Source: Saccoglossus kowalevskii (taxonomy: Eukaryota; Hemichordata; Enteropneusta; Harrimaniidae). Taken from it: DNA of 64,000 nt. The position numbers and the translations under genes are program-made. The stretch spans positions 539,832 through 603,831 of the forward strand of contig NW_003108083.1 of NCBI RefSeq assembly GCF_000003605.2, given 5' to 3'. The first letter of the stretch is position 1; each line of letters opens with the position of its first letter. This document shows positions 1 to 64,000 of the stretch, piece after piece. Under the pieces are notes generated by a model. The model saw nothing but the letters and a program-made list of their open reading frames with translations, was not told the DNA's origin and ran no database searches.

Positions 1-129
1 CATACAGATAAGTTGTAATGTTTTGAGGACTGCGGTAGTACAATTCAGAGAAAAGCAGTGCATTACATTGCATCTTGAAAGAAAAAAAATCGACTGGCAA
101 TTACCAATGAGTACACAAAATTAGAACTT

Positions 130-426
130 GTAAATTATTTCAATTATTTTGTGGGCTACACGGTTCAAGAAGTAACATCAAAATGTGTTATTCGCATTAA
201 ATACTGTGGATAAACATTATCAGGATAAAGTATCTCCAAAATGAGACACAACCCCCAAATTTGAATACTCTAGTACAGTAAATTATTTCAATTATTTTGT
301 GGGCTACACGGTTCAAGAAGTAACATCAAAATGTGTTATTCGCATTAAATACGGTGGATAAACATTATCAGGATAAAGTATCTCCAAAATGAGACACAAC
401 CCCCAAATTTGAATACTCTAGTACAG
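130..426. repeat. 148-bp perfect-register tandem duplication
   Basis: Two head-to-tail copies, 130-277 and 278-426, read the same except for one visible substitution (actgtgg versus acggtgg near the middle). The near identity points to a very recent duplication. An assembly artefact from allelic copies is the alternative. No coding potential is visible. Confidence 0.9.
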
Positions 427-942
427 TTAATAAGTTTCTCTAACAACCAAATCATTAACTCATCAGCTCTACTTATTTATAAGTTGTTGTTTTTTTAATC
501 AAAGATCAAATAACCTATTAAGTTTGTATGTATATATCTAAAAATAAAAATAAAAAAGGATGTTAATATCCCCATCACATATAGTGGTTATACTATCTGT
601 TGAAACCCTCTTCATCTATATTTTCATACATAGTTTGTAAGATAAATTTATTTCTTGTCAATAATCAATTTGTATGATTGTAATGGGTCGGGGGCCATTA
701 TACAATTAATAAGCATTATTTAAAATGCTTGTCTAGGTGGTCACGTGACACTGACTTCTAACGGAGGTCACCAATACGTCAAATACGTCTGAAAACAAAA
801 ATAAATGGATGAACCACACATTGTCTGTGTTAACCATATGACCTACTGTATTTGCTTAAAACATGGAGATACTATTGAATACTATTATCCGTGTCTAAAA
901 TAAGTGTAATTTCTTTACAATAATATTTCACTATATGTTGTG

Positions 943-1500
943 AGAGTACATTTTATACATGTTCCTTGTGGAAACACTTTTCAATACGTGTTTATATTGG
1001 AAACACTTCACATAATGTGTTATGTGCAAAAACAGTTTTGAAATATTGAAATAAAACACCGACTGCAAGTGTTTTCATCACATACACTTTTCGTAATTAT
1101 GCAGATTATAAACACTTTAAGTGTTCTTAAAGTGGGAACAAGCTTATAAACACAAAACAGTAACAATGTTTTATTTTAAAAACAGTAGTGTTGTAAAATG
1201 GCTCATTGGCAATTTTAAGGAAAAACACACTTAAAGTGGTGGACAAAAATGTGTCATATTTTAAAACACTCAGATTTGCAGTGTGGTTATATACCGTAGA
1301 GGCCTTACACAAGTATCCTGTATATGAACACTTTTATAGTCGGCTGTTTCAGGTTGAAATATTGCATGTGTAATTTGAAAGGAAAGTGTTTTAGTTACGC
1401 ACATAAACACATGTGCCTTATACATTAACACTTTGCGAAAAATTTAAAGTCTGGTATTGTGGGTTGAAGCATTCTTGATTTCTGAAGTGTTTCAAATTGA
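943..1500. repeat. Cluster of AAACACTT-like motifs, both orientations
   Basis: The stretch is unusually dense in AAACACTT, its variants (AAACACTTT, AAACACACTT) and its complement AAGTGTTT, spaced irregularly by roughly 25-50 bases. No fixed period could be read. It may be a decayed satellite or an old element. Short ORFs here are not convincing. Confidence 0.5.
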
Positions 1501-1737
1501 ACAGTATTCGAGAACAAATGCTTAAATCACATGTGAGACTGCTCAGATGTGAGTGGAACTACCAACCACCGTTCACCAAATGCGAAGTATTAAAATCCAT
1601 TAGGCCATCAGGTACTGTATTTACCACGTGTCTCAATTTCCAGTTGTACTTATAAACTGGTTGGACCATATAAACATGAAATTATTTTCTGAGGGTAATT
1701 TCTTGGCAATCTCGTTATGCGCTGAATTACGTCACGA

Positions 1738-1799
1738 AGACAGTACAGCGGGAGCATCGGCCGACGCGCAGCAGAGGTCGATGCGACGGCGTACTGTCT
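1738..1799. other. GC-rich 62-nt hairpin
   Basis: AGACAGTAC at 1738-1746 pairs with GTACTGTCT at 1791-1799. Inside, GCATCG and GAC pair with GTCGATGC, giving a stem of about 22 pairs with small mismatches. It is GC-rich inside AT-rich sequence. It could be a foldback element core or a hairpin RNA; nothing in the sequence settles which. Confidence 0.55.
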
Positions 1800-2104
1800 G
1801 AGTGCATGTTTTGAGGTATTCTCATAATAACCTTATTATTATAGAAAACTTTTCTTTCCCAGGATACATCATGGGAATGCTGAAATTCGAAGGTTTAGAA
1901 CAGAATCAGCGAACTTCTGTGAGTGTGGCGTCCTGGTGGCATCCATGCTTGATTTTTTATTATTACATGAATGTAAATCACCGCAAAATTACGGTACGCT
2001 GTGGCGTTACAGTGACAGATGTATAATAATGTTTATTATGAGCCCCCAGACATTTCTTTAAATTTGTTTATCACTGCTTGCATAATGCATAAAGTTGGAC
2101 GCAT

Positions 2105-2345
2105 TAGTTGATAAATGTTCTATGAATAAACACTTTAATGACACATTTATCTCCTCGTAAAACATTCATTTTAATAAAAGTGTATATTCGTGCGTTCACA
2201 ATGTGCTTCATTTTCATCAAAACGTGTTTTAATAACTTCCAAAAACACTTTTCTAAAAACACTAAAACACTACTGGTTTGATAGAAAATACAGATGTTTT
2301 ATAATAAAATACACACGTTTTTAACTCAACAGTAGGATTTTGATG
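2105..2345. repeat. Second AAACACTT-motif cluster
   Basis: Same motif vocabulary as 943-1500 (AAACACTTT, AAAACACTT, AAAGTGT, ACGTGTTTT) after a gap of 600 bases that lacks it. The two clusters may be parts of one decayed array. The remainder of 2346-3417 shows no gene. Confidence 0.4.
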
Positions 2346-3417
2346 AAAAACAATGTGGAGTGAAAACATGGAAGTGCTCCTAAGATTTACAGTCTACTTT
2401 ACACTGTAGTTTCACACTTCGCACCACTTTTATTAGTGGTCTGTGATTGAAGCCGCCATTGCAGTTGCCTGGTTCCGACATTCAGATTGGTTCATAAAGT
2501 TCTCGTCCTTTGTTGTATTTCCCTTGGTTACCTGACGTCAGCGTTTACGCTCGTGATCGTTCTATATTTAAAGCAGGGTTTTTGCCTTTACTCTCGTAAA
2601 AATAAAACTGTTTCTTTGTTACACAATTAGCGAGAAATACCAGAACCGTAACAAGGTCTAAGCAGGCAGAAAGAATGAACATGGTATTATGGCAGTATTA
2701 CAGACACGTTTACGCAGAGCGGAACTTGGAATATTTTCAAATTACGTTACATGTACTTAGTCACGTGCTTTTAGGCTGGAATGTCGGCCCAGTGGGACAA
2801 TATGGCGATTACTCTTTACCGGGAACTAGCATTGCAGATGAGGATGTTAAAAGAATATCCAAGACATAACTCAGGAGGGCGCTAAATGTACATTTACGTT
2901 TACAAATTGTACCAGTATAAGAAATATACATATAATTGTTGGCTAAGTTTAAAATCAATGTCACACTTACACGTGGACGGAGTGTAAACTTAATAATGTT
3001 CAATATACCTGTAAAAATCTAAAAATAATACCTTCCAATAAGGTATGATTATATCAGTGCCTAGAAGCAACGAACTACCATACGATATGTGGTTCGAACA
3101 CGACATATATGAAAAATATGAAATGTAAAAATATGAAAAATATTGCAGTCGTTAATCCGTGACACGGCCATATTATTTGTATAGACTGTGTTTTCGTGAA
3201 TTAACGTATATCAAATTTTCAGAAATTCCAAATATTTGATAAAACCTAAATTGTCATAAAAATGTCAGGCATACGCTCGATACCACCCCCCCCCCCCCCC
3301 GCCGTGCATTACGCGAAGACGGTGACACACGTCATATTTGTCAATCAATATAGCGCATGTGCAGTCAGGAACAACCGACTCGGAAGATTATTTTTTCTTT
3401 CTGGCAGTTGTCTCGTG

Positions 3418-3426
3418 TATTTAAAA
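3418..3426 (+). promoter_or_regulatory. Possible TATA-like element before the class A GPCR
   Basis: TATTTAAAA lies about 40 bases before the ATG at 3465. The distance would leave a very short leader, so this may be chance. A poly-C run sits further upstream at about 3286-3300. Confidence 0.2.
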
Positions 3427-3464
3427 CGAGCGAACATCTCTTTCTGAAATGATAACCGCCGGAG

Positions 3465-6400
3465 ATGATGACGGTAACACAAACCACATCAACATCAGCT
3501 TGCAACGATTCAAGTCTAGATACTGTACCGGGAAGTGTACCGTTGACGGAGAAAATCATAGAAAGTGTCATATTAACTGCAATTTGTCTCGTATCCATCA
3601 CAGGAAACGTCTTTCTTTGGGTGGTTGTTGTTTGCAGTCGCAAACTACGAACCACGTCGAATGCGCTGGTGCTATGCCTGAGTGGTGCTGATTTGATGGT
3701 GTCGATTGCAAACATGCCGATTACCGTCGTTACCATCGTTTACGGAGAGTGGGTATTAGGTAGTGCTTGGTGCTCTGTCTTTGGGTTCACTAGCATGGTC
3801 AATTTCATTGCGTCTGTTATGTCACTGGGTGCTATCAGCGTCAATCGATTTATTCTCATCTCCTATCCCCATCATTTTAGAAGCGTTTACAACAAAAAGG
3901 GTACAGCGGCGATGATACTAGGTAAGCCTTCAAATAATATAACGTTTTCGTGTGTGTGTGTAGTATTGTATTCGGCGTATGGTGGATATCATGCCATTTA
4001 TCTAGCACAGCAAATAATAAAAGAAAACGATGCAACATACATGTACCGTCAAAGGTCTTAGCTGTCGTCTGACGCATGTGCGTGCCCAAACGTATTTTAA
4101 AAAATACGGTTAGTCCATCAATAAACAGCCTGCGTTCGAATTTCGTGCAAACAAACAATGTATTTTACATGGGTTATATATACGTCTCATGTGACACATA
4201 TCGAACAAGAGGTGGTACGACGACATCATACCTGTAGCACTGTCATATCTTAAGGCATAGTTGCCTGACGTTGAAATATACAATGGGTGATCAGTCAGTA
4301 TATTGCCATGGGAACATTGTATTACCTGCATCTCTGATACGTATAAAATAGTAACCCATTTTCAGTGACATCGCTCGGCGCCTACAATTATTGCAGTCTC
4401 TCTAGACGTTTGAGTTAGATATTAAAAATATAATTGATTTTATGACAATTTTAAATAGAAAGATGTAAAGAATGTGTGAATGGCTAACATTTTCCAGACT
4501 GGCATCTGTTCTATCGTATTCACACGTGTGCCAAACATCCGATTTGGAGACCAGCTTTATAGTTAAGCCGGCGTTGAAACACTGTAAACAAAATAAGCCG
4601 TCGCCACGCCGATTTGGTTTAAGACAGCCTAAAATGGGAAGTCTCGAATTGCGCCCCGTACTTACAGGAATCATTTAAAGAAACATCGTGGCCGATAACA
4701 ACGCCGGCTCAGTTTAATCTTTACTAATTAAAACCATTGATAATGTTTTTTTTTTGTTTTTTTTCTAATAATAAGTACAATGGTTTACATAACAGTAAAA
4801 ACGTCACAGACCCGACATCCACATTACAAAAATAGTACAGAGAAGCTAATCATTCCAACAAGGGTGCCAACGCACCCCAATTTAAAACGTATTTTGTTTC
4901 GTTCAAGACATTTTTAGTCCCCGTTCGGACGTAGTCCGAAAACGGGGACTTATGTTTTGCCCTGTGTGCGTCCGTGCGTCCGTGCGTCCGTGATCACCTG
5001 TATCTCGAACATGCATGGACCGATTAAGTTCAAACTTCACTCATACATCACACATTATATGGGACATATGCACATGCATCTTTTTCATGATCCGATTAAC
5101 GATAGCCGAATGGCGGCCATTTTAAGCCCGAAAATGCATCAAAATCGCACATTTTCACCATTCCGGACCCGGATCTCAGTTATGCATGGACGGATTTTGT
5201 TCAAATTTGGTACATACATTAAACATAATAGGACCTTGATGCACGACATTTTTTTTTTGATCTAGTTTGAAATGGCCGACTGGCGGCCATTTTGTTTTAA
5301 AGAATTCAGTTCTGGATCCGTATCCGAGACATGTCTGGATTGATCAAGTTCAAACTTCACACACACATGGTACATCATGTCACAAATAGATATGTGCATT
5401 TGTTTCATGATCCGCTTAACAATAGCTGAATGATGTCCATTTTAAGGCAAAAAATGCATCAAAATCACATATTTTCACAATTCCGGAACCGGATCTCAGT
5501 CATGCATGGATGGATTTTGTTCAGATTTAGTACAATCTATTGTACATATGCAGGTGCATTTCGGATCAGACCACTTTCAGTTGTCTGAGATTTCGGTCAT
5601 GATCTGCTTTGAAAGTATATGTCACTCAAAAATGAACGGAACGGAAAGGGGACGTATCATTGACAATGACTTGTTTTCAATACATTTCTTTTCTTTGACA
5701 ATCTTCATAAAATAATCAAGAGAAGGCGTTACATTTCTAAAGCGGCATATATATGAAACATATTTACCTATTAAAATAAGATGGTTTAATAGTGTAGATT
5801 TGTGGGGGAATCCAAAGAGAATACGTTCACAGCTTAGAACAATATTATCACTTCCCGGAATACCCCCCCCCCCTCCAATGGTTTTGAAATAATCTCCAAA
5901 ACGAAATTATGGTTGCACATTCCCAGAAGAGATGTTCAATTGTTTCTGTTTGTATACAATATTTACAACAATTGTCCAATCGGATTTAATTTTGGAAAAG
6001 ATAATTGTTTGTTGCCAAAATTTGATGCAATATTTTGAACTGAAAAATGCGCAGTTTTTCTTCCATTGTGGTAACGTACGCCAATTTACATATACATAAT
6101 GATTGTTACCAAGTTAGCCAAGCCGGGTCTGAGGCACACATGTCGACACGGTATTAGTCAAACCACACAAATAAAATGAAACAATGCTACGATGGGAAAA
6201 TGTCTGTTCATTGCCAATTCGTTAATGTTTCTTACCTAATTACATACAAGCCGTGTTGAGTTCAAAAAGAAGGTTTGGAAATCACTGTTTGTTAAAGCGT
6301 TTGAAGGTTGGGAATACAACATATGAAAAGCCGAAATTCCTTACGCTGAAGCACTTCAAAGGCCCTTTTTAGAACTAAAATCTGCTTAAGTAATAAAACC

Positions 6401-7546
6401 GCCCGTCAAGTCTCAAAATCCACATACCCTTGCGACCCCAAGTAAGCGCTGAAACGATTGATTTGAGCGAAAACGTTTCATAAGATTTGGACTTTTCTGT
6501 GAAAAAGAACTGATTAAAATGTCACAGTCGTCGTTTAGCGGGTTCGAACTTCATCTGAACAAATATTATATTTTGCGCTCTCTTTATAAGTACGCGTCGT
6601 ATGGGACTTGTAGATAACGCGATCAATGAGACAATAGTGACGCTTATGTTAGTGAGGAAATGTCGGTTTCTTGAAATGTGAACCAGTATTATAATTGTTT
6701 TGTAATTGTTACATGACATTCTCTACTCACACTAAAATAAAAATAAAAATATAGTATAATTAATACAATAGATAATTGATATCCCAGTTATCAATTGGAT
6801 TAACTTATCGATTCGTATCTTATATATCTATCGAATTATTTGTGTTGGGATAATTGCTTAACAACAGGTGAATGTATGCGCAACTTAATACTACACAACT
6901 AATGACACTGGGAATCATTACTTTATGATAATTCATTATTTTGTATTTCCATATATATATATATATATATTATTCAGGGGTATGGTTATTAGCATGCTGC
7001 CTCGCATCACCACCACTGTTTGGATGGGCTGAATACGATTATCTGCCGAACCAATCGTTCTGTTTCTGCAAGTGGAGAAGCAGTATATCTTACACAGTCT
7101 TTATGATAGTTCTGTGTTTCGGGGGACCCTGCTGCATAATGTTGTTTTCATACGCAAGTATTTGGAACACCGTCCGACGCAGCAGGCAACGGGTAGAAGC
7201 AAATAACGCAAAAGAGGCCGCTGCTATCGACCGAGAGAGAGTGAGAAGAAAGCGCGAAGAGGATATGAAGTTGACAAAGTTATTTCTGGTTGTTATCGCC
7301 GCTTTCGTCCTTGCCTGGCTGCCCTTTTGTATAACGATGGTTTTGGGAGTGGTGTCACCGAATTTGCTGTCGCCTGTCGTTGAAATGACGACGTTGTTGC
7401 TAGGATACTGCAACAGTTGTTGTAACCCAATTATATATGGTGTAATGAACAGAAGATTCACAGAAGAGTTTATGGCTACATTGTGTATACGGGGACGTCC
7501 CGGAGATAATGATACGGTGCACGCGATAACAAATGCACAGCCGTGA
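3465..7546 (+). CDS. Class A (rhodopsin-family) orphan GPCR, two exons
   Basis: Exons 3465-3921 and 6978-7546 join in phase 1 (G|GG) across a gtaag...cag intron and encode 341 residues. The N-terminal tail has a sequon at N14. TM1 carries GN (47-48), TM2 has LSGAD with D76, and TM3 starts after C103, the usual disulphide partner of ECL2 (C181 or C183). W155 is the TM4 tryptophan, P203 is in TM5, AWLPF (265-269) replaces CWxP in TM6, and NPIIY ends TM7 (302-306). The DRY motif reads NRF (127-129). The NRF/NRY form, the ILI(S/A) stretch after it and the short C-tail recall the Tre1/moody and melatonin-receptor-like branch of class A receptors. The ligand cannot be read. The first in-frame ATG was taken as start; ATG at 3468 is equally possible. 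Confidence 0.9.
4916..5640. repeat. Interspersed repeat with hairpin head and internal duplication
   Basis: It opens with a hairpin, agtccccgtt-cggac (4916-4930) against gtccg-aaaacggggact (4934-4950), then a gtgcgtcc run, then two diverged copies of a unit of about 320 bp (about 4998-5317 and 5319-5640). Each copy contains a GTTCAAACTTCAC-like stretch, TTCATGATCCG and CATGCATGGAxxGATTTTGTTCA. It lies in the GPCR intron. Short ORFs inside it are not genes. Confidence 0.7.
5740..6080 (-). mobile_element. LINE (non-LTR retrotransposon) ORF2 3' remnant
   Basis: The minus-strand translation gives EEKLRIFQFKILHQILATN, an in-frame stop, then CCKYC...ETIEHLFWEC and a following FW. The C-x2-C then TIEHLFWEC pattern is the cysteine knuckle found near the end of many non-LTR retrotransposon ORF2 proteins. 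It is a dead fragment within the GPCR intron, interrupted by a stop and a poly-C tract on the plus strand. Confidence 0.75.
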
Positions 7547-8084
7547 TCAAATTCATAAAAAATAGCAAAATTCAGTTAATTTTCCACACCCAAACACACA
7601 CGTGTATTTGAAAACAACAATATTCTATGAAAATACAAACTTTACAAAAATATAACCCAGTCTTGTTTATAGTCAATACACGGTTATTCTTATCGCAAAC
7701 TAAGAACACGATTTTTTTTATCCAACAAATAACTATGACACTGTGATAATATTTGTACCAAAATGAGTAAATACGATAGTTTAATATCCGGTCACGTGTC
7801 TATTACTCAAACAGAATTAACAACTATTCTATCTATTTTATTCCAGACTACATTAGGGAGGCTTGTACTAGTATTACGCCGGGGGCAATACATAGAACTT
7901 GCCTAATGGGGGCGTGCCCCTGAAATGGGTCTCGTTTTTTGTATTTTATGTATAAGTATCGGTCTTATTTATGTTCAAGATACTAAGTATAAATATCGGT
8001 AATATTTATTAACATTGTGTTAACAATATGCTCTTATGTAAGTGACAGATGTGTTTCTATGGTCAAAATACATCTTTTAATAAA
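7547..8084. other. Non-coding 3' flank of the GPCR gene
   Basis: No convincing coding sequence. AATAAA at 8079-8084 abuts the first assembly gap and could be a poly(A) signal, but it is over 500 bases from the stop. Confidence 0.4.
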
Positions 8085-8731
8085 NNNNNNNNNNNNNNNN
8101 NNNNNNNNNNNNNNNNNNNNNNNNNNNNNNNNNNNNNNNNNNNNNNNNNNNNNNNNNNNNNNNNNNNNNNNNNNNNNNNNNNNNNNNNNNNNNNNNNNNN
8201 NNNNNNNNNNNNNNNNNNNNNNNNNNNNNNNNNNNNNNNNNNNNNNNNNNNNNNNNNNNNNNNNNNNNNNNNNNNNNNNNNNNNNNNNNNNNNNNNNNNN
8301 NNNNNNNNNNNNNNNNNNNNNNNNNNNNNNNNNNNNNNNNNNNNNNNNNNNNNNNNNNNNNNNNNNNNNNNNNNNNNNNNNNNNNNNNNNNNNNNNNNNN
8401 NNNNNNNNNNNNNNNNNNNNNNNNNNNNNNNNNNNNNNNNNNNNNNNNNNNNNNNNNNNNNNNNNNNNNNNNNNNNNNNNNNNNNNNNNNNNNNNNNNNN
8501 NNNNNNNNNNNNNNNNNNNNNNNNNNNNNNNNNNNNNNNNNNNNNNNNNNNNNNNNNNNNNNNNNNNNNNNNNNNNNNNNNNNNNNNNNNNNNNNNNNNN
8601 NNNNNNNNNNNNNNNNNNNNNNNNNNNNNNNNNNNNNNNNNNNNNNNNNNNNNNNNNNNNNNNNNNNNNNNNNNNNNNNNNNNNNNNNNNNNNNNNNNNN
8701 NNNNNNNNNNNNNNNNNNNNNNNNNNNNNNN
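8085..8731. other. Assembly gap (N run, 647 bases)
   Basis: Unresolved bases. All reading frames that cross it are artefacts of the N run. Confidence 0.99.
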
Positions 8732-9210
8732 TACATTGGGAAGCGATCGAGCCAGCGCTTTCAAAAATGAAACACGTATTTCCGATGCGATCCACGAGAC
8801 CTTACTACATTTCGCATCAAGGATCAACATTACAGTATGGACTACAAGAGGCGACAACTTCAACCTTGGCACGCAAGTGTCCTGTGCGAGACACAAGTGA
8901 TAATACAAGTTTGTGTCAGGGAAAAATAGCCATTGCCTTCAAACTTGGCACACATTCAACATGTGGTCCCGACAATTAGGTACAGATAAATTTGAAATGT
9001 ATAGGTCATAATACAATTCCAAGAGAAAATAGCAGTCGCCTCCACACGCACGTGACCCGCCACATCATTTCGATTTCAGGTCAAAGGTCACCGTAATTAT
9101 GTGTATGTATATTAATAATATAACTAAAAGGTAATTATGGTCATTGTTCATAAGATTTGACACACATGTCCCTCATGTGGTTCTAATACTTTATTTCAAG
9201 CTCAAGGTAA
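8732..9210. repeat. Diverged interspersed repeat
   Basis: The text has repeated phrases such as CAACCTTGGCACGCAAGTGTC, CAAACTTGGCACACATTCAACATG, TTTGACACACATGTCCCTCATGTGG and TTTCAGGTCAAAGGTCACC. This style of degenerate internal repetition is common in interspersed elements of marine invertebrates, and a related phrase (TTCAAACTTGGCAGGTAGGTCAC) recurs at 63852-63875. No gene is seen from here to 9949. Confidence 0.45.
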
Positions 9211-9949
9211 CTTAAATTATATATGTTTATAATGCCTAAACTGTGGCTCCAAGTATTTATATAAGTATCTCCTCGAGTGTTTCCTAATTAACTCTTCTGC
9301 TCATGTCATTAGTCTAGTATCACGTTTAATAACAAAATTGATCAAATCCCCCAGTATATACTAAGTATTCAATTCTGGGAAACATATTTTCTCAGTACCA
9401 ATTTCTATAGATAAGACTCGTAATAGACAACCAATCATAAATGAATATGCAATAATATCTAATTATCTGTATTTTCTAATTGGCTGATCATGAGCCAATT
9501 ATCACTTTCATGAGAAGTTCGGTATTGCGGTATTGCGATATTTCGTAACACGCAGATCCACTTCCAGTGGATGTGAAATGCTGATCGAAGTAACACTATT
9601 TTGAAGACGTGGTTCTCTCGGCGAAGTCAGAATACTCGGCCAGTTTCACTTCGACATAGTTTCCGTTGCCTAACAGTCCGACGCATCGCTACTTGTGCTT
9701 GGTCGATAATCGCTTTTGCGATAATTTTAAAAACCGGTGTTTTAACTAAAATTCAATACTTTTCGAATACTAGTATTGTAATCTGTATTTGTATCTTCTT
9801 TTTGTGTTTGGGTGATAACCAAGAGGCGGCGTATATCAGACTTTCCACCTTAGCTAATACAGCGCAGGTTTAACTACGGTTCAACATCTGGAGTTGACGA
9901 CAAAATTAAAAATTAAGTTCCTCCCTAACCGCTTAAAAGATTAGCCAAG

Positions 9950-10017
9950 GCTGCAGCTGGGATTCGAACCCACAGCATCAGCCACGTTACAATAACGATT
10001 GAGCTATTGTGGAATCC
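9950..10017 (-). mobile_element. tRNA-like sequence, probably the head of a SINE
   Basis: On the minus strand, GGATTCC starts the unit, TAGCTCAATCGT at 10006-9995 fits an A box, and GGTTCGAATCC at 9970-9960 is a standard B box. TGGG and CCCA flank the T loop TTCGAAT. The cloverleaf is imperfect and a non-tRNA tail follows, so a SINE head or tRNA pseudogene fits better than a working tRNA. Confidence 0.5.
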
Positions 10018-10191
10018 AATCAACGATATCGGCAAAAGGACTTTTTAGAATGGAGTTTCAATTCCTTAGTGTTCCCATTCAATTATTCATAATCAAACGA
10101 GAAAGCGTCGTTATTTAAACTAGCCTGTGTTTAGCTATATGCACGGGGTATTGCTATTTTATTAGTGCGAAAGTATGCGTTTTACAGATAT

Positions 10192-10332
10192 TTAAAGGGC
10201 GGTTGTCGTCGCGCAGCCTGTGTTATAAAGTATTATAAACAATATAATGTAAAATGTATTTTACACGCGTTGTGTACGTCGCTATGAGTCCCATGTCAAA
10301 AAGGACGTGGGGTGAGAACCACGGTCCTTTAA
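10192..10332. mobile_element. TTAA-flanked MITE, subfamily A2
   Basis: It is bounded by TTAA at 10192-10195 and 10329-10332. The ends are AGGGCGGTTGTCGTCGCG and, inverted, AGGACCGTGGTTCTCAC. Internal ACGCGTTGTGTACGTCGCTATGAGTCCCAT matches the copies at 19038 and 48777 by eye. TTAA duplication suggests mobilisation by a piggyBac-type transposase. Confidence 0.7.
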
Positions 10333-12441
10333 CCCAGATTTTGTCAGACTCTTATAAATTGGTACGCACAATTGCATATGTGTTTCCAGTCATTGCAGTA
10401 AATATCGACATACATCAATATTGCATTCGTAATGTTTTCGTAAGAGGAACTGTCAAAGAGGGATTATATAGTAAATCCTGCAAATTTATTTGTGAAAGTT
10501 AAGGTAGAGATGTAGTTTACCTGACAGGTATTTTAATTAGTTAATTAGGAAACCAAGATGATCTCCTTTGTCCACAAAACTAAATATTTTCGGAAAGCTT
10601 ATTGTATGAATCTTAAAATTGTGTTAGTATTTTTTATGGACACTCTTGTTTGAAATATGCACAAAAATGTGGTTTTTTTGGGGGCAAAAGTGATTTAAAA
10701 AAATTTGCTTATAAACCATGCTTCTGTTTCCTGTCAAAATTGGTTATTATGAAGAAAGTGCCGTTATAAAATGTCTACCAGTTGTCAATTTTGCAGGGCA
10801 GCAGCTCAAATTTCACTACTTCGAGTTTATACATAAATTAACACCCAGACTAGTTGTCTGTACGATTGTTGTAACACTATTCAACCAAAAACAATGCCCC
10901 GACGGCGTTTTGAAGATAAACACATTGTCAATCATTTGTGAAAATTTCAAAACAAAAGGTCAAAGCGTCTAGGAGCTATTTTTTTAAAGTTCTGGGATGT
11001 GCACTAAAAAGAAGCTGAGATAATTGCTAATTTGCATAACAATTCACTCAGTAAGAAGTTTACTAATGCTCATAATTAAAATGGCTGTAACAGTTCCAAA
11101 TTTAAATGTATTATCGTTTTGTTATATAGTGCATAATATGGAAATCCCGTCATTTCTTTTTTTTCACCATGTTTCTTTTTTTAATATTTATTTACAGCCT
11201 TGCTAAATCTTGCTAAGCATTCAAAAGAGAGAATGTTTGCACCTGTTATCTATATTTTAAAATCGTTTTTGAGTATGTTCCACTATTCACAATTCTACAA
11301 AATGTTAACAGTCTATAGCCAAGACTGTTTGGATAATAAAAAGCAAAAAAAAATGCACTCCCAAGTGCCCACGAACCTGCATCTCTACCTGCAACACCAA
11401 ACGTTGCTTTCGGCAGAATTTCACATTTATTTTCAAGTACCTTACTTTTCAGACAGCGATACTTAAATTAAACTGGTGAACGTCTCTTCTCAATTCACAC
11501 ACACAAAACATTCACTACGCACAGCTGCACCACTGTAGAGATTGATTAATTGCTTGTAAAGTGTCTGTAACTGAATCAAATTATATTTCTTCTAACAGGC
11601 CTGCCATTTCTCATAGCTTTATCTTTGAATGTTACAGTTCATTCTGTCGCCAAAATGCTTACTAGTCTGGTCTTTAACTAACAAAAAAAGCACGACTATA
11701 CCTTTTGATTACGTAAATTAATGTTGAAAATACATATTTTAATTTTCCAGAAGACGAAATAATTTCATCATATCTATAACCACTTGACTAAAACTAATGC
11801 AAATTACATTGCTTTATAGAATGTTTGATTTCTTGGTTAATGGTGGAAGGTTAAAACAAATCCGGAAATATCAAAATTCGTTAAACCTAATTAAGTGTTA
11901 AGAAAGAGAGTGGCACCATTTTAAAGTTCGAAAGACATATATGCAAATGTGACCCTCGTTCGGAAGGTTTTTACCTCATGGAATTGTTTCCGTATGACAT
12001 TTTAGATCAAGAAGTGGCATAGCTGTCATTTGAAATAATCTGTGTAACAAGGTCATATTTACGTATACCACACACAGATGAGAATAAGATGAGATAATCA
12101 TGATATTGAAACGGTGTAGAACATTGGCAAGAATAGAATCCCTTTAATGCTAAGTTCAGTTGAATGTATTATTGGAATTTAGTCACTGAATTAAGATTGT
12201 TATAATAAAAAAAATAAATATGCCGTACAAATGTGTACGGTTATTCTATATATTTTATCCAAAGACACCAGAGAATATAATTCTTCAACAGGTAACTGTG
12301 GTCGTGTCTTCGACGTGCATGATTACATTCGAGTATTCCAATTTACAACGCACACTACCAATAAAATGTAATGAAATAATAATATTTAATAATATAATTT
12401 TATTTTCTAATAATTGTCATGCAATAAATATATACAATTTA
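10333..12441. other. Non-coding stretch, nothing recognised
   Basis: AT-rich, with short ORFs of 60-90 codons that show no domain, splice context or composition to support them. No repeat structure stands out by eye. Confidence 0.4.
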
Positions 12442-12573
12442 CATCTTAATGGCTTAAATGTAATAAATGACGTCACTGATGATAAAAGTAGCATCGTCCA
12501 TCTTTTTCATCTTAATGACTTAAATGTAATAAATGACGTCACTGGTGATAAAAGTAGCATCGTTCATCTTTTT
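12442..12573. repeat. 66-bp tandem duplication carrying a CRE palindrome
   Basis: Two 66-bp copies (12442-12507, 12508-12573) with three or four differences. Each holds TGACGTCA (12468-12475 and 12534-12541). Because 66 is a multiple of three, an ORF stays open across it, which probably explains the spurious 131-codon ORF here. Confidence 0.85.
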
Positions 12574-12954
12574 TTCGTCAAACCATTTGCTTCGTATATT
12601 AATCACTCTCGATAATAATTGGTAACCTAGGAGATGAGTGAAAGATTATTTCGGAGAAATAAGAGTTGGGAAACTATACGGCGTCGCCAGGTTTATTTAT
12701 AATTGTGCCGGGCTCTTAAAAACCATGTAGGCATGGTACAATTAGGATCAAAATAATGATGAAAATAATCGTGGAAGTTATAATAAGTCCAGAATAGATC
12801 AGTTTTGATAATTTTCTAATAACAACCCGGCAATCAGTTTGGTACAAATTATTGCTGAGTATCGTATAATATGTCTAGAATTAGTATTCGGAATTGTATT
12901 AACTCGAATAATTCTGTTAGTTTCAGATGTCGACTAAATGCATTTGTGATATAA

Positions 12955-13400
12955 ATCAGTGTATATGTGAGACGTAATTTCAAAACCGTGAACATCAATG
13001 CCTTTCTCCTTTGTCTCAAGGCAATTTTATACGGATTGTGAAATTGCCATTAAATGTTTGAATAAATGGTAGAAATATGATTATGAACCACAATAAATAA
13101 AAACACCAGTAGTTCAAAACAATTGCAATTTATTTTAATGTACCCTGTACAGTATATGATAAAAACTTCATTGACTGGATACGGCTTTTGCGGTCCTCTG
13201 TCGTACGACTAACGCAATCTCGTGCATCCGCTGTACAACTTCAGGCCACGTCTGTATCTAGCCCATGAAGATTATTGGAAGCTTTCAAATGGATATAAGG
13301 GATAGACAGGATATCAAACTGGTGACACTGTAATATCCGATTTACTAAATTTGTGTAGTAATTTTCATTTGCTCCGTGTCGAAGACCTTACTCATGAATG
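12955..13400. repeat. Dispersed repeat, copy 1
   Basis: Reads in parallel with 20140-20520. Shared phrases include TATATGTGAGAC, GGATATAAGGGATAGACAGG versus GGATATAAAATACAGACAGG, then ATCAAA(C/T)TxGTGACACTG and TTTCATTTG. The divergence is moderate. Family unknown. Confidence 0.55.
13129..13134 (-). promoter_or_regulatory. First minus-strand AATAAA after the SLC7A stop
   Basis: TTTATT on the plus strand. No AATAAA or ATTAAA was found on the minus strand between here and the stop at 14568. If this is the signal used, the 3' UTR would be about 1.4 kb and would contain both arms of the inverted repeat at 13795-14531. Confidence 0.3.
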
Positions 13401-13794
13401 TCTCATAAGTAGCGTCATTCATGGTATATTCTCTATACATACATTAAGTCACGATCATGTGATGACACCATATCATATGTTCCCCATTCAATTCCGAGAC
13501 ACTGCATGCTTGCATTAATGTAACGTGTATTTCTTCGAAATGCGATCATGCCACTTATGATTTGTCAATGCTTCGAATATGACAGCACATTGTGCGACGT
13601 AACATCCTCTATAATAAACTAGTTTCGGGTTTCAAGTGTGCCTGGTATTCTGTTCAAATGGCATAGCAGATTGTAGCCTCGTTCACGTCACGCATAGTCG
13701 CCAGCCCGTGTATTTCACCAAGCCATTACAAATTCAAGTGACACTAAAACCCGCAATTAGCCTGTTTATCGTTGCTTCTGTCATTCAAACAGAT

Positions 13795-14531
13795 GTTAAA
13801 GGAAACATCAAGCCAAACAACATAATGAAGAAAAAAGCTCCACAAATGTAGGAGAATGCAATTTACAGTTTTTTATATCACTTTTCATTCTCTAGATATT
13901 CAACTTTATGTCAGTATTATATAGTCAGCAATCTTGATTCTCAAGCAAAGGATTATGGGTAAAGTATGACATCATAGAATCTGTTGTCAGAAATTGGAAT
14001 AATTATTTCATCTATAACATGAGAAATAGTGATGCGAATTAGTTCAAATTTTAGTTGTGCATATTACTCATGTATATTGGAAATTAGAATATTACAAATA
14101 CACATAAAGTGAAGATATTGCTAAAAACGTTGGAAAAATAAAAATCGATACTTTTGTCGTAAAATATAGGATGACACTTTTTTGTCCCTTTTTGTGGCCA
14201 ACATGTAATATATCACCTATATATTAACCTACTCACATTGGTAAATTGTATACAAATTTAAGCATTTGCTAGAAAAACATAAAAATACATTTTCAGTTAT
14301 GTCTCCTTGACAACTATTTTATAAACATGGATGGCACCAGCACATGTATGCTATCAATTTCTAAATTTTCAGCCAATTTGATGTTCAACTTTTGAAGTAA
14401 TAGATGATATCATTTTCTCAATATCTAGAGAATGAAACGTGATATAAAAAACTGCAAATTGCATTCTCCTACATCTGTGGAGATTTTTCTTTAGAGGTCA
14501 TTATGTTGTTTGGATTAATGTTTCCTTTAAC
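13795..14531. repeat. Long inverted repeat beside the SLC7A stop codon
   Basis: Left arm 13795-13900 and right arm 14420-14531 are reverse complements over about 105 bp with few mismatches, including GTAGGAGAATGCAATTT, the following (A/G)CAGTTTTTTATATCAC and TTCATTCTCTAGATATT. The spacer is about 520 bp. The right arm ends 37 bases from the SLC7A stop codon. It may be a foldback transposon or an inverted duplication. Confidence 0.85.
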
Positions 14532-14567
14532 TGTATTACATACAAGATGCAATAGACTATGGTATGC

Positions 14568-17500
14568 TTACATATTGGACAGTAGTGGAGCACCTTCGTT
14601 GTCCGTTTTATCTACATTCATTTTAACCGCCTCAGCTCCGTCATCTGAGTCATCGTCTGAGTTTAGAGCCTCGTTCGCAAACGTTTCTTTCAATCGTAAT
14701 TCCTCCGAGCTGTTCCAAATACCATACCCAAAATATATACAGAAACCTGAAACGTACGACCATAAACGCTGTACTCGGTTATGAAGAGGTGATTGGATAA
14801 TCAGCTTTACGAATAGTAGTGTGTTATTTCGGGGGATAAATTGTATTTCGATGAATCTACGTCTACGAATATTGACCTAATTTACGCCAATTATACAACA
14901 TGCATTCAGTAAGTAAATATAGTTATGGCACAAACAGTGACGCCGTATGTTTTGTTTTTCGCCGTTTGTTTTAAGCAATAAACCATCGACGGCATGTTAT
15001 GTTGAGATATACAACTCCCTTCATTGAATACTTGTAAGATACTTAGCAGTTTGTTCAGAGAGAGAGTGCGAGTCATGTGATGTGTCACTATTCAGTCCCA
15101 AATAACTTACCGATTGACATCCATATTGAAAATCGGATCCACGTTGCATATGACAGTTTTAACATCAGGTAAATATTAATAAACATACTGATTATAGGTA
15201 GCAATGGTACTGCAGGGGCCTGCAATGTATAAGGTACAATCTATGTTATCAACTTTAAACATATTTAAACTATGGTGACCCTGTCTCTTGTTATATAATA
15301 TTATTTCATTTATCATAGTTTGTTTTAATAAGAATACGCACTGTCATAATTAATTTTAAATACAAACAAGTTTTAGGATTAAAACAGCAGAGGGGAAAAC
15401 AGTCTACCAAAAATCCTTGATTAATGTAAACATTGGTGTTTAATTTGTCTATAATTAGTTTAAGGGACATAATTTCCTGTTGGTTTGACAGAATGAACAT
15501 TTGTGGTTGTATGTAATGTTTTATTCATTCATAGAATATATTGAGAACAGAATGTCTATACCGGATGCAAAATATCTGTCTGCGAAGGAGGTGTTATTCA
15601 CAATGAGGCAGAATATAATGCTTGTCGCATATCAGGGGCAACAAATATGTTAAGGCGCAGTGGTCGTCGCGCTACGCATGTGCCGCATTTGTGTTGATAA
15701 ACACTGGTTTTCCCACAATCCAATGCGCTCTTCAAATGAAAATCACAAGTATGAGGTTTGACTTATGCGCGACTTGCACTGATTACCGCCGGTGACTCCT
15801 TCGATACCTTCCAATCAATCGAAAATTACCTAATTAAAGCTTGGAAACGTCTCACTTCCTACTCATTTGTACACAAGTCAAAGTCGCCATCTTTGTTTAT
15901 ATGAGACCCATATATATCGCGCATGCGTGGCGCAATGACTACCATCTAAGGGGCTATAATTAATATTGAGAGCAGAATGATAGTTTCCGAGGAAGATGAT
16001 ATTCACTACATATATTGGGAGCATAAAATTAGCAGATCTCTTTTGTTATGAGTATAATACGGGTACAATAACGTATTGCAAGGGGATACAATTCATGGCA
16101 CTTATTGTGGGCATAATATTAGTTGGGTGGGAATAATTCACGGACATATACTGAACTCAGAATATCTTTATGTGATGGAGTATAATGCATAATTCATCTT
16201 GGGCCCAACCCTGTTGGTTGCATTCCAATATGTCATATATTCTGCTCCTAATATGTGCCCTGAAATACCCCCTCCCTCAAAGCAATATTTAGTCTTCAAT
16301 GTGAGCCCTAACTTATACACTTGGACAATATAGGTGACAAATGGTGGAGTTTGTATTAACACCTGTATAACGACATTTTGATAACGTGAGGCCAAATTTT
16401 GTCAAACCAACCTTCTTGTATCATACCTATGAAATCCGATTTATTCCGAAATATTCATTCTAAAATGCTCAAAAGTATCCAATGGAATTTCAGCGCAATG
16501 TATGAAATGTCAAATGTCATGAATAATCTGTTATGTAAAATTAGAAAATGCAACTAAGTCTGTATATACATAATTTTCCCGTCAATGTATGCGTTACTCT
16601 TAGTTCGCACAGAATCGTGCTCGCTTGTATGCAACATGGCAAGTCCAAACTCAGTAAAATAAAACGTATTGTACGTATTGTCATTATGTAAATTGTAAAT
16701 TAAGTAAGTAAATTGTTGTACATTAATTAATTAATTGATGAATTATGTAAAAGCACGCGTGTATTTATGAATTATGCATACACACCGAACGTAATATTTG
16801 TGGTTGTCATAAATCACATTACCATGTTTATCGGTTTATTGCGTGCAGTTATACAGTTGCCTGGCAACATAGAACAACATTCTCTCGTGCGTTTCATTGC
16901 CATATTTTTAGTATTTTAAAATAAATTATTATGTTTTGAACAATTCCAACACTGTTGCATTTTTGTCACATATTAAAACATGGATTTTAGAAATAACTTA
17001 TGATACCCCATTAGTCACGATATATGATTACGTCATTCCATGACACCAGCTTACAATTGAAAGAAATCATTATATCTTCGTCATAGAAACTAATTGTAAA
17101 CGTGTTGACAAAATGATCTCCATTACTAATTTTAAAATACAAACATCACTTTCTCAAAAAATAGGTTCGTGATCTCAGTTCTATTTAAGTCAATATCCTT
17201 ATCGATCGAGCGTGCAATTATAAAAATGAATGCGCTAAGTGGATTAATAAAAAGAGATTAATTAGGTTGCGCTGCACACATTGAATATTAACGCCTCTGG
17301 CATCATCGTGATTTTCATTGAGTGTGTTTATTGCGATAATTGTTATATCGCTGTTGGGCAACTCTAAAAGATGGCGTTTGTAAAGCTACCTCGTGGATTG
17401 GTTAAAAAGAGTGCTAATTTAAACTAGGAAGTACATGTAATTGGTGCAAAACATTAAAATGACCTTCAGAAATAGATAAACTGCATGTGTAACCCTTCTC

Positions 17501-20500
17501 CCGCTTTCCACGAGATTTTCCAGGCATTATGACGCTTTATAATAGTGTAAAATGCCGACATTTGCACCCTCCATCGAAGTTTAACGTGGTTTCCGATAAG
17601 AAATGCCCATATGTTGGTGCGCTTAACATTTACTTACGAAATTCTAGATTCTTATTTACAACATTTTTTGGAATACGCATGTGGTCATTGGCTGCTCCCA
17701 AAATTGGGGAGGGGGTCACTGTGTCTTTTAGAAGTATAGTGTTGATTTTGGTTTGCTTTACGTTAACAAACCAAGTTTTAACATAACGCTTTAATTCTGT
17801 GTCAGAGTAACTGTCATCGCTAAATGGCGATACCTGAGAGCATGTTGCATAGATTAATTAGTCAAATAAAAAAAAAAACATTATATAAAAAATAATTACC
17901 TTAAATGTCAAACCTCTTGTATTTTGTGGCTGTTTCGATATCGCATATAGACTTACAAGTATGCATATACCGAGGGTAATAGCTAGTATTATTGCCCACC
18001 ATTCCCCGTGCGCTAAATTCGACTCGGCGAAAATCATAACTGAACAAAACATGAATATTAGGGCCCCTGGAACATAAAGAAAAAATAAATTTAAGATTAT
18101 ACACTTGATAATGAACACCGACATGGTTAACAGGCGTTTGTAAGAGGGTTTAACCACGTGTTTGATCAAGTACTTGTTTTGCATTCCCCACGATAAACAC
18201 AGCGTTGTTGCATCGTTTCGCGGTTTTATGTTTATACATGATATCACCGCGGCAAGGATACCTATTTCCCGGAGTTGTTTATATTATTTATATCATAATG
18301 ATTAATACGTCTTCGTTATTGATACATAATTCTACGTAATATGATATCGCTTGCTATGCCATTATTATTGTTTATTTTGAATCTTACAGGTTAGAAAACG
18401 GAAATAACGACGCAATCGATATGGGCCAAATCCAACAAATTGAAAATAGTACTCAGTATTCAGAAGAGATGCCAACCTACGCTAACCATCTAATATAAAC
18501 ACTCGTAGCCATAGTTTAGGCCTTACTCTGACCTTAAACATTATTGGGGTCACAAAACAAAACATACACACCGCACTGAACGCAGATAAATGCTCCATTG
18601 AGTATGACGCCAGTAAGGCAAAAGTCACGTGGCCACGAACTATGTTAATCGTCTTTACTGCGTTGTTTACTTACCGAGTATAGACGTTGCATACGTGACA
18701 ATTGATGACGATAATTCTGACGGAGTTGAAGTATTGGAGGCAAAACATTGCCCGAGCACGTCAAGAAGTGTGGGCGTCGTATCGGGTCCCGGGTGATGTA
18801 AATGAGAGAGGGTTGGTTTACCAGTATCACATTCATATCTATAAATAAGCAATATATTATGTATTCATCAAAATCAAATGTGATTTTCTCCATTTTTTAT
18901 CTAAAATTTGTCAGAAGTTTATCATCATTTTATAAGGTGAAGATATTATTGACATTGAGTCGATGAAATCAAAAAGTGCAGTGCGTCATATATTAGGAAC
19001 ACAAAGACACACGTGTGAACTAATAATAAAACCCAATTTAAAGGGCGGCAGTCGTTGTGCCGCGTCCTGTTCGATATGGGACTAATAGCGACGTATACAA
19101 CGCGTGTAAAATACATTGTTTATTTATATGAAATTCGAACACGCGCTGCGCGACTTGTAAAGTACAAATAGACAGGTAGCTGAGAGCATGTAAACATCAC
19201 CTAAACAGTTAGCTCAATATTTCAAGTTGTAATCAGCACATAGACACAGTTAGATTTGAACATATAAATGCCACCTAGACAGCTAGTTATGTACATGTAA
19301 ACATCACCTAGACAGCTCCTATGGTCTTGTATAAGCAGTACATAGCTGCCAATGCACTATGTACTTTGAAACATCGTTAGGACAGCTTGAAGTTTGTTAT
19401 TTTTCTGGCTAATTTAACTAAAGATTGGTTTTGCTCAGTATTATATGAAAATAAAAATACGAACAAACCGTCTAATATAATTATTTTTAAACGATTAACC
19501 ATTGAATAGTTGTGCTCAGCGATGTCACCGCACACTGGGTGACGTCAAACTAGTATTACTGAGATTTTCCTTACCTTAAAATTAAAACGCACACTGATAC
19601 TATGGTATACGCTAAAAGTGTTCCTATTGACATCATGTCTACTAACTGTTTAATTTCAAAAAACAGAGCCATTAACCCTGTTAACAAAAACAATAGATTA
19701 AAAACGCTATAATCAGAGGAACATTTCATACAAAAGAAAAGAGTTCGCGTACTACAATACACATGCATAAATAAATTGTAACATTTCCTTAAAGTGACAA
19801 CGGTGTATTGCGTATACAGAGAATGTCTCAACTGTGTAGCCTTTCCAATGCCCAAGTGATCCCGTGACGTCATACTGACGTAGGTAGACAAACGAAGTAT
19901 CATATGAGACAATTTTATTTCATTGTTAAAGTAAAAATTTCTAAAATAAATACCATAGAACAAAATAATGAATAATATAATAAAAACGTGGTAATCTGAT
20001 TGGCAAATGCACAAAGATCAAATGTTCACACCCTGACTACCTATAACAATAAATGCCAATGTTGGTGGTTCGAGCAATATTTTTTGAATTACTGTTAAAA
20101 TTATATCAATAGACTATTTCCGGTCGTTTCTAACATAGATATAAGTTGCATATATGTGAGACCTCATTTCAAGTTGTAAAAACGTCAACTCATTCGCACA
20201 CAAACATTTTTTTTTCATCCATGACTGGATTATGATAGGGTCAGGGTGTGAATTGACGCAAGATTAGTAACTATGTTACCAATGCATCACGAAACCGTTA
20301 ATGTATTGGTGATCCCACAAATAACTATATTCGTGACGCTCCACGATGTATTGAAAATGCGCTCACAAATGACGACTACTATATTTTAGTTTCTAGTCTT
20401 TAAAGCTGCGTGGAAACGGATATAAAATACAGACAGGACATCAAATTCGTGACACTGCATTATCAAATTTATAATTAAACTGTATTAAATTTCATTTGTT

Positions 20501-23326
20501 CATAGCCTTTGGCCTATACGTCACTCGCTTAATACAATTGTAGGCTCACTCACTCTATTAGTTACAAATGGCGGATGTAATGACGAAATTGGACAACACG
20601 TCACGTGACACTGAAAATATTGCTTCAAATTAGCAGCAGCAAAAAAAGCACTAATGTATTACGGCCTAAATTAACCACCTTTTCAGTCACATATTCGTGA
20701 TGCGGACTCATTTTGAGCAAAATAGGCCACAAGTTTGACCCATGAGCATTGATAATGTTTTTATTTCGGTACACGATGCCCGTCTACATTACTTACCCGC
20801 AAATATTCCAGACACGGCTGTTGCTACTAGAGGTGTTCTATAATTGTCATCTACGCGAGAAAAATACCTAAACACTAAACCATCGTTGGCCATTGCGTAA
20901 ATCACACGTGGCAGAGGCAGCATTGAACCCAGCAAACTGGAAACAAATATTGTAATAGGTACATAACAAATTTACTAAAGTTAGTTGATGGTGACTTTTG
21001 TTCACCGGGGAGGGCGGGGTATAGCCTGATTGACCGGTACACCGATGGTTACCTTCTTATCACCAGAATCTGAAATTCAAACCTTGCGACTTGATAATAG
21101 TTAAACACTATTTAAAAGTTTACAGTGAAGTACATTTTTTACTTGGAATTTGGAATTGGAATTAATTCCAGGTAAATTAAAAAAAATACAGTAATATGAA
21201 TCTACGTATTTATCAGAATATTCGCTTTTTACGTGTTGAAAATTGAAATACTGTTTTATTAAAACTTTAGAAATGAGAAAAACATGAATTATTCTTGCCA
21301 AATCCCAACATTGTTTCTCAAACAATTTCGCCATGCTGATTGGAGAATCGTATTTATTGTATGTACTGTCGCTATTATCAATGACAAATATTGGTTACAT
21401 ATAATATAATCATATTTTAACGTTATTATAATGTAACTTCAGAATATGTAATACGTACCTCGTTGATAGGCCACATACAGCTCCAATTGTAACGATATAC
21501 CTTGCCCATTCCCAGCCGATATACTGAAATGCGTGCGGTATGGGCGCACCGCTGTCAAGTTCGTAGTAAGGCACCAATAACGTCAGAGCTGATGAGACTC
21601 CAAAGTACGAGAGAAAGACGAACGTCAGGGACAACAGGATACTGACGGGTATGGCTTGTTGAGGATTCTTTACTTCTTCGCCTATTAAGGCAAATAATAC
21701 GTAAATATGTGAGGTGAAGAAAGCGATATTCAAAGTTATGTATGCGTAGTAACTTTCGGGGTTGGTAAACGCACGGTACGACACCGAACGACGGTGCAGT
21801 TGTCAATTTCTCAGTGTACATAATCATGCAATTGTTTACCAAATCCTGATGTGATAGACACACGTTTCGAGAATTATGTCTCGAACGAGGATGAACACAA
21901 ATGGGAGATTTGATAACGTACACGCTTTGGGGGATTAAGATATATGTCAAATAATAATGGCGTCGTATTACCTGTAGTAGCTATTGCATCAAATCCAACA
22001 AACGCATAAAAACATGTAGCTGCTCCGGACATTGTCCCCGAAAATCCAAACGGGAAGAAGCCTCCATCCCCCTGTGTCTCGGGGTCAGGGATGTCTTCTA
22101 CTTGGATGTCCCAGTAGTAGAAATTAGCTTTTAATACCGCGGTAACCAAGATAAACAACACCACAACCATATTAATGGATGTAAATACGTTATTGAATCG
22201 AGATGATTCCTTGACACCGACCATCAGTATAGCTGTGGTGAAAGAAAAAAAAATACGCTGAAAAATACACTATGTCAGTCCGCCTCCACAATCATTTTCT
22301 CCACGAAATGTAATGGCCCACTAGCATCTGACGAAAGGTATCAGTACGTATACCACAGTAAATGTATCATCAAAGTAAAAAAAAATGTTCAATTGATCTA
22401 AATTGAAATTCATACACAATACCATCTTGATTAGAAGTTCAGGCGCCAGGGTACTACCCTATTTAAATTAATTTTCAACATTAGACCGGGTGTAACCCTA
22501 ACCTGACATGTACTGTAAAATGACTAATTTTCACTGGGTTTAAATTTCACTGATTTACCATTTCAGGCACATTCAATGGGTTTTAAATTCACGGTTTCGT
22601 CATTTAGATAATGTGTTCTATGCTAAATTTTATATATTCACTGGGTTTTAATTTAGCGCATTTCTCCAGTCAGTGAAATAAGCTAAATTAAAACCCAGTG
22701 AATAATTACCCCCTTTACAGTATTCGTGAGTGGCGCCCTCGCCGGCCGAACGGCATTAGACGCAACTCACCCTTCTTTGTAAGACTAGGTGCAAACATTT
22801 GCCGATTTGTAGATAACATTTCCAATTCAGAACGCCTCGGAAATGAAAGGGCAATAGGTGATTTTCCGTACAACTGCGAGATCTCGCGAGATGCATGAAA
22901 GACGCGCGTCGAACGTCTGCCGCAAAAATCGAACGATTTGATTTTGAATTAGAATTTCTTTATTTCGCAGCTTACATTGACCGGCCGATCTTCGACAGAG
23001 GAATATTGCTTCCGAATACCCTCACTTAATCGAAATTGCCTATCATCAAATGTGGACAGCACATTATTAAGCTTGGAAATGTCCCCGAAATACTTTCGCG
23101 TTTGTCGAATCCCACGCGATGTTTGACGCGACTACGACGCTATGACCTTTGTTTGTCCTGTTTTTACGTTCGATTTCACTCATAACGCGTGATTCTCGCA
23201 GTGAACGTAAAATGGTCTGTTAAATTACCGAAGTATTGAAATCAATTGTATTCAAGTCACTAGACGAAAACTATCACGCTTAAACCAAATGGGAGTTCTT
23301 CTTCTGTTTCCCGTGCTACAAATTTG

Positions 23327-23363
<37 letters not shown>

Positions 23364-25782
23364 AGAATTTGGCTCGATCAGAAATTGATAGTACTCGTTA
23401 ATTAGAATTCTGTATATACTTGTTTAAACTAAATATCAATACCGGCCCTCCCTACCGTATAGACTTGTTTGTGTGAAAACGCATTCATAGATTGGATACC
23501 TCTGTAAACCGTGTGACGTAACGTTGGTGTTCAGTTTTATAGTAAGAATCAATGTATTTCAAAAAAACAATACAATTTATATTATATGCTAAAAAATAGT
23601 CAATGGGATACATTATTTGGCTTGTACATTTTTGTCGACTGTAATACTATTTGCCAAATAATAAAAAAAAAACATAAAACTGAAACATTAAAGCGGGAGG
23701 GTCGTCACCTGCGCACGCGCGGGGGTTCCAAGCGACGATAACAACACACGCTAAGAACACAAAGGCTCGTGGGTAGACGCTTGTTTTAAAAACAATGACA
23801 CGCTATGGCCACCTGACGCATGCGTAGGTGACTACTCCCTCGCTTTAATAATACCTGTCACACTGAGTACGATGACAAATGCCAAGAAGTCTGGGTAGGC
23901 AGCGATACCAGGCATATTCATTGGTATGTATTTCATAGAAAAGTTCTCCAGATTTTCCCCGAGCATTGAATCAAAATAACCACTCCATCCCCTGGCAACG
24001 CTTGCTGATCCTGTTAATATATAAGGAAAATGTAAGTTATAAGGAAGTTAATCTAACAAATGAGAGATGATTCTCAAACAATAGAACGTACTAGAATTGA
24101 TTTCTTATACTGTTTGAATCAGATTATATGTATTCCATATTCATGCGGCACAATCTAGAGCGTATTCACAAACACGCACACAAATGACTATTTGAGTAGT
24201 TTAAGGAGTTTACGTTTATCGGATGATAAAGACCGTTATCCAATATGACAGATTAGAAGTCTTGCATAATGTCTCAAATTTAAGAAAACAATGCGTTTAA
24301 TAAGGTTCGAAACTATGACGAAAAGCGGTACTGAAATCAGTATGCCGTGTGCATGTTTTGTATATGCAAATTATTTATCAACATATTTTGTCATGCAGCC
24401 GTAATCTCTAATTAACATTTAATATCTCTAATTTAAACAGAGACCTTGACCAATGAATCTCTCCTAGTAAAGAATATGTACATACACCATGACGGAAGTA
24501 TGCTATACTCTCATTGGTACACAAAAGACACGTGATATAATGGTCGCCATACCTATGACATATTCCAATATCATGTTCCAGCCAATAACAAAGCCCCACA
24601 GTTCACCAACAGTGACATAAGCGTATACGTAGGCCGAGCCAGCGCGAGGAACCCGAGCACCAAACTCAGCATAGCAAAGACCTGCGTGTAAAAAAAAAAC
24701 AATAGATAGTCATTAAACAAGTGTAAGTTATTTGCGGCTGAATGCAAGTCTTCGTCGTAATTTTAGATGCGTCAAGACCCATTGCGTGGATGAGTCACAT
24801 GATCGGGAAGATGTGGCGGTGGGTCACGGTTTAGGAACCAGTGTACGTGTTACGATCAACATACGTAATGGCGCACACACTGTAGATCCTCTATCATTTA
24901 ACCTTCATGTAGGGACCACGGGGTATTTATTCACAGAATCACGGGTGTGAAAACAAAGCTCACGGTCCTTTTGGATGAATATTCACATTATGTGCAAACA
25001 ACATTTAGACAGCGGCAAAATGATGTATTGGTCGACCAAAAACAGTAATTTTCATGCTATTTAATATACAGATGGACATAAACAATCCTCAATTACCAAC
25101 AAACACATTTTAGGGCAACATCTGATTTGATCAGAAAATATATAGAAGATTTGTTAGGGTCACGTACTGGCAATGGTTCTATTCTTGTAATGTTGATATA
25201 ACTAATAGTTAATTGAAATAGTTGAGAGCAAGATTAAACATAAATTGGAAAAATTGGATTTCAGAATACGGAAATATCAGTGAAAACAATTAAATGCTAT
25301 TTTTGAAATAGTGAAAAATTGAACAAAACTCGGACAACAAATAGAATTAAATTTTAATTACGCCTTTTGAGAAAATTTGCATAATCATGCCCAATCATTG
25401 TACAAGATTATTACTGTATTTGAGAGAATATGTTATATTGCTATTAATCACTGACCTTATGCAAATAGAACTGAGTAGGGTGAGCGCCCTCTCGTGACGG
25501 GTTTGAAGCGCCAGGGGGCGCAAAGTACTCTCCAAACGTCTTACCTGAAAGGACTGAAGCAATCCCCGCTATCAAAAATGAAAGAACAACTGATGGGCCG
25601 GCGACTTCTTTGCCTACTTGTCCGGCGATTACATAGAGACCGGTTCCTAGTGTCCCTCCGATGCCCAACGCAGTCAGATCGATAGTGTCCAGACAACGCT
25701 TCAGATTACTCTCTTCGATGTAAGCAAAATCTATATATTTCTTACGTAACAGGCGCTGTTTAAATCTATGGCATATCGTCAT
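14568..25782 (-). CDS. Cationic amino acid transporter (SLC7A / CAT type), 11 exons, complete
   Basis: Exons, in order of translation: 25545-25782, 24553-24681, 23855-24010, 21972-22232, 21459-21681, 20797-20936, 19575-19677, 18675-18838, 17900-18066, 15111-15219, 14568-14746. All junctions have GT/AG and matching phases, giving 622 residues, the normal CAT length. This family carries arginine, lysine and ornithine across the plasma membrane through about 14 membrane segments. Seen directly: [15 protein letters not shown] (40-54), [12 protein letters not shown] with E85 at the position of the essential CAT glutamate, [22 protein letters not shown] (262-273), SIGTLLAYT, and [13 protein letters not shown] near the end. 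The C-tail is acidic (DDDSDD) and has EGAPLL, a fit to the [DE]xxxL[LI] sorting motif. The ATG context AAACCATGA is good. SLC7A4 or SLC7A14-like membership cannot be excluded by eye. Confidence 0.95.
15540..16200. repeat. Degenerate tandem array interrupted by a MITE
   Basis: Repeated phrases such as TATTGGGAGCATAAAATTAG, TTGTGGGCATAATATTAG, GGGATACAATTCATGGCAC and GGAATAATTCACGGACA recur at roughly 60-base steps on both sides of the MITE at 15650-15955. It lies in the last-but-two intron of SLC7A (between 17900 and 15219 it is the 3' neighbour of exon 10). Period and copy number are uncertain. Confidence 0.45.
15650..15955 (-). mobile_element. MITE, subfamily A1, copy 1
   Basis: In reverse complement it aligns by eye over its full length with 56029-56338, including GATTGGAAGGTATCGAAG, GTGTTTATCAACACAAATG and the inverted ends GGTCGTCGCGC...GCATG. 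Ends are TTAAGG and CTAAGG, so the flanking TTAA is decayed on one side. It interrupts a tandem array in the intron between SLC7A exons 9 and 10. Confidence 0.7.
19038..19160. mobile_element. MITE, subfamily A2, copy with decayed right end
   Basis: Starts at TTAAAGGGCGGCAGTCG. Internal CGCGTCCTGTTCGATATGGG and GCGACGTATACAACGCGTGT match the reverse complements of 48777-48899 and 10192-10332. The right end near GCTGCGCGACTTG lacks a clean TTAA. Located in the intron between SLC7A exons 7 and 8. Confidence 0.6.
19180..19385. repeat. Degenerate tandem repeat
   Basis: About four imperfect copies of a unit containing CATGTAAACATCACCTAGACAGCT (as CATGTAAACATCACCTAAACAG, CATATAAATGCCACCTAGACAG, CATGTAAACATCACCTAGACAG, ACTTTGAAACATCGTTAGGACAG). 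Intronic. Confidence 0.6.
20140..20520. repeat. Dispersed repeat, copy 2
   Basis: Counterpart of 12955-13400 in the same orientation, with shared phrases listed there. It lies between SLC7A exons 6 and 7. Confidence 0.55.
22511..22732. mobile_element. TACTGTA-ended MITE, subfamily D2
   Basis: Ends TACTGTAAAATG and, inverted, TACTGTAAAGGGGG. The interior has ATTTTCACTGGGTTT facing AAACCCAGTGAATAATT. It resembles the D family at 28259, 34300 and 35019 in ends and in use of TTCACTGG words, but the interior differs. Intron between SLC7A exons 3 and 4. Confidence 0.6.
23327..23362. repeat. Poly-A tract of 36 bases
   Basis: Uninterrupted A run in the intron between SLC7A exons 3 and 4. It may be the tail of a retroposed sequence, but no body was recognised upstream. 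Confidence 0.95.
23688..23848. mobile_element. TTAA-flanked MITE, subfamily B, abutting a splice donor
   Basis: TTAA at 23688-23691 and 23845-23848 bound a 153-bp interior with inverted ends AGCGGGAGGGTCGTCACCTGCGCA and AGCGAGGGAGTAGTCACCTACGCA (second shown inverted). It matches 44112-44275 in reverse orientation. The SLC7A exon 3 donor is at 23854/23853, so the element starts at intron position +7. Confidence 0.85.
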
Positions 25783-25813
25783 GGTTTAAGTTCAGTATCA
25801 CAACATTATTTAT
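25783..25813 (-). other. SLC7A 5' UTR part and probable UTR-intron acceptor
   Basis: On the minus strand a pyrimidine-rich stretch ends in TTTTTTGATTTCAG at 25814, giving a plausible acceptor 31 bases before the ATG. A non-coding first exon further right is inferred. Confidence 0.45.
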
Positions 25814-28258
25814 CTGAAATCAAAAAAATATCAATTAAATTTTTCACTTACATTCCCGTTGTACGGTGGCCTCAAGAACACAATATAGACACTCAAATAC
25901 GCCACATTGTTCTGTGCTGTGAAGACGTACCCTTTCTTGTTGAACGGCGATTGCATTTGTTTGTTTGTTTGTTTGCTTTTTGGCCACGGTAATGTGTACC
26001 TTTTGGAGAACGCACGGAGATTACAGGATGCATATTGTATCGTACGCGTTACGAGCACAATGATTTTGAAATTGATGTACAACGATCGTATTTATGATGG
26101 TTAATTTTTAAAAAAATATGTCACCGTGTGTATAATACAAACTACTTTCGATTTTATATTTTTATTCCCGGGCCGAGTTACATCACAGAAAAACGCACTA
26201 TGTTGCTACGACGAGCACCACTGTACCATGTGAATCTGTGAGCTATGCGCCAGCTGCTGTTGCCGGTCGAAAAAGCCGGTGAAACCAGCTAAAATCGAAG
26301 AAACAGCATAAATTCAACTCTGAAGGAATCCTGAACAACCAAATTTATATATGTTTCACATGTAGGGGTATCCTAATTGCACTGTTCATGGCAGTCTCAA
26401 CAACTACCCTAAAATACCGGTACAGTAGAGTAAACGGCCTTTGTTTTTACTGTGATGGTTGCCAGGCGATGAAAATGCCCGAATATCCGCCCGAAAATAG
26501 TTGTTTACTAGTCATAGGAACGACCGAATAATTTCTGTATTCTCAGTACTGCTCTGTGTCTACCAATCCATGTTAGAGTGCCACCATCGTTGCACCTGCA
26601 CCGCTATACGAGTTACAAGCTACGTATACAACGCGTGTATTATATAATAATCAATTTATATCAATTTTAATTTTCTAAAATATTCTTTGATATGTTAAAA
26701 CATTGTTTCATATTCTAGTTCATGATGTTTTTGACTAAATAAATGAAACATACACAAACAAGACCAGATCAGAAATTCGATTAAACCACAAATCTGGAAT
26801 GATTAGGTTAAAAATAGGAATCAACGCCAGGTTATCGTTGTTTACCGCATGAGCACATTCTCTTTCATTTAATTTGATATAAACAAGATTCATGGCGCGC
26901 CCCCAAAACGTCTAAATCCATACACCCCCGCCCCCCGTACATTCTACATCCTACATTCCTGATCTATGGAAGTGTTCAACCAAATGTTAATTGATATCCG
27001 CTTTGGGAACGGGTCCATGGATAGGCCCACGTCACCTCAATATTGATTTTCTACTATAATTCAAAAATATTTTAAGTTCGTGTTTCCTATTCAATCTCCA
27101 TATGAACATAGAAGATACAGTTAGAGTTGTTAACCCACGAGTGAAACAATATTTACAAAACGTGCGTGAGTTTAATAACTCTGAAAACGTACAGTCGACG
27201 ACACGATTTTGATGTCCTGTTTATCTTCAGTTCTGTATCCGTATCCGATGTGAGCACAAAACTAACATCGGAATCCAATTTTGAACAGCGTTTCATAGAT
27301 GATCTTCGCTGTTCAATGATGAAAATTTACACTTTGTGTATTAACAGTTTACTCAGTTGACCGTCGCTTGACAATTGTCAACTCATCTCTAAACCATGCA
27401 AATAATGCCACGTTAATGATGACATACGAGACAATAGGTAAATGGAATGAGGAATTGGTAAAATTACACTCGTCCTAAACGCCTGAACCACTCATCTGTT
27501 TTCGTGATTACAGAGGTGAAGAAACAAAAAAATGTTCTGCGACGATTTACTTCCAGGTTCGCTGGTAATCGGCTAATATTTTCTCTGTTCTGTATGGTTA
27601 TATTCAAGCGATGTTAGTTTATCAAAAAGGTCATGATATCACTAACGCATCGAGGTGTTCCTCATGAAATCATAATTTTGGTGTAGTAACTTGCCCATTT
27701 TTAATGATGTACACGGGTCTGTTGGGTGTTTTATTTCGTTACATGAGACTCATATTCACCGGCTTTGAAACCGTCGATTCGGACCATGCAAGCGATTGTG
27801 GCCAATGTTAATCGGAAAATATAGAAAACATATAGACACGAATTACAAATTCAAACGTTGCTATAAAACGCGATCGAACGAGTTACGTATCTCGTGTCCC
27901 CCTAGCTACTAGAATACCTGTTCTATGATCATGACGAACCAACTTCTCTCATTATGTAAAAGGAGAACCTTCGTTTTAGTGTGGGAACCGTCATTTGATT
28001 TGATTTGATTTGATTTGATATCAATGCTGAATCAATATTCATGTCATGGATGCACGGATGTGCGAAAATGTCACAGCTGTCACATATGCTGCGACAGTTA
28101 CTCCATTAACTTAATCACTGTTTGTGGTGTATATAGGAATTTTATTATTGAAAAGGTCGATTGAATATTCAACAATGTTTGTTTGTTTTTGTCGTTGTTA
28201 CAGATGAAAAGATAGGGGAGAAGGTAATTACTCGGGTCTGACAACTGTCCAAATTATA
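25814..28258. other. Non-coding region right of SLC7A
   Basis: No gene recognised. A fragment at about 26560-26640 (CACCATCGTTGCAC, TACGTATACAACGCGTGT) looks like a decayed A2 MITE. A simple (TTTGA)n run lies near 27996-28018. The promoter of SLC7A should be here but no element could be assigned. Confidence 0.4.
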
Positions 28259-28428
28259 TACTGTATATATAAATGATTCAGTGAAAATAAAATCCAGTGA
28301 ATATACAGTTATTCCCATATTTTTACATTCAACTCATCAAAAATCAGCGAAAATTAATTCCATACAAAACACCAAAAAGGTCTATTCAGCGAAAATTAAT
28401 TCCAGCTAAAATAAAGTATTTCACAGTA
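28259..28428. mobile_element. TACTGTA-ended MITE, subfamily D, copy 1
   Basis: Left end TACTGTATATATAAA, right end AAAATAAAGTATTTCACAGTA. Interior CAGTGAAAATAAAATCCAGTGAAT and CATACAAAACACC match 35019-35215. Confidence 0.65.
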
Positions 28429-29058
28429 CCACTTTACTGCGCCAAATGATTGATGGGATATTAATACTTCTGGTTATAGTAAAGCGCAGATGAAATCAAA
28501 TTTGTCTTGAAAAAATGTGATGACCAACATTAAATTAATTACGTCACGAAATCTGTTGCGACGTAATAAAGCAATTATATGGTACTAACCAATCAGCGTA
28601 TAAAATCATATGCGATCACGTGATATACCAGTAGAGAGGGTAAGTGAAGAGAGCACTAATACTAATTTGATTGTTATGTTCGTACCGCTGTATTTCACAA
28701 ATCGCTTTAAAACTACAGAATTTTTCTCGCGAAAGATGAAGCAGATGGTGAAACTGGTTTGTAATATTTTTATGCAAACAGACGAGGGCGAAGAAGATGT
28801 GTCGCGTAATAAACAGCGCGAACTGTCACGGAAATGGTGAATCCGTTGTAGAAATCCTCGCGTTTTGCGGTGTCATTTTGGGAGATACTTTCCTCTCAAA
28901 GAATCGATATTGACAACAGGACCGGACAGAATGCAGTCACAAACCGTACTTATTGCACACACGTGTGGCTTAGTGTTTAGCTTGCCCGTGCAGTATGACG
29001 CGATATCTCGAGTTCGAACGTGACTGCCAATTAGGAATCGTACATACTGTCAGACACA

Positions 29059-29213
29059 CAGTGGCGGATTCAGACGGGGGCAGGGGGGCCACCAACCCCC
29101 CAAACGCATGACGATTCATATCATCTGTATTACGCATAGCTTCTCTGCAATTTACGCTCCGTATATCTTAAGCGAGGCTTGGACAAAAATACATTTTGCT
29201 GGATCCGCCACTG
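29059..29213. mobile_element. hAT-type MITE with perfect 8-bp target duplication
   Basis: The 155-bp element has terminal inverted repeats CAGTGGCGGATTCAG and CAGTGGCGGATCCAG (inverted). CAGACACA flanks it at 29051-29058 and 29214-29221. The 8-bp duplication and CAGNGGCGG ends are typical of hAT non-autonomous elements. It has no coding capacity. Confidence 0.9.
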
Positions 29214-30399
29214 CAGACACATGACATTCAGATTTGGAAAAACGATGAAATACTCAGGCGGGCGGCCTGTTCTACTTAGTCATCAGTGCAAGTGCAAATT
29301 ACAGTGTCATTGCTACGAGTAGCGAATTTCGTGATAGCTGGCACTTTCTGTACGATAACCTTATGTGTATATATATTTAGTTTACCTAGTAATAAATTGC
29401 CTTTAAATGTGAACTTGACTGATTCGATCATGAAATTTGTATTGCATCAAATACTTTGTATACATATATATCTAGTGGTGAATTATCATGGAAACCTGAA
29501 ATTTCGCAAATTGTGTTTTTGTATATAGAGGTCTGAACGAATTGTACCTGACACCCCTATGACCAAAATGGTTTGGTCACATTGACAACACAAAATGACT
29601 ACGCTGTCACGGTAGTCACTGATTCTGCGTGCGATGAATACAACATCTTAGAGCATATTGGTGATTGTCTGATATCATTTTTGTTCATAGTGTTTTATTA
29701 AGCTGTACATCCGTTAATAAGATGCTAAATGTTTGGGTTTAAAATTTGCTTATGACCTGAGAAACATCACAAATTGCGCTGTAATTTTAACAATTCGCGT
29801 GTAAGCAAGTCTGGTTCAATATGTTCGTTAATATCGCTTATCAACAGGTGGTAACATATGGTGTATACCACACCGTCACACAGCATTGATTTTTTTAAAA
29901 ATATTATCAAAAACAGGAAACCACGATTATTGTGAACAATTTTTTCACCACGATACAAAAATAGTAAAAATGTGACGCAATTAATGCATGATGACGTCAC
30001 AAACTGTATCATTTTTCCATTGATATCGACACATCCGGTGTTTGCACCTTGAACATGTTACAAATTAGTGAACGTTGTATTCACTATAACTCGCTTTTAT
30101 CATACCGCACACAGTGCTGGTTATTTGCATTCCGAGACTTGTCTTCATATCGACGGGACGCATTGGCGGTGAGTCGTACGTATCGTATCGTTGCAATAGG
30201 CCTGAAACGAACCTTGGAACTAAATTATTCGGGGATGGCCGCGAAAAACGAATCATAACGGCAAGATGTCACAATTGTGATTATAATTAGGAATATATTA
30301 GAAATGTCAATGATATAAACTGAAATTCACATGTACTTTATTATTACGTACGTGTTGACTAACACATGATAATATCTTCACTGTGGTTTGGAAATGGGT

Positions 30400-30556
30400 G
30401 CCCCGATTAGTATGACCATGTTTCACGTGCGTGGTCCCATATCAAACAATGACGAGATGTGACGACCACCGCCCTTTGAAGACCTCGTCTTTGTGGGTTC
30501 CAGCATGCGACGTATACAATGCATGAAAAATACGTGATTTATTTACACGTCCTTTA
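30400..30556. mobile_element. Decayed A-family MITE fragments
   Basis: GACGACCACCGCCCTTTGAAG at 30461-30481 is an A-family end with TTAA changed to TTGA. GCGACGTATACAATGCATG and CACGTCCTTTAAAA follow. Boundaries are uncertain and two fragments may be joined. Confidence 0.45.
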
Positions 30557-32499
30557 AAATGGTTTGCATAAACGAATCAGTGTGAGCTGTGTGTGCCTGG
30601 CCTCCACTAAATTTCAGACCTTTTTCGTGGTCCGAGATCAAACTAAAGATTGCCAGTATAAAAGGCAGAAATTGACACGTCAATAAAAACCTGTAAACAA
30701 AGAGGCTGATATCTGATCGATTGGTGGGTATTAGGTTTGGGTAGCTTATCAGGCACAGTCTTGAAATTGACTCAAGTTTGTTGTTCACTTTGGTGTTGCG
30801 TTTCCCTAAAGCTAGTACGGTATACACAAACCAATAAAAATCGTATCGAATCAAGTCGAGTAATTTAAGTTGTATATATTCGGTAACACTCATCACCAGC
30901 GTGTTCGTTCTGAACGGCTAATCGCCGGATTTAGAGGCACCCCATGACGCGGATAATATTTTGAAATTCCCTCTGAAATATCGCCTCGCCAAAACAAATA
31001 CTACTGAAGTACTCTCTTATGTTTTGGTGAAAACATAATATTACGCATGGACTATACAGTGTAAGGCGATCATATATGTCAACGTACCGGTCATACTGTG
31101 GCTGGTATGCACGACAACCAACTAGTGGTTCGTACATAGTTAGAGAGTTGCATACATTACTTTATATGTGAGTATGTTTATTCTTTATTTCGCGGTATTC
31201 CGGCATTCGCCATTTATAACCCCCATAATATTTTATTTATATTATTAAAAAAACAAACATCAAAAATAAACAAGGAACAAATCTTGTACATAATCGATAT
31301 CGATGAAAAACTGTTTATTTGAAAATACCCGTCACGGCAGTGCACGAGTATTAAATTAATCGTTGCTGGATTTAACCGCTCGTGTCAAAAATTAAATAAA
31401 ATTGAAAAAGAGATTTGTGTGCTCAGTCTTAATAACAACCACTGTGACATTATATCCGTTATAGTTGTTAACAGAAAATGGGATCAACAACAGCATATTT
31501 CTGTCATGAATCGTAACATAGTGCTAACGAAAACATACGATTAAATATACAATGTCACGCTAGACAATCGGCCCCACCTGTGTAGGCCTCTACGCCGGGT
31601 CGATTGTGGTATATAGAGAGGAGACATTTTATGAAATTGTATGTATATTTCAGAAAGAACTATACGTTCGAGTTTACAGAAAGTTAAAAATAATGCAATA
31701 AGTCGTTTTGTATATAACTTGTACTGATTTACATTGTGACACGAAATTACTGAGTGTAAATTTTAAACGAGACAAGCATATCGAAATGAATTTATTTTGT
31801 AATGTTCACTTTGCACATTGGGATTAATTTAAATAATACCGCCCACCGCCTAATGTCGCATATAAATGTAGTACCTTCACTTTGACATATCTTACGGCGG
31901 GTTTTGTCACTATTCTAGTACGCCGCACCTGATGTACTAGAATGTGACGAGTATCGCAAAAGCCCTCAGCGTCGAGTGTATTGGCCGTTCTCGCGGGGCG
32001 TGACAAAACAATGAATCTATACATACATTTGAAATCCTTTAATTTCTAATTGTTGCTGATCTTGAATTAAAAATAATGACCGAGCAGACACCTGAACTAT
32101 CCCCGAACAGTCAGCCATGTTGCGACGACCAGTACCGCTAGAGGGGGCGGGAGTGGGAGTTAGAATTAGAAATACAAGTGTAAAAATAGACTCCATCTAC
32201 ATGCAGAGCTATCGAAAAATTTATGTTTAAACAAGAGTACAAGAACGCTTGCATGTGAAGCACAACAAATCATCGTCTACACCTGCCCCTAAACTACTGG
32301 TCTGCCCTTCACACTTGGTACTATAATGCACAAAAATAATGGCACAACATAACGCAATGATTGTAAAATAAAATATTTTGCGTTGTTACTGGTAATGACT
32401 TTTGAACAATGGAATAAGACAATCATAGCTGATTACTGGGTTCTGATGTTTAACCGTGACTATTGCGTGCGTTATTCTATTTAGTTCGCAATGTTTTGT
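30557..32499. other. Non-coding stretch, nothing recognised
   Basis: Short ORFs on both strands lack domain features or splice context. No repeat boundary was found. Confidence 0.4.
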
Positions 32500-32940
32500 A
32501 TTTTTATTCATAGACTTGTATTAGGTTGTGTTCGTGTGGATGTCACTTCTCTGATAAATTAAGCATGCCAAATCATTGTTATTATTTTGTATTTGCCTGC
32601 ACATTGGTGTGTACATACTATATGGGATCTGCTCAGATTATTTGCCTAAAAAACATTCATAGATGTTACACTCGCATGAAATATAACTATCATTTATATT
32701 TCCTAAATGTTCAGTCTCACAGAGATAAAATGTTATGCAGGAGAGGCGTCAGGTTGTGGAACAGTTTGAGATCTTTAAATGTGTATGGAATATTTTTTTT
32801 TATTTAAATATCATTTAGTTGGTTTAATTAAGTAGTTTTAGCTTGTAAAGAATCCTTTGTGAGTTTATTAATTAAAAACGAGTTTTAAATGGTAGCACAA
32901 AATTGTGTAAATCAATATATTAATCAATCAATCAATCAAA
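32500..32940 (+). mobile_element. 5'-truncated LINE 3' end (CR1/Jockey-like)
   Basis: The translation ends HRDKMLCRRGVRLWNSLRSL, close to the R..G..LWNSL signature at the C-terminus of many CR1/Jockey-type reverse transcriptases, preceded by H(R)CYTRMKYNYH. A short 3' UTR follows and ends in an (AATC)4 run at about 32924-32939, the usual simple-repeat tail of such elements. Confidence 0.65.
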
Positions 32941-34299
32941 CCAACGACAAGCGCGTGCATGATTCTTGTGCTTGTCCATAATTGGATATGATACGATGGT
33001 AATGATTACTGGTACGACTTTGAGTACTAGTATAACACGATTACATGCATGAATTACAACATTAAAAGAGACATGGGGAGTAGTTGTTTACTGTAAAAAC
33101 ACTACACTGACACTACAATATATAAACTCGACGATGAGATATTGTAGTAATATTTCGATAATTGAAATTTCGTAGTTTTAGCGTAAGCTGGTCTTATGTG
33201 TATCACGGTTTGTAGTTTCATATCTGTACGTACCATATATTAATATGATTGGAACCTACCTACCTACCTAAGTTGGCACGTGTACCGTTGATCGGACGTG
33301 ATCTTAGATCAATCGCCTCGTATGAATGACTGTGAATGACGACGAAAACACCCTAATTGTTTAGTTGGTCATTACAATTAAGTAGAATTCAGTTATCTAA
33401 TTACCATTTTACCAATACTGACCTGTATTTCATCGTTGGTTTGACCGCAACGTATGCCACAAACAAACAAACAAACAAACAACAATTCAATGAATAAACA
33501 CATACATCGTGACAATTAATGAATGACCGAGTGTCTTTATATAGTAGCATGTTAGTCACTGACATGTAAAGCAATACATCTGAACTGAATGAAACATACC
33601 TACACTGAACGCTTCACTGAAACTCCCTTTCACTATCACACCACGCTGAGCACTTCCGGAATCGGTAGATGTAAATGGCAAATCGGGCGCACGACACAGA
33701 TTCCCATAAAATAATACGTACACTTAATCCCAGGACCAGTAAATCGTGCCCCTGATAATATTCCACGCTATTTCACCGAGGGGTCTCCAGGCGACAACGT
33801 TTTTATGGATCCAATCTGCCACGTCCGGGTGCGATTACTGAGAGAGAATGGAAACATGTGTGATTTACATACATATTAATTTCGCGCATGCTCAGTTTGT
33901 TGTTATTTTCACCACCTGTCACATTTGCAGTTGCAATGAAACCGTGACGTGGTGAAGCGTTTTACCGTGACGTCACGATTGATTGCTGATCACAGCGTTC
34001 TATTTTTAAAGAGCATTAATAACAAATACTCGAACGTTGCAAATATTTGGTTTTCGTACTCGACACATGTAGGCTTGGACGGAAATTACTAGTCGTACCC
34101 GCACATGTAAAATAATTTAACGATGGTGGTATGGTTTGCTATACAAATTAATTGATACTACCGGTACTTTTTTTGACATGGTAAAATACGTGAACCCGTG
34201 ATCTGTACCACACCGGGGCCACGTTCATGGCTGTGTAAGACGTAACCCACCTGTGGAGCCCTGTGTTCATTGCCAGGAATTCGAATCGATTTCAAATGA

Positions 34300-34497
34300 A
34301 TCTAGTGGGAATAAATTTTCACTGAAAAGACTTTGTGTGTGTTTTGTATGGAATTTATTTTCACTGAGTTTTGACGAGTTGAATTTAAAGTATAGGAAAA
34401 CAGGTATATTTGCTGGATTTTATTTTCACTGAATTATTCCTTCAGCGAAAATAGCGAATATTAATTCCAAGGGAAAATATAAAGTATTCTACAGTAG
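34300..34497. mobile_element. TACTGTA-ended MITE, subfamily D, copy 2 (reverse)
   Basis: Interior TGTTTTGTATGGAATTTATTTTCACTGAG is the reverse of the interior at 28259 and 35019. The right end AAAGTATTCTACAGTA is intact, while the left end is decayed. Confidence 0.6.
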
Positions 34498-34528
34498 TAC
34501 ATCACAAAAATGCGACCTCAATACTTAG

Positions 34529-34673
34529 CAGGGGCGGTTCCAGCAAAATGTATTGGGGTCCAAGCTTCACTTAAAATTTAAATGGCAGAGAAGCTATGCG
34601 TAATCCAGATGATATGAATGATCGTTTGGGGGAGCATCCCCCCCCGGTTCCTCCCCCTCTGGATCCGCCACTG
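34529..34673. mobile_element. hAT-type MITE, second copy, opposite orientation
   Basis: Same family as 29059-29213 but reversed: CAGGGGCGGTTCCAG start, TGGATCCGCCACTG end, interior TGGCAGAGAAGCTATGCGTAATCCAGATGATATGAATG in opposite sense. Flanks ATACTTAG (34521-34528) and ATACCTAG (34674-34681) are an 8-bp target duplication with one change. Confidence 0.85.
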
Positions 34674-35018
34674 ATACCTAGGTATATTCAAATGGTGTAA
34701 GATTTCCCGTCGATGTTATTGATTTGCATTTCATTTGGAACCAAACAATATTTAGAGCGGGGTCAAACATTTGAAATCATGAGGGGTGGAGGGCGATGTC
34801 TTGTCTCTACATATTTATATTTGTGTTGAATTTTGCTAACGATTGTTCCTGTAACACCTTGTATGCATGTTTTCCTCTCGGTGTCTAGCTTGCATTTTTC
34901 ATTCAACAAATCTTTCAGTCACCCCCTATGATTTTAATTTTGTCGACTTCTGGCCTTCAAATTCAAATTCATCGCATCCACTGTTTCGAATATCGTGTGC
35001 TTATATAGATCCGTAGAA

Positions 35019-35215
35019 TACTGTAAAATACTTTATTTTCGCTTAGAATTCATTGTCGCTATTTTCGCTGAATGAATAATTCAGTGAAAATAAAATCCAG
35101 TGAATTTACCTTTTTTCCTATATTTTACATTCAACTAGTCAAAAATTCCATACAAAACACCCAAAAATCTTTTCAGTGAAAATTAATTCCAGCCAAAATA
35201 AAGTGTTCTACAGTA
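35019..35215. mobile_element. TACTGTA-ended MITE, subfamily D, best copy
   Basis: Inverted ends TACTGTAAAATACTTTATTTTCGC and TACTGTAGAACACTTTATTTTGG (second inverted). Length 197 bp. TA at both ends suggests a TA target site, as for Tc1/mariner-type elements. Confidence 0.75.
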
Positions 35216-38147
35216 GTAGACGCGAGGAAGGGAGCGAATGGATCACTATTTAGGGAATAAGTCTGGTGGCTGACTCGCTCCCAGGTCAATTGAACAATAT
35301 TACGCCAATATTAAGATATCTAGATCGAAGAGGTCTGAAACAATTAATTCCCTGACGCGACCAACCGTCAATTGAAAACAGGCATCAGTGTTATTGTAAA
35401 CAAAAATAGCGTTCACACCGTTACAACAGTTGATTCCCTTGTTATGTTAATAGAACACAGATGGTGTTGCGTAAGTACGTTTTGATTAGCTATGTAAGCA
35501 TGTAGTGCTTATGGTAACACATTTACCCGAAGGTTATGAAGTTGATTTATCCGAAAACATTTAAAATATATATTTTTTTAATAATTATACTATTGGATAT
35601 GTGTTATTTTTACGAGAACTGACTAGAATTGATTTATATGGACCAGTAATTTAATATATAATAGTTGATAGAAATTCGGAAATCATGAATATCGGATTTG
35701 AGGTGTTGGACCATAGGAGGGACACCTGTAATATGAGGAATGTCCCTATTTGTATGATAATTTGTGCTAATATGCCCTATGTATGACCCCGAGATGTGAT
35801 ACCATCCTGTTACTTCCAGGGAGATTCAATAAGAATGTCCGGCTTTGCGATGCTCGGCTATGTTCTCCAAAATACAAGCAGTTGCAGTCCAAAACCAAAT
35901 AAATATGATAACACTGTAGATATATTGAAAATTAGCGTCATCCAACACATATGATCACTAGCGAATGTAAGATTTTAGCATCGTAGCTTATTTCCATTAT
36001 TGTGAAAAAAATATTCTTGATGTTCAACACTACCGCAGTGAGAAAATGTAAATTTCAAACCATCTGCGAATAATTAGTTTATAGTGTCTGTCACCAAAAT
36101 ACCTTTTTGTATTCTCTAAAAATAATTATTTATTTTGGCCACAGAACAGCCTATATCAATCAATACAATACTAAAGCTAATCTGAGTAAACCAGCTCTAC
36201 GTACAAATTAATTAGTATATGCTCTTACATGTAGTGCAATAATAAAATTAATTAAAAGGGGAACCTGTTCTAGGAAAAATATATTTGTTATACCGTGTAG
36301 GACCATGCAATAACGATTTGAATCACAGAACGTATGATTTGAATCACAGAACGTATGATTTGATTTGTTAAACCGTATTTTGTCTATTACATATACTGGC
36401 AACATTCTGTAAAGTCAAACTTGGTCAGGATTATACATTGATTGACAATATTGAAATATTGGACGAAAAATAGACAAACGAAGCAGCCAACGATCGGTTA
36501 GCTAGCTATTATTTAAGTCAGTAAAATTGAACGAGTACTGGACACCGTGACGTACAGGGAGTGATCGCTAGTCTAGTCATGATTAGAGGGTGATCAGGAA
36601 ACAGGTAGGTGTGTAGAATTGTAAATTAACGTACCAAACTGTTTCACTTAACATTAGCTAATATGCATTGTCACCCTCATTATAATCATAAGTAAGGTGA
36701 GACGGTGCATTGCTGTGTTAGTTGTTATTCCCGTCATTGGCCCTCACAAGTCAGTCGGATTTATATCGCCTCTGAGGGCGCATTTTAATCGATCCAATGA
36801 TATTACTCGTATATATTTTCGATTCTATTACGTAGTAAACTCATTCAAAGTTGTATCAATGCTATTATTGTGTTATCCACATCGTCCCAGTAGTCTAAGT
36901 AAAATTAACTCTAAGGGATTTATTCACACTGTAAGCAGCATGATTTAGATCAATTCACCCCCTCCCCAAAGCGTGTATTATGGAAATAATAGATGATATT
37001 TTAATACGCATTTTAATATCCGAACTGTATGCAAATCAAGATAACCACGTCAACTTTTGCGAAGTATTAGGAAGTAACCTTGATTTTTAACTGATCACAA
37101 CCGCATGTTATTCTCTAGAAAATTGTTTTTCACCGAGTCTTGACTGTGCGTAGCAATATCGTGTCAGAGTATGAGATCGCTTCCTAAGGCACTAGTAAAT
37201 AAATAAAATCACGTGAAACTATTTCTTAATATAAATAAAACTTCATGATATATCTGGTATCAAAATAATCTATACAACTTTGAACCCATGTAATCTAATT
37301 ACATTCACACTACAAGACGGGATTTATTCAGTTTTGTTGATTTTCTTTGGAGCCATCTAGTCAGACTATTTTATCTCCTAATAAAATAAATGATTTTTAT
37401 TTGTCTGCTGGGAATTCGGATCAATGACCGAGTGCATACCGTAACTCGTTTCTGTTCAATAAGGTCGATTATTTTTTTTTTTATTTTATGTTGTCGTGGT
37501 CAGCTGATTACCAAAGGTCTGACTGAGCATGGTTTATTGGAAACATTCGGGGATACACAAGAGCATACGTAATTACACTGTGGTGTACACCTGATGGCTT
37601 GATTGATTGTGATTTTGTTTATCGAGAGTCGTCGTCTTGTGATCTAACCGACGCCGCGGCACAAAGCTAGAGGGTCATCTTATCTATGCGCGGGTGTTGA
37701 CGTCATATCACGAGTTGTTCAGGGGTGGACCATTAGAAATTCTGGGGCGATAGACAAAGTGAAATATATGTACAGAAAAAAATCACGGTATCATGTAGAG
37801 ATCGTACGTTACGGCCACGATAACAAAAACTTATAATTCACAAACACTGCTCTACTAAAAGTATATATGAGTATTCATTGGTAATTCTGTATGGAGAGTG
37901 CTTTGTTTGGAGAGGTATATGATATACCGGTAGTGTCATTTGCAGTATTGGATTCGTATAATAACTACAAATTATGAATGCAACCATAATCACGGCTATA
38001 GTGTCAATCAGTAAATAAATATATATAGTATGTAAAGTTCTAATAATTTATGTGAAATATATTCAGTAAAAGTAATTATACTTCTTGTGTAAGAAAATGG
38101 CTACGGTATTCAATACAAGAATAGCCACTGCGCGTTCTTCTTTTCCC
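35216..38147. other. Non-coding region left of the TNF-receptor gene
   Basis: No gene recognised. A 21-bp tandem pair (GAATCACAGAACGTATGATTT twice) lies near 36321-36362. Short ORFs are unsupported. Confidence 0.4.
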
Positions 38148-38207
38148 TGACGTCACGTTTATTCTCGGCCAATTGAGAATGCGTCATACGTCACTGGGAA
38201 TTCCCCC
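38148..38207 (+). promoter_or_regulatory. CRE, CCAAT and kappaB cluster before the TNF-receptor signal exon
   Basis: TGACGTCA at 38148-38155, CCAAT at 38169-38173 and the palindrome GGGAATTCCC at 38196-38205 lie within 60 bases, about 100-155 bases before the ATG at 38304. GGGAATTCCC is a consensus-type NF-kappaB site. No TATA box is clear. Function is inferred from the motif grammar and position only. Confidence 0.5.
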
Positions 38208-38303
38208 ATTCCGTACTTGTTTACTGAGTATCAGTGTCATTACAAACTTGTTGGTCGAACCGCCAACGTCACCACGCTGCTTTTGCTTGAGTTATTATCG
38301 AGA

Positions 38304-41300
38304 ATGTCACGTCATGTTACTATAGAAATATTGTGGTTGGTACTACTTATAGCAGAATTATCAGTAAGTATAACGGGATTTCCCGGCACACCTTAGAAGC
38401 GGTGAGAAACACATTAACCGTTCTAAATGTTGGTACTGCACACATTGCACGGACTTCGGTCTGCAGTGTCGCAATGGCGACGGAATTGATTTCAGACAAC
38501 AATAGACTATTGTTTTTCGAGATTCACGTGACAAACTTGGTACGTGTTTAACCGAGTCCAAACGGTCGGGTCACGGTCTCCTTTCAATGGTTTAGGCACA
38601 GTTCCTTAAAAACTGAGCGCGAGATTTAGCGCTTTCCTATTCAATAGGGTGTGCAGTCATCGTCCTGTTTTCACATTTCTCTACTGGACTTATGTAAAAC
38701 TCGGCAAATAGATTTCGTCATAATACTTAGGCGTGGCGAAAAAAAAAAACATATAAAAGATACATATAAAGATAACTATAAAACAAAAGTTGAAATTACT
38801 CGAGTATAACTGTTACCATATCAATAAACGAAACAATCAACGTCACTTTCTTTGGCAGGAATTCAAAGCAAGGGGTCACGCGGCGCAATTTGTATTATGT
38901 CATTGCTCAATTTACCCTTATTTATGGTGTTATCTACTCTTGAATACTAGTATTTGAGACACATATAAACATAGACCTTATGATATAACCGACAACAACC
39001 TATTCAGTTTACTGCAAGGACCCGCCCGAGTTGTGGGTGGGCGCTTTATTGTTGGCATGCATTTTCACTTCCCGTGGTACTGACTCATACACATACTGAA
39101 TGTGTTCAAAGTTTAATTAAACATGTTATCCGTGGAATGCAAAGCATATTTCATGATCTACATTGTTGAGTTTGTGTTTGTGTCATGGTGGAATGTTAAC
39201 CTGCGACTTTCGAATTCGTTTTTGGGCGCACCCGTGACTGACCCATAGACGAGCACGTGACTATTCAAACTTGATTCGGAAGATCTTGCGAAATCAGTGA
39301 ACGATTATGGTCTCATATGATGTTCTGTTAGCACTGGGGGGGGGGTATATAATGCAAGATGGCGTGGTGGGTCAGTTTAAAATAACCACAGGGGTTTGTA
39401 CAAACTTGCTGAAACACGTAATTGTGTACTGTGTTTTGTGGTCGGTCATTGGAACGCACCAATATGATTGACACTGAAATTATGGATTTGGCCTAAAGGT
39501 CCAAGCTCGCTTGGTTTCGCTGTACACTGTAGCTAAGCGCCTGGGTATTTCGTTTGCAATGAACGTCTCCCCATTACGTATCACTACCAAGGGAGACCGT
39601 GACCTCGACAACCACACAATGAACTTAGGGAAGAGTTTGGTATTTGAAGAGAAGCCAGTGAAACTGTAACGCCATCATAATAACGCTTGTCAGACACATT
39701 CTATACTTTATTTAGTTTATTAGAGACATAATTCTCCAAGCTCAATCTCCAGGATAATTTAAGATGACGCCACCGCTATCACATTCGTCTGATTCAATCA
39801 CCCCCGGCCGGGCCCCACTTCCCTTCATCCAGAACATTTCGACTACTCCAATGTAGGAATAGTATAGCAATATGGTCTCACTGAATAACAATTAGAAATT
39901 ATCTAGTTGCTTCATAATAACTTTGCTGGTGTATTGTGCCCAAATAATCACGAAACTCGGTCTTAACAGTATGTGACAGTATGATAATGAATTTGGTTAA
40001 TTCAAAGTTGAATATTTTTCTTGTGTTCCCGTTACTCAAAATATACTTCAGCCATCACGCGAGACCATAGAATCTCACGTGCCACAAAATCTAAAAACGA
40101 CGAATTACATAACACATTTTCATTCGTCAATATAAATGTCCGCCATGATTTCAAATTGCTCCGAATGTCGTTCATTGCAAGTGCATGCTTAAACTTTGAC
40201 CTGGATCACCGTGACAGAGAGACTGTGCCTGGCTGGATGAAAGTTTTAATTATAATATGATTCATGTAATCCTTCCAGGTCATNNNNNNNNNNNNNNNNN
40301 NNNNNNNNNNNNNNNNNNNNNNNNNNNNNNNNNNNNNNNNNNNNNNNNNNNNNNNNNNNNNNNNNNNNNNNNNNNNNNNNNNNNNNNNNNNNNNNNNNNN
40401 NNNNNNNNNNNNNNNNNNNNNNNNNNNNNNNNNNNNNNNNNNNNNNNNNNNNNNNNNNNNNNNNNNNNNNNNNNNNNNNNNNNNNNNNNNNNNNNNNNNN
40501 NNNNNNNNNNNNNNNNNNNNNNNNNNNNNNNNNNNNNNNNNNNNNNNNNNNNNNNNNNNNNNNNNNNNNNNNNNNNNNNNNNNNNNNNNNNNNNNNNNNN
40601 NNNNNNNNNNNNNNNNNNNNNNNNNNNNNNNNNNNNNNNNNNNNNNNNNNNNNNNNNTTGACACAAGATGGCGAAAGAACTTGAATAAGACATGAAGCCG
40701 TACCTCCATGAATAAGATGAGGGAACAGTTTCCCGGAAGTATTATTTTAGTCTAAATACATTCAAGTTTCATTCTGTACTTTGAAAACAAGAAGGGAAAA
40801 GCAGAAGTTATAACAAATTGTCAATATATCCCGAACTACAAGCAGAGTAATCGTCATTGTTCATACTTTGAAAGAGGAAATGAGAATATATTATCTGAAT
40901 TCCTGCATCTACCCCCGACGTCACCCGGGTTTATCAGTTTCTCGACGACGTATGAGATGTCACGCAATGTGAGCATAACACGTCCGCTATGATAGCCCGT
41001 CTGTAAACATGCTTTCCACTCCGTGAACACTACCCCATGTTACAGCATTTTTGAAAATAACTACGTTATCTTGTTCAATAATGTGGGGGGAAGTTTTTTA
41101 TGCATACCGACAACAATATGAAAATTAGCTAATCAATATAGTTACGTCAGAATTAATTTTTAATTAACAGATGTTCGCCGTGTGCTGATGGTCACTATAT
41201 GACATTTTGGAATCAGTGTGAGCAATGCCAGTACTGTTCAACGTATTGTACAAGTCGATATGAAGTGGTAAGTTGTAGTTATTTCAATAAAAATCTACAC

Positions 41301-43593
41301 ATTGTGTAGTATATAATATGTAGACATAACTAATGATGTAGTCCTACAAGCTGGCGCAAATCATCACGTGACAACACTGAACAGGAATAATTTATGGTGA
41401 ATGATATACCCAATTTGGTCGGACGGAAAAACATACGGGGTATTCCTGTGTAATGGGTATAACTTCCTTAGTTTTCTCAGAGATGGGCAATAATATATAC
41501 ACTTCCTTTAAGACTTCGTGGGGGTCATTTTGAGGGTATTTATTGAATCCACGACATATTTGCACGTACGTATTTGCATATCTGACAATTGGTTATATGT
41601 TCCTGTTTCTGCCGATGTTTCATTCTACCATGGAAGGTACCTTCCATGATTCTACTGATTTCAGTCAACGTTCGAATGTTATGCTATATTGGTTAATAAA
41701 ATAGTGCCTTCATATTTGGTTTCCGACAAATTTATTATTTTGAAACATTTTAAAATAATTATTTAGTTCAGATTAAGACTAGACTTGATTTCCAGTTGCG
41801 AATAATGTCTTCCAGTTGTGTATTCTGCCCTCAACGGTCTATGTTCAAAACGGACATTCACTCTCGTTTTAGGTTGAAAACGAATGCTCACCTACTCAAA
41901 AACGCACGTGCGTGTGCAAAAGAGGCTATTATAAAACAGGCGACTTGTGTAGACCTCACACGAAATGTCCACCTGGTAGTGGTGTCTCGAGAAATGGTAG
42001 GTAAATATTTATTACTAACGTATCAAAATGTGTGGAAAGAGGTCGCCTTTTAAAGTTGCACTGTGAGTATTGATGGTATGAATATGCGCGATATTTAACG
42101 CAACGAATTCACGTATGCTTTCTATTTGATTTAATTTAATTCTAAGGCTTTTGAATCATGTTCTAATCCGCGTGGATTGATTAAGATTTACATTCCCGCG
42201 GTTATTCGGAACAAAAGCGAATCCTCAAATATCCGTTTCATGCAGTGTATGATGACCGCACACCCCGTATTATCATGCTGTGAGAGTGCAACTTTAATAG
42301 AAAAATGCCTTATTTATGTAACAAACACTGAGAAAATTTGAACCAGCTTGTGCACTTTCCCCGAAATCTATGTTTCACATACGCGCGCATACCGGATATG
42401 ACGTGCAACGTGATACTGTGCTCATATTCCCTTTTACCTGATATCAGCAGACTGACAAGTTTGTATTTGACGTCATGACAACGGGCATGCTTCTTGCTTA
42501 CACCCTAGTCTCGATACTTCCAGGTAAATTGTCTACTTAACCCGGCCAGTACCGTTACTTGACCAAAGTAAATTTTTGTCACGTTTTATAAAATTCCACC
42601 CATATTATTCTTTTTTTTTCGCATTTTTTGTTCAAGTATCTAATAGCCAATTACGTCTATTTTCTCTAAATTTATTCGGTAAAAAATTCTCTAGCAACGT
42701 GACCACTATTTGGCCGGAAGGTTTATTGCGCCACTTAACGTGCCGGACGATCCATTAGTTGATCAGCCTTTACCTTGGAGGTAAAAGAGAAGGAGTGAGG
42801 ACGCTATTTAGGCCTGTGTTAATCCTATAAACATCCTTTGTCATCGCTCTGGTTAAACCACTTATCGTTTTTATTTAGGATTCGTTTTATCTACATGATG
42901 ATAGCCGCTTATTTACACATGAGAATGAAATAAATTCCGTTTAAACATCGTCTATAAAATTGAATGCGCAACCATAAATAAAAGCTTTGTGCATGCGCAA
43001 TGACCTTTGTCGGATCACAAAGGTCATTTTACACTTGTAGGTACCGGAAATTCTGCACATGGACGCTTCCAAGATGAGTTACTGATTACTTATTTCCTGA
43101 CATTTTTCATCGCAACAGTCGTCCAACTTTAGGCATTGATAACAAAAAAATCCGCAAATTTCTGCAGTAAAATTTAAAAATACATGATAAGTTTTCTACC
43201 TCTATGATTTAAATAACCATTTTGGCCATCGCATATGAGTACCAATATTCTACTTACTACCACATTTTATCTTTCACAGGTACATCAACCAGAGACGTGA
43301 AATGTGGTAAATGCCGCAAGGGAAGTTACAGCGATGTTTACGACAGCGTCTCGCGCTGCCAACCACACACAAACTGCACAGCCTACAACATGGTCGTAGG
43401 CCATCCCGGCAATGGGACATTTGATGTCACTTGCAGCAGTAATGTTATAGAAGTAGAACCTATTAGTGACAGGAAAGCAAAGAGGTTGCAAAAGAGGAAA
43501 CTTCGCGAAGAGAAAAGGAACCAAAGAAAAATGAAACGCAAAGATAGAAAAGAACGCAGAGGCAGAAAACGTTCTAAGCTGGCCTCAAATTGA
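38304..43593 (+). CDS. Secreted TNF-receptor family protein, osteoprotegerin-like, with polybasic tail
   Basis: Exons: 38304-38363 (signal-like MSRHVTIEILWLVLLIAELS, then GTAAGT), one probably starting at 40279 and lost in the N gap, 41171-41267, 41873-41996 and 43280-43593. The last three have GT/AG ends and matching phases. They encode cysteine-rich domains in the TNF-receptor pattern: CSPCADGHY...CEQCQYCSTYC, ECSPTQKRTCVC...LCRPHTKCPPG, then CGKCRKGSYSD...CQPHTNC and a final DVTC. Spacing and words such as CPPGxGV and HTNC are closest, by eye, to osteoprotegerin (TNFRSF11B) and DcR3. There is no membrane segment or death domain. The last 41 residues hold 23 Lys/Arg, a likely heparan-sulphate or matrix binding tail. 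Sequons: NGT twice and NCT. The signal exon is linked by position and phase only. A decoy role is inference. Confidence 0.8.
40284..40657. other. Assembly gap (N run, 374 bases) over a probable exon
   Basis: CCTTCCAG at 40271-40278 is a good acceptor and only GTCAT follows before the Ns. The TNF-receptor gene lacks a first cysteine-rich domain exon, and the gap lies exactly in the interval where it is expected. Confidence 0.9.
41629..41648. repeat. Perfect 20-bp palindrome
   Basis: CATGGAAGGTACCTTCCATG, in the intron before the second visible TNF-receptor repeat exon. The outer arms resemble those of the 32-bp palindrome at 47529-47560. Confidence 0.95.
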
Positions 43594-43842
43594 AGGTTTC
43601 TCAGAGTTTTTGCCAAGGATTATTATTTTTGGCGTTAGGGGGTGCCTTCAATTATCAGACAAATAATAATTTAATATCAATATTTTAATATTGGAAACTA
43701 TATCGTATTTTTACACCGAATAACATATCTGAAGTAGCGTTTTTTATGAGTGAACAAAATATATATATGTATATATATATATATTTGTCTGATATATATA
43801 TCAGACTCGTCTTTTTGATAATGTGAATATATTTTATCTGTC

Positions 43843-43848
43843 AATAAA
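43843..43848 (+). promoter_or_regulatory. Poly(A) signal of the TNF-receptor gene
   Basis: AATAAA 250 bases after the stop codon at 43591-43593, followed by T-rich sequence. A palindromic (TA)n stretch GTCTGATATATATATCAGAC lies just upstream at 43787-43806. Confidence 0.6.
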
Positions 43849-44111
43849 ACTGACTTTATGTTATTAATTTGTCAAAATCGGAAACTGCCCCATTTATTTA
43901 TAGATATTATTTATTCTAAATATGTATTTGTGAATATTTAATCAAAGTGATCTTAAGGTTGGGTATTTTGTATTTTGTCAACTAACGTCGGGCTTGTATT
44001 TCTTGTCTCAGTGTGATATGGCAATGAAGAGGCAAAGATAGATATGTTTATTTGTAAACAATTTTGCATAAATATACTTTGATGACATACAGGTCACTTA
44101 TTGAAATCACT

Positions 44112-44275
44112 TTAACCGGGGGAGTCGTCACCTACGCATGCGTCAGATGGCCGTATCGTTTTTTGTTTACAAATAAGCGTCTACCCATCTTGAGTATTTG
44201 CGTGTATAGCGTGCGGCGTTATCGTCGCTTAGGAATTATCCTGCGTATGTAAATGACGACCCCTTTCCGCTTTAA
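44112..44275. mobile_element. TTAA-flanked MITE, subfamily B, copy 2
   Basis: TTAA at 44112-44115 and 44272-44275. In reverse complement it matches 23688-23848: AAGCGACGATAAC, GGGTAGACGCTT, then GGCCATCTGACGCATGCGTAGGTGAC. The two copies have opposite orientation and diverged interiors. Confidence 0.8.
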
Positions 44276-44929
44276 AAGTCGTTCGAGATCAAGTTACGCC
44301 CTCACTGTCACATTGTGCTCTCTGGTCTGTTTCAATCGCGTCTTCTCGGGTGCAGATTTGGCTCATTAACTGTGAACAGTGCTTATACCACCAAGTATGA
44401 AGCCTTACCAAATTCTGACTGTTCATACATTTTTGTTGCTGTGTTTCCTGATAACCTGACGACGTTTCTATTGGTTGATTCAAACTTATGTATATTTTTT
44501 ATATTTGCAATGTAATTCATGTTTGCATCTTATCGTCTTATTAAAGATCGCATTTTTCATAAAAAGTGAAACTTTATGTTTTGAATTAAGAAAGCACTTG
44601 AAAATAAATACACGCGGTTGGATGTATTGCGTTGCTACTGAGCGGCATTTATTTGACCAATCGTCGGTAAGTGGTGACAAATCAATTGACAATTTTCAAG
44701 TTATAGCGCCCTCAGTCGATGTTCCGCGCGCAATTTATAGTAATCGCTTTCCCTTGCGTTCTGGTGAGCTGTCGAACGTTTACCCTAGGAAATCACCCCT
44801 CTCCCCACGCAGACAAAATTGGAAAGTTTTCACACCAGAGGGCGCAGGTTTCTAGGTAACGGTGGAACACACGTTTCACGTAACATCACATTGCGTACAT
44901 CACGTAAACTTTCAAAATTGGTAAAATAC
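44276..44929. other. Non-coding stretch, nothing recognised
   Basis: An ORF of 126 codons (44475-44855) shows no domain, no splice context and no relation to neighbours. The text TAGCGCCCTCAGTCGATG and AGAGGGCGCAGG suggests repeat fragments. Confidence 0.35.
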
Positions 44930-45830
44930 AAATCATTAAATCAGTTGTTATACCCAAATTTCTTTATATGTTAAATCGGATTAATATTAATCAATCTGAT
45001 GTCAAAAAGATTAATTCAAAAATATGGTGGGTTAGGGATGTTGGATATTTGTGCTATGCAGAAAGCTTTTAAAATTAACTGGGTTAAAAGGTATTTGTCA
45101 TCATATTGTCATCCATGGAAACGGTTCCTAGATCTTTATTTAAAACCTCTTGGGGGAAAATTAATTTTTAGATGCAACCTCTCAATAAACACACTACATA
45201 TTAAATTACCACCGTTTTATTGGGAAATGCTAAATGTATGGAGTAATGTTACACAGTATGAGTTTATTTCCCCTGCGTATGAGATAATATGGAATAATAA
45301 AAACATTCTTATTCACACAAAATAAAAGTATATTTTATTCAGATTTAAAGGATCTAGTAATTGTTTATATAGCTGATGACATCTTTAATGAGGAGGGTAC
45401 GGTTAAATATTGGAATGACTTAAATACATTGGATTTAAACCACATTCAGTTTCTACGATGGCAGGGTCTCATTGCGGCTATCCCTAAAGACTGGAAAATA
45501 AGTAGACCAGTTAATGTGCGGCCAGATCCTCCAATCAGTGTATATGGTCGAAAGCAAATGATTAATCTCTCTAACTGTACCCCAAAATTCAGCCGTAAAC
45601 TCATCTCTTCTGATTTTTTTAATTATTCCATCTAGTCAGTCCTTCTTTAGAGACTTATTGTGGGCAGAAACTGGATGGGATTTTTTCTATTCAATGCCAT
45701 TTTTTGTTGCAATTTGCAGTACTCTTTCTGAATCTCAATGGAAATTAAACCATAACATCCTGTATACAAATGCTATGCTATATCACTTTCAATCACCTTT
45801 AAAATATTGAAAACGCCACTCGTCCCTGCA
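44930..45830 (+). mobile_element. LINE ORF2 remnant (C-terminal half)
   Basis: Translation from 44999 gives YGGLGMLDICAMQKAFKINW and LPPFYWEMLNVW. After a frame change near 45325 it resumes with DDIFNEEGTVKYW and HIQFLRWQGLIAAIP. GGLG..D......A.K..W followed by a G.......FL....L...IP block is typical of the region after the reverse transcriptase fingers-palm in non-LTR elements. Frameshift and stops show it is dead. The fragment at 5740-6080 covers the next protein segment of a similar element. Confidence 0.75.
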
Positions 45831-47528
45831 AGTTGATTGTCTTGGCAATGATACCACAATTACGAAAACGTAATGATCTCAAATCTCCATTTGCAAAAAT
45901 TACAAAAGGGGATCTTTTGAAGATTTCAAAATCACGAGAGTTCCCCCCGATCGCGAGATCCGGATTTCTTGATTTGTATCTAGAATCTTCGAAAGTGTGA
46001 CTATATATACAAGTTACTACAAAACTATACTGTATATTTATACGAAATTGTCATTACGTTTATACCTTGTATGGATGTCGTAATACATGCATAAACAAAC
46101 TTCAGTGACACCAAAGGCTAGTTCTGGCAGTTCCATATTAAGTTGTTTATAAAATTCATAGAACAGACACAGACAGCATTGCAATATAACATTTCAATCA
46201 ATTAATTTAGTTAAAATTATATACATGAATTCATAAATACGCGATCTATTTTCCTTGCCTGTATCATTGACGCCGTGTTCCACGGGCTCCGGATGTACTC
46301 CGGATGTACTCTGGGAAGCACGCATCTAGTAGCCGCGGGGATTGAATCATTTTTAACGCTGATATTGTGCTAATCATTTCCAGATATGAAATGGATAATA
46401 GCACGATATTCTCATGTTTGCTTTAATCTTGTAATTACATATAATATACAAGCGCAGTGTCTTGAATATTTTCCGGATATCACTACGTTGATATATCACA
46501 TTGCGCTGTGTTCCAAATGTATATCGTACCGTGGAGGGCAGCATACCGTTGCCCCGCCTGTAGTCGTGCACGTCACGGTGAAGAAAATGTTGTACGCGAA
46601 CTATATGACGAATGAAAACACCATAATTTTGCACCGCGTATTACATTTGTAGCCTGACATTTAGACGTGAGTAGGCCCTCGCCAGGCGACCGGCATCAGC
46701 CTTCACTGTATTAGGTTTGGAGCACGGCGGAGGGCGCAATTCACGCGACCTCGTCAGATTAATTACATTTGATGCTCAAATGAAACTGATCACCATAGCA
46801 ATCAAGCTATGGGGCATCGCAATTGTTGTGTAAAAAAAGACGATGTGACATCAGACGTGCTTTTCTTTTTTCAAAAATACTGAAGGAACAGTGTTGGTAC
46901 ATTATAAAACGTACGCAAGAACGATATTCTATGCTCTATGTTGTATTTTGAATGCCTGTACTGCTGTTATTTGATTTATTTATTTATTTATGGGACAAAG
47001 CTAGACGTTGATGTAGTAATATATCCCTGCCTAATAAGTAAATTTTGCTGGCCGGAAGTGCATCTTTCGTGTGCAAGGTAGTTATGTAACCAGTGAATTC
47101 GAAACACGTCTCAGGCTCCGATTCGCTTCAGTGTGCGCCTTCTAGAGTCGACGACCAAGAATATTTTTTTTTTCGTGGAAGTCAAAGATACGGCATTTCG
47201 CTTCTATCGACAATCAGCAAATTAACATCTTTGCATTTTCCGCCATGACAAAACAGGAGTATTTTTGCACCTCAATCACGCTACTTCCGGGAAAGTGGTC
47301 CATGACAGAAGAACAGACTACACACTCTCTGTATTCATACCGTCCGCACTACTAGCATGACGTCATTCTGAACAAATTAAACGGTCACATTGAGGTAACT
47401 GGTAGTATGTTTTGTTATTCTAATTCAATGTGTACATAAGTAAACAAATTGGACAAAGTACAAACAACTGTTTCAATAAAAAAAACGCTCGATCACGTTA
47501 GAGTCCGTCTAACCATGGAGCTGCAGAC
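45831..47528. other. Non-coding stretch
   Basis: No gene recognised. A short tandem, TCCGGATGTACTCCGGATGTACT, lies near 46289-46311. Overlapping ORFs on both strands at 46374-46652 are unsupported. Confidence 0.4.
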
Positions 47529-47560
47529 CATGGAAAGTACTAACGTTAGTACTTTCCATG
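47529..47560. repeat. Perfect 32-bp palindrome
   Basis: CATGGAAAGTACTAAC followed by its exact reverse complement, centre between 47544 and 47545. It can form a cruciform. GTTAG words in the flanks (47499-47514 and 47566-47572) suggest a wider decayed foldback. Confidence 0.97.
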
Positions 47561-48448
47561 ACCAGACTAACGCCAGATCCTCTTTATATTTCGTAATGTT
47601 GCCTACAGTGTGTCGACAGAACTGGCAATCAGCTAACACATTGGAGTTGTCCCCGCAGATACATAGTCCTATAGGGTAGGTAAACAATCATATTCCCAGT
47701 AATGTATGCATAAGGAATACAAATCTATAATGTTGATATTTTACACAGCATATATATTCGGTCGAGGCCGAGTCTCAACAATAAGCCATTTGTGGGTTGC
47801 AAGTATCATTTGACGTCAGAATCCGTCCGTTGTTGTGTTCCAAGATTTCTATCGATTTGAATAACAAGCACTGGTTATATCGCCACGTATGACACATACG
47901 GTAGAATACGAAATTCTTTAGCAGCTGACTTGCTACGTGTTGTGATGACGACAGAGGAAACGAATACTAGTACGATCTTTATAGAGGATGCTAACTAACA
48001 ATCCTTTTCTAATCTAATCGAGCACAATCACGTGGTCGTTCCCGGGCCAAGTTCGTGATTTTGTTGTTGTTTGAGTCGCTCTTCTCTGTGACGTCATTTT
48101 TTAAAGCAATGAAATAATCTAGTCACATGACAGTGAAATACAAAATATACAGTTTACGGACATGAGGCCTTTTAGAATTGACCTCTTCAATATTCACCAT
48201 GTCTAGCAGCAAACGATGTTTTCATTTAGTTATGCAACATTATTCAAAGTGAACATGACACTGACCAACAGCGACCACTAATCGCCGTACTTTTCACTAC
48301 ATCCGTCATATGTTTCATTCATTCCTCTCCAAACTATTTCATTTCAAAGTTATGTGATTGTTGTTTATTATGTACTTTGTTGTGGAATGCCAGCTGGAAG
48401 TCAATCGATGCGTTGCTTTATATGCCAAACAAGATCCCTTGATTCCAT

Positions 48449-48540
48449 GTACTGTTGATGACGTCACTACACTGGTGTTAATGACGTCACTATATTAATG
48501 CTGATGTCATTACTACACCGTTGTTGATGACGTCAGGGGC
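48449..48540. repeat. Cluster of CRE palindromes in a degenerate minisatellite
   Basis: TGACGTCA occurs at 48459-48466, 48482-48489 and 48528-48535, with a variant TGATGTCA at 48502-48509. Units of about 20-26 bases share (G/T)TTGATGACGTCACTACAC. No gene start is recognised next to it. Confidence 0.75.
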
Positions 48541-48776
48541 TCTGTTGCAGCATCTACAAAGTTATTAGTTTTCGTTGTATCTTTCTCCAAGTTTTTGAAA
48601 GCTGGTCATGAGAAAAAAAAGAGAAAAACGCTACAGTCAGGTACGAATATTAGAAACGCATTGTGAGGGGGGGGGGATTAATGGGGAAAGCTGGCCGTTA
48701 TCTGAAGGAGTGGTCAATGATGTTACACAGGTGTTATAGAGTGAGGACAGTTTCATCCCGAACTTTACCGAGATTT

Positions 48777-48899
48777 CAACTATCGGTGGTAGTCATCGTG
48801 CGTGTTCGATTTTGATGTAAACAATTTTACATGCGTTGTGTACGTCGCTGTGAATCTCATATCGAAACAGGACGCGGTACGAAGACCGCCGATCTTTAA
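48777..48899. mobile_element. MITE, subfamily A2, reversed copy
   Basis: Reverse complement reads TTAAAGATCGGCGGTCTTCG, then ACCGCGTCCTGTTTCGATATGAG and GCGACGTACACAACGCATGT, matching 19038-19160. The other end, CTATCGGTGGTAGTCATCGTGC, lacks an intact TTAA. Confidence 0.65.
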
Positions 48900-49739
48900 T
48901 ATTGGAACTAACTAACTATTGAAGCTAACACCAGTAGTAGAAGTGCATTGACCCCACCTTCATTGGGTAAGCAACATTTAAAAAAGCTGTATTTAATATT
49001 GAAATGTATATAATGATTAATGTGATTAATAAACAGGTCTTACTCTTAACCGTACGACCACGACTCAACGCTGAGAAGGAAATACGTAAAACAATTGAAT
49101 GCCTCTCGTTTTCTAACCACTCAGTGTTTTTTGTCGATCAGGCTAATCAAAATGATACGGGAAACGTATCAATGGTTGAGCTACCGTTTGAAACATCGGT
49201 TGTGATAAATGAACCCATAGTTAAAGACGATAAAGACGACTGATTCATCTATCCAAGTCGTTGAACTCGCTGATGAATTATCCTTGGCGTGGGCAATTTA
49301 GAAAAGCGCTCAGAAAGATTCGATATCGATCGACTGTTTTTCTGCATCACGTCATTCTACGGAAAACTCGAAGTAATTGCTCTTTTGTGGCATTAAGTCG
49401 TGGTTACACAGAGGTGAACGACCAAATGTATACAAAGTGTAATAAACACAACAGTTTAAAGTGCACGGGCAGTGCAAATTACGAAAAAGGAACATAGATA
49501 CCACCACTATAATGTATTACAATGAGCGGGAAAGCTGTAAGAAATTGAGAAACAACTGGTACGAATGAACTGCAATGGAGAAGTACGTGATGAGAAATGG
49601 TGATTCAAATCACATTCTGGAAAGAGGGTTTATAAGAAATTACGATATGGTTACATTACAGGGATTCCTTTACACCGGTACAAATACACTGAGGTCGGCG
49701 CACGTGAGCATATCGGCTACGTCACAGTTAAATCTTGTC

Positions 49740-49879
49740 TTGAAGCAGTTGTCGTCGTGACGTGCGCGTTCAAAATGTACGTGTAAACAAGCATTATAAA
49801 CGTATTTTACAAGCATGGAATAGCATGGAACCATTGTTGAACAGCGATATAAAGCGGCGCAACGACCACCGTCCTTCAA
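49740..49879. mobile_element. A-family MITE with mutated TTAA ends
   Basis: Ends TTGAAGCAGTTGTCGTCGTGACG and, inverted, TTGAAGGACGGTGGTCGTTGCG. The interior differs from A1 and A2. Confidence 0.55.
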
Positions 49880-50915
49880 CGTCGCAGTGTTACGTGTGTT
49901 GTTCTAATAGGTTATTACTCCCGATAGAGTGGTTCAGTTATGATGAGAATTGAAGATAAAAATGTGCATTATGTGCGCTAGAGCTGGAAATACACATCAA
50001 CGTAACAGCGAGGCGTGCGTGTGCGCATGCATCGCGTGACTTTATTTTCTGAAAGATAAGGGTGTATTCGGAGGATATGGTTGTGAGCTTTAAAACACAC
50101 GTGAGTAGTATATACTAGTTTCGGCTGTGATCTCATTTCCGGTTAGAATGTACAGTTGGCAAAACCGTGCGTAATAGTAAAATTGATCTTATTTATTCTA
50201 CAATTTCTGTTACGCCGCGTACGCTGTTTGTGCGCTGTCAATTGGAAAAGCTTTCAGAATAAGTATAACATTATAATTATCTCCTCGCTCGCTCCCCATG
50301 GAGAATTCAAACGAACTATACTTTAACAGCACAATTTAAGACGTAGTGAAGACCTTTTATCAGCCGAAAGCGTGAATATACCACATAACATCGACAGCTG
50401 AACTTACACAACTCAGAGTCTACATGCTCCATCGAGGTGGAAATACTACAAAACTTTCCACTACCGCTTTCGAACATGACTGAATTTGTCCTCGATTTTA
50501 GTCCTACAACAAAGTGACATTCAACACATTAACAATACGCACCGGAACCACAATCATATTGAATGAAGTGGTAATGTCATCTCTCAAAATATCTTTGGGA
50601 AGTCTGCAACGTACGTTGGAATCAAGGAGTAATGAAGAGACTGATAACACGGGTTTATTATTAAATTCAACCACGGGCCCTTATAACGGCATGCTATAAA
50701 CTTGTGATGCGCTCGGCTGAGTTCGCCACTAAAGGTCAAACTAAATATTGTTCGAGTATTTGTTTTTTTATATGATTATGCTAAAATGTGCATGACATTG
50801 TACCATGATAGTATATAACTATCTGGTGTAAGATCCTAAATAACACGTAAAAATGCAAATATCGCACAAATAAATGTGATCACAATTCCACCCAGACAGC
50901 AGCGTGTGGTTTCGC

Positions 50916-51098
50916 GTCACGTTGGACTTACTTGCAGTCTGTTGCGATTCCGATGAAAAGGGGTGACCGCCACGAAATGTTGGGATTTCGCGGTCACATG
51001 ACCTCCGCGTTCACCCCTCGTTTACGTAATTCATATTTATTTTTTAAGAATTTTTCATCGGAATCGCAACAGACTGCATGCAAGCAAGTCTACGTCAC
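50916..51098. mobile_element. Nested foldback element downstream of the mGluR exon
   Basis: A 26-bp perfect inverted repeat (50934-50959 and 51052-51077) extends imperfectly outward to 50916 and 51098. Inside lie AGGGGTGA (50959-50966) against TCACCCCT (51011-51018), and GTGACCGC (50963-50970) against GCGGTCAC (50990-50997). The element ends about 80 bases from the donor of the last mGluR exon, in the downstream intron. Confidence 0.85.
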
Positions 51099-51180
51099 GG
51101 TGGACTTCACTACAAACACTGACCGAGACATCGCTCATCTTGGGTTGATTACAAGTGTGAATATGTTTAAATATACTTAC

Positions 51181-54100
51181 GCTCAGTTTGTATCGTATGT
51201 CTGACCACTTCGGAGAAGGTTCTCCTTGTCTGGATGCCAATTGATGTACCCCCATCACTGCCCATCACACAGCCCCTGGTATTGCGATCTGGTCGTATTA
51301 AAATAATATAGAGTTTTGGAGCAAAGATACAGCAGAGTATTACGGTTGCACATAGTCCAACAGACACGCTTAATGTGGTCACTCGTAAGGCCACGTTGCG
51401 TGAACTAACAAAATAAATAGGTACAAACGACAGCCATATCACGCATGTGGTGTACATGCTGAATCCAATGTATTTAGCTTCGTTAAATCCCTCCGGACAG
51501 TTTCGTGTTTTGAATGCATAGACGGTACAGAAGACCATTAAAAAGAAAGGGTACATCAACCCTATGAGATAGGTGGCGTCCGTGGCACCTGAGCACGTCA
51601 ATTCGTTCTTTTCCCGTACAGGGTGGTGATACGTAGTCCTAGGGGGTTGAAACGCAAACCAGGCTCCTAGAACAACAAACTCGACGCACATGATACATGT
51701 GCATATTACAAGTTGCGAAGTGGGGCTGATATATTTTGTGTTTTTCACCGACGATTTCGCTCTGTCGAATATTCTGGCAATGCGATTAGTCTTTGTTAAC
51801 ATGGCCGCATAGCATAATGTGAAACAGAACCCGATTCCGAATTTGGTTGCAGCACACGTTGCCACGGAGGGTTTTGCAACCACGACAAAACTGATGACGT
51901 AGCTCAAAAAGATCCCCACAAGAAGTACGTACGTCAGCTCACGCCCGGAAGCTTTGACGATCGGCGTGTCGTTGTTCTTGATAAACACCACGATAACGAG
52001 AGATGTAACAATGACGCCAGCGGTGGCAAAACACAGTACACCGATTCCCCATGAACTGTCGTACGTAACATATTCCTCTGGTGAGTCGATGCATCCATCT
52101 CGGGCGTAGTTAGGAAGAGTTCCGATTGGACAATCGTAACACGTGAATTCGTTCATCAAATATTGATACTTGTTACATTCCGTGCACACCCAGCAACAGA
52201 CGTCTCCTTCTTGTATTAACTTAACGTGCCCTCTAGGGCACGGCTGACTACAGATCGAATCCGGGTAGTTAGGCTGAGAAATGGTGAACTGAATTTTATC
52301 GGAGTTGAGGTAGAGGTGGCTGTTTTCATACTTCCCCACTTCAGACCAGCGGAAATCTCCAGGAGCTACTTGCAAAAAGTTGAATATTTTATATCTGGCT
52401 GGTCCGTCGCCATTTTGTTGGAACTCGAAATCGTGTTTGTTGATACCTACATAAACAGACAAAAAAAATCATCATTTTTCAGGTTCAAGAGTAATTTGTA
52501 TTCAACTGCTCAATCTTTTTTTCTATTTGGACAGCATTTCCCTCTGTAACTACCATGACGAGTATATGAAATGGACAATCTGTAATTAAAAAAACCTAAT
52601 GTATTTATTAAATGTAGTGTGGTATAAGTACATAATACCCTTTCCGTGTAAACCTGTGATAGGATATCTTTTGTAAATGGTAATATTAATCTTTTAAAAT
52701 GAACAGATCCAGTTTCTGCTGTCTCGAACGGAGTTTGATTAATTGTAACGGGATAATATTGATCCCTTCCATCCTCATAACGCCACAAATCATGGTACTC
52801 GTCTGGTTAGCTTAGACAGCCTTGTAGCTAAATTAGTTTTCTGTCGAGCAAGTGTTAAGTGCCCGCGCAGAAAAGCGTGAATTAAACATTACGATATCCT
52901 GATACACCATTCTAATAAACAGTGCCATCTAGTGATGAAACTCTACCGTGATATCACGTTGATGAATGTAAGAAATGTCGTGTCAAATACACAACTGAGA
53001 AGTTTTTCGTAATTGAGAATTGAGCAAATCGGTAAATACTCTGTAACTGTATTGTTTATTGGCGAGTGACACAAAATAATATCGTCGCTGTGAACGACGC
53101 CCTCAGATCGATTTAATTAATGTTAACGCGCTTCGTCGCTAGAGGGCGCGACTTAAGAGAACGATGCACCACGACGTGCTGAAGTTTAGTTTGAAATAAC
53201 TTATAACTATGTGCTGTTTCGAATTGACGTTGAGATTTATTAATTTAAAAAGTAACTGCAAACTAAAAGAGAGCTACCCGAATAGGGAAACGATGATTTT
53301 ATGATTATCTAATTGCGTTAATAATGACAAAATGCATAGAACTTTGGTTCATTATTCAACACCGTTCCGGTACCACATTTGTTTCACAGCTAGTAATTTA
53401 GCAAAGTTTCAGGAAATTCCTATTGGAAGTGTGTCACTCGCGTCGACAATGAAAACTAAATGCCCTGTCTATGACCTGCTCATTACAAAGATAAGAAACG
53501 ATAGATATCTCGATGAACGGGAAGTCATTGTAGTGCCATGATGTGCACTCTATACATAGTACGGCTATTCGAAACCTGAACAGTGTCCACAAAGCTCCTG
53601 ATTCAGACATTCAGCAAAAGTCTGACTCGCCCGATTGGCGTCTCCCACTAGTACAGTGCGTTATACTTCGGTTTACCGTATTCGTTTCTGCGTTCTGTAA
53701 ATTTAGTTTTTCCATAGGTGGTCTCGAAATTTCAATGTAAATATGTTTACCTGTGAATGATACTTTTTTCAAGTTCTCCAATATCTGCGCACCAGTCATC
53801 TGTTTCATCAGAGGGCACATGCCATAATAATCCTCTCCGCAGAATTTCCGTTGAATATCATTGAACGCATGCGCGAATGCTAGAACCGCATCAGCAACGA
53901 ATTGCATCTTGGGAGAAGTTTGTTCATATCTCCCATGTTCCTGCAACGTGAAATTGGCATTACATAGGGGCATACCAGCATTAAACTTGCTCTCTAAGTT
54001 TCCCGGCAGTCTGCACTGAAATATATCCTCCCAGTACTCTTCAAACCACGGGTTTCTTTCGTTCGATGATGGTGTTAATTTTACAAAATGTTCATCAAAT

Positions 54101-56744
54101 TCGTGAACAATTGAATACAGAGGGCTAAATGCTATTGCGCCCTCAACGTACTCTTCACGGTCGCGTACGACATCTTTATTTCCGCTCCAGCCGTCGCTCC
54201 CGATCCAGACGAATTCGCCGGCTGTCTTGGCTCGTTTAGCGGCTTGCATAAGAGGTTTGACATCTTGCTCCAGTGCAAACACGACAACAGCTGCAAAAAC
54301 AGAACAGGAGATCAAACGATTAAACAATAACATAAAAGTGTTATTAGTTTGCCACTTGCCCTTTCTATTCTCAATACAAAATTCGACATATAAGTGATAT
54401 GCGGCTCGATTTCAAATTTATTGTTGCGATATAAATTTATGTCTCAAATGTCAAGACGCATCACGTAAATGTAGCACAAAAAGATCAACTATTTCCCAAG
54501 AAGCACCTTAAATCTAACGCAAAAAACCAAGCGTTGTTTCCCCCTCAGTCGTAAAAACATAATTCATTTCCTTGTCTGTCTACTTTGCACATGCGCAGTG
54601 TCGCTGAATGATTAGTTACCTTGACCACGATTACTGTGTTTTAGCTTGTGATTCATTTCAAAGGATTAAAGCTATCACACAACTTAGATCATAGCTGCTT
54701 CGAGGTAGAATGCGAGCAAGTAATCGGTGAATGTCGTGTATGTGGGATCGGTTGAGGAATTCACTAATGATTCGCGCGTTAATACAGAATACTGATGGTT
54801 TGTGTTTTTATCATCGCAACTTTGCGCTGTTTATTGGTGCATGTAGAGAATACAAGAATATATTATGTCGTCTTGTTTTACCTTTCGCGTTCCGCTTTTT
54901 CCTCAAATTCATTATTATTTTATCAAAATCGGCATCTGTCGCTAGTTTCTTGTCGCGGGGGATCTTCTCTGAGATAGCAATGCAGATATCCCTCGCCTTC
55001 GCCTCTTCTTCTACTTCGGCAAAACCATTGCTACCATAATTAGAGTCCTCGTACACAACGGATATATAAGTCCAATTAAAAAACTCTACTAAATCTATTA
55101 TGGCCTTGGCTTGATATATGTCTGACGGCACTGTGCGTAAAAAATATTCGAATCTCTCTTTATTGCTCAGCTCTGGACTGGTGGACCAATAACTAATCTG
55201 TTGGGAAAGTACACATAATTGCAGGATGTGTTTGCATCCAATCTCTATTCACGTCATAGACCGTCCAGCAGTCTCGTTCATAACAAAAAAAAGTTTGTTT
55301 TGGAAAGTAACTCAATGCTGTTGTGTTGGGATTCGGAGGAGTCGACATCTTAATAATTTTAGCTGGTGGAGACAAAACTAGCACTGAAAGGATTTCAGGA
55401 AAAAAATATTTGGCGTCTTTCCATCTCGTACATATACTGTGGTTACCCTCCCCCTCCCCCACGGTGAACAGAATGTACTTTTTAATCAGCACCAACTGGC
55501 AATTAACACATAAATACTTGCTGAAATGTACATCGGCTTATTCAGTGCAACTTCTAAAAAAACTGTGCGTTCAGAGCGTAAGGACTTCACACGTCGAGAA
55601 AGCCAATACATGTGTTTTACTAACGGTGTATTTAAAGAAGTTATTGAATTTCGACATCAGTTGACTCGGTTAATGAGACAGATATACGAGTTTATCAACT
55701 GTTATTTGACGTACTTAGTGTCAAGGTAAGCTGACATATCTGCCCACTTTGTCTGTCATCACGGCTGACTACTTATCATCTAACTCATTACTAGCCATGT
55801 GGCAATCTAAATATTATTCCAATTCAATTTAACTCTATCCTTTGCGTGAGCTTATAAATACCGCCACCGTGAGACCACCATGCGACGCATGATGCATAGT
55901 GGCGCATGCCTCGTATAATTTTTTTTTCTAAAACGGTTTATTGAATACAACGATTGGTTCACTATTACTAATCCAACTATGTAACATGCACCCAGTTATT
56001 CGCTAACGATTCAACTGGACCGCTTATCAAAGGGCGGTGGTCGTCGCGCCACGCATGCGCGAGATATGGGATTCATATGAACGAAGATGGAAATTTTTAC
56101 TGTTGCGCAGACTAACTAGTACAAACTGAGACATTACTAAACTTTAACTATATAATTTATTTGGTGATTGGAAGGTATCGAAGAAGACATCATCGGTGGT
56201 AATTCGTGGTCGTTGCGCCCAGGTCAAAACACGTACTCGTGATTTCCATTATAATGGCGCATCGGATTGTGGAAAAATCAATGTTTATCAACACAAATGT
56301 CGAACATGCGAGACGCGACGACCACCGGCCTTTAAAACAAATTGTCAATGTGTATTCAATTAGAATACGTGTGTTATATTCAAACACAAATGGCGTTAAC
56401 TGACCTAAAAATGTCTCTCAAAAATTAAAAAAAAAAAAATTGACCTGTTTTTTATTTAACTAAAGAAAGGTATTACAGTTTCAGAAAAAAAAAACTACAA
56501 CTTGTCTTTGAACTTTCGTGACCTACCTGAGGTATCCTGAATAATCTCAATAGGTTGGCAATTTGCACAGATACGACGCTAGAGGACGCACCAACTACCC
56601 CGGATATTGTAACCTGGTCTTGGACGGACCCATCAGAACACACGCATTGCCCTTCACTGCCAAGCGTGCTCGCACCCCGAATAAAATCGACCGCCTCCTC
56701 CAAGGCGCGTGCGTCACTATCACAGCTATCCACCAAATGAGCAC
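51181..56744 (-). CDS. Metabotropic glutamate receptor (class C GPCR), four internal exons
   Basis: Exons in order: 56527-56744, 54882-55197, 53751-54290, 51181-52446. Phases match and give 780 codons without a stop. The first three encode most of the Venus-flytrap domain, from GAHLVDSC through GVVGASSSV, IPQISYWSTSP, VPSDIYQA, NWTYI, NYG, IGSDGW, NPWFEEYW and SPKMQFV. The last holds the cysteine-rich linker and seven membrane segments, with GRELTYVLL, LLTKTNRIARIF, ISPTSQ, KTRNCPEGFNEAKYIGFSMY and FAPKLYII. Amino-acid contact positions equivalent to T188, D208, Y236, D318 and K409 of mGluR1 are kept. The R323 position is not, as in group II receptors, which the IARIF and NCPEGFNEAK words also resemble. 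The first exon (signal peptide) and C-tail exon were not found. Glutamate as ligand is inferred. Confidence 0.93.
56029..56338 (+). mobile_element. MITE, subfamily A1, copy 2
   Basis: About 310 bp, ends AAAGGGCGGTGGTCGTCGCG and, inverted, AAAGGCCGGTGGTCGTCGCG. It is the full-length partner of 15650-15955. It lies between mGluR exons 56527-56744 and 54882-55197. The right flank keeps TTTAAA; the left has ATCAAA. Confidence 0.75.
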
Positions 56745-57314
56745 CTAAAAACAGCGAAAACAAAATAGTGTTATTAAAGTCGTGAACACACAGCCATTGG
56801 GGCGTACAAATCCGTGAAGCATTTTGTTATTTGAGTCGATAAAAAAAATGCAAATTCATTATTTCAAATAAATATGTGTTTAAAACCTTCCCCATGGCTG
56901 TGGTTTAGACATTTAATTCTTTACCCTAAATACGCGAGCCATCGAACGTTTGTGTGTGTCAGTTTGCAAGGAACCTGTTCGACATCATCAAGTTTACTAT
57001 CTATAAGTACACAATTGCGGAGTAAAAGCAATCGTATTTGTAGAGAAAATGAGACGTGTATGATGATGTTTATAAATAATACATATCACGTAACATCTAG
57101 CGCATTGTATGCACGTATACTATGCATAAGTCAGTGATATACATGTGTTGAACTACGACTTGGTCAGCATGCATGGTTTATTATGGTTCATTTGACCCTG
57201 CAGATTAGCGGAGCTGCAAAATGTGTTTATAACTTACATAACATACTGTAGATTTGCGATGTTGCTTTGTACATTACCTCAACCCTTAACACTATCCATA
57301 GGCATGAAGCATTC
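56745..57314. other. Non-coding stretch right of the mGluR exons
   Basis: Expected to be intron of the mGluR gene. No first exon with a signal peptide and matching phase-1 end could be found here. Confidence 0.4.
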
Positions 57315-58735
57315 ATATGTATATATACGCTGTGTACTCCCATAGTGCGCATACACTCACAGTGCGCATATATACGCTGTGTACACTCATAGTGGGCATC
57401 TACACGCTGCATACACTAACAGTGCGCAACTATACGCTGCGTACACTCACAGTGCGCAACTATACGCTGCGTACACTCACAGTGGGCATATATACGCTGC
57501 CTACACTCACAGTGCGCATCTATACGCTGCGTACACTCACAATGCGCATCTACACGCTGCGTACACTCACAGTGCGCATCTACACGCTGCGTACACTCAC
57601 AGTGCGCATCTATACGTTGCGTACACTCACAGTGCACATCTATACGCTGCGTACACTCACAGTGCACATCTATACGCTGCGTACACTCACAGTGCACATC
57701 TATACGCTGCGTACACTCACAGTGCACATCTATACGCAGCGTACACTCACAGTGCGCATATATATGCTGTATACACTCACAGTGCGCATCTATACGCTGC
57801 GTACACTCACAGTGCACATCTATACGCTGCGTACACTCGCAGTGCGCATATATACGCTGCGTACACTCACAATGCGCATCTACACGCTGCGTACGCTCAC
57901 AGTGCGCATCTACACGCTGCGTACACTCACAGTGCGCATCTATACGTTGCGTACACTCACAGTGCCATCTATACGTTGCGTACACTCACAGTGCACATCT
58001 ATACACTGTGTACACTCACAGTGCGCATATATACGCTGCGTACACTCCCAGTGCGCATATATACGCTGCGTACACTCACAGTGCGCATCTACACGCTGCG
58101 TACACTCACAGTGCGCATCTATACGCTGCGTACATTCCCAGTGCGCATATATACGCTGCGTACACTCCCAGTGCGCATATATACGCTGCGTACACTCATA
58201 GTGGGCATCTACACGCTGCGTACACTAACAGTGCGCACATATATGCTGCGTACACTCACAGTGCGCAACTATACGCTGCGTACACTCACTATGGGCATCT
58301 ATACGTTGCGTACACTCACAGTGCACATCTATACACTGCGTACACTCACAGTGCGCATATATACGCTTCGTACACTCACAGTGCGCATCTACATGCTGCG
58401 TACACTCACAGTGCGCACATATATGCTGCGTACACTCACAGTGCGCATCTATACGCTGCGTACACTCATAGTGCGCATCTGTACGCTGCGTACACTCACA
58501 GTGCGCATCTATACGCTGCGTACACTCACAGTGCGCATACATACGCTGCGTACACTCACAGTGCGCATACATACGCTGCGTAACGTCACAGTGCGCATCT
58601 ATACGCTGCGTACTCTCACAATGCGTATCTATACGTTGCCATTCCTACAGTGTGCACCTTAAACGGGACGTACTCTCACAGTGCGTACTTATATCCTGCC
58701 CCACAGTGCGCACATATACGCTGTCTACTCCCTCA
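57315..58735. repeat. 30-bp minisatellite, more than 40 units
   Basis: Consensus unit CACTCACAGTGCGCATCTATACGCTGCGTA. From 57361 to 57960 every unit is exactly 30 bases. One unit near 57961 is a base short, after which the register holds to about 58600 before decaying. Variants recur in blocks, for example runs with GTGCACATC at 57631-57740, and 57481-57630 resembles 57841-57960. Because 30 is divisible by three and the unit has no stop in several frames, it creates long ORFs on both strands (up to 427 codons) that are not taken as genes. Confidence 0.97.
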
Positions 58736-61700
58736 GCACACATAGAAATCAAATAGTTTTTTTGTAATTTTAAAATTGAATTTAACTTTTCTCTACCATT
58801 TTCCAAAACAATAGTTTCCTTATCAGCGTGAAATTCATCGACTTAAAATGCATATCAAATAAAATATCTTTTAGCGACAATAAAGTATAGTTAGACAATT
58901 CTTCAATATGCCAAAGTACCTTTTGACCACTGAGAATCGATAAATTGCAAAGAGAAACAAACAAATAAAGACTTCTCAGTACATATTACGAAATTTTCGT
59001 AGAGAGTATAACGTTATAAAAGAAAGCAGGTCAATTTACTGCCCCCATTCCAAAACTGAAGCCAAACTAATGAAACATGTATTTGCCTTGAAACAATGTA
59101 GTCATTTTGTGATTTGTTCATTGCTAAGCTTTCTTTGATACTATCTAGAGACACAATAGTTGTTCGGGAATATGTTTGTGTATAGCATTAATGGCACCGC
59201 CAGGATTGTTTGCATTCTGCCTATTCCCGAACGAAGATTGCCGACCCAATGATGCGAAATGCCAAGGGCATAAACCGAAGATATACAGGGCGGTTTGTCG
59301 ACAGGTTTTAAATCCTTTAATCTGAATAGCGTATTCTCATGCCTTCAAAGACTGAGACATACCCAGGAATAGATATATTATATATACATATATATCAAAC
59401 CGGAGTGAGTATCATCTGTCAATGTACGTGGTTAAGTAACACGAGATCGCTATGACTCAATATTCAACCGTTAGTAAAAAAACAAAAGCTGTCACAAATT
59501 GAACAAATCTTTTCGCGAATATTCTTCATATAGGTTAAATATAATTAAAAATATGAGCCTAATTTCATTTCAAGATTGAACTCAGAAAGCCACTTTATCG
59601 GATTTGTATAACCAGAGTTTGTGCAAATAAAACTACACTTGTATGTGAGTTATCCATCTTGCCAGTCATGTGCAGCTTTACTGGTCAACGCTTATCTGAT
59701 CACTAAGACTAATGACTGCAAGGTGTATGTGACGTAATCGCCGTAAAACTATAGCAACGCTTTAACCTATCGCAAGGGAAATGACACTAACAAACGTTAT
59801 CCATACATGATATTTTAATCTCAACATTGGTAATATCAGCTGCAACACCGCAACCATCAAATGTATCCTTTCAACTGCACTTTCAGCTTACGCGTAATTC
59901 AGGGACATGACGTCCCCTGAGCGAACAGTAAAAGCAATCCCCGGTGCCCTTGTTCGAGATCTTCTTTGAACCTTGCAATCGAGATACACTGCATGACTCA
60001 TTTTTCGAATAAAATGCGTTGATTAATTTATGGACGTCACTTTCAATAATTTTAATTTTTGAGATTGATAAGAACACAATTAGGCGCCGCGGTTCCCCGT
60101 GCGGACGCGGCGTCATTGCGTAAATGAAAGGCAAGACAAAAACAGAATGGAAACCCATCTGGCACAAAAAAATATTTCATAGGGTCGACATTTATTGCTT
60201 TCGTTACGGTAAGATTGTTACCTACGACATGCCTTATTAAATACGGACGAGCGGTTTTAAAATTTGGACGTACGGATCTCTTGATTACATCCTAACGATC
60301 GACTTTGATGATTTCCGCCGCACTCCGCGGAAATCAGTTACTGTAAGAGTGACTTGCACCGTCTTAAATTTGAAATTAAATTTTAGATAACTTCAACCTT
60401 GAAATGATGACAAAATATAACAGTTCTGTAAGCTAGAACACACGCACTGAATTAATCATCATATTAACATTATTAACATTTTAATTCCGAATTAGAAATG
60501 TATCCAACTATGAAATTAACAATCTTTATTCTTTGGCTTACATATGTATTGTTCTTGAAATAAAAGTAACTTTCAATATAAAATAAAACAAGTTAAGCAT
60601 TGATTTACGCAAACAAAATTGTGTTTGTTTGGGCGATGGGTTTTCGTAACGATATGGACTGCCGTACAGAACGCCAGCGTCAGTGTGAAGTTACGGCCTC
60701 TATTTCTATATGTCACGAAGAAACGCGTAGCGCACTAGAAAGTTTTGTCGTTTATTTCTGTCTGTCTGACTGGCTGGCTTTCTTCAGTTATTTCTTGCTG
60801 TTAGCGTAATTTATTTCAATACTTAACAGACACCCTCATTTTAGTCTTAACGCAAACGGTTAAGAGATTGAAAACATGACACATGACGCGCTGGGATGAC
60901 GTCAACAACACGCAGCATTGTTTATGTGTTAGAAAAAGTTTAGTTTCAGATAAACCCCATAATATATACTTTTAAAGAAAAAAATATTCTCCCTCCGTCA
61001 CTTTTTAAAATTGTTGAAATAATAATAACATAACAAACTACACCATCAGTCACGATATACATTTTTTAAACTCTCCGTCACCAGTCTACAATGTTACGTA
61101 ATATTCCTACAATAGGAACCTATGGTAAAAAGCGTTCTATTATTGGCAAACTGGCCGCCATTCAGTAAATTACAAACATTACTGGCTCAGAAAAAGTGCT
61201 AGTGACCTATTACATATATTCTTACATTCAACTGGCATAGAATAGAGTCAATTCAGGGTATTTTCATTCATGGGTAGGCTTCTAGGCTTGAACACTGCAA
61301 CTAGGAATGTAATGAACATACCTCGACATTGTCACAAATCATTTGTGATATCCACAACAAATCGATCCTTGAAATGACTGCTATTCTAGTACGTAATTTG
61401 GCGTATACGTCACATATTACACAAAAAGTAATAAGTTCTATAACAGGGAGTGGCCATGGAGATGGATTATTGATAAATCCGATTTCCAAAACACAGTTTA
61501 TGGGTCCGGAAGCGTACGTCAGTGCGTGACGATCCAGAAGCCCATTTAAGACCTTGCTATAAAGTATTCAAAGAAGAAATCAATGAAAAAAGTAGTTGTC
61601 AGATTCGTGTCGAGCAAATGTTCAAGTTGTTATGCACCACAAACTAGGTCGAACAACCATGTTACCATAATATTGTGGGTTTAACGTAAATTTGCACTAC

Positions 61701-63714
61701 CTAACGGGAAATGATGAGTTACTGGAGTACTTGTTTGTATCTAATAAGACATACGATTTTATATCGAATATTAGTGATCATCATAATTAGACGATCTATA
61801 CTCGAGGATATAACTTGAATGTGTGTAGCTTGTGGTAAGTAGTATGCACGCCATTGAGTGTATCGGTCGTATTAGCTTGGTCATTTTGATATTGAACAAA
61901 CTTCACAAAGACGCTCCACACTTTGATATGATGTCAATGACAGGCGATTTGACGAGGATTTTATTACTTTATTCACATTTGACAATGGATGGTTTGCTAC
62001 TTATGCCTGAGCACTAACGATAGGCTGAGTGACAGGAAGCCCCAGTGACACAACAGTTAACACAACTATTTAATATCAAGCATACCTACGGCGTGCGTAA
62101 TGGCATTACCACTGTTGCCTACAGCAGTTGACCTAACGTGCTCCCGCCCTGTCCCCTCGCCAGTGGACTGGTTTTCACGTGTGGTAAATAGATCATTATC
62201 TGTTTGATTACGTCAGCAGGCTCGTTCGGAAATTTAGTTCACGATGCGTACTAACAACAGCTAGCGACGATGTGTTTCTTTTAGGATTTCACCGCACTTT
62301 GTCACACCTATACTCGCCGAATCGTGTTGTGTTAAATATACATTTGACGCACAGTTTCAAGGACTATATAGCACGCATACGAACGAAGATGAATAAAATG
62401 AGAATTTGATGACAAACTCTGACGTAAAATACTACATGGCATTAAAACCCGTGTATTTGCATATTCATTACAATCCTTTTTCGCGATTGCGTCCATTCAC
62501 TAATAATGTAAAATACTAATTATTATGACGTGGAAAGATAGTGTACGGGACACGTTAGTAACACGCATGTCATGGTGCATGGTCTTTTTCATAGCTAGTT
62601 GTTATGACTAAAGCAAATAGAAATCCATTTGCTACAACACCATGTTATTTGCAGTTAAATATATAATATGAAGAGTTGCGATTGTTTTTTATGCGCTTCT
62701 AGTTTTCACAAGCCGGTAACCATGGATTCTGCTACTTGTTGGCGTACTCGAATTGTGTAGCTTCGTGTTATCACGTGATTCTACAACATATCACTGGATT
62801 TTAAAACCATCGCCATCTGACTGACTTCTCGTGAAATGACAGACACGATAAAGTGAATATTGGACGCTGAGTTGCAATAGAAATGTCAAATCAGGACACG
62901 ACTACATTTTCAAATATGAATCCTGTAATGGCACTTTGCGTGGTTTGTTGATTTCAACGGCATGTGATTCGAGAACCGCGTTGAGTTGAGCTGAGCGCTG
63001 ATATTAATTTCTTGTTCAAAATAAATTAAATTGCAACGGTTAAGTGTTCTACAATTAAAATATACTCATATATGTTTGGTTATTTATTGTTATTTGCTAC
63101 TAAAACGGTAATATCCAAAATTACAGTAGTACGATGAATTTAATGCTAAAATGGCCGACTTAAAATTGCAATTGTATTTAAATCAAATTCAAATTTGTTT
63201 TCATATCCTTCCCGACCGATAAAATTTATGTAATCTAACCTTTCCATCGCGAGCACTGTTAAAAGGTTTCTAAAACGGTGTAATTATTGCCTTTCACTAC
63301 ATTTCTCTTTGCAATTTACAATTACACAGTCTCTAGTATTTTCATGAAATTTCCGGATCAGTGAAACACGCTGGTGAAAACAAAACACACTTTGGTTTTG
63401 TAACGAATGGCGATCAACAACATCAAAGGTAATTTAAAAGAATGTTGGTTTCTAGAGCTAACGAGAAAAGATTTTTTTATAATCAAAAATTCATTTTTCT
63501 TGAAGAATGTGTTCAATGGAAAATAGTTTTAATTTTCCCCCTCGTTATGCGTCAAAATGGAGGCCAATTGTATGCACAATTAGATGCTCTAATTTCGAAT
63601 CGATGCAAGGTTGAGTATTTTGAATTAAATTGTTTTCAGTTTAGTATTTATGTCAAATAAACTTGAAAGCATTAATCACAATCGGTGTCTGTCAATGAGA
63701 ATTGTGTCTATTGG
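58736..63714. other. Non-coding stretch, nothing firmly recognised
   Basis: No exon matching the missing mGluR start was found. A perfect 9-bp hairpin stem GATTTCCGC/GCGGAAATC lies near 60308-60334. A minus-strand ORF (59883-60167) begins with a hydrophobic stretch and ends at a GTAAGC, but has no other support. Confidence 0.4.
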
Positions 63715-64000
63715 CGATCCGCTCCGCTAGGATTGCCCTTATAATCACTTTTGTCGTTTTGTGTGTGTGTGTGTCTGTGTGTGTACATTTCCAGTGTTCC
63801 AGTGTTCACGTATTATTTCTTCTGTGACTTTTTTGGCTTGGCCGATTTCATTCAAACTTGGCAGGTAGGTCACACCTTAACCCTAGTTATAAGGAAAAAT
63901 CTGAAATTTTTTTTTGGACCACCGTTGCCATAGCAACAGCCAAAAAACTGATTTTTGGATAGCTTCGCGCCAAATGTATCTCCTCCTACAAATTTGGGAT
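63715..64000. repeat. Interspersed repeat running off the window
   Basis: A GT-rich run (63760-63785) is followed by TTTGGCTTGGCCGATTTCATTCAAACTTGGCAGGTAGGTCAC, GGACCACCGTTGCCATAGCAAC and CAAATTTGGGAT. The layout (GT or GTCC run, then a TTCAAACTTGG phrase) resembles 4916-5640 and the phrases at 8732-9210. Confidence 0.55.

Follow-up and report, generated by a model that had tools for sequence, protein, structure and literature searches.

Does the acorn worm Saccoglossus kowalevskii possess a secreted decoy receptor of the TNF receptor (TNFR) superfamily and, if so, was this receptor inherited from a distant ancestor or did it arise within the acorn-worm lineage? This question is raised by a gene located within a stretch of 64,000 nucleotides of the S. 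kowalevskii genome (the window). A sequence-only reading of this gene had proposed an osteoprotegerin (OPG)-like soluble receptor with a polybasic tail that could dock on matrix, representing either an ancestral-type or a lineage-specific decoy.

Exons of the gene and the gap in the first intron

The features of the gene are summarized in Table 1. The inner exon borders are AG/GT, and the last three exons are joined in frame to encode 177 amino acid residues. Exon 1, which is followed by the donor GTAAGT (score 5.1), is hydrophobic and located at the right place for a signal peptide, and may function as such, with its link to the cysteine-rich domains (CRDs) running through a sequence gap. The exon chain of the sequence-only reading is incomplete, because exon 1, ending in phase 0, cannot be spliced directly to the 97-nt exon, beginning in phase 2, and a gap of 374 N lies between them. 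An acceptor AG is located at 40277-40278 (TCCTTCCAG), at the left edge of this gap. No CRD1-like exon is detected when the readable sequence of intron 1 is searched for open AG...GT stretches with the cysteine pattern of CRD1. The exon for CRD1 is probably hidden in the gap, because the phases conflict, an acceptor is present at the gap edge and intron 1 contains no other candidate. Thus, the gene probably contains four CRDs in all, of which CRD2-4 are seen and CRD1 is deduced from the phase and the gap. A second copy of the gene that bridges the gap is not seen in the genome, in which the three strong matches represent the window itself. A search of the window against Rfam gives 0 matches.

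Table 1. Positions of the gene features in the window
Feature	Positions	Strand	Description
Exon 1	38304-38363	+	ATG, hydrophobic core, signal-peptide-like, MSRHVTIEILWLVLLIAELS; ends in phase 0
Probable first-CRD exon	40279-40657	+	Almost entirely within the 374-N gap at 40284-40657; inferred
CRD2 exon	41171-41267	+	97 nt, phase 2 to 0, CSPCADGHYMTFWNQCEQCQYCSTYCTSRYEV
Exon for CRD2 end and first half of CRD3	41873-41996	+	124 nt, phase 0 to 1
Terminal exon	43280-43593	+	Remaining CRD3, CRD4, linker, polybasic tail, stop codon TGA
Polybasic tail	43468-43590	+	41 residues, 23 Lys/Arg
Polyadenylation signal	43843-43848	+	AATAAA, ~250 nt past the stop codon

Cysteine-rich domains and the polybasic tail

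The three TNFR-type cysteine-rich stretches noted from the sequence are recovered by Pfam TNFR_c6, which matches the joined protein in 3 stretches with an E-value of 3.7e-14. When the genome is searched exon by exon, the window gene is missing from the 6 genome-wide TNFR_c6 matches. The match of the joined protein and its alignment with PDB chains across CRD2-4 place it in the TNFR superfamily. In the PDB, 37 sequences are matched at the threshold of E = 1, and those of DcR3 and OPG head the list, with E-values of 3.2e-27 and 3.0e-25 for the best and second-best molecules respectively, in agreement with the proposal that the CRDs are close to those of OPG. RANK (TNFRSF11A) and CD40 are also matched, with E-values of 4.6e-21 and 1.4e-13. 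The best full-length alignments begin at chain residues 38-53, past CRD1. Kinship with the nerve growth factor receptor, which the sequence-only reading had named as one contrary outcome, is rejected, because p75NTR (TNFRSF16) is matched with an E-value of 0.002, as compared with that of DcR3.

The tail contains 5 Asp/Glu besides its 23 Lys/Arg and is followed by the stop codon, as had been read. Among the 13,431 stop-free 41-residue segments in the six frames of the window, 23 Lys/Arg are reached by 5, all of them at this locus. Read in its other two forward frames, the tail contains 11 and 13 Lys/Arg, and 23 Lys/Arg are reached by 6 of 20,000 dinucleotide shuffles. The tail looks coding, because its basicity is frame-specific and beyond that of the shuffles. 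The frame comparison and the shuffles also make it unlikely that the tail is a by-product of a purine-rich tract. When the terminal exon alone is modelled by single-sequence AlphaFold2, the tail is predicted to form one long helix (pLDDT of 73, 88, 95 and 89 for successive blocks of exon residues 61-100), in a model whose mean pLDDT is 63.4 overall and whose CRD part is poor. No relative of the tail is found in this genome among the best candidates, and excerpts from the literature on invertebrate soluble or OPG-like TNF receptors do not describe the tail of this gene.

Instead of anchoring the protein on matrix, the tail may serve in processing or as a module of some other kind, being cleaved at its many basic sites in the secretory pathway or binding to DNA or to microbes. 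The protein region encoded by the terminal exon contains 5 RXXR sites and 13 dibasic pairs, 12 of these pairs within the tail, and a strict Cardin-Weintraub heparin-binding motif is absent from the tail, as this possibility would allow. However, it contains 0 furin-type RX[KR]R sites, and the nearest functional relatives, DcR3 and OPG, have C-termini that bind heparan sulphate. We therefore regard such a module as conceivable, but clearly the less likely role of the tail.

A membrane-type relative in the same genome

The best other match to the window gene in the genome is a gene on C2597, here called by that name. It shares the 97-nt and 124-nt exons with the window gene, with identical lengths and phases, and the intron between these exons is absent in all 4 readable own-genome relatives of the 7 examined. 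C2597 differs from the window gene in that a transmembrane exon, in compatible phase, and a death-domain frame of marginal score are located downstream of its CRDs. The phase-1 end of its CRD4 exon is matched by the phase-1 acceptor of the transmembrane exon, which lies 2.96 kb on. Arithmetically, direct splicing of exon 4 to the transmembrane exon is in phase, and splicing of a stalk frame (a candidate exon 5) to it by the donor tried breaks the frame. The death-domain frame, 6.6 kb on, scores 21.2 bits against Pfam Death, as compared with the cut-off of 22.6, matches RIPK1 (E = 0.0074) and TNFR1 (E = 0.034) in the PDB, and is missing from the 55 genome-wide matches. C2597 thus appears to be a membrane-type receptor, and the splicing of the marginal death domain to it is putative.

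The exons of the window gene that are seen carry no membrane segment, as had been claimed. It might nevertheless be that a donor within the last CRD exon connects the main transcript to downstream exons, with the tail restricted to a minor soluble isoform. C2597 splices onward after CRD4, and the terminal exon of the window gene contains weak donors, for example at 43439 (score 1.6) and at 43307 (score 5.7, within the CRD). However, no convincing transmembrane exon is found on the forward strand at 43594-51170, where the only two hydrophobic windows above 1.9 are weak (2.02 and 1.93). No relic of a transmembrane segment or death domain is detected by tblastn with the transmembrane exon and death-domain frame of C2597 in the window plus 9.2 kb beyond it (best E = 0.21). 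Likewise, no death-domain-like sequence is found in the window with the death-domain frame of C2597 as a query (best E = 0.50). The polyadenylation signal shortly past the stop codon and the coding appearance of the tail also argue against a minor isoform, which we consider very unlikely.

The phylogeny of the CRDs against known receptors weakly joins the window gene with C2597, which are paired in the best tree with support of 84/88. They are paired again (71/74), with long branches meeting, in a larger tree that took in 4 of the 15 other own-genome matches. The association with OPG suggested by the sequence-only reading is not rejected, because AU tests leave standing a clade of the window gene with OPG (p 0.176) and one with OPG and DcR3 (p 0.199). 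Identities to the window gene give no clear nearest relative (TNFR2, 40%; DcR3, 39%; OPG, 38-39%; C2597, 38%). By tree path, the window gene is nearer to DcR3 and OPG than to C2597, which has a long branch, and in a shorter alignment OPG is closest to it both by identity (41%) and by path. For the larger tree, a single clade uniting the 6 acorn-worm rows is neither the best solution nor rejected (p 0.156). RANK and CD40 are grouped with the acorn-worm genes C149 and C290 (91/91, with long-branch warnings). The trees were built without any EDA receptor, and none (EDAR, XEDAR, TROY) is among the 37 PDB sequences.

These results bear on the possibility that the gene is derived from a soluble receptor of the OPG/DcR3 type in the deuterostome ancestor and that C2597 represents a separate branch. 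The rank of DcR3 and OPG as best matches, the shorter path to them and the AU tests are in accord with it. However, membrane-type C2597 also matches DcR3 and OPG first, shares with the window gene the lengths and phases of two exons and an intron that the four readable relatives lack, and is its partner in the best trees, and the tail has no relative among the best candidates in the genome. Such an ancestry is quite unlikely. Quite improbable as well is the reading in which an OPG/DcR3-type soluble decoy was present before hemichordates and chordates diverged, and the gene keeps a simple early plan of CRDs and a basic matrix anchor from a time before vertebrates acquired death-like domains or other C-termini. 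An ancestral-type decoy is thus not supported, because C2597, which ranks first among the other matches in the genome, is of membrane type and has the same exon plan, and because the trees join the two genes. Of the two origins offered earlier, the lineage-specific one fits best.

Decoy layout and proposed function

On balance, the gene probably encodes a secreted, lineage-specific decoy of the TNFR superfamily, which is derived from membrane-receptor stock and tethered near cells by its tail. The protein would consist of a signal peptide, probably four CRDs and, past a short linker, a polybasic helix of 41 residues, and would have neither a membrane segment nor a death domain. The decoy would have arisen in the acorn-worm lineage from a membrane-receptor stock common to C2597; the membrane and cytoplasmic exons of the C2597 type are absent, and the last CRD exon ends in the basic tail. 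Its CRDs may bind one of the TNF ligands of the animal without signalling, and the tail may retain the protein on heparan sulphate or other polyanions, such that it acts as a local sink. Much like human DcR3, the product is probably a matrix-bound sponge for death or inflammation signals. At the exon level, 7 TNF-domain matches are found on 4 contigs of the genome, which show only that ligand genes exist. The proposed layout of a soluble decoy with a basic tail is supported, and docking on matrix is a plausible role for the tail. If the gene is expressed as read, one invertebrate deuterostome genome combines a TNF receptor of membrane type with a soluble tailed relative that has the same exon plan. 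This would point to repeated origins of decoy TNF receptors that reached one design, in which ligand-binding CRDs are combined with a basic tether, and would provide a testable receptor/decoy pair outside vertebrates.

Human DcR3 (TNFRSF6B), the best PDB match, is likewise soluble, without a death domain and with a basic C-terminus. Its CRDs are only 39% identical to those of the window gene, and its tail is shorter and far less basic than the acorn-worm tail. A novel layout is not supported, because DcR3 already has this soluble, death-domain-free plan with a basic C-terminus. OPG (TNFRSF11B) is also a soluble decoy with the same cysteine layout of CRD2-4, but contains death-domain-like regions; two such regions after the CRDs are not seen in the window gene, in which the stop codon follows the tail. 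The layout is that of DcR3 rather than that of OPG. In published papers, DcR3 is described as soluble, without a transmembrane segment, and with four CRDs and a C-terminal heparin-binding domain (PMC12884390), and OPG as having two regions with similarity to death domains (PMC7674686). A TNFRSF11-like receptor of S. kowalevskii, TNFR11L (XP_006819214.1), is included in a paper on Wengen (EMBO J 2024; PMC11377715), and could be the product of the window gene, of C2597 or of another gene. RANK and CD40 are also members of the TNFR superfamily, but differ from the window gene in the pattern of CRD2-3.

Visible exons and the first cysteine-rich domain

The window gene lies on contig C253 (window at 539832-603831) of the genome (572 Mb, 4,830 contigs). 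Exons 41171, 41873 and 43280, designated by their starts, form a single joined frame of 177 residues, in which Pfam matches three TNFR_c6 stretches, in agreement with the three cysteine-rich stretches of TNF-receptor type seen in the sequence-only reading. When its exons are considered singly, the gene is absent from the six genome-wide TNFR_c6 matches at E <= 0.001. When the part containing cysteine-rich domains (CRDs) 2 to 4 is searched against PDB, the best match is DcR3 (3.2e-27), followed by osteoprotegerin (OPG; 3.0e-25 and 1.9e-24), DR6 (1e-22), RANK (4.6e-21), TNFR2 (2.5e-18) and CD40 (1.4e-13); 37 sequences are matched at E < 1, the final ones (0.44-0.59) being unrelated. p75NTR is matched with E = 0.002 only, so that kinship with nerve growth factor receptors, which would have spoken against a decoy receptor, is not borne out.

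Positions of the exons of the window gene and its sister gene, and of other features (donor scores from our simple matrix)
Feature	Location	Position	Strand	Length	Donor score
Window gene, exon	window	38304-38363	+		5.1
Window gene, exon	window	41171-41267	+		9.7
Window gene, exon	window	41873-41996	+		8.1
Window gene, last exon	window	43280-43593	+
Sister gene, exon	C2597	87342-87246	-	97 nt
Sister gene, exon	C2597	84829-84706	-	124 nt
Sister gene, CRD4 exon	C2597	82603-82361	-	243 nt
Class A GPCR	window	3456-7543	+
Amino-acid permease exons	window	17861-25785	-
Two frames resembling LINE end	window	44975-45632	+
Group II-like glutamate receptor gene	window	51170-56826	-
Minisatellite	window	57352-58639
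TNFR exon cluster	C2602	447088-465481	-

The best full-length alignments start 38-53 residues into the vertebrate chains, indicating that CRD1 is absent from the visible window gene. The complete protein probably contains four CRDs. The sequence-only reading implied that exon 38304 is joined to exon 41171, but the former ends in phase 0 and the latter starts in phase 2, so that direct joining is impossible. Between these exons lies a 374-N gap (40284-40657), the left edge of which carries TCCTTCCAG, with an exon start at 40279. No CRD1-like exon is detected when the readable stretches of intron 1 are scanned; the top phase-0-to-2 candidates contain three cysteines and have poor acceptors. A second copy of the locus covering the gap is not found among the 18 genome matches (three window exons and 15 more distant ones).

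Polybasic tail and 3' end

The tail (43468-43590) contains 23 Lys/Arg, as counted previously, and 5 Asp/Glu in its 41 residues. At least 23 Lys/Arg are present in 5 of the 13,431 stop-free 41-residue segments in the six frames of the whole window, all at the tail locus, and the remaining forward frames of the tail contain 11 and 13. Dinucleotide shuffles give at least 23 Lys/Arg six times in 20,000, two of these six being stop-free. Because the basic count is frame-specific and rare in shuffles, the basic character is a property of the reading frame; it is unlikely that the tail is a side effect of a purine-rich tract. Neither of the heparin-type motifs XBBXBX and XBBBXXBX is present in the tail. 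The last-exon protein contains 13 dibasic pairs, of which 12 fall within the tail, and five RXXR sites; RX[KR]R is absent. In a single-sequence AlphaFold2 model of the last exon (mean pLDDT 63.4), residues 63-102 form one helix, with means of 73, 88, 95 and 89 for the ten-residue blocks of residues 61-100. This helix is weak evidence, because charged runs are easily modelled as helices. None of the 15 other genome hits extends into the tail (query end <= 129).

An AATAAA is located about 250 nt 3' of the stop codon. Two hydrophobic stretches above 1.9 are present on the + strand of 43594-51170 (2.02 at 50150 and 1.93 at 46926), and tblastn with the stalk frame, TM exon and death-domain frame of the sister gene against the window and 9.2 kb beyond gives a best E of 0.21. 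An alternative long form spliced out of the last exon may exist, because this exon contains weak donors at 43307 (score 5.7, inside a CRD) and 43439 (score 1.6).

The frames resembling a LINE-type element end were recognised by reading and have no Pfam match at 0.001. The next recognised gene, on the opposite strand, encodes an mGluR2/3-like receptor; its frame 51170-52468, with the 7TM part within one exon, matches mGluR2 best in PDB (5.7e-116), and the remaining frames, which extend to 56826, are assigned by reading.

Sister gene and descent

The best genome match outside the window (1.1e-7) is the C2597 gene. Its 97 and 124 nt exons are identical in length and phases to their window-gene counterparts, its third exon starts in the same phase, and CRD2-4 are 38% identical. 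The CRD4 exon ends in phase 1, and a TM exon with a phase-1 acceptor begins, by our arithmetic, 2,955 nt on. About 6.6 kb on lies a marginal candidate death-domain frame (Pfam Death 21.2 bits against a cut-off of 22.6, E = 3.2e-4; in PDB, RIPK1 0.0074 best and TNFR1 0.034), which is missing from the genome-wide death-domain matches. These number 55 (exon-level, E <= 0.001), a large repertoire. For the C2597 CRDs, the leading matches are DcR3 (7.4e-16) and OPG (4.8e-15), with TNFR2 and DR6 next; RANK drops to 5.1e-4, in contrast to the window gene. Because C2597 also matches DcR3 and OPG first, resemblance to decoys is a trait of this CRD type and does not prove decoy descent.

Exon limits were checked in seven further hits in this genome, of which C149, C290, C365b and C365c are informative; C365a has an in-frame stop, and C58 and C689 cover other parts. 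In all four readable relatives, CRD2 to mid-CRD3 is a single open frame, and the phase-0 intron common to the window gene and C2597 is absent. A phase-1 donor is present close to where the window gene has its phase-1 junction (scores 10.2 for C149, 10.6 for C290, 4.9 or 8.9 at two sites for C365b and 9.9 for C365c). The exon plan common to the window gene and C2597 is stronger evidence for their pairing than the trees.

In a tree of nine rows (window gene, C2597 and seven PDB chains; 130 columns), the window gene joins C2597 (84/88, not starred). This part of the phylogeny called for by the sequence-only reading thus favours C2597, but grouping of the window gene with OPG (p-AU 0.176) or with OPG and DcR3 (0.199) is not rejected; p-AU is 0.147 for DR6 with the window gene and 0.313 for the window gene, C2597, OPG and DcR3 together. 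Identities to the window gene are 40% for TNFR2, 39% for DcR3, 38-39% for OPG, 38% for C2597, 37% for DR6, 34% for RANK and 30% for CD40, and path lengths are 4.22 to DcR3, 4.26 to OPG and 5.8 to C2597, whose branch is very long. A second tree with four own-genome relatives added (thirteen rows, 77 columns, long-branch warnings) again pairs the window gene with C2597 (71/74); OPG is closest to it by path (4.12) and identity (41%), and one clade of all six acorn-worm rows is not rejected (p 0.156). Neither tree settles the descent of the window gene. CRD2-3 of the TNFR genes on C149 (locus L012) and C290 (L019) join RANK and CD40 (91/91, with long-branch warnings), a hint that several CRD types found in vertebrates are older than this group.

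Possible function and other features

The soluble receptors OPG and DcR3 capture TNF ligands, and DcR3 is not known to have a death domain. The layout of the window gene is that of DcR3 and is thus already known; the point of interest is a possible independent origin. By analogy, the protein would be secreted, would bind a TNF ligand and would be tethered by its polybasic tail. Seven exon-level TNF-domain matches on four contigs suggest that the animal is likely to have TNF ligands. According to the cited papers, DcR3 is soluble, with four CRDs, a heparin-binding domain at its C-terminus and no transmembrane segment (PMC12884390), OPG has two death-domain-like regions (PMC7674686), oyster TNF receptors lacking a death domain have been published (PMC4346834), and the role of such invertebrate receptors is an open question (PMC4979521). 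S. kowalevskii TNF receptors have also been published: PMC11377715 includes in its tree a 'TNFR11L' (XP_006819214.1) of this species, which may be the window gene or another gene, and finds CRD support too low for orthology between distant phyla. In the literature searched, outside which most subscription papers lie, we saw no soluble TNF receptor of an invertebrate described as carrying a polybasic tail.

The single exon tested from the C2602 cluster (loci L001, L002, L004 and L005) matches p75NTR best (1.2e-14). The mitochondrial contig C4830 has 17,037 bases. Among ten protein frames examined, cox1 is the sole - strand frame; 10917-12038 and 12208-13254 are nad2 and nad1, by reading of conserved stretches. 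In the cox1 stretch aligned to a query typed by us, three of four ATA codons are at isoleucine and one is at valine. A single AGG codon is present across the ten stop-to-stop frames, and AAA is at lysine positions of nad1, by reading. For Saccoglossus kowalevskii, PMC3121625 gives AUA as Ile, AAA as Lys, AGG as missing, COX1 as inverted and ND1 or ND2 as transposed; the present genome is accordingly assigned to S. kowalevskii or a very near relative.

Elsewhere in the window, the permease frame 21877-22269 matches Pfam AA_permease_2 (1.3e-8); the other permease exons and the identity as a cationic amino acid transporter are assigned by reading. The Class A GPCR probably has at least two exons; its first frame matches 7tm_1 (2.2e-21), and PDB matches of the two joined frames are scattered across aminergic, melatonin and opsin receptors. 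The minisatellite consists of 43 copies of a 30-base unit, and its long open frames look like repeat artefacts.
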